DNA of 64,000 bases from Actinomycetes bacterium (GTDB lineage Bacteria; Actinomycetota; Actinomycetes; Streptosporangiales; Streptosporangiaceae), in assembly GCA_021793235.1 (NCBI GenBank), contig JAJYTD010000003.1, forward strand, positions 62,001-126,000, written 5' to 3'. The notes under the pieces are model-generated. The model was not told where the DNA came from. It saw nothing but the letters and a program-made list of their open reading frames with translations, and ran no database searches. Positions 1 to 64,000 of this stretch are shown here, piece by piece; position 1 is the stretch's first letter; each line of letters begins with the position of its first letter. A program made the translations under genes and the position numbers.

Positions 1-103
1 GCTGCGGCAGTGACCGAGCTTAGCCCGGGTGCGGCTCGGGGTGCCCGCGTATCTGTCGGGGCGGCACGAGGTTATTGATTTCGTGTCCGCGCCCCATGTC
101 CGC

Positions 104-109
104 TATCCT
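104..109 (+). promoter_or_regulatory. possible -10 box of tRNA-Tyr
   Basis: TATCCT lies about 36 bases upstream of tRNA-Tyr. The same hexamer occurs 28 bases upstream of tRNA-Met (10530-10535). No convincing -35 box is visible at the right distance, so this is a weak call. Confidence 0.3.
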
Positions 110-145
110 CATTCATGCGTCGCGATCCTAGGTCGCCGCACTCCA

Positions 146-227
146 GGCAGGTTGCCCGAGTGGCCAAAGGGAGCGGTCTGTAAAACCGCCGGCTCAGCCT
201 TCGTAGGTTCGAACCCTACACCTGCCA
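146..227 (+). tRNA. tRNA-Tyr (anticodon GTA)
   Basis: This is a class II tRNA with a 7-bp acceptor stem (GGCAGGT at 146-152 pairing with ACCTGCC at 220-226), discriminator A227, anticodon GTA at 180-182 and a T-arm containing GGTTCGAACCC. The extra arm is long, as expected for bacterial tRNA-Tyr. The 3' CCA is not encoded. The gene marks the left edge of the accessory segment that ends at tRNA-Thr. Confidence 0.96.
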
Positions 228-235
228 CTTCCTTG

Positions 236-268
236 AACAGCCCCTGACCAGCATGGTCAGGGGCTGTT
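236..268 (+). terminator. terminator hairpin after tRNA-Tyr
   Basis: A perfect 15-bp inverted repeat (236-250 with 254-268) has a 3-base loop and sits 9 bases after the tRNA. There is only a short T-run, as is usual for high-GC actinobacterial terminators. Confidence 0.85.
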
Positions 269-290
269 TCCGTTGCGGCCCTCCGCAAGT

Positions 291-328
291 CAGGGATCCC
301 CGCCTCCCGCCGGGGGCGGGGATCCCTG
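291..328. repeat. second perfect hairpin, 14-bp stem
   Basis: CAGGGATCCCCGCC (291-304) pairs with 315-328 around a 10-base loop. It lies 22 bases after the tRNA-Tyr terminator and before the lipoprotein gene. It may be a backup terminator or act on the opposite strand. Confidence 0.6.
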
Positions 329-450
329 TGTTCCCGCCGATACGGATTCCGCGCGGCGACTGACGGTCCGTGCGCGTTGGTCCCTGCTGTTGCGCGGCAC
401 CGTGCCTAGGCTGACTGAGGGGACTACCGGTCAGGGATCATGGGGGGCAC

Positions 451-966
451 ATGAGACCGACGAGTGTGGCCGCAGTGGGGGCGCTGGGCCTTCTCGTCCT
501 GCTGCAGGGGTGTGCGGGGCAGGAGAACGAGGGGGTTCAGGGAAATCTCGAACACGAGGAACCGGCACCGAGCGGTCCGGCGCAGCCGTCCCCACAGGGA
601 GCCGCATCGGCGAGCGCGGACGTGTTCGTCTACAACACCTACGGCGATGAGCGCGGGAGCGCGGACCGCGAACCCGAAGGTCTCACCGCTTCGGAGTTCA
701 CCACGTTCACCGAGCTGGACTGGTCCACCTGGAGCGACGAGTCCGCTGAAGGCGAGGGCCGGGTGTCGGGGACCTGGTGCCTTCCCGAGTGCCAGGACGA
801 CCCTTACGGGGTGACCGTCGAACTCCACGGGCCCGAGGACGTCGACGGCAGGGACTACTACACCGCCTACACACTGACCGATACAGGGAACCTCCCCGAG
901 GACATGCACAAGCGCATGCGGGAGGCCGACGAAGGCAGGCTCATGCTGCCCTCCTCCGCTGAGTAG
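451..966 (+). CDS. putative secreted lipoprotein of unknown function
   Basis: The protein has 171 residues. It starts MRPT and has a short hydrophobic signal segment ending in LQGC, with Cys21 as the predicted lipidation site. The mature part is acidic, opens with a Ser/Ala/Pro/Glu-rich linker, and contains a Cys pair (WCLPEC, about residues 109-114) that could form a disulfide. I recognise no family. The start is supported by a GGGGGG run a few bases upstream. The gene stands alone between tRNA-Tyr and the Wadjet-like genes and is separated from the next gene by 199 bases, so it is probably its own transcript. A role in the neighbouring system is not suggested by anything visible. Confidence 0.75.
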   Translation: MRPTSVAAVGALGLLVLLQGCAGQENEGVQGNLEHEEPAPSGPAQPSPQGAASASADVFVYNTYGDERGSADREPEGLTASEFTTFTELDWSTWSDESAEGEGRVSGTWCLPECQDDPYGVTVELHGPEDVDGRDYYTAYTLTDTGNLPEDMHKRMREADEGRLMLPSSAE

Positions 967-1151
967 CACCGGGTACCGCCGTTGATCTCGGCGCCGACGG
1001 TTCCAGCCGCGCCCTGGTGCCGAGTCCAGTGTTCGGGGACCGGCCGCCAAGAATTACGAGTGATTGCGAAACCGCAGATCAGAGCCTAGCAGCAGGCCCG
1101 GTTCCCCGGGGTGGAGTCGGGGTTTTGCGCGCGGCGGTGGCCTGCAGTCTT

Positions 1152-1157
1152 TAGTCT
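1152..1157 (+). promoter_or_regulatory. -10 box for a leaderless jetA-like transcript
   Basis: TAGTCT is followed by 8 bases and then the GTG start at 1166. No Shine-Dalgarno sequence lies between, which fits leaderless transcription common in actinobacteria. The string TAGTCTGC recurs at 8103-8110, upstream of the ATPase gene. No clear -35 box was found. Confidence 0.45.
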
Positions 1158-1165
1158 GCTGAGTT

Positions 1166-1900
1166 GTGGGTGACTCAGCGAATCAGGTGACGACGGCAGC
1201 TGCGAGTGCCGGCGGAACGAGCGCGCCGGCGGGTGACGGCCCGGTGCCCCGGCACGGCCGCGCGGCGCTGCTGCGTCTGGCGAGCTGGTTCGACGCGGCG
1301 GATACCGAGACCGCGCACGAGATCTTCACCGCTGCTTTCGGGATCTATGGGGCCAGGCACCTCGGCGGGTTGGGCGAGGAGACCGTAGCGGCCACCACGA
1401 GCTGGTGGGATGCGCCGCTCGCGCACATCGCGGCCGCGCGTCTGACCAGCGCGCTGCCGACGGCTTGTGTACGGTTCCACAGAGACCAGAAGGCGCGGCT
1501 GCGCGATACGGCCGAGTCGTCCGCCCACTGGCGCCGATTGGCGGCTCAGGAGATCCGCCGTGTGCTGAACGGCCCCACGGAGGGCGATTCCCGGTTGCAC
1601 CTCTCCAATTCCGCCCTGGACGTGCTCATGGAGCTTCTCACAGCGGCTCTGGGATCCGGTGACGCCACCCGCGGCCCGGTGGCGGCCGGCGATCTCGAGC
1701 TTGATATCCGCCTGTATGTCCGCTACGCGCCCAGTGCTTCGATCATTGTGCGGGGAGCCGACGGCGAGCTCACTCTCGAAGGACTGCGGCTACAGGCCAC
1801 CTCGTTCGAAGCCGCCGAAGCCGCCTTCTCCGGCGAGGCCGAAACCGATTCCGGTGCGGCGCAGCCGGGGGACGGGGTGAGGCTGGTGCGCCACGCGTGA
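1166..1900 (+). CDS. JetA-like protein (TIGR02677/DUF2397), C-terminal half only
   Basis: The protein has 244 residues. From about residue 33 it matches, by recall, the C-terminal half of the TIGR02677 family: an ALLRLASWF helix, HEIFTAAFGIYGARHLGG, a TTSWWDAP motif, a helical stretch, and a final beta-rich segment ending DGELTLEGLRL. Family members are usually near 500 residues and act as the kleisin-like subunit of the SMC complex. Here about 250 N-terminal residues are missing and replaced by some 30 low-complexity Ala/Gly/Ser residues. No remnant is visible between 967 and 1165, where stops occur. The reading frame is clean and has its own promoter-like box, so this looks like a shortened, expressed gene rather than a decaying one. 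It is followed by jetB after 100 bases. Confidence 0.7.
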   Translation: MGDSANQVTTAAASAGGTSAPAGDGPVPRHGRAALLRLASWFDAADTETAHEIFTAAFGIYGARHLGGLGEETVAATTSWWDAPLAHIAAARLTSALPTACVRFHRDQKARLRDTAESSAHWRRLAAQEIRRVLNGPTEGDSRLHLSNSALDVLMELLTAALGSGDATRGPVAAGDLELDIRLYVRYAPSASIIVRGADGELTLEGLRLQATSFEAAEAAFSGEAETDSGAAQPGDGVRLVRHA

Positions 1901-2000
1901 ACGGTGGTGGGGCCCCGGGCACGCGGGGCACAGTGGGGCCCGCCCGACCACAGGCGGCCACCGGGGCACCCCGAGCAGGCCGAGGAGGAGGTGAGGATTC

Positions 2001-3299
2001 ATGATGCCGAATGATGACGTCGCGCTCGTCGGGGAGCGCCAAGCGGCCGCACGGAGACTCATCGCCGACCCGATCGTCACCGCGCGCACCCATCCGGAGG
2101 AATTCGCGGTCATCCGGTCCCACTCCGACTGGCTGATCCAGCGGTTCCGACGGGTCCTGGGGTATGACCTGACGGTCGCCGCCGACTACGCCCGGCTGGT
2201 CAAGACAGGGCTCGTAGGATCTGTCACCCGGCCGCTCATCCGGGCCAGCGGTGCTCACTTCTCTCCGCGCACCTACAGTTACCTCGCCCTGTGCCTGGCC
2301 GCGCTGGTCGAGGCCCCGCAGCGGCTCTCCACGTCCAGGCTGGCAGCCGACGTGCACGCGGCCGCAGTGGAAGCAGGGCTGGACCTCGATCCGCGCGACC
2401 GGATGGGGGAACGCCGCGCCTTCATCGCGGCCCTGCGCCACCTCGCAGCATGGGGGGCGGTGACCGAGTATGCGGGCGCGCTGGCAGACCATGCCGTTGA
2501 CGGCACCGAAGAAGCGTGGCTGGAGGTGCACCACGACGTCGCCCGCCGCGTGGTGGCGCATCCGCCGCATTCGACCTCCGACCCGAAAGCCTTCGTTGAG
2601 CACATGGACGGCGACGATCCCGCGGGCGACATGGCGGGCGAGATCGCGCTGCGCCGGATGCTCGCTGAGACCGCCGTCGTCTACCGTGCGGACCTGTCCG
2701 AACGGCAGCGCGAGCGGCTCGGCGGCCATCAGTGGCGGGCGGTCGCCGAACTCGGCGAACTGCTCGGCTGCGATGCCGAGATCCGGGCGGAAGGCGTCGC
2801 GTTGATCATGCCCGACGATGCGGACGGCGAACGGGCCGTTGCCTTTCCCAGCGCGGACCCCATCGGCCAGGCGGCGCTCCTGCTGATCGAGCGGTTGATC
2901 GCACGGGTCCGCCCGGGGAACGGTCCAGTGGCCGAGGTCCCTGTTCCGCGCGAGGTGCTGGAAGCCGAACTGGCGGCGGTGATCGATCCCGGAGCCGAGA
3001 CTCAGCGCCGCTGGGCGCGCGCGGCGCTGAGTCACGTGCCCGACCCGGACGACTCCGCCTCGCGTGTGCTGCGGCTGCTGCGCGATGCTCGGCTCATGCG
3101 CCACTCCGTTGCGGTCGGCTCCGGAAGCGAGGGATGGAGTCTGCTCGCTGCGGCCGCCCGGTACGGTGGGCGGCCCCGCAACAGCGCTATCCCGGTAGGC
3201 GGCACCGGCAGGACCGGAGAGACCGGAGAGACCGGAGAGACCGGAGAGACCGGAGAGACCGGAAAGGGAGAAACGAGCAGAACGGGGAGCGGTACGTGA
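2001..3299 (+). CDS. jetB: JetB-like protein (TIGR02678/DUF2398)
   Basis: The protein has 432 residues and appears full length. The N-terminal block (ARRLIADPIVT, then HSDWLIQRFRRVLGYDL and an ARLVKTG helix) is the characteristic opening of TIGR02678, the KITE/MukE-like winged-helix subunit that binds the kleisin in JetABCD complexes. The start ATG is preceded by GGAGGAGGTG 8-10 bases upstream. The last 35 residues form a Gly-Glu-Thr repeat tail encoded by a 9-bp tandem repeat and are probably disordered. The gene lies between the shortened jetA-like gene and jetC in the usual order. All that is visible indicates an intact gene. Confidence 0.8.
   Translation: MMPNDDVALVGERQAAARRLIADPIVTARTHPEEFAVIRSHSDWLIQRFRRVLGYDLTVAADYARLVKTGLVGSVTRPLIRASGAHFSPRTYSYLALCLAALVEAPQRLSTSRLAADVHAAAVEAGLDLDPRDRMGERRAFIAALRHLAAWGAVTEYAGALADHAVDGTEEAWLEVHHDVARRVVAHPPHSTSDPKAFVEHMDGDDPAGDMAGEIALRRMLAETAVVYRADLSERQRERLGGHQWRAVAELGELLGCDAEIRAEGVALIMPDDADGERAVAFPSADPIGQAALLLIERLIARVRPGNGPVAEVPVPREVLEAELAAVIDPGAETQRRWARAALSHVPDPDDSASRVLRLLRDARLMRHSVAVGSGSEGWSLLAAAARYGGRPRNSAIPVGGTGRTGETGETGETGETGETGKGETSRTGSGT
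3212..3265 (+). repeat. 9-bp tandem repeat in the 3' end of jetB
   Basis: The unit GACCGGAGA occurs five times without change, followed by one copy with a single mismatch. It encodes (Gly-Glu-Thr)n. Because the unit is a multiple of three, copy-number change alters tail length but not frame. Confidence 0.95.
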
Positions 3300-3456
3300 G
3301 GGGAGATGCGCTCACCGGCGGCTCGGAACGTGAGCGGGGCGCCAGGTCGGGCGAACGATCCCGGGGCACTCACGGGATCCGGGACAATGACAGGACCGCC
3401 GCCGTCGGGTCCGCCCGGCGGCGCGGTACGGCCCGGTACGGATGGGAGGGCGGTCG

Positions 3457-6400
3457 ATGACCGACGCGGACGCGAATGAGCGAGCGGAGCCCTCGGCGCT
3501 GGTCGGTCACAGTCCCTCACGTAGCGGTGGAGCGGTGAGCGAAACCTATGGGGACAGGGCCGGTGCGGCCGGGCGGGCCGACCCCCCCTCGGAGAAGGGC
3601 GGACCGGACCGCTACCGCCTGCACCGGGCCGGGATCCACAACGTCTGGCAGTACGACGACCACGTCTTCCGGTTCGCGAACGGTCGGCTGCTGCTGCGCG
3701 GCCGCAACGGCGCGGGCAAGTCCAAGGCACTGGAGATGCTGCTGCCTTTCCTGCTCGACGGCGACGCCCGCCGCCTCGACACCACCGGGACCAGCAGGAC
3801 CAGCCTGCGTTGGCTGCTGCTGGACGGTCGCACGCCGGTTCCGGACGGCTCCGGCGCGAACGACGGCACCGACAACACCGACGACGCCGGCACCGGTTCT
3901 GCCACCTCCACCCTCGGCTACCTCTGGGTGGAGTTCCGCCGCACCCTTGAGAACGATGAGCCGCTGTGGCTCACACTCGGTGCGGCCATCACCGCCTCCA
4001 CCAGGGACGACGCACAGAGTGTGTTCTTCGCCACTGACCGGCGCATCGGCGTCGACCTGAACCTCGTCTCCGAGGGGCGGCCGATGCCCATCGACCGGCT
4101 CCGCACCGAGGTGGGCGCGGACAACTGCTACGACACGGCCGTGGCCTACCGTGCGCGGGTCATGCGGGAGCTGTTCGGGATCGACGATCCCGTGCGTTAC
4201 CGCAACCTCATCCATCTGCTGTACCGACTGCGCCGCCCCACTATCGGAGAGCGCCTTGAGGCGGGCGAACTCGTCTCCGTCCTCGCTGAGGCGCTGCCGC
4301 CCATGGACGAGCGCGTCCTTGACGAGATGGCACGCAACATCGCCGATCTGGAGGAGGCCCGTGCCCGGCTGAACGCACTGCGTACGGCCAAGGAGCAGGT
4401 GGCGTCGTTCCTCACCGACTACCGCGGTTACCTGCACGGCACCCTGCGCGGCCGGGTCCGTGCAGTACGGGAGCAGATCGAGGCCTATGAGCGGCGCGAC
4501 GCCGAGGTGGCGCGGCTGCGGGACGAACTCGACCGCCTCGTCACCGTTGAGAGCGCCGTGCAGGAGGAGCGCGATCGGCTGCGCCGCACCCGAGACACCG
4601 CCGCGTCCGACGCGGCGACGCTCTCGGCCGGCTCCACGGCGGCAGTCGCCGTCTCAGCGTATGAGCAGCAGGCGCGTCAGGCCGCCGTCGCCGCCTACAT
4701 CCGCGCGGCCGAGGCATCGTCAGCGGCCGCCCGCTACGCGCTGGAGACCGAGGAGCACGCCAAGCAGCAGCTCGCCGACGACCTCGCCGCGATCGACCGG
4801 GAACTCGCCGATCTGCAGCGTCTGCATGGCCGAACACTGGAGACGGCGCGCTTCGCCGGTATCAGCACAACAGGGTTCGGGCAGATACCGCATCCGGTAC
4901 CCACCACCCTTGCCCCGCGGGAGAGCGCCACTCACGTCGACATCGAGGGGCTGGAACAGGCTGTCGAGCGCGAGCCCGTCTCGGGGATCGACCTCGCGGA
5001 GCTGCGCGACAGGCTCGCCGAACTGCACGACCTGTTCGGTAAAGCGGACGAGGCGGCCGCAGAGCGCATCGAAACAGTGACCCGGCTGCGCGAGCGTGCC
5101 GCCCAGCGAGCCGCCGCCGAACGGCGCGAGGCCGCGCTCCAAAGCGAGGCGGAGGCCGCCGACACCGCGCTCGAACGCGCCCATGAACGAGAGCAGTCCG
5201 CTATCGAGGCGGTTCGTGCCGCCAGTGCCGACTACGCCGCCCGTGTCCGCGCGTGGAGCACGATGCTGCACGACACGGTTCCGGAGAACGACCTGGCGAC
5301 AGATCTCGCCGGACTGGAGGAGCACGTCGAACTGCCCCTCAACGACGCGCTGCGCGTGCTCGACGCGGACCTCCCCAAAGAGCTCGCGCGACGCGCGCAC
5401 GGCCTCGTCGACCCGCTGCTCCAAGAGCTGCGCACCCGCCGCGACACCGTGCTGAACGAGCAACGGGAACTTACGGCCGAACTGGAGGAGCTCTCCGAGC
5501 GCAAAACAGCGACCTCCGGACACATCGCCGCTCCCCAGCAGCCCTGGGCGGCGGCCGCACGCGACGAGACCACAGGGGTCCCCTTCTACCTCGCCGTCGA
5601 CTTCGCCCAAGACCTCACCGCAGCCGAACGCGTCGGCCTTGAGGCCGCCCTGGAAGCCAGCGGGGTGCTGTCGGGCTGGATGTCCGCGGACGGCTCGGTC
5701 ACCAGCGCGACAACCCGTGATCTGCTGCTGACACCGGGACGGCCGGCCAGGGGGCGCACTCTTCAGGACGTGCTCATCCCCGTGGACAATCCCGGCTCCG
5801 GCATCACGCACGGGGCGGTATCGGCCCTGCTGTCGTCGATCGCGCTGCTGCCCGCGCCGGGTGAGGAAGAGCCCGAGCCCAAGCACCGGCGCGACGCTCT
5901 CCCCCCCGACACGAGCGCGGTGTCGCTCGACGGCCGCTGGAGACTCGGTGTGGCCTCCGGCGCCCACAGCAAGTCGACAGCGGAGTACATCGGAAAGGCA
6001 GCTCGCGCCGAGACCAGCGATCGGCACCTGGCCAACATCGACCGCCGCATCGCCATCGCCGAAGCGCTCCTGGCCGAAGCGGACGAACGGTGCGGCGATA
6101 TCGAACGCCTGCACGCAGAACTCGTGGACATCGCACGCTCCGTGCCGGACGGCTCCGATCTCGCCGCCGCATGGGCCAGACTCGACAACGCCCGGTCCTG
6201 GCTGGCCGAAACCAAACGCGAGCATGATGCGGCCCGCAGCGCGGCCGAGACCGCCCGCGGTACCGCCCTCGGTCTGCGAGCGGAACTCGCGGCCCCCGCA
6301 GCCCGCTATGGTCTGCCGACTGGTGCGGACGAGCTGGACGACACCCGTGCGGCACTGGAGCGGCTGCGCAGCCAGGTCTTTGCCGCCCACCGCGGCCTGG

Positions 6401-7932
6401 AGGCCCTCGCCAAGACACTGGAGATCTATCAACGGCACGTCGCGGAATGGGAGCGGGCGCGCTCCGGGCGGATCCTCGCCGAGGACGTGCGCACCACGGC
6501 CATCAACGACATGATCACCGTCCGGCGCGAGATCGAGCTCACCGATCGCGCTCGTTCCGCGGCCCCGGAGCAGGTCCAGAGGGCGGTGAGCGAGGTCCGC
6601 GGGCGCATGGAGGGAGCGGCCGAACGCCTTCCCGAACTGGAGCGCCGGGCACAGCAGGCGCGAGATGACCGTGTCGCAGCCGAGACCCGGCTCGACACGG
6701 CCGTGTTCGAACGTGCGGGACAGGCCCGGCGTGCGCTGACCTCGGGGGCAGCGCTGCGTGAGATGATCTCGGCTCCCGATGGCAGACCGGATGCGGCGTT
6801 GCTCAGGGCAGCGGGCCTGCAGCAGATAGCAGACGTCGCCGGGCTGGGCGACACCGAGGACAAGGCGGACGGCGGACAGGAGGACACGCTCGCAGAGCGC
6901 GTCCGCGCGCTCGCCCTCCTCGTGGCCGCCCTGGAGGAAGGGCTCGGCCCCGATACCGGAACCGAGCTCGACAGCAGTGGGATTCTGCGTCGCCGCGAGG
7001 AGCTGCACCGGATGCTCGCCGCGAGCGACACCGTGGGCGCTTGGAGCGAACTCACCGAACCGGCCGGAATCAAACGCCTGACGATCCACGATGACGATGG
7101 CGCGCACGACATAACCGAGTACGCCGAGCACCTGGACCAGGCCATCGCCCAGGCGGAGGAGGCCGCTCTGCTGAGCGAGGAGGAGGCGTTCGAACGCCAC
7201 CTCCTCGGGGAGCTCGCCGGGCACCTCTCGCGGCAGATCGACGAGGCGCACGCCCTCATCTCCACCATGAACGACGTGCTGAGCGATGTCACGACCTCCC
7301 AGGGGCTGGGCGTGCGGCTGGACTGGCGCCTGGCGCCCGACGCGGACGAGGACGTACGAGCCGTTGTCCCGCTGCTGGCCCGACCAGCGGAGCAGCGCAC
7401 CCGGGTCGAGACCACGCGGCTGCGCGATGCCCTGCGGCGGTGTATCGAGGCGATCCGCCGGCTGGATCCCACGGCCACCAGCGGGGCCCAGCTTCGCGCG
7501 GCACTGGACTACCGCTCCTGGTTCGCCTTCACCGTCTACGTCACCGATGCGGCCCACCCCGATCGGGAGCGCCGACTCAGCCACCGCACGGCCCTCAGCC
7601 AGGGGGAGCAGCGGGTCGTCGCCTACCTGGTGCTGTTCGCCGCGGCAGCCGCCCAGTTCGGTTCCCTTGCCGCCCAGGCGCCTGGCGCACCCAGACTCAT
7701 CCTGCTCGACGATGCGTTCGCCAAGGTCGACGAGCCCACCCACGGCCGCCTCCTCGGCCTGCTGGTCGAACTCGACCTCGACTTCGTTCTCACGTCCGAA
7801 CGTGTGTGGGGCTGCTTCCCGAGCGTGCCGAGTCTGCACATCTACGAATGCCTTCGCGACCCCGCCGTTCCGGGAATCGCCACGCTCCACTTCACCTGGG
7901 ACGGCAATCGGCGGCGGCTCGTAGGCGTTTGA
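3457..7932 (+). CDS. jetC: JetC-like SMC/MukB-type ATPase (TIGR02680)
   Basis: The protein has 1491 residues. The ABC-type head is split around a long coiled coil. The Walker A motif GRNGAGKS is at residues 82-89. Long Ala/Glu/Arg-rich helices fill much of about 270-580 and 860-1230. The C-terminal half-head carries the signature LSQGEQ (1380-1385) and Walker B LILLDDAF (1414-1421), ending in a short beta segment. This is the TIGR02680 family, the loop-extruding motor of one Wadjet type, here somewhat longer than my recollection of the family (about 1350). The start at 3457 is chosen because GGAGGG lies 6 bases upstream; an ATG 15 bases earlier lacks such a site. All ATPase motifs are intact. 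The nuclease gene jetD (TIGR02679/DUF2399) that normally follows is absent. Confidence 0.85.
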   Translation: MTDADANERAEPSALVGHSPSRSGGAVSETYGDRAGAAGRADPPSEKGGPDRYRLHRAGIHNVWQYDDHVFRFANGRLLLRGRNGAGKSKALEMLLPFLLDGDARRLDTTGTSRTSLRWLLLDGRTPVPDGSGANDGTDNTDDAGTGSATSTLGYLWVEFRRTLENDEPLWLTLGAAITASTRDDAQSVFFATDRRIGVDLNLVSEGRPMPIDRLRTEVGADNCYDTAVAYRARVMRELFGIDDPVRYRNLIHLLYRLRRPTIGERLEAGELVSVLAEALPPMDERVLDEMARNIADLEEARARLNALRTAKEQVASFLTDYRGYLHGTLRGRVRAVREQIEAYERRDAEVARLRDELDRLVTVESAVQEERDRLRRTRDTAASDAATLSAGSTAAVAVSAYEQQARQAAVAAYIRAAEASSAAARYALETEEHAKQQLADDLAAIDRELADLQRLHGRTLETARFAGISTTGFGQIPHPVPTTLAPRESATHVDIEGLEQAVEREPVSGIDLAELRDRLAELHDLFGKADEAAAERIETVTRLRERAAQRAAAERREAALQSEAEAADTALERAHEREQSAIEAVRAASADYAARVRAWSTMLHDTVPENDLATDLAGLEEHVELPLNDALRVLDADLPKELARRAHGLVDPLLQELRTRRDTVLNEQRELTAELEELSERKTATSGHIAAPQQPWAAAARDETTGVPFYLAVDFAQDLTAAERVGLEAALEASGVLSGWMSADGSVTSATTRDLLLTPGRPARGRTLQDVLIPVDNPGSGITHGAVSALLSSIALLPAPGEEEPEPKHRRDALPPDTSAVSLDGRWRLGVASGAHSKSTAEYIGKAARAETSDRHLANIDRRIAIAEALLAEADERCGDIERLHAELVDIARSVPDGSDLAAAWARLDNARSWLAETKREHDAARSAAETARGTALGLRAELAAPAARYGLPTGADELDDTRAALERLRSQVFAAHRGLEALAKTLEIYQRHVAEWERARSGRILAEDVRTTAINDMITVRREIELTDRARSAAPEQVQRAVSEVRGRMEGAAERLPELERRAQQARDDRVAAETRLDTAVFERAGQARRALTSGAALREMISAPDGRPDAALLRAAGLQQIADVAGLGDTEDKADGGQEDTLAERVRALALLVAALEEGLGPDTGTELDSSGILRRREELHRMLAASDTVGAWSELTEPAGIKRLTIHDDDGAHDITEYAEHLDQAIAQAEEAALLSEEEAFERHLLGELAGHLSRQIDEAHALISTMNDVLSDVTTSQGLGVRLDWRLAPDADEDVRAVVPLLARPAEQRTRVETTRLRDALRRCIEAIRRLDPTATSGAQLRAALDYRSWFAFTVYVTDAAHPDRERRLSHRTALSQGEQRVVAYLVLFAAAAAQFGSLAAQAPGAPRLILLDDAFAKVDEPTHGRLLGLLVELDLDFVLTSERVWGCFPSVPSLHIYECLRDPAVPGIATLHFTWDGNRRRLVGV

Positions 7933-8137
7933 GGCCGCGGCGAGAACACTGAGCACACGGCGCCAACCGAACGGGCGGTGTGCCGCGTCTCAAGGCCGAG
8001 AGGCCCCCATGCGCGCGGGAGCACGGTTTTCCGGACAAGGGAGTCCGCCGGAAGACGGGCGGAGAATACGGTTCGACCTATCTGCTCTCAGCTGACCTGC
8101 TCTAGTCTGCAATGCAAGGTCGACATATAGAGCGGGT

Positions 8138-10258
8138 ATGGAGAAGACTTTGACGACGGCCCCTGCGACGTTCGCCGATGAGGCGCCGCGCCGGCCCGAG
8201 AGCGGCGCGGAAGCGGTCCAGTCCGTCCTCGTCCATCTGGCCACCTCTCCGCTCGATCCGGTGGCGCGGCAATGGGTGGCGGCGGCACTGGATAGCGACG
8301 AGGCTCTCGCCGCTGCCGTTCGCGGTGAGGATATCCGGCCACCGGCCTTCGACACGGGTACGGACGTATCGGGTGCGAAGCCGTGGAGTACAGCGGAGGT
8401 ACAGGCGCAGCGCGTCTACATCAGCCGCATCACCGTTCAAGGGTTCCGCGGCATCGGCCGTCCTGCGGTGCTGGAATTCGATCCGGGGCCGGGACTGACG
8501 GTGATCGTCGGCCGGAACGGGTCGGGCAAATCCAGCTTCGCCGAAGCGGCCGAAGCAGCGCTCACCGGTCGGAACCTGCGCTGGGACGGCATGCCCGCAG
8601 CATGGCGCGATGGCTGGCGCAATCTGCACTTCGACGAGCCCACCGAGGTCACCGTTGACCTCCAGCGCCCGGGGGAGGCCGCGCCCACGCGCGTCACCCG
8701 TACCTGGGCCGGGGACAGCGCGCGCTCGGCCCGAGGCGAGGTGGTCCACCCATCGGGTGAGGTCGCGCCGCTTCGCGCGTTGGGCTGGGGCGCCGACCTT
8801 GTTCGCTACCGCCCGTTCCTGTCCTACGACGAACTCGGCCGGGCCGTCACCGGCCGCGCGGCAGAGCTCTACGACACCCTGACAGCGCTTCTCGGCCTCA
8901 CCGACCTCGCCGAGGCCGAGAAGCGCCTGGCGAAGGCCTGTGACAAGCTCGCCAAGCAGCAGGAGCGCCCCGGACGCGACCTCGCCTACCTCGTCGACCA
9001 GCTGCGCGCCAGCGCCGATCCGCGGGCCCAGCGGGCGGTGGATCTGCTGACCGCCGACTCGATCGACCTCGACCGGCTGGCCGCCATCGCCGCCGACGAC
9101 GGCCCGGCGAACCCCGGGCAGCAGGTCGTACTGCGCCGCCTGCGCCGGCTCTCGGTTCCCGAGCGTTCCCTGCTGACCGATGTCGTCAACGAGCTCCGTG
9201 GAGCGGCCATGGAGCTCGCCATGGCCGCTGGAACCAAAGGCGACCGTGCCCGCGGCGTTGTGGAGCTGCTCCGCCAGGCGCTCGAACACCATCAGCGCCA
9301 CCCGGCCGAGACCGACTGCCCGACCTGTGGGGCCGGCGGTGCGCTGGGGCCCCAGTGGGAGGAGCGGGCCGCAGCCGAGATCGCCGCCCTCAGCCCCATG
9401 GCGGCCAGCGCCTCAGCGGCATACGAGCGCGCTGACAACGCCCGGGACCAGGCTCGTTTCCTGGTGGCTCCAATGCCGTCGTGGCTGCCCGCCGACAGCG
9501 AGCTCGGCCAGGTCTGGGCGCAGTGGGAGGCCGGAGCCGCGATCACTGATCTGAGTGAACTGGCCGACCACATCGATACGGTGGGGCGCCGGCTGCGCTC
9601 CACGGCGATCGCCGCACGCAAGGCCGCGAGCGCACGTCTGGATGATCCCACCGACGGGTGGGTCGGCCTCGCCGAGCAACTCTCCGCCTGGGTCGACGAC
9701 GCGCGCGCGTCGCTGCGCGCCCGTGAGATCCTGCAGCCGGCCGGGCAGGCTCTCCGGTGGCTCACCGGGCTGGCCAAAGAGGTGCGCAACGAGCGGCTGC
9801 GCCCTCTGGCGGCCCAGGCCGAACACGTCTGGCACCGGCTGCGTCAGGAGCGCCACATCGACCTGGAGGCGTTGCGTCTGGTCGGCCGGGGAGCGCAGAG
9901 GCGGGTCGCGGTGGACGTCGCAGTGGACGGGGTGGAGAACGACGGAAATGCGCCCGGGCTGCTCAGCCAGGGGGAATTCCAGGCGCTGGCGCTGTCGATC
10001 TGCCTGCCGCGCACGCTGGTGCCCGGCAACCCGTTCGGCTTTCTCCTGCTGGACGACCCCGTGCAGGCCATGGACACCGAGACCGTGGAAGGACTCTCCG
10101 CGGTGCTCGCCGAGGTGGGGCGGCACCGGCAGATCGTCGTGTTCACCCACGACACGCGGCTGCCGGACGCCCTGCGCCGACTAGGGCTGCCGGCGGTGAT
10201 CCGGGCCATCAACCGGGACGCGACATCTAACGTCTGGGTGTCTGATTCGGGGCGTTAG
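8138..10258 (+). CDS. RecF/Rad50-like AAA ATPase, orphan
   Basis: The protein has 706 residues. After about 90 residues of leader it shows a RecF/SMC-type head: beta strands ISRITVQGFRGIG, Walker A GRNGSGKS (125-132), a signature motif LSQGEF (609-614), Walker B LLLDDPVQAMD (636-646) and a D-loop/H-loop region ending IVVFTHDTRLP. The middle part is helical with a CPTC motif (Cys394, Cys397) that resembles half of a Rad50 zinc hook. It has no nuclease or helicase domain and no partner gene follows. It begins 205 bases after jetC, in the place where jetD would be expected. The family is an SMC-like ATPase of unknown role; defence or DNA repair is an inference from context. The start has only a weak GCGGG upstream, so it is uncertain. 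Confidence 0.75.
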   Translation: MEKTLTTAPATFADEAPRRPESGAEAVQSVLVHLATSPLDPVARQWVAAALDSDEALAAAVRGEDIRPPAFDTGTDVSGAKPWSTAEVQAQRVYISRITVQGFRGIGRPAVLEFDPGPGLTVIVGRNGSGKSSFAEAAEAALTGRNLRWDGMPAAWRDGWRNLHFDEPTEVTVDLQRPGEAAPTRVTRTWAGDSARSARGEVVHPSGEVAPLRALGWGADLVRYRPFLSYDELGRAVTGRAAELYDTLTALLGLTDLAEAEKRLAKACDKLAKQQERPGRDLAYLVDQLRASADPRAQRAVDLLTADSIDLDRLAAIAADDGPANPGQQVVLRRLRRLSVPERSLLTDVVNELRGAAMELAMAAGTKGDRARGVVELLRQALEHHQRHPAETDCPTCGAGGALGPQWEERAAAEIAALSPMAASASAAYERADNARDQARFLVAPMPSWLPADSELGQVWAQWEAGAAITDLSELADHIDTVGRRLRSTAIAARKAASARLDDPTDGWVGLAEQLSAWVDDARASLRAREILQPAGQALRWLTGLAKEVRNERLRPLAAQAEHVWHRLRQERHIDLEALRLVGRGAQRRVAVDVAVDGVENDGNAPGLLSQGEFQALALSICLPRTLVPGNPFGFLLLDDPVQAMDTETVEGLSAVLAEVGRHRQIVVFTHDTRLPDALRRLGLPAVIRAINRDATSNVWVSDSGR

Positions 10259-10266
10259 TAGACGGC

Positions 10267-10291
10267 CGGGAACGGTGCCGGGCCGTTCCCG
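10267..10291 (+). terminator. terminator of the orphan ATPase gene
   Basis: CGGGAACGG (10267-10275) pairs perfectly with 10283-10291 around a 7-base loop, starting 9 bases after the stop codon and followed by TCGATTT. Confidence 0.75.
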
Positions 10292-10296
10292 TCGAT

Positions 10297-10327
10297 TTGG
10301 CAGAGCACCCCTGAGGGCCTGTATAGT
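10297..10327 (+). promoter_or_regulatory. promoter of tRNA-Thr
   Basis: TTGGCA (10297-10302) and TATAGT (10322-10327) are separated by 19 bases, and the tRNA begins 52 bases after the -10 box. The spacing is slightly long, but the -10 box is strong. Confidence 0.6.
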
Positions 10328-10379
10328 CGTAACCAACGCAAGCGGCGGAACCCCTAGAGGGCGGAAGCCGCGCAAGTGC

Positions 10380-10455
10380 GCCCCTTTAGCTCAGTCGGCA
10401 GAGCGTCTCCATGGTAAGGAGAAGGTCTACGGTTCGATTCCGTAAAGGGGCTCCA
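10380..10455 (+). tRNA. tRNA-Thr (anticodon GGT)
   Basis: GCCCCTT (10380-10386) pairs with AAGGGGC (10445-10451); the discriminator is T10452 and the CCA at 10453-10455 is encoded. The anticodon GGT is at 10413-10415 in a 7-base loop. It bounds the accessory segment on the right. Confidence 0.96.
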
Positions 10456-10490
10456 CCACTTGATTGAGGTTCCGGTCCACTCAGGTGGGT

Positions 10491-10515
10491 GACCGGCGAA
10501 TCTCATTCGCCGGTC
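10491..10515 (+). terminator. hairpin between tRNA-Thr and tRNA-Met
   Basis: GACCGGCGAAT (10491-10501) pairs perfectly with 10505-10515 around a CTC loop. It probably ends the tRNA-Thr transcript or acts as a processing site. Confidence 0.65.
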
Positions 10516-10562
10516 TGTCCGGGTTCCGGTATCCTTGAGTAATTCCGGGTCTCGGAAACCGT

Positions 10563-10635
10563 GGCGGAGTAGCTCAGTCGGTAGAGCAAGCGGCTCATAA
10601 TCGCTGTGTCGTCGGTTCAAGTCCGGCCTCCGCTA
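10563..10635 (+). tRNA. elongator tRNA-Met (anticodon CAT)
   Basis: The acceptor stem is GGCGGAG with CTCCGCT (one terminal G-U pair), the anticodon CAT is at 10596-10598, and the T-arm contains GGTTCAAGTCC. CCA is not encoded. The paired first base and standard D-arm indicate the elongator rather than the initiator form. Confidence 0.93.
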
Positions 10636-10721
10636 CCGCCTGCGCGGCCCCTGTGTCGGATCAGGGGTCACCGCGGGTCTTTTTCAGTGTCCTGTGTAAC
10701 CAGCGAGAAAGGCACTCCGAC

Positions 10722-10886
10722 GTGGCTGTCACAGATGTGAGGCCGAAGATCACCCTGGCCTGCCAGGAGTGCAAGCACCGTAACTACATCACGCGGAAGA
10801 ACCGTCGGAACAATCCCGACCGTCTCTCGCTGAAGAAGTTCTGCCCCAACTGCCGGCAGCACACCGAGCACCGCGAAACCCGCTAA
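10722..10886 (+). CDS. rpmG: 50S ribosomal protein L33 (zinc form)
   Basis: The protein has 54 residues from a GTG start, with AGAAAGG about 9 bases upstream. It reads [17 protein letters not shown] at the start and has a second CPNC pair, giving the four-cysteine zinc ribbon of the C+ type L33. An upstream in-frame start would add 23 non-conserved residues and was rejected. rpmG beside MaoC-type dehydratase genes and upstream of tRNA-Trp, secE and nusG is a conserved actinobacterial arrangement. Confidence 0.95.
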
Positions 10887-10951
10887 GGTTTCGGGTTCTC
10901 GTCGGCGTGGCCGCCCTCGTGCGGCAGAGCCGCAGTGGTCTTCGCGTTCAT

Positions 10952-10980
10952 AGCCCAGTGAGCGACTCGCTCGCTGGGCT
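10952..10980 (+). terminator. terminator after rpmG
   Basis: A 13-bp stem (10952-10964 with 10968-10980, one wobble pair) with a 3-base loop is followed by ATTACTGTG. Confidence 0.75.
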
Positions 10981-11060
10981 ATTACTGTGTGGTGGTCCCT
11001 GTCTGATCAGGTCTGGTCAGGGACGCCGAACAACGGAGAACGCAGCGTGAGAGGGAGCCG

Positions 11061-11522
11061 ATGGCGATCAACCGGGACTGTCTGGGGCGGGAGTACGAGG
11101 CACCGCAACCCTACGAGGTGACGCGCGGCAAGATTCGGGAGTTCGCCAACGCCATCCAGGACCCGAACCCGTTCTACACCGACGTCGAAGCCGCCCGGGC
11201 CGCGGGTTACAAAGATGTCATCGCTCCGCCGACCTTCCCCATCATCATGGACATGGACGGTGTGGGGCAGGCCGTCGTCGATCCCGAGCTGGGCTTGGAC
11301 TTCTCGATGGTGGTGCACGGAGACCAGCGTTTTTGCTACAGCCGCCCCATGGAGGCCGGCGACGTCCTCACCTCGGTGACACGGATCTCCGGCATCAAAG
11401 CTCTGGGCGACAAGGAGATGCTGACGCTGGAGAGCGAGATCAGCACGGTCGGCGGTGAGCACATCGTCACTGCCGTGAACATGCTCTTCGTGCGCGGCAG
11501 TACCGACACGAGCGAGAAGTGA
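11061..11522 (+). CDS. HadA-like MaoC N-terminal (FAS1-like) dehydratase subunit
   Basis: The protein has 153 residues of the hot-dog fold UPF0336/MaoC_N type. It contains REFANAIQDPNPFYTD and a VVHGDQRF stretch typical of the family. In mycobacteria the homologous gene beside rpmG encodes HadA, the partner subunit of the (3R)-hydroxyacyl-ACP dehydratase; this subunit lacks the catalytic Asp/His pair. The following gene supplies the catalytic subunit 11 bases downstream, so the two probably form a heterodimer. Since this lineage is not expected to make mycolic acids, the natural substrate is open. GGGAG precedes the ATG. Confidence 0.85.
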   Translation: MAINRDCLGREYEAPQPYEVTRGKIREFANAIQDPNPFYTDVEAARAAGYKDVIAPPTFPIIMDMDGVGQAVVDPELGLDFSMVVHGDQRFCYSRPMEAGDVLTSVTRISGIKALGDKEMLTLESEISTVGGEHIVTAVNMLFVRGSTDTSEK

Positions 11523-11533
11523 GGGAGCCGCGT

Positions 11534-11962
11534 ATGACCGCCACTGTCCGCTACGACGAGGTCGAGGCCGGTACCGAGCTGCCCGAGCAGACGTATCCGG
11601 TACGCCGCGTCGACCTCATCCGGTACGCGGGGGCATCCGGCGATTTCAACCCGATCCACTGGAACGAGCGCACCGCCAAGGCCGTGGGGCTGCCCGACGT
11701 CATCGCGCACGGCATGTTCACTATGGCGCAGGCGGGCCGGCTCATCACCGACTGGGTGGGCGACCCCGGCGCCGTCGTCGAGTACGGGGTGCGCTTCTCC
11801 GCGCCGGTCGTGGTACCCGACGACGACAAGGGGGCCGAGATCACCGTTGGCGGTGTCGTCAAGGAGAAGCTCGGCGACAACCTCGTCCGGATCACCATCA
11901 CGGCCCGTTCCGGCGAAGCCAAGGTCCTGGCCCGTTCCACCGCTGTGGTCCGCCTATCCTGA
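11534..11962 (+). CDS. HadB-like MaoC dehydratase, catalytic subunit
   Basis: The protein has 142 residues. The hydratase-2 motif SGDFNPIHWN gives Asp37 and His42 as the catalytic pair, followed by AHGMFTMAQAG, typical of R-specific enoyl hydratases. The start at 11534 has GAGGGAG 6 bases upstream; a GTG overlapping the previous stop codon was judged less likely. It is translationally close to the HadA-like gene and probably acts with it on 3-hydroxyacyl thioesters. murB follows 73 bases later. Confidence 0.88.
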   Translation: MTATVRYDEVEAGTELPEQTYPVRRVDLIRYAGASGDFNPIHWNERTAKAVGLPDVIAHGMFTMAQAGRLITDWVGDPGAVVEYGVRFSAPVVVPDDDKGAEITVGGVVKEKLGDNLVRITITARSGEAKVLARSTAVVRLS

Positions 11963-12035
11963 CCCGATGCCGGCCTCCACAGCCCCCTGGCCGTCGGAGG
12001 CCGGCACCAGTTCTCATTCCCACCAGAGGTAACCC

Positions 12036-13103
12036 GTGTCCCCTGCGTCCGACCGCAACGTTTCGCTCGCCGACTACACCACTCTGGGCCTGGGCGGTCC
12101 CGCTGCGCGGTTTCACACCGCGGGCGATACCGACGAGCTGGTGGCCGCCGTGGCGGCGGCCGATGCCGTGGGCGAGCCACTGCTCATCCTCGGCGGCGGC
12201 AGCAACCTGGTGGTCGCCGATGACGGCTTCGACGGGACCGTCGTGCACGTCGACTCCCAGGGCACGGTGGTCGACACCGAGACCGAGGACCGCGTCCGCG
12301 TCAGGGTCGGCGCCGGTGTGGAGTGGGAACCCTTCGTGGCGTGGAGCGTGGACGAAGGACTGAGCGGCATCGAGTGCCTGTCCGGCATCCCCGGGCGTGT
12401 GGGGGCCACGCCGATTCAGAATGTCGGGGCCTACGGCCAAGACGTCAGCCAGACCATCGTCGAGGTCGTGGTCTATGACCGGCGGACCGGGAGGAGCCTG
12501 GCCCTGGGCAACGCCGACTGCGGGTTCGGCTATCGCGACAGTGCCTTCAAGGGCAGCGAGCGCTACGTCGTCTGCGAAGTCGTGTTCGAACTGACCCGGT
12601 CCCGGTTGAGCCGCCCGATCCGCTACGCCGAAGTCGCCCGGGCGCACGGGGTCGACGCCGGCGCGCAGGTGCCGCTGGCCGATGCCCGCGCGACAGTGCT
12701 GGGACTGCGCAGGAGCAAGGGCATGGTCCTTGACCCCGACGACCCGGACACCCGCAGCGCCGGCTCCTTCTTCACCAATCCGGTCCTCGGCCCAGAGGAG
12801 TTCACCGAGTTCCGCAAACGCGTTGCCGAGCGGCTCGGCCCGCAGGTGGAGCCGCCGGCCCATCCGGACGCAGAGGGGCGGATGAAGCTCTCCGCCGCCT
12901 GGCTGATCGATCGGGCCGGATTCGCCAAAGGCCATGGTGACGCAGCTCGGATCTCCACAAAGCACACACTCGCCCTGACCAACCCGGGCGGTGCCCGCAC
13001 CGAGGACCTGCTCCGGCTGGCGCGTGAGGTGCGTGCCGGAGTCGCGGAGGCGTTCGGAGTGACGCTGGTCAACGAGCCGGTCATGGTGGGCGTCGCGCTC
13101 TGA
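12036..13103 (+). CDS. murB: UDP-N-acetylenolpyruvoylglucosamine reductase MurB
   Basis: The protein has 355 residues from a GTG start with AGAGG 7 bases upstream. It reduces enolpyruvyl-UDP-GlcNAc to UDP-MurNAc with NADPH and FAD in the cytoplasm. Visible landmarks are the FAD-binding LILGGGSNLVV, the GIECLSGIPGRVGATPIQNVGAYG block, the catalytic RSAGSFF with Ser244 as the proton donor, and the C-terminal GHGDAARISTKHTLAL region. Length fits type I MurB. The gene sits downstream of the dehydratase pair and before a 383-base gap with a riboswitch. Confidence 0.97.
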   Translation: MSPASDRNVSLADYTTLGLGGPAARFHTAGDTDELVAAVAAADAVGEPLLILGGGSNLVVADDGFDGTVVHVDSQGTVVDTETEDRVRVRVGAGVEWEPFVAWSVDEGLSGIECLSGIPGRVGATPIQNVGAYGQDVSQTIVEVVVYDRRTGRSLALGNADCGFGYRDSAFKGSERYVVCEVVFELTRSRLSRPIRYAEVARAHGVDAGAQVPLADARATVLGLRRSKGMVLDPDDPDTRSAGSFFTNPVLGPEEFTEFRKRVAERLGPQVEPPAHPDAEGRMKLSAAWLIDRAGFAKGHGDAARISTKHTLALTNPGGARTEDLLRLAREVRAGVAEAFGVTLVNEPVMVGVAL

Positions 13104-13199
13104 CCGCGCACGCCCCAACGCCGGGCACACCAATTTTCTTCGGCTCCCCGAACTTTATTATTCGCCGTGGCCGCCAATTTTAATCGGCTGGGCAATGAA

Positions 13200-13227
13200 T
13201 TGCGCTCGAATGCGTTCCTGGTAAAGT
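13200..13227 (+). promoter_or_regulatory. promoter of the riboswitch-controlled transporter gene
   Basis: TTGCGC (13200-13205) and TAAAGT (13222-13227) are 16 bases apart. Predicted transcription starts a few bases before the aptamer core. The preceding 60 bases are unusually AT-rich for this genome, possibly an UP element. Confidence 0.55.
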
Positions 13228-13234
13228 CGAATTC

Positions 13235-13396
13235 ATCGAAGGGGAGTAGCCCTTGATTCATGCGGTCGACACACCGGCCCGCGTCCGCGCGTGCCCGGCC
13301 GCATGAGCCCCGCCGTCGGCGAGACGTTCCCGTACCGACGGCCAAACCGGTGCACGAGCTGTGATTCGGTGGGCGGGCGAGACTTTCGGTCCGGTA
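13235..13396 (+). ncRNA. yybP-ykoY type manganese riboswitch (candidate)
   Basis: The conserved L1 string GGGGAGTAGC is at 13241-13250, followed by a TTGATTCATGCGGTC segment. The closing L3-type string GCGAGACTTTCG is at 13377-13388 and can pair with the 5' CGAAGG. An internal hairpin around 13309-13333 (GTCGG...CCGAC) carries a second GCGAGAC. These are the hallmarks of the Mn2+-sensing yybP-ykoY aptamer. It lies directly upstream of a UPF0016/Gdt1 transporter gene, one of the gene families this riboswitch is known to control. Exact ends are approximate. Confidence 0.75.
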
Positions 13397-13486
13397 GGTA
13401 TTCACCGGATCGGAGTGCGGCGCCTGCTTTTCGCTTCCACCCGGTCCGCGGTGCAAAATCGCATCAGGTAAAGGGAGCGGGTTTCT

Positions 13487-14077
13487 GTGGGGTTCATTGC
13501 CGCATTCTCCATGAGTACGGCCGCCATTTTCTTCGCTGAAATGGGCGACAAGACCCAACTCGTGGCGATGTCCCTGGCGACGCGGTACCGCGTGGTGACA
13601 GTACTGCTCGGTATCACCGTGGCCACGGCTGCGGTGCACGGCGCGAGCGTGCTCATCGCCGAAGTCCTCGGGATGGCCATCCCTACCGATTGGGCCACCC
13701 TGGCCGCAGGCGTCGCGTTCCTCGTTTTCGGCGTGTGGACCCTCATCGGTGACGAACTCACCGAAAAGGACGAGGCGCGTGCGGCCTCCCGCCGGATCAG
13801 CTCCCCGCTCATGACCGTCTGCGCGGTCTTCTTCGTCGCCGAGCTCGGCGACAAGACGATGCTCACCACGATCACCATCGGGACGCAATACGACTGGTTT
13901 CCGGTATGGATAGGATCCACCGTGGGGATGGTGCTCGCCGACGGCATCGGGATCGCCCTGGGCGCCGCTCTCGGCAAGCGTCTGCCGGAACGCGCGGTCC
14001 AGATCGGTGCGGCGGCCCTGTTCTTCCTCGCCGGCGGCGCCCTGCTGCTGCAGGGCGTACGGATGGTCGCCGTCTGA
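13487..14077 (+). CDS. UPF0016/Gdt1-family cation (probably Mn2+) exporter
   Basis: The protein has 196 residues and about six membrane helices in two similar halves. Each half carries the family signature E-x-G-D-K-T: EMGDKT at 18-23 and ELGDKT at 119-124, which bind the transported cation. Homologues include yeast Gdt1, human TMEM165 and bacterial MneA, which move Mn2+ or Ca2+. The upstream manganese riboswitch supports Mn2+ export here. The GTG start has AAGGGAG about 10 bases upstream. It is probably induced when cellular Mn2+ is high. Confidence 0.9.
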   Translation: MGFIAAFSMSTAAIFFAEMGDKTQLVAMSLATRYRVVTVLLGITVATAAVHGASVLIAEVLGMAIPTDWATLAAGVAFLVFGVWTLIGDELTEKDEARAASRRISSPLMTVCAVFFVAELGDKTMLTTITIGTQYDWFPVWIGSTVGMVLADGIGIALGAALGKRLPERAVQIGAAALFFLAGGALLLQGVRMVAV

Positions 14078-14227
14078 GCCCTGCCGCCGATCGCGGCGAC
14101 TCGGCGAGAGGAGACCACGTATCGCCGAAGAACCGATCAGAGCCCGGCCATCGGGAAGCATGAGGCCGCTGAGCAGAGGACCAAGGGGCCGACACGGATC
14201 CGCTGCCCGCTGCCTGCCACCGAAGTG

Positions 14228-15250
14228 TCAATTCGGAGGGGTGGCCAGCCAGGTGTCCACACCGCTCAGCAGTTCCTTCTTCAGCGTGTCGGGTGCGGCG
14301 GAGCCGCGAATCGACATCCGTGCCAGCTCGGCGAGTTCGTCATCGCTGAAGCCGAATACTCTTCGGGCGATCTCGTACTGCTCGACCAGCCGGTGGCTGA
14401 ACAGCAACGGGTCGTCGGCGCCGAGCGCGATCGGTGCTCCGGCGTCGAACAGTCGGCGCAGCGGCACGTGCTCGATCTGGTCGACCACGCCGAGACTCAC
14501 GTTGGAGCTCGGGCAAAGTTCGAGTGTGACCTCTTGCGTGGCGATGCGCTCGACCAGATACGGGTCCTCTGCGGCGCGGACCCCATGGCCGATCCGGTGG
14601 GCTGACAGCTCGTCCAGGCACTCCCGGACGCTGCGCGGCCCCTGCAGCTCGCCGCCGTGCGGGGCCGAGAGCAGCCCGGCACGCTGGGCGATCCGGAACG
14701 CGCCCTCGAACTCCAGCGCCCGCCCGCGCCGCTCGTCGTTGTTGAGCCCGAACGAGACCACGCCGCGACCGGCGTACTGGGCAGCGAGGCGGGCGAGCGT
14801 TTTGGCGTCGAGAGGGTGCTTGGTGCGGTTGGCGGCGACCATGATGCCGATGGCCACGCCGGTCTCCCGTTCCGCGGCACGGGCGGCGTCGAGTATGAGG
14901 TCCAGGGTGGCGGTCAGGCCATCGAAGCGGGAGGCGTAGCCGCTGGGGTCCACTTGGAGCTCCAGCCACCCCGACCCTGCACACCGCTCTTCCTCGGCCG
15001 TCTCGCGCAGGAGCCGGTACACGTCCTCGGGTCGCTGCAGCACCGACCGTGCGATGTCGTATAGGCGCTGGAAGCGAAACCAGCCGCGTTCGTCGGTCGC
15101 TCTCAGCTTCGGCGGCCACTCCGAGGCGAGAGCCTGCGGGAGGTGTACTCCCCGCTGCTCGGCCAACTCCACGAGCGTCGTATGCCGCATGGAACCGGTG
15201 AAGTGCTGATGCAAATGGGCTTTTGGCAACTGGGCGATCGGGCGTTCCAT
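14228..15250 (-). CDS. adenosine deaminase-family amidohydrolase
   Basis: The protein has 340 residues. It has the TIM-barrel metal-dependent deaminase landmarks: PKAHLHQH with His14 and His16 as zinc ligands, an APHGGE motif with the catalytic Glu, RIGHG, LCPSSNVSLG and a GADDP block for the last metal ligand. Adenosine or a related purine is the likely substrate, consistent with purine salvage. The residue before the LH of the first motif is His rather than the usual Glu. The ATG at 15250 was chosen; a TTG 18 bases upstream is possible and neither has a strong ribosome binding site. The gene is convergent to the transporter gene and lies downstream of the aminotransferase gene on the same strand. 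Confidence 0.85.
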   Translation of the reverse strand: MERPIAQLPKAHLHQHFTGSMRHTTLVELAEQRGVHLPQALASEWPPKLRATDERGWFRFQRLYDIARSVLQRPEDVYRLLRETAEEERCAGSGWLELQVDPSGYASRFDGLTATLDLILDAARAAERETGVAIGIMVAANRTKHPLDAKTLARLAAQYAGRGVVSFGLNNDERRGRALEFEGAFRIAQRAGLLSAPHGGELQGPRSVRECLDELSAHRIGHGVRAAEDPYLVERIATQEVTLELCPSSNVSLGVVDQIEHVPLRRLFDAGAPIALGADDPLLFSHRLVEQYEIARRVFGFSDDELAELARMSIRGSAAPDTLKKELLSGVDTWLATPPN

Positions 15251-15359
15251 AGCCCAAGGGTGCCGCAAAGTGGGACGTGCCGCCGCACACTCGTGGCAAC
15301 CCGCATGCGGCAGTCGCTTTCCAGTGGCCTCCCGGCCGTCCCGAACAAGGAAGGCGCCG

Positions 15360-15375
15360 CCCCGCGGCAGCGGGG
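15360..15375 (-). terminator. hairpin after the aminotransferase gene
   Basis: CCCCGC pairs with GCGGGG around GGCA, within a longer GC-rich imperfect stem, about 30 bases after the stop codon in the minus direction. Confidence 0.45.
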
Positions 15376-15406
15376 CGGACCGGGGCCGGGCGGGTCTCCG
15401 TACGGC

Positions 15407-16615
15407 TTACTCGGCTTCGCTGAGCAGCTTCTGGATACGGCCGACGCCCTCGGCAAGGTCGCTGTCGCCGAGGGCGTAGGACAGTCGCAGGTAGCCGGGG
15501 GTGCCGAACGCCTCTCCCGGGACGACGGCGACCTCGGCCTGCTCCAGGATCAGCTCGGCGAGCTCACCGGAGTTCTGCGGGCGCTTGCCGCGAATCTCCT
15601 TGCCGAGCACCTCCTTGACCGACGGGTAGGCGTAGAACGCGCCTTGCGGTTCGGGGCAGAGGACACCGGGAATCTCGTTGAGCATTCGCACGATGGTCTG
15701 CCGACGCCGGTCGAACGCCGCGCGCATCTCGGCGACGGCGGAGAGGTCGCCGGAGACGGCCGCCAGCGCCGCCGCCTGGGAGACATTGGCGACGTTGGAG
15801 GTGGCGTGCGACTGCAGATTGCTCGCCGCCTTGATGATGTCCTTGGGGCCGATCATCCACCCCACGCGCCAACCCGTCATCGCGTAGGTCTTGGCCACAC
15901 CGTTCACCACAACGGTGCGGTCGGCGAGTTCGGGCACCTCCACCGGCAGGGAGCTGAACCGGGCGTCGCCGTAGACCAGGTGCTCATAGATCTCGTCGGT
16001 CAGCACCCACAGGCCGTGCCCGGCGGCCCACTGCCCGATCTCTCGGACCTGTTCGGGTGTGTACACGGCACCGGTCGGGTTGGAGGGCGAGACGAACAGC
16101 AGCACCTTGGTGCGGTCGGTGCGCGCGGCCTCCAATTGGTCGACGGTGGCGAGGTAGCCGGTGGACTCGTCGGTCACCACATAGGCGGGCACACCGCCCG
16201 CCAGCTTGATGGACTCAGGGTAGGTGGTCCAGTAGGGCGCGATGACGATCACTTCGTCGCCCGGGTCGAGCAACGTGGCGAACGCCTCATAGATGGCCTG
16301 CTTGCCGCCGTTGGTGACCAGGACCTGGGCGGGTTCCACCGCATAGCCGGAGTCGCGCAGCGTCTTGGCCGCGAGCGCCTCCTTGAGCTCGGGAAGGCCG
16401 CCGGCCGGGGTGTAGCGGTGGAAGCGGGGGTCGCGGCATGCCTGCGCCGCGGCCTCGACGATGTAGTCGGGAGTGGGGAAGTCGGGCTCCCCGGCGCCGA
16501 AGCCGATGACAGGGCGCCCGGCGGCCTTCATGGCCTTGGCCTTGGCATCCACGGCCAGCGTCGCTGACTCGGAGATGCCGCCGATACGTGCGGAGATACG
16601 GGGTCGGTCAGTCAT
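15407..16615 (-). CDS. aspC: pyridoxal-phosphate aminotransferase (aspartate aminotransferase type)
   Basis: The protein has 402 residues of fold type I. Motifs are [11 protein letters not shown] near the N-terminus, [22 protein letters not shown] for cofactor contacts, the Schiff-base lysine in [14 protein letters not shown], and a C-terminal LRLSYA with the carboxylate-binding Arg. This subgroup includes the aspartate aminotransferase encoded beside tRNA-Trp and secE in Streptomyces; by synteny that is the likely role (oxaloacetate plus glutamate to aspartate). The ATG at 16615 is preceded closely by GGGGA. A longer in-frame version adds 31 unconserved residues and was rejected. Confidence 0.9.
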
Positions 16616-16758
16616 GTCCCCATGCTTGCACGAGGCGCTCGGTCTTTTCCGGGAAGGGGGAAGCGCCCGCGAGCGAAACCGGGTTGGTCCCGCAGCGCGA
16701 TTGGGCATAGACTCTGGCCACTGAAGGTCCGGACCGGTCGTGAGTACTCAGGCGTGGG

Positions 16759-16786
16759 TGTTCACCTCCGAACGTTCGGCTATGGT
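16759..16786 (+). promoter_or_regulatory. possible tRNA-Trp promoter with internal palindrome
   Basis: TGTTCA and TATGGT are spaced by 16 bases, and the -10 box ends 23 bases before tRNA-Trp. Between them lies a perfect 12-bp palindrome, CCGAACGTTCGG (16768-16779), placed where a repressor could block polymerase. Confidence 0.4.
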
Positions 16787-16809
16787 GGGAACCACGCGGT
16801 ACCCATCGA

Positions 16810-16882
16810 AGGGCAGTGGCTCAATTGGTAGAGCACCGGTCTCCAAAACCGGCGGTTGGGGGTTCGAGTCCCTCCTGCCCTG
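16810..16882 (+). tRNA. tRNA-Trp (anticodon CCA)
   Basis: AGGGCAG (16810-16816) pairs with CTGCCCT (16875-16881), with discriminator G16882. The anticodon CCA is at 16843-16845. The 3' CCA is not encoded. It precedes secE, as in other actinobacteria. Confidence 0.97.
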
Positions 16883-17001
16883 CAAGGACACTTGGGCGAG
16901 ATGCGGCACATCGTGAACAGCGCGGTGGAGCCCGGCATTTCATTCGAGGCAGTTCCGCCGGAAACAGTGCCAGCCGAACCGTCGACTCCTAAGGACCTCA
17001 G

Positions 17002-17262
17002 GTGACACAGACTGACGCCGACGCGAAGCCGGAGAAACCCGAGCGCAAGCGTCGTACCGGTCCGGTGACCTTCACCAAGCAGGTTGTCGGCGAGCTTCGC
17101 AAGGTGCGCTGGCCCACGCGGCACGAACTCATCACCTACACGATCGTCGTGATCGTGTTCGTCCTCCTCATGGTCGGCTACACCTGGCTGCTCGACTTCG
17201 GGTTCGGCGAGGGCGTCACATGGCTGTACGGGCAGTTCGGTAACAGCGACGCGGGTGCGTAA
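17002..17262 (+). CDS. secE: preprotein translocase subunit SecE
   Basis: The protein has 86 residues. A charged Lys/Arg/Glu-rich N-terminus is followed by the conserved amphipathic VVGELRKVRWPTRHEL and one membrane helix (about residues 48-68). It stabilises SecY in the membrane channel. The GTG start has AAGGA 7 bases upstream. It is the usual single-TM form of actinobacteria and precedes nusG by 170 bases. Confidence 0.96.
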   Translation: MTQTDADAKPEKPERKRRTGPVTFTKQVVGELRKVRWPTRHELITYTIVVIVFVLLMVGYTWLLDFGFGEGVTWLYGQFGNSDAGA

Positions 17263-17432
17263 CGGGCGTTTCGCAGTAGCCCGCGGGTCCTCTTGCGGGA
17301 ACGCGGTACCGGGTTTCGCGGCTCGCCTGGTCCGAACGCGCTCACTGAGACCGTAAGCTGGCAGGAACTGGCAGCGGCGCCATCGATCAACGCGCCGTCC
17401 AGAGCGCGTAACCGACGAGAGAAAGAGCAGCC

Positions 17433-18230
17433 GTGTCCGAGTCCCCACTGACCTCTGGCGACCTCCCCATCGAGGAGCAGGATCAGTCGTCGGAGGAAGA
17501 GACCGGTCAGTACGCCGAGCACGCGGAATCCGCCGAGGAGACCGAGGCGGCCGCGACCGGCACGGAGGACGGCGGTGCCGACGACAACGGCGAGGAAGCC
17601 GGTGAGCAAGGGGGCGAAGAGCCCCAGACGCCCAGGCTCGACCCTGTCGAGGAGTTCAAGATGGAACTCCGGCTGCTTCCGGGCGAGTGGTACGTGGTGC
17701 ATACCTACGCGGGCTATGAGAACCGGGTGAGGGCCAACGTCGAAAGCCGCACCCAGTCCCTCAACATGGAGGAGTACATCTTCCAGGTAGAGGTGCCCAC
17801 GCAGGAGGTCACCGAGGTCAAGAGCGGCAAGAGGCAACAGGTCACCGAGAAGGTGCTGCCCGGATACGTCCTGGTCCGAATGGAGCTCACCGACGAATCC
17901 TGGGCCGCGATCCGCAACACGCCGGGTGTGACCGGCTTTGTCGGCCTGTCCAACCGCCCCGCTCCGCTGAGCCTGCAGGAGGTCGCCGACCTTCTTGCTC
18001 CGGAGCCTGAGGAGGAGCCGGAGCAGGCCCAGAAGGAGAAGGCCGAAACCCGCTCCGATGTCGCCTACGAGGTCGGCGAGTCCGTCACGGTCATGGAAGG
18101 GCCGTTCGCCACGCTTCCGGCAACGGTGAGCGAGATCAACCCCGATACCCAGAAGCTCAAGGTGCTCGTCTCGATCTTCGGCCGCGAGACACCGGTGGAG
18201 CTCGCGTTCAACCAGGTCTCGAAGATCTGA
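17433..18230 (+). CDS. nusG: transcription elongation/antitermination factor NusG
   Basis: The protein has 265 residues. About 70 acidic Glu/Asp-rich N-terminal residues precede the NGN domain, which begins at [14 protein letters not shown] and contains LPGYVLVRM and [12 protein letters not shown]-terminal KOW domain ([19 protein letters not shown]) follows a charged linker. It binds RNA polymerase and couples it to Rho or the ribosome. The acidic extension is typical of actinobacterial NusG. GTG is preceded by a GAGAGAAAGAG purine tract. Confidence 0.96.
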
Positions 18231-18277
18231 GCCACAGCGTAGACTTGATGGGTCTGCCTTCGCGGCCGACCCATCGC

Positions 18278-18300
18278 GCCCCGCTTCGGCGGGGCTTATT
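18278..18300 (+). terminator. hairpin between nusG and rplK
   Basis: GCCCCGC (18278-18284) pairs with GCGGGGC (18289-18295) around TTCG and is followed by TTATT. It may terminate or attenuate transcription entering rplK. Confidence 0.6.
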
Positions 18301-18424
18301 CGCGCCCGCCCGGATCCCGGTGGGCGCGGCACTTCCACACCCGTGGGGTGCGCCTGTTCGGCAGCCCAGCGGCGACGCACAGGCCAGGGCCACATCATGT
18401 AGTGAACCAGGCAAAGGACCCGAA

Positions 18425-18853
18425 ATGCCTCCGAAGAAAAAAGTCGCGGCGCTCGTCAAGGTCCAGCTTCCCGCTGGCCAGGCCACGCCGGCTCCGCCCG
18501 TCGGTACCGCGCTCGGTCCGCACGGCGTCAACATCATGGACTTCTGCAAGCAGTACAACGCTGCAACGGAAGCCCAGCGCGGGAGCGTCATCCCCGTAGA
18601 GATCACCATCTACGAGGACCGCTCCTTCTCCTTCGTCACCAAGACGCCCCCGGCGCCCAAGCTGATCCTGAAAGCGGCGGGCCTGGACAAGGGCAGCTCG
18701 GTCCCGAACCGTTCCGCTGCCGGTTCCGTCACCATGGACCAGGTGCGCGAGATCGCGCAGACCAAGCTGCCCGACCTCAACACCGACGACATCGATGCCG
18801 CCACCCAGATCGTCGCCGGCACCGCCCGCTCGATGGGCATCGAGGTCAAGTAG
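18425..18853 (+). CDS. rplK: 50S ribosomal protein L11
   Basis: The protein has 142 residues beginning [18 protein letters not shown]. It contains the proline-rich [15 protein letters not shown] loop that binds thiopeptides with 23S rRNA, and the C-terminal rRNA-binding [26 protein letters not shown] lies 6 bases upstream of the ATG. A longer in-frame opening was rejected because it lacks conservation. It is cotranscribed with rplA 71 bases on. Confidence 0.98.
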
Positions 18854-18924
18854 CCGTTCCGGTCCGGAGTCCCCGTGGTAGGGCCACGCGCTGGCCCGCA
18901 CCACACGTCTCACAGGAGATTTCC

Positions 18925-19626
18925 ATGAAGCGCAGCAAGAGCCACCGCAAAGCCAGTGCCCTGGTGGACCGCAGTCGGCTGTACACGCCGACCGAGGCCG
19001 TAAAGCTGGCCAAGGAGAGCAGCACCGTCAAGTTCGACGCGACCGTCGAGGTCGCCCTGCGCTTGGGCGTCGACCCGCGCAAGGCCGACCAGATGGTGCG
19101 CGGCACCGTCAACCTGCCGCACGGCACCGGAAAGACCGCTCGGGTCCTGGTCTTTGCCACTGGTGAGCGTGCCGAGCAGGCGCGTGCCGCGGGTGCCGAC
19201 TTCGTCGGCGACGATGACCTGGTCGAGGAGATCCAGAAGGGCTTCCTCGACTTCGACGCGGTCGTCGCGACGCCCGACCTCATGGGCAAGGTCGGCCGTC
19301 TGGGCCGCGTGCTCGGTCCGCGCGGTCTCATGCCGAACCCGAAGACCGGTACCGTCACCCCCGACGTCGCCAAAGCCGTCGCCGACATCAAGGGCGGCAA
19401 GATCGAGTTCCGTGTGGACCGCCACGGGAACCTGCACTTCATCATCGGCAAGGCCTCCTTCGACGAGCAGCAGTTGCTGGAGAACTACGGCGCTGCCCTC
19501 GACGAGGTGGTACGGCTCAAGCCGTCCGCGGCAAAGGGGCGCTACATCAAGAAGGCCACGGTGACGACCACCATGGGTCCGGGTATCCCGGTCGACCCGG
19601 GTGCTTCCCACGTCGCCGCTGCCTGA
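18925..19626 (+). CDS. rplA: 50S ribosomal protein L1
   Basis: The protein has 233 residues, starting [10 protein letters not shown], with the L1 landmarks [24 protein letters not shown] and [21 protein letters not shown]. It binds 23S rRNA at the stalk near the E site and in many bacteria represses the L11-L1 operon by binding its mRNA. ACAGGAGA lies just upstream of the ATG. A strong terminator follows. Confidence 0.98.
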
Positions 19627-19639
19627 CATCGACACACCA

Positions 19640-19681
19640 GCGTGCGCCCCGGCTTGTAACGAGCCGGGGCGCACGCTTTTT
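19640..19681 (+). terminator. strong intrinsic terminator after rplA
   Basis: A perfect 15-bp stem (19640-19654 with 19662-19676) and a 7-base loop are followed by TTTTT. This is the clearest Rho-independent terminator in the window together with the rplJ leader. Confidence 0.95.
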
Positions 19682-19859
19682 GCGCGGCTCCTGTTGCGCG
19701 GATCCTGTCGGCACACGTTCGGGCAAGGCGGCTCTGCCCGGTTCGAAGCCGGTCGGGTCGATTCGTCGAAGGAACCGGAGAGGGGCCTGTGGCGTCGCAT
19801 GAAGCAGAACACGACCGATCCACCGTTCGTGTGTTGATACTGATATGGGAGTTTTGGCC

Positions 19860-20636
19860 ATGCTGAAGAAGATTGCCGGAGTCGCCGCGGGTGCCGGGCT
19901 GGCCATGGCAGCAACCGGCTGCGGGGTCATTCCCGGCATGGGGCCGAATCCGATGGAGGTCATAGCCGGCCTGGCCGACAAGACCAACGAGGTGGAGAGC
20001 TACCGCGCCGAGTTCGCGATGTCCGGCGAGCTGTCGGGGGCCAGCGGGGCGACCGCCGAGGTGGAGTACACCGCGACCCCCGAGCCCACCATGAAGATGT
20101 CCATGGAGATCGACGGTGTGCAGAACACGGTGCTCATGCGGGGCGAGGAGATGATCGTCAACACCGCTGATATGGGCCTGAACGATATGGGGCCGAGCGA
20201 TCTGGGCGGCGCGCCGGTGGAGACCCCCGAGTGGCTGCGCATGGACATGGGCGAGATGGGCGTCGACGCGGCCCACCAGGATCCGCTCTCGGAGGTGGAG
20301 AAGCTGCTCGCCGTCGAGGAGGCCGAAGCGGTCGGCACCGAGGAGGTCAATGGTACGGAGACCACCAGGTACACCGGCTCCTACTCCACGGATAAAGCGT
20401 TGGAGCAGCTCGGCGACCAGGCGGCCAAGGACGCCGCCAGCGAGATCTACGGCGAGATCGGTGTCGACACCGTCGACTTCGACGTGTGGGTGGACGGCGA
20501 CGGAATGCCGCGGCGGGTGGTGAGCTCCCTCGGGGACCAGGTCGAGGCCACCGTCGATTTCCTCGAGTTCAACCAGCCGGTCGACATCGAGTACCCGTCC
20601 TCGGACCAGATCGGTGACATGAACGACATGTTCTAG
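19860..20636 (+). CDS. secreted lipoprotein, LppX/LprAFG-like
   Basis: The protein has 258 residues. A signal peptide ends in ATGC, with Cys20 or so as the lipidated residue. The mature part has alternating beta strands, for example YRAEFAMSGEL, VEYTATPEPTMKMSMEI, ETTRYTGSYS and VDFDVWVDGDGMPRR, typical of LolA-like lipoproteins of the LppX/LprAFG group, which hold lipids or report on them. Met and Glu/Asp are abundant. The ATG at 19860 has GGGAG 8 bases upstream, so the ATG 15 bases earlier was not used. A lipoprotein at this site between rplA and rplJ is also found in Streptomyces. It is a separate transcript, bounded by the rplA terminator and the rplJ promoter. Confidence 0.8.
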   Translation: MLKKIAGVAAGAGLAMAATGCGVIPGMGPNPMEVIAGLADKTNEVESYRAEFAMSGELSGASGATAEVEYTATPEPTMKMSMEIDGVQNTVLMRGEEMIVNTADMGLNDMGPSDLGGAPVETPEWLRMDMGEMGVDAAHQDPLSEVEKLLAVEEAEAVGTEEVNGTETTRYTGSYSTDKALEQLGDQAAKDAASEIYGEIGVDTVDFDVWVDGDGMPRRVVSSLGDQVEATVDFLEFNQPVDIEYPSSDQIGDMNDMF

Positions 20637-20651
20637 TACCCGCTTGCCAGG

Positions 20652-20681
20652 TTCGCCTCGCCCCGGGGCATCGCCTAGGAT
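20652..20681 (+). promoter_or_regulatory. promoter of the rplJL operon
   Basis: TTCGCC (20652-20657) and TAGGAT (20676-20681) are 18 bases apart. Transcription would begin just before the L10 leader. Confidence 0.6.
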
Positions 20682-20687
20682 GGAATC

Positions 20688-20835
20688 TGCCGAAGACCGC
20701 CGGCCGTCACCCATCGGGTGACCTAAGGTCCCATGCGAATGGGCGGCCCGCGCAGGTGAGCTGGAAGCAGTGGTACCCGATGTCCCCAGAGGCAGGGTGT
20801 CCGCCGCCCCGTGCGCCTGCGCCGGGGCTTTTTTA
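20688..20835 (+). ncRNA. L10 leader: autoregulatory attenuator of rplJL
   Basis: The 5' leader contains CTGCCGAAGACCGCCGG, a GCAGGTGAGC stretch resembling the L10 kink-turn site, and ends in a terminator hairpin (GCCCCG at 20806-20811 with CGGGGC at 20823-20828) followed by TTTTTT. The layout matches the L10 leader known upstream of actinobacterial rplJ, in which excess L10(L12)4 complex binds and promotes early termination. Boundaries are approximate. Confidence 0.8.
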
Positions 20836-20901
20836 TTGCCTTCCGTCCTCCTTCGCGTGGCTCCTTGGGATGTGTCGGCGTTCACTGTTGGAAGGAGTCC
20901 C

Positions 20902-21426
20902 ATGGCGAGGCCGGATAAGGCAGCCGCGGTCGCCGAGCTCAAGGAGGAGTTCCAGAGCTCGCAGGGCGCCGTGCTGACCGAATACCGGGGGCTCAGTATG
21001 GCGCAGTTGACCGAACTGCGCCGTAGCCTCGGCCAGAACGCGCGGTTCCGCGTCGTCAAGAACACGCTGAGCAAGATCGCAGCCGACGAGGCCGGTCTTG
21101 ACAAGCAGGTCCTCGACCTGTTCGAGGGTCCCTCCGCCATCGCCTTCGTCCGTGGTGACGTGGTCGAGGCGGCCAAGGGGCTGCGTGACTTCTCGAAGGC
21201 GAACGCGCCCCTGGAGATCAAGGGCGGTGTCATCGACGGCAGGGTGATGACACCGGAGGAGATCACCAAGCTGGCCGATCTCGAGTCCCGCGAGGTCCTC
21301 CTCGCGAAGCTGGCCGGTGCGCTCAAGGCCAAGCAGGGCCAGGCCGCCGCGCTGTTCCAGGCACTCCCGACGAAGGCCGTGCGGCTCGCTCAGGCGCTGC
21401 ACGACAAGCGTTCGGAAGAAGCCTAA
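20902..21426 (+). CDS. rplJ: 50S ribosomal protein L10
   Basis: The protein has 174 residues beginning [17 protein letters not shown]. The [18 protein letters not shown] and FRVVKNTL motifs bind 23S rRNA, and the C-terminal helix carries L7/L12 dimers. GAAGGAG lies 4 bases before the ATG; a longer in-frame opening runs through the leader and was rejected. Expression is probably controlled by the L10 leader. Confidence 0.98.
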
Positions 21427-21537
21427 GAAACCCCCGCGATGCCTGTCGGCGCGCACGCCCGTTCACCGCGGCCCGCTCGCGGCCGCACCGTCGGTACGGC
21501 GCCGCCGGACGCGCATAGAGAAAGAGAGACCGCAATC

Positions 21538-21927
21538 ATGGCGAAGCTCAGCACCGAAGAGCTGCTCAGCGCTTTCGAGGAGATGACCCTTCTCGAGCTG
21601 TCCGAGTTCGTGAAGCAGTTCGAGGAGAAGTTCGACGTCGAGGCCGCCGCCCCGGCCGCCGTTGTCGCCGCTCCGGGCGGTGGCGGCGAGGGCGCCGCTC
21701 CCGCCGAGGAGGAGAAGAGCGAGTTCGACGTCGTCCTTGAGGCCGCCGGCGACAAGAAGATCCAGGTCATCAAGGAGGTTCGCGGCCTCACGAGCCTCGG
21801 CCTGAAGGAGGCCAAGGACCTGGTGGACAACGCCCCGAAGCCGCTGCTGGAGGGTGTCAACAAGGAGACCGCCGACAAGGCCAAGGAGGCCCTTGAGGGC
21901 GCCGGCGCCACGGTCACCCTGAAGTAG
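21538..21927 (+). CDS. rplL: 50S ribosomal protein L7/L12
   Basis: The protein has 129 residues, with an N-terminal dimerisation helix ([20 protein letters not shown]), an Ala/Gly-rich hinge, and the factor-binding C-terminal domain [20 protein letters not shown]. It recruits EF-Tu and EF-G to the ribosome. An AGAGAAAGAGAG purine tract precedes the ATG. A GC-rich hairpin follows. Confidence 0.98.
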
Positions 21928-21947
21928 CCGTTTCGCGGCTGCGCGAT

Positions 21948-21979
21948 GGGCGGCCGCCCCTTCCGTGGGGCGGTCGCCC
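21948..21979 (+). terminator. hairpin after rplL
   Basis: A 13-bp stem (21948-21960 with 21967-21979, one G-U pair) with a 6-base loop lies 20 bases after the rplL stop. There is no T-run, so it may attenuate rather than fully stop transcription into rpoB. Confidence 0.7.
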
Positions 21980-22091
21980 ATTCGCGTCCGTAAGTGCCGC
22001 CCCGTGCGGCTGCTCCCTCGCGCCGGAACGGGAAAGCCGTCCGGATCTGGTGCGCGGTTCGCCGCTTTCTTGAACAAAGGAGTCTTCCCGC

Positions 22092-22247
22092 ATGTCGGAT
22101 CGCTCACACCCCTCGGTTCCTGTGGGACCTCTCACGGCGCTGGAGGGCCCCAATCCAGGGCGGCTGGGCTTGACGGATCCGCCCGTGGGAGCGATGCTGC
22201 CAAGTGTCGTGACTGGCTCCGGGGGGCACTGTTGGACAGCGGTGTAG
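22092..22247 (+). CDS. possible small ORF between rplL and rpoB (51 aa)
   Basis: An ATG with a strong AAAGGAG 9 bases upstream opens a 51-codon frame beginning [19 protein letters not shown] and ending just after the -35 box of the first rpoB promoter. Only about 70 percent of third codon positions are G or C, well below the neighbouring genes, which argues against long-term coding. It may be a leader peptide, or the Shine-Dalgarno may be coincidental. Confidence 0.25.
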
Positions 22248-22261
22248 TATTCGGCTACACT
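22232..22261 (+). promoter_or_regulatory. rpoB promoter P1
   Basis: TTGGAC (22232-22237) and TACACT (22256-22261) are separated by 18 bases, about 190 bases upstream of rpoB. Confidence 0.7.
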
Positions 22262-22279
22262 GCCCTTTTGCGCTGCCCT

Positions 22280-22308
22280 TTGACGACCCCTGCCGATGTC
22301 CGTGTGTA
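22280..22308 (+). promoter_or_regulatory. possible rpoB promoter P2
   Basis: TTGACG (22280-22285) is followed after 17 bases by TGTAAC (22303-22308), or after 19 by TAACGT (22305-22310). The -35 box is good and the -10 box is weaker. Confidence 0.5.
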
Positions 22309-22452
22309 ACGTCCTGTTGTTCGTTCTCTCGGACATGTCAGCATGTTCTCCAGATGAGAGTCTCCGATCTTTCCTCGGTGGCTCTCAGTAGACTTCAGGG
22401 TCGTCCGGCGTGCGCGCGCATCAACCGCCACAAGCCTTCGGAAGGACCCCTG

Positions 22453-25920
<3,468 letters not shown>

Positions 25921-25954
25921 CTTCCGCGATCTTCAAGAGCAGGGGACGAATTAA

Positions 25955-29830
<3,876 letters not shown>

Positions 29831-29870
29831 CCTGAAAGATATCCGGTGGGATCGATTGGCTGATCCGGCG

Positions 29871-29910
29871 ACGGCGGTGGTCCACCCTTTCGGGGGTGGG
29901 CTACCGCCGT
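29871..29910 (+). terminator. terminator hairpin of the rpoBC operon
   Basis: A 17-bp stem (29871-29887 with 29894-29910, two wobble pairs) and a 6-base loop. There is no T-run. Confidence 0.75.
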
Positions 29911-29985
29911 TCGTCGTTGGCGGTCGGCATACTCGTACACGGACGGGGATATAAGCGCGCAGGCGCGGTCGGGAGAGCAAGAGCA

Positions 29986-32679
29986 GTGACGGACAACGGG
30001 GGAGAGCAGTACGGGTCACCCGGTGACAGGTACGAGCCCCGGCAGCAAGAGCAAGGTTCGTGGTTCACACCGAGCGGGGACCGGTACTTCGCGCAGTCGC
30101 AGTACCAGGACGACTACAGCGAGGGACAGGGCGAGGCGAACGCAGCGGAAGAGGCGGTACCGGAGGTGCCCCCTGACCGCGCCGGCGCGACGGGCACCGC
30201 TTTCAGCGGATTTCCCGGTGCCAGCGGGTACTCGGGATTGAACACCGAGCGGCCGGGGATGGCCGAGCCCTACCCCGCGGCACTCGACGGACTAGGCGCA
30301 CCGGCCACCGGCCCGTCCGCGTACTCGGGTACGGCGATCGGCCCGCTGCCACAGGTCAACCGCCCCTACACCGCACCGGAAGCCGATCGCGGCGCGAGCA
30401 CGGCGGGCACCGGGGCAGGCGACGTCAGCGGCGTCACCTACGGCCCCGGTACGGGCAACGCATCGGCAGACGACCCGTTCAGGGGATCCGCGGCCCGGTT
30501 CCCCCCAGCGGCTGCCGCGCCGACCGACACGCGGCAGCCGGAGCACCAATCGTGGCAGCGAACCGGCGATACCGCGTCCGCGCCGCTGTCGGCGCCGGGC
30601 GGCGCCGACAGCACGGGGGAGCGGCCCGGTTCCGCCGGCGACACGTGGTCGACTGGGCCGAAGCAGCCTGCGGAGGAGCACCGCGGAACGAGCGTGTACC
30701 GGGTTCCGACCGGGGAACATCCCGTGCACTCCGTCGGCGGTCCGACCGCCGCTCCGATCGGAGGGGCGGAGGCAAGCGGGGGCTATCCCGGTTTCGGATC
30801 GAGCATGCGCACCTCGGAGACACCGTCGCCGGAGGAGCCGCGGCCGACCGCGGCTCCCGAATGGGTACGCCCCGTGGCCGGTGCCGCTGATGCTCCCTCG
30901 GCACCCGCCCATGAGGCGGACCGGCCGACGTGGGCCTCCCGGCCCGAGAACGGCCCCGGCGATGAGCTTCCCGGGATGAGCACCGCAGGTGAGGCGAGCG
31001 GCGCGGACCGCGCCATTCGGCACGACCCCGTGGCCTCCTACGACGACGAACTCTCCCGGCCCTACTCCGGCCGGATTCCGATGGAGGATCCCGCGTGGTC
31101 CGGGCGTGCTTCGTGGGAGGACTCCGCCCAGGAGCGGCCGTCGGGCGGTTCCGCGTCCGACAGTCCCGCCGCGAGGCGCGACGAACTCGGCGGTGACCTG
31201 GGAACGGGAAGCGGAAACACGTGGGCGTTCAGCCGCGACGACGACCGACTTCCGGAAAGCGTGCGTGAGGCCGCGGCAAGGGCCCAGGAGAAGCGGCGCG
31301 ACGGCTCGCCCGATCACACAACGCAGGTGTTCCGTTCCGAGGTCGGTGTTCCGTCCGCTGGGAGCACCGGCCCGTCCTCGGACGGCATCCCGGCTTTCGC
31401 TGAATCCGAGGACCCCCTGTCCGCGGTCGCCGACCAGCAGGCGCGAGCACGCGCACAGGAGGAACCCGAGGCCGCCGAGTCCCCGGGGTCCGTCGGGACG
31501 GCCGATACCTCCGGCGGCCCTGAGGGGTGGTCGGCGCGGCCAGAGGTCGGCTTCAGCGGAGGCCAGGGGACACAGGCGATGCCGGTGCTCTCCGACGAGC
31601 CCGGGCGCGAGCCTCGCGGTGATGAGCTGGGGCCCGACCTGCGCGGCGCCGCGCAGGTACCGAGGGGCCACGACCTTGACACGGGGGCGGCGCCATCGGG
31701 AGCGTGGACGGCCGACACGGGCCAGGGGACACAGGCGATGCCGGTCGTGTCCGACGAGCTCGGCCCGGATCTGCGCTCCGGCGGACCGGGATCTGAGCCG
31801 CCCGATGGCTACGGTGACCATGGTTTCGGTGCTCGTGGGCACTCTGCGGGCGAGTACCGTCCTGCCGGAATGCCCGACCACGGCTATGGTGACGCTCCGG
31901 CAAAGAGAAGTGACGACCATGGCGCGCCATCGACCGGCGGCTATGGCATGGCACCGGGCATGGATTTCGGGGCGGCGACCGGCCATGCGGATTCCGGGGC
32001 TCAGCCTTCCGCCGCCTACGGTGCGGGCGCCACAGGTTCCCAAGACGGCTACGGCGAACCCGGCTATGCGGATCCCGGTCACAGTGGGTGGGGGCCGGCC
32101 GAGCAGGGCGCTCTGCGATACGGGGCGGACGTGCCGGGCCAGGGCTACCCCGAACCCGGTTACGCGGACCGCGTGGACCAGGGTTTTCCGGATCGGGGTT
32201 ACCCGGAAGAGGGGCCGAACGAGTACGGCTACGGCCCCGACCATCCTGATTCGCCGTACACCGGCCCGTACTCCCCTGAATCGGAGGCGGCGGTCGGTGA
32301 CGGGTCGCGGCAGCGCCGCGGCAGGTCAGGGCGCGACCGGGTGGCCGAGGAGTTCCCCGAGTTCGAGGAGCGCCCCCTGGGAGGATCGGTCGGCGACCCC
32401 TACCCGGGCTACGACAACATCGACTACTGGCCCGAGACCGCTCCGGGGGCGACGGCCACGTTGTGGCTCGGGATCGTCGGGCTGGTTCCGCTGATCGGTC
32501 TCTTCACCGCCATCGCGGCGCTGTTCATGGGCCCGAGCGCCCGGCGCAGCATCCAGCGCTCCAGCGGTGAGCTGGAAGGGCTGAACCTGGTCAAAATCGG
32601 TATGGCCCTGGCCTGGTTCGGTGTCGGACTGTTCCTGGTCGAGGCGGTGGTAGGCCTCGGCTCGATACTTGTTCTCTGA
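29986..32679 (+). CDS. long disordered two-TM membrane protein, DUF4190-like C-terminus
   Basis: The protein has 897 residues from a GTG with GGGAGAG 8 bases upstream. About 820 residues are low complexity (Gly, Pro, Ser, Ala, Asp, Glu, Tyr), probably disordered and cytoplasmic. They include two copies of a QGTQAMPV-SDE block ending DELGPDLR, and a Gly-Tyr rich stretch of GYGEPGYADPG-type repeats at about 680-760. The last 75 residues have two hydrophobic segments (ATLWLGIVGLVPLIGLFTAI, and from about 868 to the end) separated by a basic loop with ARRSIQRSSGELEG, the arrangement of DUF4190 proteins. Function is unknown. It stands alone between rpoC and the str operon, with hairpins on both sides. 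Confidence 0.75.
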   Translation: MTDNGGEQYGSPGDRYEPRQQEQGSWFTPSGDRYFAQSQYQDDYSEGQGEANAAEEAVPEVPPDRAGATGTAFSGFPGASGYSGLNTERPGMAEPYPAALDGLGAPATGPSAYSGTAIGPLPQVNRPYTAPEADRGASTAGTGAGDVSGVTYGPGTGNASADDPFRGSAARFPPAAAAPTDTRQPEHQSWQRTGDTASAPLSAPGGADSTGERPGSAGDTWSTGPKQPAEEHRGTSVYRVPTGEHPVHSVGGPTAAPIGGAEASGGYPGFGSSMRTSETPSPEEPRPTAAPEWVRPVAGAADAPSAPAHEADRPTWASRPENGPGDELPGMSTAGEASGADRAIRHDPVASYDDELSRPYSGRIPMEDPAWSGRASWEDSAQERPSGGSASDSPAARRDELGGDLGTGSGNTWAFSRDDDRLPESVREAAARAQEKRRDGSPDHTTQVFRSEVGVPSAGSTGPSSDGIPAFAESEDPLSAVADQQARARAQEEPEAAESPGSVGTADTSGGPEGWSARPEVGFSGGQGTQAMPVLSDEPGREPRGDELGPDLRGAAQVPRGHDLDTGAAPSGAWTADTGQGTQAMPVVSDELGPDLRSGGPGSEPPDGYGDHGFGARGHSAGEYRPAGMPDHGYGDAPAKRSDDHGAPSTGGYGMAPGMDFGAATGHADSGAQPSAAYGAGATGSQDGYGEPGYADPGHSGWGPAEQGALRYGADVPGQGYPEPGYADRVDQGFPDRGYPEEGPNEYGYGPDHPDSPYTGPYSPESEAAVGDGSRQRRGRSGRDRVAEEFPEFEERPLGGSVGDPYPGYDNIDYWPETAPGATATLWLGIVGLVPLIGLFTAIAALFMGPSARRSIQRSSGELEGLNLVKIGMALAWFGVGLFLVEAVVGLGSILVL

Positions 32680-32698
32680 CGCCTGTGCCTCGGACGCG

Positions 32699-32733
32699 GC
32701 GTCCGGTCCGGCCGCAGCCGCCGGACCGGACGC
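32699..32733 (+). terminator. terminator after the DUF4190-like gene
   Basis: A perfect 14-bp stem (GCGTCCGGTCCGGC with its complement at 32720-32733) and a 7-base loop, 20 bases after the stop. Confidence 0.8.
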
Positions 32734-33158
32734 CGTCGTCATTTCTCGGATCGATTTTGCTGTCGCGGCCGATAATCAGCATGAGCACTACTCGAAGGCC
32801 GTACACTTGTTGGTGGCCTACGGCAGCATGAGGCTGCGGAGCACGAGTACCCTGGGTGATGGTCACAGTTTTGACCCATAGGACCCCGTTCGGTACTCTG
32901 TGATTTCGTGCCCGTGAGTCTGCGGGTCACACGTGTGCGCTTTTAGCTCTGCCCCGTGTTTCGGGTGGCAAACGAGAGCGGCGCGTGACACCTCCTCCCA
33001 GGACAATCGACCGTCAGGTCGGATGTGTTCGGTTCCGCCATGCTTGGGGTAGAGCGCGACACGCCCGAGTGCGTGGGCCGGAGGGGCGGGAAAACCAGCA
33101 GGTCAACATGCATCGGCTAACAGAACCGGCGTAGCTACACGAGGAAGACGGAGACGCG
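32734..33158 (+). other. str operon leader region, no gene
   Basis: These 425 bases hold no credible coding frame. They contain the promoter described below, a second -10-like TACACT at 32802-32807 without a clear -35 box, and a roughly 250-base untranslated leader before rpsL. No leader motif was recognised. Confidence 0.6.
32871..32899 (+). promoter_or_regulatory. promoter of the str operon
   Basis: TTGACC (32871-32876) and TACTCT (32894-32899) have an ideal 17-base spacing. Confidence 0.75.
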
Positions 33159-33530
<372 letters not shown>

Positions 33531-33532
33531 GC

Positions 33533-34003
33533 ATGCCGCGCAAGGGCCCGGCGCCGAAGCGCCAGCTGATCACCGACCCGGTCTACGGATCGCCGCTCGT
33601 CACCTCACTGATCAACAAGGTGTTGCTGGACGGCAAGCGCTCCATCGCCCAGGGAATCGTCTACGGCGCTCTTGAGGGCGCCCGGGAAAAAACCGGCCAG
33701 GACCCGCTCGTGGTACTGAAGCGTGCGCTGGACAATGTGAAGCCCGCCCTTGAGGTGCGCAGCCGCCGCGTCGGTGGCGCCACCTACCAGGTGCCGGTCG
33801 AGGTTCGCTCGTCCCGCAGCACGACCCTGGCCCTTCGCTGGCTGGTCACCTATTCCCGGCAGCGCCGCGAGAAGTCGATGACCGAGCGCCTGATGAACGA
33901 GCTGGTCGACGCCAGCAACGGTCTCGGCGCCAGCGTGAAGCGCCGCGAGGACACGCACAAGATGGCGGAGTCCAACAAGGCCTTCGCTCACTACCGCTGG
34001 TGA
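33533..34003 (+). CDS. rpsG: 30S ribosomal protein S7
   Basis: The protein has 156 residues beginning [20 protein letters not shown], with the conserved [25 protein letters not shown]-type block. It is the primary binder of the 16S rRNA 3' domain. Its Shine-Dalgarno AAGGAG lies inside the end of rpsL, so translation is coupled. Confidence 0.98.
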
Positions 34004-34048
34004 TTCCGCGGCTGAATCGATACGAGATACCGAGAGAAGACGAGCCAC

Positions 34049-36160
<2,112 letters not shown>

Positions 36161-36213
36161 CCGCGACACGGTATCCAGTCAGCTAGCAAACCTGTACGTC
36201 TAGGAGAAATCCA

Positions 36214-37407
36214 GTGGCGAAGGCCAAGTTCGAGCGGACCAAGCCGCACGTAAACATCGGCACCATCGGTCACATCGACCACGGTAAGACCACGCTTACC
36301 GCTGCGATCAGCAAGGTTCTGCACGACGCGTTCCCGGACCTCAACCCGTTCACGCCGTTCGAGGACATCGACAACGCTCCTGAGGAGCGCGAGCGCGGTG
36401 TCACCATTTCGGTCTCGCACATCGAGTACCAGACCGAGGCGCGCCACTACGCGCACGTGGACTGCCCCGGCCACGCCGACTACGTGAAGAACATGATCAC
36501 CGGTGCGGCGCAGATGGACGGTGCCATTCTCGTCGTGGCCGCCACCGACGGCCCGATGCCGCAGACCAAGGAGCACGTGCTCCTGGCGCGCCAGGTCGGC
36601 GTTCCCTACATCGTCGTCGCGCTGAACAAGGCCGACATGGTCGACGACGAGGAGATCTTCGAGCTCGTCGAGCTCGAGGTCCGCGAGCTGCTCAGCGAGT
36701 ACGAGTTCCCGGGCGACGACGTCCCGGTCGTCAAGGTCTCCGCGCTCAAGGCGATGGAGGGCGACGCCGAGTGGGGGCAGAGCGTCCTGGAGCTCATGAA
36801 GGCCGTGGACGAGAACATCCCCGACCCGCAGCGCGACGTCGACAAGCCGTTCCTGATGCCGATCGAGGATGTCTTCTCGATCACGGGCCGCGGTACGGTC
36901 GTCACCGGACGAATCGAGCGCGGTATCATCAACGTCAACGAGACCGTCGACATCGTCGGTATCAAGGACGAGAAGCAGACCACCACGGTCACCGGCGTCG
37001 AGATGTTCCGCAAGCTGCTCGACCAGGGCCAGGCCGGCGACAACGTCGGTCTGCTGCTGCGCGGCACCAAGCGTGAGGACGTCGAGCGCGGCCAGGTTGT
37101 GATCAAGCCGGGGACCACCACCCCGCACACGGAGTTCGAGGCCCAGGTCGTCATCCTGTCCAAGGACGAGGGTGGCCGCCACACGCCCTTCTTCAACAAC
37201 TACCGTCCGCAGTTCTACTTCCGCACCACCGACGTCACCGGTGTCGTCACGCTGCCTGAAGGCACCGAGATGGTCATGCCCGGTGACAACACCGAGATGA
37301 GCGTCCAGCTGATCCAGCCGGTCGCCATGGAGGAAGGCCTCAGGTTCGCTATCCGCGAGGGTGGCCGGACCGTCGGCGCGGGCCGCGTTACCAAGATCAT
37401 CAAGTAG
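36214..37407 (+). CDS. tuf: elongation factor Tu
   Basis: The protein has 397 residues from a GTG with AGGAGA 6 bases upstream. [13 protein letters not shown], the [13 protein letters not shown] switch, [12 protein letters not shown] and NKAD are all present. It delivers aminoacyl-tRNA to the ribosome. It ends the str operon and a hairpin follows. Confidence 0.98.
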
Positions 37408-37455
37408 CACGAACGCGTGGGGCGGTGTCAGCGGCAACGTCGGCTCCGCCCTCGG

Positions 37456-37490
37456 GTGGCGGTCGGGACGCATGTCGGCCCGACCGCCAC
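37456..37490 (+). terminator. terminator hairpin after tuf
   Basis: A perfect 12-bp stem (GTGGCGGTCGGG with its complement at 37479-37490) and an 11-base loop separate the str and S10 operons. Confidence 0.75.
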
Positions 37491-37665
37491 ACCACGAACG
37501 ACGTCATCGGGCTCTGTAGCGGTGATGCACCTCAGGGGACAGCCCTGTAGCAGTTTCTCAGGTGAATAGAGCCTCACAACGACAAGGGCAGCCTCTGCAG
37601 GGCACAGGGCGGGTCAATCGGCACCGCGCCTCTACGGACACTAAGCGAAGGACGAAAAGGCCACC

Positions 37666-37974
37666 ATGGCGGGACAGAAGATCCGCATTCGGCTCAAGGC
37701 CTATGACCACGAGGTCATCGACAGCTCGGCGCGAAAGATCGTCGAGACCGTGACGCGGACCGGCGCGAGTGTCGCCGGCCCGGTGCCGTTGCCGACGGAG
37801 AAGAACGTTTACTGTGTCATCCGCTCGCCGCACAAGTACAAGGACTCGCGCGAGCACTTCGAGATGCGCACGCACAAGCGGTTGATCGACATCATCGACC
37901 CGACGCCGAAGACCGTCGACTCGCTCATGCGGCTCGACCTTCCGGCCGGCGTCGACATCGAGATCAAGCTTTAA
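37666..37974 (+). CDS. rpsJ: 30S ribosomal protein S10
   Basis: The protein has 102 residues beginning [19 protein letters not shown], the standard S10/NusE form that also takes part in antitermination. It opens the S10 operon after a 258-base leader in which a GGGCT...AGCCC hairpin (about 37509-37546) is possible. AAAGG lies upstream of the ATG. Confidence 0.98.
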
Positions 37975-37987
37975 AGGACGCACAGAC

Positions 37988-38638
37988 ATGGCCACCAAGC
38001 AGATCAAGGGAGTTCTGGGCGAGAAGCTCGGCATGACCCAGGTCTTCGACGACTCGGGCAAGATCGTGCCCGTTACGGTCCTGAAGGCCGGTCCGTGCGT
38101 CGTGACCCGGGTCCGGACTCCGGATACCGACGGCTACTCCGCTATCCAGCTCGGATACGGGCAGATCAACCCGCGCAAGGTGAACAAGCCGCTCGGCGAC
38201 TACATGCGCAAGCACGAGCTGACCCCGCGTCGGCACTACGTCGAGGTGCGCACCTCCGACGCGACCGAGTACACGCTCGGCCAGGAGGTCACCGCCGAGG
38301 CGTTCGAGGTCGGCCAGAAGGTCGATATCACGGGCAAAAGCAAGGGCAAGGGCTTCGCCGGTGCGATGAAGCGCCACGGTTTCGGTGGGCTCAGCGCTTC
38401 GCACGGTACCCATCGCAAGCACCGCGCGCCCGGCGCCATTGGTGGCGCCGCCACGCCTGGGCGCGTGTTCAAGGGCAAGCGGATGCCGGGGCGCATGGGC
38501 AACGTGCGCAAGACCATCCAGAACCTCACTGTCCACGCCGTGGACGCCGAGAAGGGCCTCATCCTGGTCAAGGGTGCGGTGCCCGGCCCCAACGGCGGGC
38601 TGGTGCTCGTCCGCACCGCCGCGAAGGGGGACAACTAA
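37988..38638 (+). CDS. rplC: 50S ribosomal protein L3
   Basis: The protein has 216 residues, with [17 protein letters not shown] at the start and the peptidyl-transferase-reaching loop [17 protein letters not shown]-type sequence in the middle, followed by [13 protein letters not shown]. It nucleates 50S assembly. It lies 13 bases after rpsJ. Confidence 0.98.
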
Positions 38639-38641
38639 GTC

Positions 38642-39313
38642 ATGGCGACGATCGAGGTCAAGAACCCCGACGGCGCGACCGGCCGGAGCGTCGAGCTTCC
38701 CGCGGCGATCTTTGCGCAGCGGGTCAACATTCCGCTGATGCACCAGGTCGTCGTTGCGCAGGAGGCCGCGGCCCGGCAGGGAACGCACTCCACTAAGACC
38801 CGCGGTGAAGTCCGCGGCGGCGGCAAGAAGCCGTACCGCCAGAAGGGCACGGGGCGAGCCCGGCAGGGTTCCACCCGCGCTCCGCAGTTCGCCGGCGGCG
38901 GCACGGTGCACGGCCCCAAACCGCGCGACTACAGTCAGCGTACGCCCAAGAAGATGAAGGCCGCCGCGCTGCGCGGTGCCCTGTCCGACCGGGCGAACCA
39001 CGGCCGAGTGCACATCATCAGCGGCTTCGTCACTGATGACGTCACCACCAAGCGCACCCAGACCGCGCTGAAGGCGCTGCGTAAGGTCACCGACTCCGAC
39101 AAGGTGCTGGTGGTCCTGGACCGCGGAGATGAGCACAACCGGCTCGCGCTGCGCAATCTCGCCGAGGTGCACATCCTCGACGCCGACCAGGTGAACACCT
39201 ACGACGTCCTGTACTCGGACGACGTCGTCTTCACCGAGCGCGGCTACGAGGAGTTCCTGGCTCACGCGACCGGCGCCCCGCAGGCCGCGACGTCTCAGGA
39301 GGACGAGCAGTGA
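38642..39313 (+). CDS. rplD: 50S ribosomal protein L4
   Basis: The protein has 223 residues. The exit-tunnel loop [20 protein letters not shown] is present. L4 is the S10 operon repressor in E. coli; whether it regulates here is not shown. Its stop overlaps the rplW start by 4 bases, which indicates coupled translation. Confidence 0.98.
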
Positions 39314-39600
39314 GGATCCCCGACCCTCGGGACATCATCATCGAACCGGTGATCTCCGAGAAGAGCTACGGACTGATGGACCAGAACAAGTACACGTTCC
39401 TGGTCCAGCCCAGTGCGAACAAGACGCAGATCAAGATCGCGGTAGAGAAGATCTTCGACGTGAAGGTCACCAGCGTGAACACGATCAACCGTCAGGGCAA
39501 GCGCAAGCGCACCCGTTTCGGTTACGGGAAGCGCCCCGACACCAAGCGTGCGATCGTGAGCCTGCGCGAAGGCGACCGGATCGACATTTTCGGCACCTGA
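39310..39600 (+). CDS. rplW: 50S ribosomal protein L23
   Basis: The protein has 96 residues from a GTG overlapping the rplD stop (GTGA). It contains [19 protein letters not shown] and the [15 protein letters not shown] rRNA-binding arm. It forms the exit-site platform for trigger factor and SRP. Confidence 0.97.
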
Positions 39601-39655
39601 TCGGTTCGCCTGACCGCCTCCACCCGAGCAATACGTAAAGGAATGCGCGAAGAAG

Positions 39656-40489
39656 ATGGGCATTCGTAAGCACAAGCCGACGACACCGGGTCGTCGCGCT
39701 TCCAGCGTGAGCGACTTCGTCGAGATCACGCGTTCGGAACCCGAGAAGTCCCTGGTGCGTCCGCTCCACTCCAAGGGAGGGCGGAACGGCCACGGCCGTA
39801 TCACCGCACGCCACCAGGGCGGCGGGCACAAGCGCGCCTACCGGGTCATCGATTTCCGGCGGCATGACAAGGACGGCATTCCCGCAAAGGTCGCCCACAT
39901 CGAGTACGACCCGAACCGCACCGCGCGGATCGCCCTGCTGCACTATGTCGACGGGGAGAAGCGCTACATCCTCGCGCCGGCCGGCCTCAAGCAGGGCGAC
40001 CGAGTCGAGAATGGGCCCACCTCCGACATCAAGCCGGGCAACTGCCTTCCGCTGCGCAACGTCCCCACCGGTACGTTCGTCCACGCGGTCGAGCTGAAGC
40101 CGGGTGGCGGCGCCAAACTGGGCCGCTCTGCCGGATCGCAGATCCAGGTACTGGCCAAAGAGGGTGCCTACGCCACCCTGCGTATGCCTTCCGGGGAAAT
40201 GCGACAGGTCGAGGTCACCTGCCGGGCTACGGTCGGGCAGGTCGGCAACGCTGAGCAGTCCAATATCAGCTGGGGCAAGGCCGGCCGTAACCGGTGGAAG
40301 GGCAAGCGCCCGTCCGTCCGCGGCGTCGTTATGAACCCGGTGGATCACCCGCTCGGCGGTGGCGAGGGCAGGAGCTCGGGTGGTCGCCACCCGGTCAGCC
40401 CGTGGGGCAAGCCCGAGGGGCGGACCCGCAAGCCGAATAAGAGCAGTGACCGGCTCATCGTGCGTCGGCGTAGCAAGAAGAAGCGGTAA
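39656..40489 (+). CDS. rplB: 50S ribosomal protein L2
   Basis: The protein has 277 residues, with [13 protein letters not shown] at the N-terminus and the conserved [23 protein letters not shown] loop containing the His important for peptidyl transfer. It binds 23S rRNA at the subunit interface. A 55-base gap separates it from rplW. Confidence 0.98.
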
Positions 40490-40501
40490 GGAGCACGTCT
40501 G

Positions 40502-40780
40502 ATGCCACGTAGCCTTAAGAAGGGTCCCTTCGTTGACGACCACCTGATGAAAAAGGTGGAAGAGCAGAATGAGAAGGGCACCAAGAACGTCATCAAGACG
40601 TGGTCGCGGCGTTCCATGATCGTTCCCGAGATGATCGGGCACACGATCGCCGTCCATGACGGTCGCAAGCACGTTCCGGTGTTCGTGTCCGAGTCGATGG
40701 TCGGCCACAAGCTCGGCGAGTTCGCTCCCACGCGCACTTTCCGGAGCCACGTCAAGGAAGACCGCCGTAGCCGCCGTTAG
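40502..40780 (+). CDS. rpsS: 30S ribosomal protein S19
   Basis: The protein has 92 residues beginning [15 protein letters not shown], with [21 protein letters not shown]. It lies in the head of the 30S subunit, 12 bases after rplB. Confidence 0.98.
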
Positions 40781-40852
40781 CGGTTGCAATAGGAGTAAAA
40801 ACCATATTCCCCACGGTGCGTGGGGGTGATTTCCGTGAGCGAGGGAAAAGCG

Positions 40853-41230
40853 ATGGGAACGAGGGCACAAGCACGGTTCGTCCGTGTTACGCCCCGAAAG
40901 GCCCGCCGGGTGGTGGACCTTATTCGCGGGTTGCCCGCTGACGAGGCACAGGCGGTGCTCCGGTTCGCGCCCCAGGCAGCGAGCGAACCGGTGGGCAAGG
41001 TGCTCGCGAGCGCCATCGCCAATGCCGAGCACAACGACAAACTGGACCGCGAGACGCTGGTGGTCGGCCGCGCGTGGGTGGACGAGGGTCCGACCCTGAA
41101 GCGTATCCGTCCGCGGGGCTTCGGCCGTGCATTCCGGGTCACCAAGCGGACGAGCCACATCACTGTGGTCGTTGAGCCGCGTGAGACCGCGGGCGCCTCG
41201 TCCACCAAGACGAAGGAGAGGACCCGATAG
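40853..41230 (+). CDS. rplV: 50S ribosomal protein L22
   Basis: The protein has 125 residues beginning [20 protein letters not shown], with the tunnel-lining hairpin region [25 protein letters not shown] lies 5 bases before this ATG; GTG codons at 40820 and 40835 in the same frame lack good sites. The 72-base gap before it contains a small CCCCAC...GTGGGG hairpin. The TAG stop shares a base with the rpsC start. Confidence 0.96.
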
Positions 41231-42066
41231 TGGGGCAGAAGGTCAACCCGCACGGGTTCCGACTCGGTATCACCACCGACTACAAGACCCGGTGGTACGC
41301 CGACAAGCTGTACAAGGACTACGTCAAGGAAGACGTGGCCATCCGCCGGATGCTGAACCGCGGCATGGAACGCGCAGGGATCTCCAAGGTCGAGATCGAG
41401 CGCACCCGTGACCGTGTTCGCGTCGACATCCACACCGCCCGGCCGGGCATCGTCATCGGCCGCCGCGGTTCGGAGGCCGACCGTATCCGCGCCGACCTTG
41501 AGAAGCTGACCAACAAGAAGCAGGTTCAGCTCAACATTCTCGAGGTGAAGAACCCGGAGACCGACGCTCAGCTCGTCGCTCAGGGTGTCGCGGAGCAGCT
41601 TTCCAGCCGAGTCGCGTTCCGCCGGGCGATGCGTAAGGCGATGCAGAGTGCCGTGAAGAGTGGCGCCAAGGGTATCCGTATCCAGTGTGGCGGCCGCCTC
41701 GGCGGTGCCGAGATGTCGCGTTCGGAGTTCTACCGCGAAGGCCGGGTGCCGCTGCACACCCTGCGTGCCGACATCGACTACGGGTTCTTCGAGGCCCGGA
41801 CGACGTTCGGCCGTATCGGTGTGAAGGTCTGGATCTACAAGGGCGATGCCCCCGCGACCCGTGCCGAGCGTGAGGCGGCTCAGGCCGCCCAGCGCGCTCC
41901 CGGCGGTGGCGGCCAGCGCCGCGAGCGTCCGCAGCGCCGCCGTCGTGGCGGCCAGCAGGGCGGTGGCCAGCAGGGCGGCCAGAACCAGCAGCAGTCCGAG
42001 GCCAAGTCCAGCGCGCCGGCAGAAGCCGCGCAGGGCGCTGAGAAGTCCGGGAACGAGGGGAGCTGA
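41230..42066 (+). CDS. rpsC: 30S ribosomal protein S3
   Basis: The protein has 278 residues from a GTG overlapping the rplV stop. [13 protein letters not shown] opens the protein, the KH domain carries [17 protein letters not shown], and the C-terminal lobe has [27 protein letters not shown]. The last 65 or so residues are a Gly/Gln/Arg/Ala-rich extension, common in actinobacteria and probably disordered. Confidence 0.97.
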
Positions 42067-42069
42067 CCG

Positions 42070-42485
<416 letters not shown>

Positions 42486-42486
<1 letters not shown>

Positions 42487-42740
42487 TGGCGAAGTCCCTG
42501 ACCGCCCAGGAGCTGCGGGCCGAGTCCGAGGAGGATCTGGTCGCCAAGCTCAAGGAGGCGAAGGAGGAGCTGTTCAATCTCCGCTTCCAGGCCGCCACCG
42601 GACAGCTTGACAACCACAGTCGGCTGCGCACCGTCAAGCGTGAGATCGCTCGGATCTACACGGTCCTGCGGGAGCACGAGCTCGGCATCATGCCGCTGGC
42701 CGGCGCGTCGGCTGAGGAGACGAAGGAAGCTGCCGAATGA
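42486..42740 (+). CDS. rpmC: 50S ribosomal protein L29
   Basis: The protein has 84 residues, [18 protein letters not shown] onward, a two-helix protein at the tunnel exit with [16 protein letters not shown]. The start overlaps the rplP stop and has GGAG upstream. About 15 C-terminal residues are an acidic tail beyond the usual length. The stop overlaps rpsQ by 4 bases. Confidence 0.96.
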
Positions 42741-43021
42741 GCGAAGAGAAAGCCCTGACCCGCGACCAGGAGCGCAATTACCGCAAGGTGCGCGAAGGTC
42801 TGGTAGTCAGCGACAAGATGGAGAAGACCGTCGTTGTCGAGGTGGAGGACCGCGTCAAGCACGCGCTTTACGGCAAGATCATCCGCCGCACCACGAAGTA
42901 CAAGGCCCACGACGAAGCGAACTCCTGCGGTGTCGGTGACCGGGTCCGCCTGATGGAGACCCGCCCGATGTCCGCGACCAAGCGCTGGCGCGTCGTGGAG
43001 ATCCTGGAGAAGGCGAAGTAA
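42737..43021 (+). CDS. rpsQ: 30S ribosomal protein S17
   Basis: The protein has 94 residues, with [22 protein letters not shown] and the [22 protein letters not shown] block. The start overlaps the rpmC stop (ATGA). A 154-base gap with a hairpin follows before rplN. Confidence 0.97.
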
Positions 43022-43032
43022 GCCCCTGTTTC

Positions 43033-43060
43033 GGCGGCCGATTGGTGGAGATCGGCCGCC
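43033..43060 (+). terminator. hairpin between rpsQ and rplN
   Basis: GGCGGCCGAT (43033-43042) pairs perfectly with 43051-43060 around an 8-base loop, 11 bases after the rpsQ stop. It marks the boundary between the S10 and spc operons and may be a partial terminator. No T-run follows. Confidence 0.6.
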
Positions 43061-43175
43061 GGGGGGCAGAGCTCCCACGGTCGGGGCGCCCGATCCGGGC
43101 GGTCCCGGCTGCGGGGGCTCGCAGACCACCTAGCAGCGCGGGCAGTGGTCTCGCGCGCATATATCAGGAGCAGAC

Positions 43176-43544
43176 GTGATTCAGCAGGAGTCGCGACTCA
43201 AGGTCGCCGATAACACGGGGGCCAAGGAGATCTTGACCGTTCGTGTCCTCGGTGGCTCGGGTCGGCGCTACGCGGGCATCGGCGACACCATCGTGGCAAC
43301 GGTGAAGGATGCCCTTCCCGGCGCGGGCGTGAAGAAGGGCGATGTCGTCAAGGCCGTTATCGTGCGCACTTCCAAGGAGCGCCGCCGGCCCGACGGCTCC
43401 TACATCCGCTTCGATGAGAACGCCGCCGTGCTCATCAAGGACGGTGGAGACCCGCGAGGCACCCGCATCTTCGGCCCGGTCGGGCGTGAACTGCGGGACA
43501 AGAAGTACATGCGCATCATCTCGCTAGCGCCGGAGGTGCTCTAG
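43176..43544 (+). CDS. rplN: 50S ribosomal protein L14
   Basis: The protein has 122 residues from a [22 protein letters not shown], with [23 protein letters not shown]. It contacts the 30S subunit. AGGAG lies upstream. It is the first gene of the spc operon. Confidence 0.98.
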
Positions 43545-43547
43545 GCG

Positions 43548-43853
43548 ATGAAGATCAAGAAGGACGACGAGGTTATCGTCATCGCCGGCAAAGACAAGGG
43601 TGCCACTGGGAAGGTCATCAGGGCTCTTCCCAAGGAGCAGCGTGTCATCGTCGAGGGCGTCAACCTCATTAAGAAGCACAAGAGGGCCAATCCGGCAGGC
43701 GGCCAGCAGGGCGAGGTCGTCACGAAGGAGGCGCCGATCCACGTGAGCAACGTAGCGCTCGCGGAGGGCGGCAAACCCGTCCGTGTCGGTTACCGCTTCG
43801 AGGAAGACGGAACCAAGGTCCGGATTTCCCGCCGTACCGGTAAGGACATCTGA
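43548..43853 (+). CDS. rplX: 50S ribosomal protein L24
   Basis: The protein has 101 residues, [23 protein letters not shown], a KOW-type early assembly protein. The spacing to rplN is 3 bases and the stop overlaps the rplE ATG. Confidence 0.97.
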
Positions 43854-44428
43854 TGACGGTTACCACTGACACCGCCGCCCCGGCGATGCCGCGGCTCAAG
43901 GAGAAGTACCGCTCCGAGATCATCCCCGGACTCCGCGAGGAGTTCGGAATCGCCAACATCATGCAGGTGCCCGGTCTGACCAAGATCGTGGTCAACATGG
44001 GTGTCGGTGAGGCGGCGCGTGATGCGAAGCTGATCCAGGGCGCGGTCGCCGACCTCTCGGCGATCACCGGCCAGAAGCCGAGGATCAACCGGGCGAAGAA
44101 CTCCATTGCGCAGTTCAAACTGCGCGAGGGCCAGCCCATCGGTGCCAGCGCTACGCTGCGCGGCGACCGCATGTGGGAGTTCCTTGACCGGCTGCTCTCC
44201 TTGGCGCTGCCCCGGATCCGGGACTTCCGCGGACTCTCCCCGAAGCAGTTCGACGGCCGTGGCAACTACACCTTCGGCCTGACCGAGCAGGTCATGTTCC
44301 ACGAGATCGACCCGGACAAGCTCGACCGCCAGCGCGGCATGGACATCACGGTCGTCACCACGGCGACCAATGACGACGAGGGGCGCAGCCTGCTCAAGCG
44401 GCTCGGTTTCCCCTTCAAGGAAGCCTAG
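43853..44428 (+). CDS. rplE: 50S ribosomal protein L5
   Basis: The protein has 191 residues, with [36 protein letters not shown] and the C-terminal [13 protein letters not shown]. It binds 5S rRNA and the P-site tRNA. The start overlaps the rplX stop. Confidence 0.98.
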
Positions 44429-44439
44429 GGGGATCGACG

Positions 44440-44625
44440 ATGGCTAAGAAGGCACTGATCGCCAAGGCGAACCGGAAGCCGAAGTTCGCCGTTCGTGCAT
44501 ATACTCGTTGCTCGCGGTGCGGCCGTCCGCGCGCTGTCTTTAAGAAGTTCGGCCTCTGCCGTATCTGCTTCCGCGAGATGGCGCATCGGGGCGAGCTGCC
44601 GGGCATCACCAAGGCGAGCTGGTAG
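44440..44625 (+). CDS. rpsN: 30S ribosomal protein S14, zinc (type Z) form
   Basis: The protein has 61 residues, [16 protein letters not shown], with paired CSRC and CRIC motifs that bind zinc. This short C+ form is the housekeeping S14 of actinobacterial spc operons. A 259-base gap with a strong hairpin separates it from rpsH. Confidence 0.97.
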
Positions 44626-44741
44626 ACCCGGCGGGGCCGGACGCGGGTCTCCCGCACTCGGCCCTGGGGCGACCTGGTACGACTGGGTTCCATCGAAGCG
44701 GACGGACCTATGAGCCGCCGCAGACAGCAAACAAACCGACC

Positions 44742-44773
44742 GGGCACGGTGCCGGATATTCGGCACGGTGCCC
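44742..44773 (+). promoter_or_regulatory. strong hairpin upstream of rpsH
   Basis: GGGCAC-G-GTGCCG (44742-44754) pairs with CGGCAC-G-GTGCCC (44761-44773), leaving one G-G mismatch and a 6-base loop. It lies inside the spc operon, 117 bases after rpsN and 112 before rpsH. It could terminate, be an RNase site, or bind a regulatory ribosomal protein. No T-run follows. Confidence 0.6.
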
Positions 44774-44884
44774 ATGACCACGCCGCAGGTCCTAGAGGAA
44801 CCCGTTGTTGCGAACGCACGGGAACAGGCCATAAGGGAATGGACTGTCCTTGGGGAAACCGCGGCGAGGAAGGGCCTATCGGCC

Positions 44885-45283
44885 ATGACGATGACCGACC
44901 CGATCGCAGATATGCTTACGCGTCTGCGGAACGCGAATTCGGCATACCACGACTCTGTGTCCATGCCGTACTCCAAGATCAAGGCGCACATCGCCGAGAT
45001 CCTCCAGCAAGAGGGCTTCGTCCAGGGCTGGCGCACCGAGGACGCCCAGGTGGGGCAGGACCTCGTGGTGGACCTGAAGTATGGGCCCACGCGTGAGCGG
45101 TCCATCGCCGGCGTCCGCCGGGTCTCCAAGCCCGGTCTGCGGGTCTACGCGAAGAAGGACAACCTTCCGCGGGTCCTGGGTGGCCTCGGCGTAGCCATCA
45201 TTTCGACGTCCGGTGGCCTGATGACCGACAAGCAGGCCAAGAAGCGCGGCGTGGGCGGCGAAGTCCTCGCCTACGTCTGGTAA
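44885..45283 (+). CDS. rpsH: 30S ribosomal protein S8
   Basis: The protein has 132 residues, [24 protein letters not shown], with the C-terminal [30 protein letters not shown] lies 10 bases before this ATG. An in-frame opening 117 bases upstream adds unconserved residues and was rejected. S8 is the spc operon regulator in E. coli. Confidence 0.97.
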
Positions 45284-45299
45284 AGGGAGAGATTTCCGC

Positions 45300-45836
45300 A
45301 TGTCGCGTATCGGTCGACTGCCGATCTCGGTCCCCAAGGGCGTTGAAGTCACGATTGACGGGCAAGACGTCAAAGTCAAGGGGCCGAAGGGCGAACTGAG
45401 CCACACCATCTCCTCCCCGATCACCGTCGCTCAGGAAGACGGCACGATCAGGGTGGAGCGTCCCGACGACCACCCCGAGAACCGATCGCTGCACGGCCTG
45501 ACCCGTTCGCTGATCGCGAACCTCATTGAGGGAGTGTCCAAGGGCTTCAGCAAGACGCTGGAGATCCACGGCGTCGGTTACCGCGTTCAGGCCAAGGGCT
45601 CCAACCTGGAGTTCTCCTTGGGCTACAGCCATCCGGTCGTGGTGGAGCCGCCCGAGGGCATCACCTTCCGGGTCGAGAAGCCGACCCTGCTGCACGTCGA
45701 GGGGATCGACAAGCAGCTCGTGGGCCAGATCGCCGCTGACATCCGCAAACTGCGCAAGCCCGACCCCTACAAGGCCAAGGGTGTGCGGTATGAGGGCGAG
45801 CGCATCCGCCGCAAGGCCGGAAAGGCTGGTAAGTAA
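45300..45836 (+). CDS. rplF: 50S ribosomal protein L6
   Basis: The protein has 178 residues, [17 protein letters not shown], with the duplicated L6 fold and the C-terminal [16 protein letters not shown]. It lies near the factor-binding site. AAAGGGAGAG is upstream. Confidence 0.98.
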
Positions 45837-45838
45837 GC

Positions 45839-46222
45839 ATGGGCAAGAGCACGCTGGTCCGCAAGGGAACGACCACGCGCGCGGCCTCCCGTGCGCGGCG
45901 GCACCTTCGGGTCCGCAAGAAGGTCCAGGGCACGCCGACGCGTCCGCGTCTGGTCGTGACCCGATCCGCCAAGCACATCGTCGCGCAGGTCGTGGACGAC
46001 ACCAGGGGGCACACCCTGGTGTCGGCGTCCACGATGGACACGGGCATCCGTGGCGTGGACGGTAACAAGACCGAGAAGTCACAGAAGGTCGGCGAACTGA
46101 TCGCGCAGCGCGCCAAGGACGCCGGTATCAGCGCGGTCGTGTTCGACCGCGGCGGCTTCCGGTACCAGGGGCGTATCGCCGCGCTGGCCGAAGGCGCGCG
46201 TGCCGGCGGACTGGAGTTCTAG
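45839..46222 (+). CDS. rplR: 50S ribosomal protein L18
   Basis: The protein has 127 residues, with [20 protein letters not shown] and the 5S rRNA-binding [22 protein letters not shown]. It is 2 bases after rplF and has an Arg-rich N-terminus. Confidence 0.97.
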
Positions 46223-46273
46223 CGATATGAACTCGGTCAAGCGCATTTTCATCAACGGGAAGAGGAACCACTG

Positions 46274-46876
46274 ATGGCTGCAGCTCCGCGGCGCGGCGCC
46301 GGTGGCGAGCGGCGTGACCGCCGCGACGATCGCCGCGGCGGCGCCGCAGACAAGGGTGTCTCCTACATCGAAAAAGTCGTGACCATCAACCGGGTCGCCA
46401 AGGTCGTCAAGGGTGGTCGGCGTTTCAGCTTCACCGCTCTCGTCGTCGTCGGTGACGGCAACGGTATGGTGGGCGTGGGCTATGGCAAGGCCAAGGAAGT
46501 CCCCGCGGCCATTGCGAAGGGTGTCGAGGAAGCGAAGAAGAACTTCTTCCGTGTTCCCCGCATCCAGGGCACGATCACGCACCAGGTTCAGGGCGAGGAC
46601 GCCGCCGGCGTCGTCCTCCTGCGCCCGGCCGCGCCCGGTACCGGTGTCATCGCCGGTGGTCCGGTGCGCGCGGTGCTGGAGTGCGCGGGTATCCATGACG
46701 TGCTGAGCAAGTCGCTCGGTTCGGCCAACCCGCTCAACATCGTGCACGCGACTGTGGCAGCGCTCAAGGATCTCAAGCGTCCCGAAGAGATCGCGGCCCG
46801 CCGCGGTCTTCCGATCGAGGACGTGGCTCCGGCCGCCATGCTGAGGGCCCGCGCGGAAGCGAAGGCGGGTGCCTGA
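46274..46876 (+). CDS. rpsE: 30S ribosomal protein S5
   Basis: The protein has 200 residues. An Ala/Arg/Gly-rich N-terminal extension of about 30 residues precedes [20 protein letters not shown], followed by [13 protein letters not shown] and the C-terminal [16 protein letters not shown]. It lines the mRNA entry tunnel. AAGAGGAA lies upstream of the ATG. Confidence 0.97.
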
Positions 46877-46878
46877 CC

Positions 46879-47064
46879 ATGGCAAAGCTGAAGATCACGC
46901 AGGTCCGCTCGAAGATCGGCGGTAAGCAGAAGCAGCGCGACAGCCTGCGGACGCTGGGGCTCGGCCGGATCGGCACGTCCGTCGTCCGCGAGGACCGCCC
47001 CGAGGTTCGCGGACAGATCAATATCGTTGCGCACCTCGTCAGTGTCGAGGAGGTCAGCGAATGA
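46879..47064 (+). CDS. rpmD: 50S ribosomal protein L30
   Basis: The protein has 61 residues, [23 protein letters not shown], the normal bacterial length. It lies 2 bases after rpsE, and its stop overlaps rplO by 4 bases. Confidence 0.97.
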
Positions 47065-47525
47065 GCGACTACGACGAGCAGGGACCGCTCAAGCTCCACC
47101 ACCTGCGTCCGGCCCCAGGCTCCAACAAGACCAAGATCCGCAAGGGTCGCGGTGAGGCGTCCAAGGGCAAGACCGCGGGGCGCGGTACCAAGGGCACCAA
47201 GGCTCGTTCGACCGTTCCCGTCGGCTTCGAGGGCGGCCAGATGCCGCTCATCCGGCGGGTTCCCAAACTCAAGGGTTTCAGCAACGCCCGGTTCAAGACG
47301 ACCTACCAGGTCGTCAACCTGGACAAGCTGAGCGAGCTCTACCCTGAGGGCGGCGAGGTCACCGTCGAAAGCCTGGTCGCCAAGGGCGCAGTCCGCAAGA
47401 ACTCGCCCGTCAAGGTGCTGGGCACCGGTGACATCTCGGTGGCCGTGCAGGTGAGCGCCGATGCGTTCTCCGCCTCGGCGAAGGAGAAGATCGCCGCGGC
47501 CGGTGGCAGCGCCACCGAGCTTTAA
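47061..47525 (+). CDS. rplO: 50S ribosomal protein L15
   Basis: The protein has 154 residues, with [21 protein letters not shown] and [19 protein letters not shown]. The start overlaps the rpmD stop. A strong hairpin follows before secY. Confidence 0.98.
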
Positions 47526-47551
47526 AGGCCACTTCTCCGTTGTACACAGAA

Positions 47552-47598
47552 GGGGCGCCCGCTGATGGGACTCATAGAATGGGTCCAGCGGGCGCCCC
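47552..47598 (+). terminator. terminator hairpin after rplO
   Basis: A perfect 13-bp stem (GGGGCGCCCGCTG with its complement at 47586-47598) closes a 21-base loop, 26 bases after rplO. The 301-base gap up to secY holds no gene. Confidence 0.75.
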
Positions 47599-47615
47599 TG
47601 CCCGCTTTACGGGTG

Positions 47616-47643
47616 CTGACTGCCGGTACGATTGGGCTACTGT
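47616..47643 (+). promoter_or_regulatory. possible secY promoter
   Basis: CTGACT (47616-47621) and TACTGT (47638-47643) are 16 bases apart. TACAGT at 47695-47700 is another -10-like hexamer nearer the gene, without a clear -35. Confidence 0.4.
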
Positions 47644-47826
47644 CTCGGTACCCACCGTTACCCCGGTGATCCTCTCTTCGCAGTGGATCGCTGTTACAGT
47701 GCCTTACTGCTTGACCGATGACTTCCGAGCTCCGGGCCATCGCCCGGCGCTGACGCCCTACGACGATTCAGGATCGGCCGCGATGTCTCGAACCGGTTCC
47801 GCCGCCGAAGCCTCGCAGGAGGAGAC

Positions 47827-49140
47827 GTGCTAGGTGCGTTCGTCCGTGCGTTCCGCACGCCCGACCTGCGTAACAAACTGCTGTTTACGCTGTTCATCCT
47901 GACCATCTTCCGACTCGGGTCGGTGATTCCGGCCCCGGGTATCAACTCGGCGGCGATCAGGGACCAGCTGGAGGCCGTGCAGACAGCGGACACCTCCGGC
48001 GTCTACACTCTGGTGAACCTGTTCAGTGGCGGCGCGTTGCTGCAATTGGCGGTGTTCGCGCTGGGGATCATGCCCTACATCACCGCGAGCATCATCATCA
48101 ACCTGCTCACGGTGGTCATCCCGCGGTTGGAAACCCTCAAGAAGGAGGGCCAAGCGGGACAGACCAAGATCACGCAGTACACGCGGTATCTGACCCTGGC
48201 CTTGGCGGTCCTGCAATCCACGAGCATCATCGCGATGGCGAGAACCGGTCAGCTCTTCCAGGGACAGATCCAGGTGTCGAGTTACATGCCCGACCAGAGT
48301 CTGCTGACCCTGGTCACCATCGTCTTCGTGATGACCGCCGGCACCGGTGTGATCATGTGGTTCGGCGAGCTGATCACCGAGCGCGGTGTCGGCAACGGCA
48401 TGTCGCTGATGATCTTCACTCAGGTCATCGCGGTGTTCCCCTCGTCGATCGCGACGATGTACCAGGAGCAGGAGACCTGGGTCTTCGCGCTGATCTGCGT
48501 CGCAGGCCTCGTGCTGATCACCGGTGTGGTCTTCATGGAACAGGCGCAGCGGCGGATTCCCGTGCAGTACGCCAAGCGCATGGTGGGCCGCCGGATGTAC
48601 GGCGGAAGCTCCACCTACATCCCACTGAAGGTCAACCAGGCCGGCATCATCCCAGTGATCTTCGCCTCCTCCCTGCTCTACCTTCCGCAGCTGCTGATCG
48701 GGCTGCTCGGGCAGGACTCCGACAACCGGGTTGTGAGCTTTCTCAACGAATACTTCGTGACTGGGACGCATCCGGTCTACATGGCCACATTCTTCGTGTT
48801 GATCATCGGGTTCACGTTCTTCTACGTGGCCATTACCTTCAACCCCACTGAAGTGGCCGACAACATGAAGAAGTACGGTGGATTCATCCCGGGTATCCGA
48901 CCTGGGCGTCCGACCGCCGAGTATCTCGACTTCGTGTTGACCCGGCTGACGACCCCCGGATCGCTGTACCTGGGTCTGATCGCTCTGCTTCCGATGGTTG
49001 CGATGGGTGCCTCCGGTGCGGCTCAGAACTTCCCCTTCGGCGGTACGAGCATCCTGATCATGGTCGGTGTCGGGCTGGACACGGTGAAGCAGATCGAGAG
49101 TCACCTCCAGCAGAGGAACTACGAAGGTTTTCTGCGATAG
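47827..49140 (+). CDS. secY: preprotein translocase subunit SecY
   Basis: The protein has 437 residues with ten membrane helices. [17 protein letters not shown], the plug-region residues after [17 protein letters not shown] and the C5 loop [16 protein letters not shown] are visible. It forms the Sec channel with SecE. The GTG start has GGAGGAG upstream. Its TAG stop shares one base with the adk start. Confidence 0.98.
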
Positions 49141-49790
49141 TGCGTGCCGTATTGGTGGGACCCCCGGGAGCCGGTAAAGGCACCCAGGCCCAGATCTTGG
49201 CGTCCGAATTGTCGATTCCGAAGGTGTCAACAGGCGACATCTTCCGTGCCAACGTCAGTGGCGGAACAGAGCTTGGCAAACAGGCCAAGGCCTACATGGA
49301 CCGCGGTGACCTCGTCCCTGACGAGGTGACCAACGCGATGGTCCGCGACCGCCTGGCCGAGGACGACGCCCGGCAGGGCTTCCTGCTGGACGGTTTTCCG
49401 CGCAACGTCGCCCAGGCGGAGACGTTGCACAAGATCCTCGGTGACCTGGACCAGCGCCTCGACGCGGTGCTCGAACTCCGGGTCGATGAAGAGGAAGTCG
49501 TGAAGCGGCTGTCCGGCCGCCGTTCCTGCCGCGACTGCGGGAATGTGCAGCACGTCGAGTACGACCCGCCGAAGACCGCGGGTGTGTGCGACGCCTGCGG
49601 GGGCGAGCTCTTCCAGCGGGAGGACGACAAAGAAGAGACCATCCGGCACCGGCTGGATGTCTACCGCGAGCAGACCGCTCCGCTGGTGTCCTTCTACGAG
49701 AACGAGGGCATCCTCGTGACCATTGAAGCGACCGGAACAGTCGAAGACGTCACCGCCCGGGCCAAGGCCGCTTTGGGTAGAGCCTCCTGA
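49140..49790 (+). CDS. adk: adenylate kinase with zinc-type LID
   Basis: The protein has 216 residues. The P-loop [17 protein letters not shown] for AMP binding, and LLDGFPRN are present. The LID domain carries Cys pairs (CRDCG and CDACG), a likely structural zinc site. It interconverts ATP, ADP and AMP. The GTG overlaps the secY stop, and the stop overlaps map, so secY-adk-map is one transcript. Confidence 0.97.
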
Positions 49791-50617
49791 TGTTCCGTCG
49801 GACGGAGCCGCAGATCCAGGTGAAGACCGCGGCCGAGATCGCGAAGATGCGGGCCGCGGGCCGCGTCGTCGCCCGCACACTCGATGAGTTGCGGGCGTCG
49901 GTGCGTCCAGGAATGACGACATTGGACCTCGACGCGATCGCCGAGCGCAGTATCCGCGGTGCCGGTGCCGTGCCGTCCTTCAAGGGTTACCACGGCTTTC
50001 CCGGCTCGATTTGCACCTCGGTGAACGAGGAGGTCGTCCACGGCATCCCGAAAGCGTCCAAAGTACTGCGGGAAGGCGACGTCATCTCCATCGACTGCGG
50101 CGCCATCCTGGACGGCTGGCACGGGGACTCCGCGATCACGGTGGCTGTCGGCGAGGTCAATGGCGACGACCGGCGGATGATGGAGGTCTGCGAGGAGTCG
50201 ATGTGGCGCGGGATCGCGGAGTTGCGGCCCGGGAAGCGTCTCGGGGACATCGGACACGCCATCGACGGCTACATGCGCTCCCGGGGCCGCTTCGGCAATG
50301 TGCAGGAGTACGGCGGCCACGGTATCGGCACCGAGATGCACATGGAGCCGCACGTCCTCAACTACGGCAGGCGCGGCAAGGGCATCGAACTCGTCGAAGG
50401 CATGTGCCTGGCCATCGAGCCGATGACCAACCAGGGCACTCGGCATGTGCGCCAACTCGATGACGGCTGGACAGTGGTCACCCAGGACGGCCGGAGGTCG
50501 GCGCACTTCGAGCACTCGGTGGCCATTACCGCGGATGGCCCGCTCGTGCTGACGGCCCGAGACGAGAACCGTGCGAAGATCGCCTCCCTGGGTTTCCCTG
50601 ACCCGGACCGCTCGTAG
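49790..50617 (+). CDS. map: type I methionine aminopeptidase
   Basis: The protein has 275 residues with the pita-bread fold. The metal ligands are in DCGAILDGWHGDSAITV (two Asp), GHGIGTEMHMEP (His), LAIEPM (Glu) and SAHFEHSVAIT (Glu). It removes the initiator Met. The ATG overlaps the adk stop by one base. Confidence 0.97.
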   Translation: MFRRTEPQIQVKTAAEIAKMRAAGRVVARTLDELRASVRPGMTTLDLDAIAERSIRGAGAVPSFKGYHGFPGSICTSVNEEVVHGIPKASKVLREGDVISIDCGAILDGWHGDSAITVAVGEVNGDDRRMMEVCEESMWRGIAELRPGKRLGDIGHAIDGYMRSRGRFGNVQEYGGHGIGTEMHMEPHVLNYGRRGKGIELVEGMCLAIEPMTNQGTRHVRQLDDGWTVVTQDGRRSAHFEHSVAITADGPLVLTARDENRAKIASLGFPDPDRS

Positions 50618-50707
50618 TGCTTTTCCCGCCTTTCTCGGCGGAATCCGTCGCCTACGATGGGGGTCTGTGCCGTTGCACCAAAGACGCCTGGGTGAGGAAG
50701 GTGCTTC

Positions 50708-51163
50708 ATGTCCGAGTTCTCTCCGGAGACCAGGGCCTCGGACGCCGATCGCGATCGGGTGGCGAAGCTGCTGCAGGAGCACTTCGCCCATGGGCGGCTG
50801 GAAAGCGGCGAGTTCAGCGATCGGTTGGAGAACGCCTACAAGGCGCGTACTCAGAGTGAGCTGATCGATCTCACCAGAGATCTGCCGGAGCGCGATCTGG
50901 CGGAGCTCCCCACCGACCCGTCGCGGCCGGCGCCCACCGCGCCCGGCGATTGGGGCAGTGTGCTGCGGGACCCGGCTCTGGCCATCCCATGGGCCCTGTG
51001 GGCCGGGGTGAACACGCTCTGCTTCACAGTGTGGTTGATCCTCTTCCTCACCGGACAGGTGACGTATCCGTGGTTCCTCTGGGTACTGGGCCCGTGGGGG
51101 ATCGTGATGCTCTTCGTCACGCTGGCGCTGAAAGCCACCCGGCAGAGCCCGTGGCAGCAGTGA
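50708..51163 (+). CDS. DUF1707 and 2TM-domain membrane protein
   Basis: The protein has 151 residues. The N-terminal 55 residues match DUF1707 (RASDADRDRVAKLLQEHFAHGRLESGEFSDRLENAYKAR), a short helical domain found in many actinobacterial membrane proteins and possibly involved in binding. After a Pro-rich linker come two membrane helices (about residues 95-116 and 121-140). GAGGAAGG lies 7 bases before the ATG, and TACGAT at 50653-50658 is a possible -10 box. Function is unknown. A DUF1707 gene between map and infA is also seen in related genomes, by recall. Confidence 0.82.
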   Translation: MSEFSPETRASDADRDRVAKLLQEHFAHGRLESGEFSDRLENAYKARTQSELIDLTRDLPERDLAELPTDPSRPAPTAPGDWGSVLRDPALAIPWALWAGVNTLCFTVWLILFLTGQVTYPWFLWVLGPWGIVMLFVTLALKATRQSPWQQ

Positions 51164-51190
51164 CACGCCGCATCCCACCCGTAAGAGCGG

Positions 51191-51220
51191 TTGGGAGTAC
51201 TCGCCTGGACACGATAGAAT
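51191..51220 (+). promoter_or_regulatory. infA promoter P1
   Basis: TTGGGA (51191-51196) and TAGAAT (51215-51220) are 18 bases apart. Confidence 0.6.
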
Positions 51221-51261
51221 GGATACGCCCACACGCGGGCTGTTGGGTCAGTCTGCCTTCG

Positions 51262-51292
51262 TTCGCATCCGTTCATAGTGCTGGCGTATACT
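51262..51292 (+). promoter_or_regulatory. infA promoter P2
   Basis: TATACT (51287-51292) is a near-consensus -10 box. The best -35 match, TTCGCA, is 19 bases upstream and weak. Confidence 0.5.
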
Positions 51293-51447
51293 GTTGCAGT
51301 TGACCTGATCTTCCAGTGCGCATTGTTCGCGGGATGCCCGCGTCGTGCGCATTTCCGCATCCACGCTATTCATCGCGAACAGTGTGCGCGGTACGTGGAA
51401 GAGCGTCGAAGAATCCAGTAACCAATGATGAACGAAGCGTGGAGGAC

Positions 51448-51669
51448 ATGGCAAAGAAAGACGGTGCCATCGAGATCGAGGGCTCCGTTATCGAGTCCCT
51501 ACCCAACGCTATGTTCCGAGTGGAGCTCGACAACGGGCACAAGGTCCTTGCCCACATCAGCGGCAAGATGCGGATGCACTACATCCGGATCCTTCCCGAC
51601 GACCGCGTCGTCGTAGAGCTGAGCCCGTACGACCTCACGCGCGGACGCATCGTTTACCGCTACAAGTAG
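51448..51669 (+). CDS. infA: translation initiation factor IF-1
   Basis: The protein has 73 residues, [20 protein letters not shown], an S1-type OB fold ending [16 protein letters not shown]. It blocks the A site during initiation. GGAGGAC lies just before the ATG. It opens the alpha operon. Confidence 0.98.
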
Positions 51670-51729
51670 TCCGTCACACGGGTCGGCCTTGTCGGCCGCA
51701 CGGGTGGGGGACATGAGTTCGGAGCCACC

Positions 51730-51843
51730 ATGAAGGTCAAGCCGAGCGTCAAGAAGATCTGCGCGAAGTGCCGAGTGATCCGCCGCCACGGCCGGATCAT
51801 GGTCATCTGCTCGGACCCGCGCCACAAGCAGCGCCAGGGCTGA
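51730..51843 (+). CDS. rpmJ: 50S ribosomal protein L36 (zinc form)
   Basis: The protein has 37 residues, [19 protein letters not shown], with the Cys/His set CxxC...C...H of the C+ form. GGAG lies 5 bases before the ATG. It stands between infA and rpsM. Confidence 0.97.
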
Positions 51844-52026
51844 CGCTGCTTCTTGAACGCAGAACCGACGCACGGCGCATAGCGTGCCGGCGTTGATCGA
51901 AGTCCCGTTCCGATCCCTTCACGGAAGGGAGAACCCCCGGTCGGAGGCCGGGGCCTCGTCGATTGGGCGGCGAGAGGGTAGAGGAACGGGAAAGACCTCC
52001 GCACAAGTACGAAGGAGTTCGCCCGC

Positions 52027-52407
52027 ATGGCACGCCTCGCAGGCGTCGACCTTCCCCGCGAGAAGCGGGTGGAGGTCGCTCTCACCTATGTTTTCGGGAT
52101 CGGGCGCACCCGCGCCGTAGAGACCCTCAAGAACACGGGTGTCGACCCCGATACCCGTGTCCACCAGCTCTCTGAAGACGACCTGGTCAAGCTGCGCGAC
52201 TGGATCGATGCCAACTACAAGGTCGAGGGCGACCTCCGCCGCGAGGTGCAGGCCGATATCCGCCGCAAGATAGAGATCGCCTCTTACCAGGGCATCCGGC
52301 ATCGCCGCGGCCTCCCGGTCCACGGCCAGCGTACGCAGACCAACGCGCGTACCCGAAAGGGCAAGAAGAAGACAGTGGCCGGCAAGAAGAAGGCCGGTAG
52401 GAAGTAG
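52027..52407 (+). CDS. rpsM: 30S ribosomal protein S13
   Basis: The protein has 126 residues, [21 protein letters not shown], with [21 protein letters not shown]. The Lys-rich tail reaches the P-site tRNA. A 183-base gap precedes it. Confidence 0.98.
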
Positions 52408-52472
52408 TCCGTCCGGACTCATGAACACGTGTCCGGAAGCCAACGGACCGACGATCTTGGGAGTTTTCAGGT

Positions 52473-52877
52473 ATGCCGCCTAAGGGCCGCCAGGGCGCCG
52501 CACGGAAGGTGCGCCGCAAGGAAAAGAAGAACATCGTTCATGGACATGCTCACATCAAGAGCACGTTCAACAACACGGTCGTGAGTATCACCGACCCGAC
52601 CGGTGCGGTGGTCTCGTGGGCTAGTTCGGGGCAGGTCGGCTTCAAGGGCTCGCGTAAGTCCACCCCGTTCGCCGCGCAGATGGCCGCCGAGGCCGCTGCG
52701 CGCCGCGCCCAGGAGCATGGGGTGCGCAAGGTGGACGTCTTCGTCAAGGGCCCCGGCTCCGGTCGGGAGACCGCCATTCGTTCACTTCAGGCCACCGGCC
52801 TGGAAGTGGGCTCGATCCAGGACGTGACGCCGGTTCCGCACAACGGCTGCCGTCCGCCCAAGCGCCGACGGGTCTGA
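52473..52877 (+). CDS. rpsK: 30S ribosomal protein S11
   Basis: The protein has 134 residues. The helical [19 protein letters not shown] and the C-terminal [18 protein letters not shown] are standard. It lies on the 30S platform. In this genome rpsD does not follow; two hairpins precede rpoA. Confidence 0.98.
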
Positions 52878-52897
52878 ACCGGCTCGACGTCGCGCCG

Positions 52898-52960
52898 CCT
52901 TCGCGGTTTCCGCGGAAACCGCGAAGGGCGGGAAGCCCGGGTCCCGCGACCGCGGGACCC
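52898..52960 (+). terminator. two tandem perfect hairpins between rpsK and rpoA
   Basis: The first is a perfect 30-base palindrome at 52898-52927 (CCTTCGCGGTTTCCG and its complement, no loop). The second, 52939-52960, has a 10-bp stem (GGGTCCCGCG) and a 2-base loop. They begin 21 bases after the rpsK stop and end 51 before rpoA. No T-run follows either. Confidence 0.7.
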
Positions 52961-53010
52961 GTCCAGTGGCCGTCATATAGCGGGCGGCCGTGGGAAAGGA
53001 AACACGGACC

Positions 53011-54024
53011 ATGTTGATCGCTCAGCGTCCGACGCTCTCCGAAGAATCGCTTTCGGAGTACCGTTCCAAGTTCGTCATCGAACCGCTGGAGCCGGGCTTC
53101 GGCTACACCATCGGAAACTCGCTCCGCCGAACCCTGCTGTCCTCTATCCCCGGTGCCGCTGTCACCAGCATCCGCATCGAGGGCGTCGAGCACGAGTTCA
53201 CCACCGTGCCTGGTGTCAAAGAGGACGTCACCGAGATCATCCTGAATCTCAAGGGCCTGGTCATCAGCTCCGAGCACGACGAGCCGGTGCTGATGTACCT
53301 GCGCAAGCAGGGCCCGGGCGTCGTTACCGCAGCGGACATCGCTCCGCCGGCGGGGGTCGAGGTGCACAACCCCGACCTGCACATCGCGACGCTCAACAGC
53401 AAGGGCAAGCTGGAGATGGAGCTGACGGTCGAGCGCGGCCGCGGTTACGTTTCGGCGACACAGAACAAGCAGCCGGGTCAGGAGATCGGGCGCATCCCGA
53501 TCGACTCGATCTACTCGCCGGTCCTGCGGGTCACCTACAAGGTCGAGGCCACCCGTGTCGAGCAGCGCACCGACTTCGACCGGCTGATCGTCGACATCGA
53601 GACCAAGCCGAGCATCCGTCCCCGCGACGCCGTCGCCAGTGCGGGCAAGACCCTGGTCGAACTGTTCGGCCTGGCGCGGGAGCTCAACGTCGACGCCGAG
53701 GGTATCGACATGGGCCCGTCGCCGACGGACGCCGCCCTGGCCGCCGACCTGGCGCTGCCGATTGAGGATCTCAACCTTACGGTCAGGTCCTACAACTGTC
53801 TCAAGCGCGAGGGCATCCACAGCGTCGGCGAGCTCGTCGCACGCTCGGAGCAGGACCTCCTCGACATCAGGAACTTCGGAGCGAAGTCCATAGAAGAGGT
53901 CAAGCAGAAGCTCATCGACATGGGGCTGTCACTGAAGGACTCCCCGCCCGGATTCGACCCGAGCAACGCGGCCGACTCCTACGGTTCCGACGGCGAGTCC
54001 TTCGTCGAGACCGAGCAGTACTGA
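53011..54024 (+). CDS. rpoA: DNA-directed RNA polymerase subunit alpha
   Basis: The protein has 337 residues, [21 protein letters not shown]. The N-terminal dimerisation domain has [23 protein letters not shown]. The C-terminal domain, after an acidic linker, has [16 protein letters not shown] and GELV...[17 protein letters not shown] for UP elements and activators. AAAGGA lies 10 bases before the ATG. Confidence 0.98.
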
Positions 54025-54095
54025 CCGACCTTCGTCGCCCATGGTCCCCGGCCGCTGTGCCGGGCCGGGGACCGCACCACTAGGAGAACGACACC

Positions 54096-54626
54096 ATGCC
54101 CACGCCAACGAAGGGGCCTCGCCTGGGTTCCGGCCCGGCTCATGAACGGCTCATGCTGGCGAACCTGGCGACCTCGCTGTTCCAGCACGGCCGCATCAGG
54201 ACCACGGAAGCCAAGGCCAAGCGCCTGCGTCCGTACGCGGAGAAGCTCATCACCCTCGGCAAGCGGGGTGATATGCACGCCCGCCGCCAGGTACTGACCA
54301 AGATCACCGACAAGGCGGTCGTGCACGAGCTCTTCACCGAGATCGGTCCGCGCTACGAGAACCGCGAGGGCGGCTACACCCGCATCACCAAAATCGGTCC
54401 GCGCAAGGGCGACAACGCCCCCATGGCAGTGATCGAGCTGGTGGAGGCCGGCCCGGCGAACCCCGTCAGGACCCGCAGGGCGGAGTCGGCGAAGGAGACC
54501 CCGGCCGCCGCGGAGGCGGGCGACAACCCGGCCGAGGGGTCCACGTCCGAGCAGACCGCTCAGGCGGAGTCCACCTCTCAGGCTGAGGGTGAACCCTCGG
54601 CTGGGGAGGCCACTGAGGACAAGTAA
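54096..54626 (+). CDS. rplQ: 50S ribosomal protein L17 with acidic C-terminal extension
   Basis: The protein has 176 residues, [21 protein letters not shown], with the core ending near [13 protein letters not shown] at about residue 115. The last 55 residues are Ala/Glu/Ser/Thr-rich and acidic, absent from the E. coli protein (127 residues), but similar tails occur in Streptomyces. TAGGAGA precedes the ATG. Confidence 0.97.
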
Positions 54627-54654
54627 GGTCCGGTAACCATGTGTTCCCGGATCG

Positions 54655-54684
54655 GGTGCCCGGTCCCGTCAGGGATCGGGCACC
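54655..54684 (+). terminator. hairpin between rplQ and truA
   Basis: GGTGCCCG-GTCCC pairs with GGGA-TCGGGCACC with one bulge and a short loop, 29 bases after the rplQ stop. Confidence 0.6.
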
Positions 54685-54704
54685 TGTGTTGTGTGGAGGG
54701 CCGA

Positions 54705-55541
54705 TTGAGTGACGGCGCGCTGGTGCGGTTGCGCCTGGACATCGCCTACGACGGTACGGACTTCTCCGGCTGGGCCGAGCAGCCCGGGCGACGCACGGTC
54801 CAGGGTGAACTGCAGGCGGCGCTGGCCCGGGTGCTGCGTAGGGACGCGGTACGGCTGACCGTGGCCGGCCGCACTGACGCCGGCGTGCACGCGCGCGGCC
54901 AGGTTGCGCACCTGGACATCCCGGAGGAGACGTGGTCAGCCGAGGGGGACCGGTTACTGCGCCGCCTTGCCGGCGTGCTCCCCGGCGACGTGCGGGTGCG
55001 TGCGGTGCGCCGTGCCCCGGAAGGCTTTGACGCCCGTTTCTCTCCACTGTTCCGTCGCTACGTCTATCGGGTGAGCGACGCGCCCTGGGGTGTTGACCCG
55101 CTGCGCCGCCGCGATGTGCTGTGGCACAGGCGCCCTCTCGATCCGGACCGGATGAACGAGGCCGCCGCCCGGCTGCTCGGGGAGCGCGATTTCGCCGCGT
55201 ACTGCCGCAAACGTGAAGGGGCGACGACTATTCGGGAACTGCTGCGCCTGGAGTGGGTGCGCGAGGCGGACCACCTGTATGCGGGCACGGTGCAGGCGGA
55301 TGCGTTCTGCCACAACATGGTGCGCGCGCTGGTGGGCGCTCTGCTCGCGGTCGGTGACGGCCGCCGCGGCACCGAGTGGCCGCGCGAGGTGCTCTCCGCC
55401 GGAGTGCGCGACTCGGCCGTCCACGTGGTCTCGCCCCACGGCCTGAGCCTGGAGGAGGTCGGCTATCCCGACGCTCCCGATCTGGCCGCCCGGGCCGCGG
55501 CCACGCGCCGGGTGCGGAGCCTGCCGAGCGGGCAGGTGTGA
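54705..55541 (+). CDS. truA: tRNA pseudouridine(38-40) synthase TruA
   Basis: The protein has 278 residues from a TTG with GGAGGG 4 bases upstream. [28 protein letters not shown] opens the domain. The catalytic Asp lies in [35 protein letters not shown] is near the end. It modifies the anticodon arm of many tRNAs. The start is uncertain: an in-frame ATG at 54639 lies inside the upstream hairpin region. Confidence 0.93.
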
Positions 55542-55572
55542 GCCCGACGGCCGCAGCCACCAAGTTGGCGTT

Positions 55573-55628
55573 GATCTTGACGCTGTGCACCCCTTGCGCG
55601 CGCTTCAGAGGTGCACAGCGTCAAGATC
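55573..55628. terminator. 19-bp inverted repeat, bidirectional terminator
   Basis: GATCTTGACGCTGTGCACC (55573-55591) pairs perfectly with 55610-55628 around an 18-base loop. It separates the convergent truA and the proline-rich gene, 31 and 10 bases from their stops. The long perfect arms could also be an interspersed repeat element. Confidence 0.75.
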
Positions 55629-55638
55629 GGCGTATTGG

Positions 55639-57522
55639 TCAGGCCTGCTCGCCGAGGGAGCCCAGTGCGGTGTCCAGGAAGCCCTCGCTGAGTTCTGCCA
55701 GTTCGTCGGACTGTGCCTCGGAGACGCGGCCGTCGCTGTTGGCTGCGAGGGAGAAGACGAGGTAAGGACCCCACTGGGCCCCCGACCCGTGGCCGCCGGC
55801 GTACTCCATGCGCTCGGCGCCGCTGCCCTCCTTGCCCCTGAGCCCGGCGAACCATTCCGTCGCTCCCGGATCTTGGGCCCCTTGGGCCGCTTCCGCGTCC
55901 GCAGCAGCGCCCATCGCGGCGATGCCGACGGTCACGGCACGGGTCTTGTCATCGTTGACGTAGGTGGCCCGCACGATCTGTCGGCAGTCATTCTCGGTCA
56001 GCGCCGCACCGTAGTCGCCGTGGGCAACGGTCTCGCACTTGTCCGTGTCATCGGTGACGGCGAGTTCGTATTTCTGGCCCGCGACGTCCACGCTCTCCGG
56101 GAAAAGCGCGCTCGATTCGAGGCTGACGGGTTCGGTAGGCGAGTCATCGCCGGCGAGCCCGGCATCGGAGCCGCCGGACGAGGAGTTGGTGGCGATGAGG
56201 AACGCTCCTCCGCCGCCGACCAGTAGCAGGACGAGGAAGCCCGCGCCCAGTAGGAGCTTCTTGGTCAGACCGGAGAAGCGGGGAGAGGAACCCCCGAAAT
56301 CATCCATATCGTCCATGGCCGAGATGTCGATCTCGGCCGTGGCGCTCTCGCCGCCGGACTGGGACGACTCGTCGCGGAACATCGGTCGGCCACCGAAGTC
56401 GTCCGACACACTCTGGATCGTCTGTGTCGCGCCTTCGTCGGCAACCGTGTTCATGTTCTGTGTGGCCGAACCGGCATCCGCGGGGAACAGCGGTTCGGCA
56501 TCGACGGCTTCGTGTGTCGGAGCACCCGGCTGCACGATGCGGCCTTGGAGGGGCTGTTGTCCGCCGGTGGGTTGTTGGGGGGCGGCCATGGGTTGTTGTC
56601 CGCCGGTGGCCGGTGGAGGGCCCTGTGGCCCGCCGCTTCGTGGTGGACCTTGGGGCACCGGCCCAGGAGGAAGGCCCGGAGGAGGCCCTTGGGGAGGGTA
56701 GGGGCCCTGAGGGCCATGCGGTCCCTGCTGCGGTCCGGGTGGCAGTCCCGCCTGCTGTGGTGGCCGGGGTGCTCCAGGGTTCGGCGGTCCCTGAGGGCCG
56801 CCCCGCCCCGGCACGGGGCTCGGCGCCGGCTGCGGCGGTCCCTGCTGCGGATGTGACCGAGGTACCTGGGAGGTCGGCGGCCCAGGTAGTGGTCCTGGTG
56901 CCGTGGGTTGTTGTCCGCCGGTGGGTTGTTGGGGGGCGGCCGTGGGTTGTTGTCCGCCAGGGGGTTGTTGGGGGGCGGCCATGGGTTGCTGCCCGCCGGG
57001 GGGTTGTTGGGAGGTCGGCGCCCCAGGCAGTGGTCCTGGTGCCATGGGTTGTTGTCCGCCAGGGGGTTGTTGGGGGGTGGCCATGGGTTGTTGTCCGCCG
57101 GTGGGTCTGCCCGGTGCCGGTGGGGGGCCCTGTGGCCCGCCGCCTCGTGGCGGACCTTGGGGTATGCCGGGGGGCACAGGCCCATGCGGAGTATGGGGCC
57201 CCTGCCGCGGGCCGGCGGTCGGTCCGGGGGCCGACGGGGGCGCGGGGGCAGGGCCACTAGGGCTACCAGGCCCGCCAGGGCCATTGGGGCCTTGTGGGGG
57301 CGCAGGAGGCGCGGGTGGGAGCGCTGTCGGCCCGGTGGGGACGGGCGGGCCCTGCTGATACCCCTGCTGCGGGCCGGCCGGTCCCGGCCGGTGCGGGGAG
57401 GCGCCAGAGGTGGGCGGGCCGTTCAGGAGATCGGTCGTCGGCGGTGAGGGCGTACCCGTACTCGGCGGTTGCGGGTGCGAAGGCGGCGGCTGCGCCTCCG
57501 CGGGGCCGGGACCCTGATTCAT
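55639..57522 (-). CDS. proline-rich repeat single-pass membrane protein, unknown function
   Basis: The protein has 627 residues. About 330 N-terminal residues are Pro/Gln/Gly-rich with repeats of PQQPPGGQQPMA type. An acidic linker of about 90 residues with STAEIDISAMDDMDDFGG leads to one membrane helix (about 421-445, KLLLGAGFLVLLLVGGGGAF). The extracytoplasmic part of about 180 residues contains two Cys in DKCETVAHGDYGAALTENDC, which could pair. The orientation suggests a cytoplasmic disordered tail and an outside sensor or binding domain; no family was recognised. No good ribosome binding site is seen before the ATG. It is convergent with truA. Confidence 0.75.
   Translation of the reverse strand: MNQGPGPAEAQPPPSHPQPPSTGTPSPPTTDLLNGPPTSGASPHRPGPAGPQQGYQQGPPVPTGPTALPPAPPAPPQGPNGPGGPGSPSGPAPAPPSAPGPTAGPRQGPHTPHGPVPPGIPQGPPRGGGPQGPPPAPGRPTGGQQPMATPQQPPGGQQPMAPGPLPGAPTSQQPPGGQQPMAAPQQPPGGQQPTAAPQQPTGGQQPTAPGPLPGPPTSQVPRSHPQQGPPQPAPSPVPGRGGPQGPPNPGAPRPPQQAGLPPGPQQGPHGPQGPYPPQGPPPGLPPGPVPQGPPRSGGPQGPPPATGGQQPMAAPQQPTGGQQPLQGRIVQPGAPTHEAVDAEPLFPADAGSATQNMNTVADEGATQTIQSVSDDFGGRPMFRDESSQSGGESATAEIDISAMDDMDDFGGSSPRFSGLTKKLLLGAGFLVLLLVGGGGAFLIATNSSSGGSDAGLAGDDSPTEPVSLESSALFPESVDVAGQKYELAVTDDTDKCETVAHGDYGAALTENDCRQIVRATYVNDDKTRAVTVGIAAMGAAADAEAAQGAQDPGATEWFAGLRGKEGSGAERMEYAGGHGSGAQWGPYLVFSLAANSDGRVSEAQSDELAELSEGFLDTALGSLGEQA
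56904..57122 (-). repeat. 39-bp tandem repeats encoding Pro/Gln-rich units
   Basis: Units starting at 56904, 56943, 56982, 57045 and 57084 (plus strand) are spaced 39, 39, 63 and 39 bases. The 63-base interval contains an extra GPLPGAPTS-type insert. Each 39-bp unit encodes 13 residues of the QQPxGGQQPxAAP kind. Related copies occur at 56550-56600. Confidence 0.85.
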
Positions 57523-58194
57523 AGCGGTGGGATGCCGCTGCGGCTGGTCGTCGGGGCCGGGGCGACCGTCAGTGGGCTCATTCGGATGCGGTGCGATGGG
57601 AGAACTCCGGGGCTGTCCTCAGGCGGCGAATTGTGGACGGATGGTCGCCGGGGTGGCCCGGCTGTGGTGCGAGAGGGAGCGGATGGGCACTGCCCGTGCT
57701 CCCGGGACCGTTCTCGCATGGGCCGGGGCCGACGGACGGGGTTCCGTCGTCTGGTGCCGCGAAGGTCATGGGTGGAAACGGCGTACGGCTGCGGCCGGTC
57801 TGGCGGCCGGACCGTGCGGTCGGGACGGCGCGGGGGCGTTGCCGTCATTGGCCATGCGGGCAGAGGATACCTCTTGCTTTCCGGTTCGCACAGATGTCCG
57901 CCCTTGTTTCCCAACATGAGCCGATAGATCGGTGTTCGCCCGCTGTGCTCGCGGATGACTCTAGCGGCGTGTGGCGGCGATGAATCCCACATCCGGAAAG
58001 GTGGGAGGCCTAGTGCGCGGATTCACGCTTTCTGCCCTCGGTTTCAGGGGCGACGGGTCGGGGTGCGCCGGAACGCGTACCGGTGATCGGGCCAAAGCAC
58101 TCACACGACAGGGCATAATGGAAGCGGAGTAATTACGGATCGCAGTGCCGCTGCGGGGCAGGCCATGACGGCAAAAGGCACGATCATGGTTGCT
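57523..58194. other. gene-poor stretch
   Basis: No convincing gene is visible. Open frames up to 157 residues on either strand have Arg/Pro/Gly-biased content, no ribosome binding site and no recognisable motif. It must contain the promoter of the proline-rich gene, which I could not identify. The gap continues to 58411 with the rplM promoter and leader. Confidence 0.5.
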
Positions 58195-58223
58195 TTGACC
58201 TGCAGCGCTGCGGGCGGTATGAT
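58195..58223 (+). promoter_or_regulatory. promoter of rplM-rpsI
   Basis: TTGACC (58195-58200) and TATGAT (58218-58223) are separated by exactly 17 bases, one of the best promoter matches in the window. A leader of about 180 bases follows. Confidence 0.8.
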
Positions 58224-58411
58224 GCTCTGTCGTTGTGCGTTGAGTTGCCGTGGGTTCCCACATCTTTTGTTGGGCGCCGATCACGCATCATCGTCCGCGC
58301 ACTCAATCGCCGGTCACTCCCTTGTTCGACAGGAGAACCGGCCCAGGAATACGAGTTCTCCATCTCCGCTCGCGGGGATGGACCCGCCGACTGAGATGAA
58401 GGCTTACGATC

Positions 58412-58861
58412 GTGCGCACATACAGCCCTAAGCCCAGCGATGTCCAGCGTCAGTGGCACGTCGTCGACGCCAGCGATGTCGTGCTCGGGCGGCTGGCCAG
58501 CCACGTCGCCACGCTGCTCCGAGGCAAGCACAAGACCTACTACGCGCCCCACATCGACACCGGCGACTTCGTGATCGTCGTGAATGCCGGGAAGGTGGCG
58601 CTGACTGGCAACAAGCTGGAGCAGAAGCGGGCCTACCGGCACTCCGGTTACCCCGGCGGGTTGCGTTCCGTCGCCTACAGCCAGCTGATCGAGAAGCACC
58701 CGGAGCGAGCTATCGAGAAGGCTGTGAAGGGCATGCTGCCTAAGGGCTCCCTTGGTCGGCAGATGGCTAAGAAGCTCAAGGTGTACGCCGGCGCGGAGCA
58801 CCCGCACCAGGCCCAGCAGCCGGTGCCGTTCGAAATCACCAAGATCGAACAGCCCGCCTAG
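58412..58861 (+). CDS. rplM: 50S ribosomal protein L13
   Basis: The protein has 149 residues, [20 protein letters not shown] from GTG, with [16 protein letters not shown] and [11 protein letters not shown]. It is an early assembly protein. GAAGG lies 9 bases upstream. rpsI follows after 36 bases. Confidence 0.98.
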
Positions 58862-58897
58862 GCGTTCGCGAGACCCAAAGGAAGTACGAGGAGAACC

Positions 58898-59413
58898 GTG
58901 GTCGAGCCCACCGGCATCGAAGACGTCGCCACCCAGGACTTCGGCGAGAACCTTGACGAGTTCCCGGCCGAATACACCAGCGAGACGCCCGAAGCGTCCG
59001 GGGCTGCGTACGTCCCCACCGCATCCGGCCCGGGCGCCGGGACCGGCCGCCGCAAGAAGGCCATCGCCCGCGTCCGTATCACGCCGGGTGCCGGGGAATG
59101 GAAGATCAACGGCAAGCCGCTTGAGGACTACTTCCCGGACAAGGTCCACCAGCAGCTCATTAAGGAACCGCTGGTCACTCTGGGATTCGAGGACGCCTAC
59201 GATGTCTTCGCCCGTCTGAACGGCGGCGGTCCCAGCGGCCAGGCCGGTGCGCTGCGCCACGGCCTCGCCCGTGCGCTGGCCATGCTGGACCCGGAGAACA
59301 ACCGTCCGGCCTTGAAGAAGGTCGGTTACCTCACCCGTGACGCCCGCGAGGTCGAGCGGAAGAAGGCGGGCCTGAAGAAGGCGCGCAAGGCTCCGCAGTA
59401 CTCCAAGCGGTAA
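58898..59413 (+). CDS. rpsI: 30S ribosomal protein S9 with N-terminal extension
   Basis: The protein has 171 residues from a GTG with GAGGAGA upstream. The S9 core begins near residue 48 at [16 protein letters not shown] and ends in APQYSKR, whose terminal Arg contacts the P-site tRNA. About 45 acidic residues precede the core; similar extensions occur in other actinobacteria. Confidence 0.97.
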
Positions 59414-59640
59414 TCAGGCGGTGATCATACCGCCGGGATGTCCGTGCCGACGCCCGTTCGGCTAAGGCTCCCAAACAGGCTAGGCCCGCCGGTCCCCCTG
59501 CATTCTGGGTGGCCAGTGCGGGCCATAGCTGTTTTCGGGGGCGGCGGACGCGGAGACGTCTGATGGATTGGGCATCCGCGAGGATCCGCATACGGGTTCT
59601 TTCTCGACAGTGTCCGTCTCCGGAAAGGGGCGATTGGCTC

Positions 59641-60981
59641 GTGGCTCGGCTGTTTGGTACTGACGGGGTCCGGGGGGTCGCGGGAAGCGACCTCACCGCA
59701 GCTTTGGCGTTGGATCTGTCTATCGCCGCCGCGCAGATCCTGCCGCACGAGGAGGGCGCGGGCGACCGCCCCAAAGCCGTGGTCGGTAGAGATCCGCGGG
59801 CCTCCGGGGAATTCCTGGAGGCCGCGGTCGTGGCGGGGCTGGCCAGCGCCGGTGTGGATGTTGTGCGCCTGGGGGTGCTGCCCACCCCGGCCGTGGCTTA
59901 CCTCACCGCCGAGTCGGCCGCCGATTTCGGAGTCATGCTCTCGGCCAGCCACAACCCCGCACCCGACAACGGCATCAAGTTCTTCGGTCGAGGCGGTCAG
60001 AAGCTTCCCGATGCCGTTGAGGATCGGATCGAGGCTGCGATGGGAGAGAGCTACGCGGGAGCGGTCGGGACGGGGGTGGGCCGGGTCACCGACGCTGATG
60101 ACGGCGCTGAGCGCTATATCCGGCATGTCGTCGGTTCGCAGCCGCAACGGCTCGACGGGCTGCGAGTGGTGATCGACTGCGCGCACGGCGCCGCTTCCGA
60201 GGTCGCTCCCGAGGCGCTGCGGCGGGCCGGGGCCGAGGTCGTCACCATAGGCGACAGCCCGGACGGCCTGAACATCAACGATGGCTGCGGATCCACTCAT
60301 CTGAACCGGCTGCAGGCCGCTGTGCTGGAGCACGGTGCAGACGTCGGGCTGGCCTATGACGGCGACGCCGACCGCTGCCTCGCGGTGGACGCCGAGGGAT
60401 CGGTGGTCGACGGTGACCAGATCATGGGGATCCTCGCGCTGGAACTCCAGGAGGCGGGCCGCCTGATGAAGGACACGCTCGTCATCACGGTGATGTCGAA
60501 CCTGGGGCTGAAGCTGGCCATGCGGAAGGCCGGGATCACCATCGTCGAGACGCCCGTCGGTGACCGCTACGTCCTGGAAGCGATGCGCGAGGGCGCGTAC
60601 TCATTGGGCGGTGAGCAGTCTGGCCACGTCGTCCTGCTCGATCACGCCACCACCGGTGACGGATTGCTCACCGGACTGCACTTGCTCGGTGCGATGAGCC
60701 GCCGAGGACTGGCCTTGAGCGAGCTGGCCAAGGTCATGACGCGGCTGCCGCAGGTCCTGATCAACGTGCGTGACGTCGACAAGACCCGGGCGAAGACATC
60801 GCCCGCTGTCGCCGAGGCCGTTGCCCTCGCCGAGGCCGAACTCGGTGATTCCGGCCGTGTGCTCATTCGGCCGAGCGGGACCGAGCCGATGGTTCGCGTG
60901 ATGGTCGAGGCGGCGGCCGAGGCACACGCCCGCGAGATCGCCGAGCGCCTCGCCGGTGTCGTCAAAACCGATCTGGGGTAG
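59641..60981 (+). CDS. glmM: phosphoglucosamine mutase
   Basis: The protein has 446 residues from [21 protein letters not shown]. The phosphoserine loop [15 protein letters not shown] has Ser103 as the phosphorylated residue. The Mg loop is DGDADR, the sugar loop GGEQSGHV, and the phosphate-binding loop [12 protein letters not shown]. It converts GlcN-6-P to GlcN-1-P for UDP-GlcNAc. GGAAAGGGG lies 10 bases upstream; a longer in-frame ATG at 59509 was rejected. Confidence 0.97.
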
Positions 60982-61064
60982 ACCCGGCCGCGGCCCGCGG
61001 GGGCGGATCCGCGCCGCTGGCCCACCCCCTTTCCGCTCCTTGGGCATGGCCGGCCGGTGGCTGG

Positions 61065-62918
<1,854 letters not shown>

Positions 62919-62967
62919 GGCGGCCAGCGTAGTCAATCACGCGGGTCCCGCCCACCGTCCAGATACC

Positions 62968-63007
62968 AGACCATTCGTTATTTTCGCAGGTGGCGGTATA
63001 GACCATT
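62968..63007. promoter_or_regulatory. candidate DasR/NagR-like (GntR/HutC) operator region
   Basis: CGGTATAGACCA (62994-63005) matches 10 of 12 positions of the TGGTCTAGACCA palindrome bound by DasR-type regulators. The half-site AGACCATT occurs at 62968-62975 and again at 63000-63007, in the same orientation, 32 bases (three turns) apart. The sites lie 50-90 bases upstream of glmS, an amino-sugar gene, which fits such a regulator. Confidence 0.45.
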
Positions 63008-63204
63008 TGGTGGGTAGCGGGTAGACCGCGCACGTCAGAGGGCAGGGCGGAAGCACTACGTGAGTCTGCGCCCCCCGCGCGGATGTACCGAAAATTTATC
63101 TGGTCGGACATCTCCGGCAAGTCGGGGCCATTCTGTGCGGCTCCCCCCGTTTCGCCGCGCCGATCAAGGTGGGGGCGGTGCGCCGCTGCCGAGAGGGCCT
63201 CGTC

Positions 63205-63210
63205 TAGGGT
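63205..63210 (+). promoter_or_regulatory. -10 box for a leaderless coaA transcript
   Basis: TAGGGT is followed by 8 bases and then the coaA GTG. No Shine-Dalgarno is present, which fits leaderless expression. Confidence 0.5.
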
Positions 63211-63218
63211 GGGCAACC

Positions 63219-64000
63219 GTGGCTCAAGCGACGACGAAGAACAGCTTCTCATCGCCGTATGTGGAGCTTGACCGGCAAGCGTGGGCGGCACTGCGCGCCT
63301 CGACACCGCTGTCCCTGACTGAGGCCGAACTGGACGTCCTTCGCGGAACGACCGACCCCACGTCGTTGGATGATGTCCGCGACATCTACCTTCCGCTGTC
63401 TCGGCTGCTCAACCTGTACGTCAAGGCGACGCGGCAGCGGCACGGGGCGGTCCGCGCCTTTCTCGGCGAGGACGACCAGCCCGCCCCGTTCATCATCGGC
63501 GTCGCGGGAAGCGTCGCGGTCGGCAAGTCGACCACGGCCCGGCTGCTGCGCAGCCTGCTCGCCCAGTGGCCGGACCACCCCAACGTGGAGCTCGTCAGCA
63601 CCGACAACTTCCTGTACCCCAACGCGGTGCTGAAGGAGCGCGGGATAATGAACCGCAAGGGGTTCCCGGAGAGCTACGACCGGCGCGCGCTCGTGCGGTT
63701 CGTCTCGGAGATGAAGGCGGGTGCGGCGAAGATGGAGATCCCCATCTACTCGCACCTGGCCTATGACATCGTGCCCGGCGGCGTACAGACGGTGCACCGC
63801 CCCGACATCCTCATCGTCGAGGGGATCAACGTGCTCCAGCCGCCGCAGCCGGGGCGGCTGGCGGTGGCCGACTTCTTCGACTTCTCCATCTACGTCGACG
63901 CCAAGGTCGAACACATCCGGTCCTGGTATCTGGACCGGTTCCGCGAGCTGCGCCGTACGGCGTTCTCCGACCCGCGGTCCTACTTCCACGCGGTGGCCAC
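63219..64000 (+). CDS. coaA: type I pantothenate kinase (5' part, cut by the window end)
   Basis: The first 260 residues are in the window, [20 protein letters not shown] from GTG. Landmarks are [13 protein letters not shown], the P-loop [12 protein letters not shown] at 94-105, [28 protein letters not shown], and [12 protein letters not shown]. It phosphorylates pantothenate as the first step to CoA. About 60 residues are missing past the edge. The gene is divergent from glmS with a 300-base shared regulatory region. Confidence 0.95.

Follow-up and report, generated by a model that had tools for sequence, protein, structure and literature searches.

In the sections of the published accounts that bear on this locus, RloC is described as a Rad50-like zinc-hook ATPase with a C-terminal anticodon nuclease carrying the motif R-X3-E-X36-52-H (PMC2610378); the nuclease domains of RloC and PrrC are treated there as HEPN domains, with the RNase of RloC regulated by its Rad50-like part (PMC3710099). 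Among SMC complexes, MksBEF of Pseudomonas is presented as likely to be JetABCD without JetD, with the kleisin N-terminus as the dimerisation part (PMC10586767), and in Corynebacterium the nuclease MksG is contacted by the kleisin MksF (PMC10123090). The stretch of DNA analysed here (the window; 64,000 nucleotides) carries genes that resemble parts of both kinds of machinery, set side by side in a combination for which we found no description in the open-access literature searched, itself only part of the literature. The relevant features are as follows.

1151..1161, + strand: promoter-like element TTAGTCTGCTG, starting 15 nt before the GTG of jetA' (leaderless-like)
1166..1900, + strand: jetA', C-terminal third of a Wadjet II kleisin (DUF2397), 244 aa, start codon GTG; PF09660 positions 300-482 of 483, E 2.5e-25; PADLOC JetA2 4.1e-37
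2001..3299, + strand: jetB, KITE subunit (DUF2398/TIGR02678), full length; PF09661 7.6e-80, positions 1-362 of 363
3442..7932, + strand: jetC, SMC subunit (TIGR02680), full length; 6.5e-254, positions 1-1356 of 1356, above the curated cut-off
8102..8112, + strand: promoter-like element CTAGTCTGCAA, starting 36 nt before the ATG of the ATPase gene
8138..10258, + strand: Rad50/RloC-like zinc-hook ATPase, 706 aa, ATG start, no internal stop (motifs, Pfam, model)
10380-10455, + strand: tRNA-Thr, downstream border (tRNA calls)
10563-10637, + strand: tRNA-Met, downstream border (tRNA calls)

The ATPase open reading frame is intact in the window over all 706 aa. Walker A (GRNGSGKS, residues 125-132), the hook motif CPTC (394-397), the signature SQGE (610-613), the Walker B/D-loop DDPVQAMD (639-646) and the H-loop histidine H671, after which the protein ends 35 residues later, are invariant in an alignment of 54 of the 80 ATPases available (the window plus 79 related loci), except for P395, which is nearly invariant, and T396, which varies. 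Pfam recognises SMC_N (2.5e-14) and AAA_23 (3.7e-11), and no nuclease domain is present among the nine families matched at E<=0.1; the first-pass annotation, which had read a Walker A, a signature, a Walker B and a CPTC half-hook without a nuclease, is borne out in this respect. The AlphaFold model (mean pLDDT 88.5) flanks the CPTC loop with helices on both sides, and its best structural matches are Rad50 and SMC heads (Pyrococcus Rad50, VIA Z 26.4, rmsd 4.0, 306 aligned), these matches spanning residues 92-706 and hardly covering the first 90. By motifs and model, the protein thus shares with RloC an ABC head with a CXXC zinc hook, zinc binding being putative; it differs in having no C-terminal nuclease domain, as the triad R-X3-E-X36-52-H is not found in a protein that stops so soon after its H-loop. 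Rad50/SbcC offers the nearest solved structures by fold and likewise has a zinc hook, but the window ATPase has shorter arms and no Mre11/SbcD-like nuclease gene is seen adjoining it. In a PADLOC run on the ATPase and the jet proteins, the top match of the ATPase was the mad3 model (2.1e-22), and it also matched an LmuB model (7.6e-17); neither LmuA nor LmuC is among the matches listed for the three jet proteins.

Upstream of the ATPase, the TIGR02678 and TIGR02680 genes named by the first-pass annotation are indeed present at 2001-3299 and 3442-7932. Its statement that the ATPase follows jetC directly stands as to order and strand, but not as to contact: the two genes lie 205 nt apart, without translational coupling, and a separate promoter-like element precedes the ATPase gene. 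Beyond tRNA-Thr and tRNA-Met lies a conserved chromosomal region, which we take to comprise hadA-like, murB, nusG and rplA genes. On the other side, a small predicted lipoprotein gene occupies positions 451-966, between tRNA-Tyr and jetA', and is present in 35/49 loci of the close group defined below at a median 46% identity. An Rfam scan of positions 1-20000 returned tRNAs only, and the ATPase/jetA'BC locus showed no effector gene.

A search for relatives of the ATPase gave 334 related stretches, of which the best 80 were kept, corresponding to 79 loci with flanks of up to 10 kb, often shorter. The idea of an orphan gene is thereby refuted: close relatives sit beside jetC and distant ones in two-gene modules. 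The close group (L003-L051) comprises 49 loci at 57-79% identity by best segment, from Nocardiopsidaceae and Allonocardiopsis, with the same surroundings. In 46 of these 49, a jetC that is complete or truncated by the end of its contig adjoins the ATPase gene, and jetB and jetA' are mostly also present where the contig reaches; the jetC-ATPase gap ranges from 39 to 1739 nt with a median of 127 (46 sequences, window included). Even in the Allonocardiopsis locus (L046), where the ATPase gene is inverted, it still adjoins jetC. Two of the three exceptions, L011 and L015, lie on contigs that end within 71 and 1,167 bases upstream. The third, L012 (N. endophytica), has no jet gene in 10 kb upstream of the ATPase; another genome, G189, probably also N. 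endophytica and with its ATPase at the same contig place, carries a close-type jetC on a second contig, 500 bases from its end, so that L012 may have been rearranged or wrongly joined at repeats. Repeat-like sequence occurs upstream of the ATPase at L012:8910-9539 and, in N. suaedae, at L015:2-600, and contigs tend to break there. Elsewhere (L173:2511-4642, genome G087), two ABC-transporter-like open reading frames within about 5 kb separate jetC from the ATPase.

The ATPase is carried by 40/40 genomes of one genus and, as the close type, by 71/297 genomes of an order sample, the 71 having been listed by hand; in a class sample, 56/345 genomes matched at 1e-30, 19 of these 56 being of the close type. 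Among the 71 close-type genomes, 34, the source genome included, have no DUF2399 match anywhere, and 37 have one somewhere at E<=1e-3, some of them weak or fragmentary. The proposed co-occurrence with jetBC in the absence of DUF2399 therefore holds for the close group (46/49 loci; 34/71 genomes) and fails for the distant relatives. By the same token, the prospect raised at the outset that homologues would mostly lie away from jet genes is true of the distant type (0/30 and 1/57 loci) and false of the close clade, and that of a gene resident at this tRNA locus without jet genes comes down to the single case of L012, on a contig perhaps rearranged at repeats.

Set against type II Wadjet, the window agrees in having a complete jetB and jetC in their customary order, the jetC translation keeping its Walker A, LSQGE and Walker B, and it differs in that only the C-terminal third of jetA remains (300-482 of 483 profile positions, short of the complete JetA of type II), jetD is missing from the genome and an ATPase gene is added. 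The source genome (4.8 Mb, 99.97% complete) has a single TIGR02680 gene, which is the jetC of the window. It gave no DUF2399 (JetD) match at E<=1e-3 in a search that matched 160/297 genomes, and no match at E<=1 to the N-terminal part of JetA (374 residues of a full-length JetA), a search with no separate positive control, although the same stretch does find itself in L046. JetD and the kleisin N-terminus thus seem to be missing from the source genome and not just unlinked. A JetD acting in trans in the source genome was accordingly set aside (0 DUF2399 matches), as was a jetA continuing through another start or an unlinked gene: no N-terminal match is found past the junction in the close loci outside L046, nor in the source genome, and in L024, where the frame stays open for 293 codons ahead of jetA', there is likewise no N-terminal match.

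Of the 49 close loci, 41 yielded a jetA, and all but one of these 41 have it truncated, the only full-length JetA (positions 2-480 of 483) being that of Allonocardiopsis, in whose genome (G079) the only DUF2399 match sits in an 83-aa open frame on a different contig. In a JetC tree built from 10 of 47 close JetC proteins and 21 from other loci, the 14 reduced-operon rows (12 distinct, as two duplicate pairs are included) form one clade with support 100/99, and the tree places it together on one side with L178, L190, L179 and L186, i.e., loci with full-length JetA; in the first three of these (genomes G017, G203 and G063), jetC is closely followed by a DUF2399 match. With this tree, like that of the ATPases, midpoint-rooted only, our reading of these comparisons is that JetD would have been lost first and the kleisin N-terminus later.

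The distant relatives of the ATPase, overall at about 34-47% identity, are of a different build. The 30 loci of the first distant group (L052-L081; 36-42% identity) encode ATPases of about 800-850 aa that continue for about 130 residues beyond the end point of the window protein, and in this extension R32 and H109 are invariant and E36 nearly so (24 of 30 domains aligned; X72 spacing). Directly 3' of the ATPase gene, a small protein of about 125 aa is encoded in 29/30 loci, the exception being at a contig end, and in 56/57 further distant-type places, at least six of which are the same loci as among the first 79 (zero-length tree pairs), the exception being a broken copy; it is found in none of the 49 close loci, nor in the window. 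From the class sample, 30 regions were used of 37 non-close matches, with seven partial or split matches omitted (G326, G364, G391, G428, G455, G525 and G582). An alignment of 27 small proteins from the 29 loci, two near-copies being left out, has R36, E40 and H91 invariant, i.e., R-X3-E-X50-H. The model of the small protein (pLDDT 89.3, a prediction) has a HEPN fold by its best structural match (2hsb, Z 14.3, rmsd 2.4, 114 aligned), and 11 of its 25 best structural rows are titled HEPN, in a class of helical bundles that can reach Z of about 14 by common arrangement alone. Foldseek gave no match at E<=0.001 (best 0.048), a PDB sequence search nothing relevant, and no curated-level family match was obtained in Pfam (4 examples), NCBIfam (2) or PADLOC (2), the AAA_35 Pfam match of one small protein (E 0.12) being at chance level. 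The small partner is thus a predicted HEPN protein and putative RNase. When its profile was compared with that of the C-terminal extension in the distant ATPases, the R-X3-E stretches of the two were aligned in a weak match (17.9% probability, E 0.0013).

By sequence, the distant family resembles RloC, from which it differs in the longer spacing (X72) of its C-terminal R-X3-E...H and in a second, separate HEPN-like protein; the R-X3-E-X50-H of that small protein agrees with the RloC triad as published (PMC2610378). One locus, L135 (6502-8875), has an ATPase that ends near the end point of the window protein, yet the small HEPN-like gene follows. In a first tree of 109 ATPases, in which long branches meet at L135, this row stands closest to the close group (SH-aLRT 90), and a smaller core tree of 43 of those again joins the two (88/83, not starred). 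The C-terminal domain may accordingly have been lost first and the HEPN partner later, with L135 as a possible intermediate, the direction of HEPN loss being inferred under midpoint rooting. Jet genes are near distant-type ATPases in 0/30 and 1/57 loci, the listing for the 57 places using JetC above 120 bits, JetB above 30 bits and JetA at E<=1e-4. The one case (L131/L172) sets the ATPase and the HEPN-like protein with full-length jetA, jetB, jetC and jetD (DUF3323 + DUF2399) beside type I restriction genes; since it is not adjacent to the close group in either the ATPase or the JetC tree, it is evidence that these genes can come together in a defence island and no evidence on the origin of the close group. 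The two-gene module (L052-L081, L112-L153, L157-L171) comes mostly from actinobacteria, with a few metagenome-assembled genomes labelled Acidobacteria and Dormiibacterota, and its ATPase is broken or shortened in L153, L157, L158, L159 and L171.

In the window, the jetA'BC unit and the ATPase unit share a promoter-like element. A TAGTCTGC-type element stands ahead of most jetA' and ATPase genes and of no jetB or jetC. Counting from 300 nt upstream to 30 nt downstream of the start codon, with the window as one sequence, TARTCTGC precedes the ATPase in 31/49 sequences (33-43 nt from the start in 30) and jetA' in 31/41 (13-14 nt from the start in 29), and precedes jetB in 0/42 and jetC in 0/44; over all 50 sequences (1.03 Mb), it matches 64 times, the reversed pattern 8 times. 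Within two mismatches, CTAGTCTGCTG precedes the ATPase in 32/49, jetA' in 39/41, jetB in 0/42 and jetC in 0/44. As the related loci that served for counting had also supplied the consensus, these counts are not independent, and those for jetB and jetC and for the genome are the better controls. The window holds two YTAGTCTGC sites, at 1151 and 8102, where 0.44 are expected (at least two occurred in 5/100 shuffles), and the source genome holds three YTAGTCTGCWR sites, two of them at this locus, against four for the reversed control. The third (L191:1470-1480, contig C41) lies between a helix-turn-helix-regulator-like gene and a short open reading frame. TARTCTGC is absent upstream of jetA and of the ATPase in L046, and from 29/29 distant loci examined. 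The actinobacterial -10 box is TANNNT; the element fits such a box by its letters, and its rarity argues against a plain housekeeping one. No SOS-box-like pattern occurs near the jetA' or ATPase start, the 65 matches in the window (49 expected, sd 7.1) all falling outside 1-2698 and 7811-12514, and a sigma-70 scan of 7800-10700 found nothing.

The rates of change of the two units differ. By the Nei-Gojobori method, with GC bias and neutral background unmodelled, the ATPase has an omega of 0.22-0.27 between the window and the first eight relatives in the list, where jetC has 0.26-0.40, jetB 0.31-0.44 and jetA' 0.31-0.48; over all pairs with dS 0.1-1, the medians are 0.33, 0.44, 0.57 and 0.56 and the maxima 0.68, 0.90, 1.03 and 1.33, respectively. 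Median amino-acid identity to the window is 68% for the ATPase, close to that of murB (70%), and 55% for jetA', 53% for jetB and 58% for jetC, which thus evolve faster than the ATPase. The Walker A pattern is retained in 48/50 close ATPases and in 38/47 extracted close JetC proteins, some of the nine misses being contig ends or broken assemblies, and the signature pattern in 49/50 and 46/47, respectively.

Our best reading of these sequence comparisons is that the ATPase is an RloC-like protein whose RNase parts were lost and which became tied to a Wadjet without its nuclease and half its kleisin. We lean, with some reserve, towards seeing the ATPase and the reduced jetA'BC as a conserved, probably co-regulated chromosomal module of the Nocardiopsidaceae, put together from two defence machines that are now both nuclease-less. 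Two former defence machines would thus have lost their cutting parts and been turned into a DNA-handling pair. On the Wadjet side, the losses would comprise the nuclease, perhaps the part at which it docks, and the double motor in its linked form, while the C-terminal end of the kleisin, JetB and JetC would be kept: without JetD, the complex could presumably not cut plasmids in the Wadjet manner, and without the kleisin N-terminus, JetC would no longer form a linked dimer-of-dimers. The joint loss of JetD and the kleisin N-terminus is coherent with the contact between MksF and MksG and with the dimerising role of the kleisin N-terminus. On the RloC side, the RNase would have disappeared and its Rad50-like regulator remained. 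The arrangement proposed for the window genes is akin to MksBEF of Pseudomonas in being a nuclease-free SMC complex from a Wadjet-like ancestor; MksBEF, of a different subtype, retains the entire kleisin and is not known to have a Rad50-like partner. By analogy, the module may serve in DNA tethering or sensing for chromosome maintenance. A more specific version, which we put forward tentatively, is that the JetC motor and the Rad50/RloC-type ATPase form one chromosome-handling complex, nuclease-free and fixed in the family core, in which the ATPase replaces the kleisin N-terminus as dimeriser or bridge. The adjacency in 46/49 loci and its survival of the L046 inversion, the 40/40 spread, the shared element and the low omega support a single module; the lack of translational coupling between jetC and the ATPase, the faster evolution of jetA'BC with omega about 1 in some pairs, the lack of jet genes in L012, the absence of the element from L046 and the Walker A misses in JetC count against it.

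The locus might instead still act against plasmids or phages, with JetBC and the ATPase recognising invading DNA and either using an unlinked host nuclease or tethering the intruder, a role we regard as doubtful. Both halves seem to derive from defence machines, the ATPase has one distant relative whose neighbours are a full jetABCD set and type I restriction genes, and a DUF2399 match exists somewhere in 37/71 close-type genomes; however, defence systems are usually patchy in distribution, whereas the ATPase is in every genome sampled of one genus and the close loci share the same surroundings, no effector gene is seen at the locus, and 34/71 genomes are without any DUF2399 match. Two sensors or motors devoid of effectors, a shared element and presence throughout a genus would make a domesticated DNA-handling module likelier than defence.

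Two decayed defence systems that merely lie side by side at a tRNA locus, functionally unlinked, would be consistent with the flanking tRNAs, the truncated jetA, the loss of jetD and of the HEPN parts, and the separate promoter-like elements; the faster evolution of jetA'BC and an omega near 1 in some pairs also fit slow decay. We nevertheless hold this to be unlikely, as the ATPase motifs are retained in nearly all close copies, omega is well below 1 for most pairs, adjacency survives inversion in L046, and one rare promoter-like element is common to both units. Least credible, and very improbable in our judgement, is the ATPase as a true substitute for JetD that takes DNA over from JetBC and recruits an external nuclease or RNase. 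In favour of this are its place at the position of jetD and a genome without JetD, and the first-pass annotation had named a replacement of JetD as one possibility, but such a replacement of the effector finds no support in a protein with no nuclease domain and no partner gene seen at its locus, which is oppositely oriented in L046 and whose distant relatives are nearly always without Jet neighbours.

On the preferred reading, of a domesticated module derived from two defence machines, the locus touches the open question of how SMC complexes of defence and of housekeeping are converted into one another. It appears to record a stepwise loss of the nuclease system on the Wadjet side, from full JetA in Allonocardiopsis to truncated JetA in the other close loci, and an apparently stepwise disarming of the ATPase, from two RNase-like parts to one (L135) to none (window). 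The search also brought to light, as a by-product, a mostly actinobacterial two-gene module of an RloC-like ATPase and a predicted HEPN protein. As the family includes the cultivable Thermobifida fusca (L007), it would provide a direct test system for a disarmed, Wadjet-derived motor.
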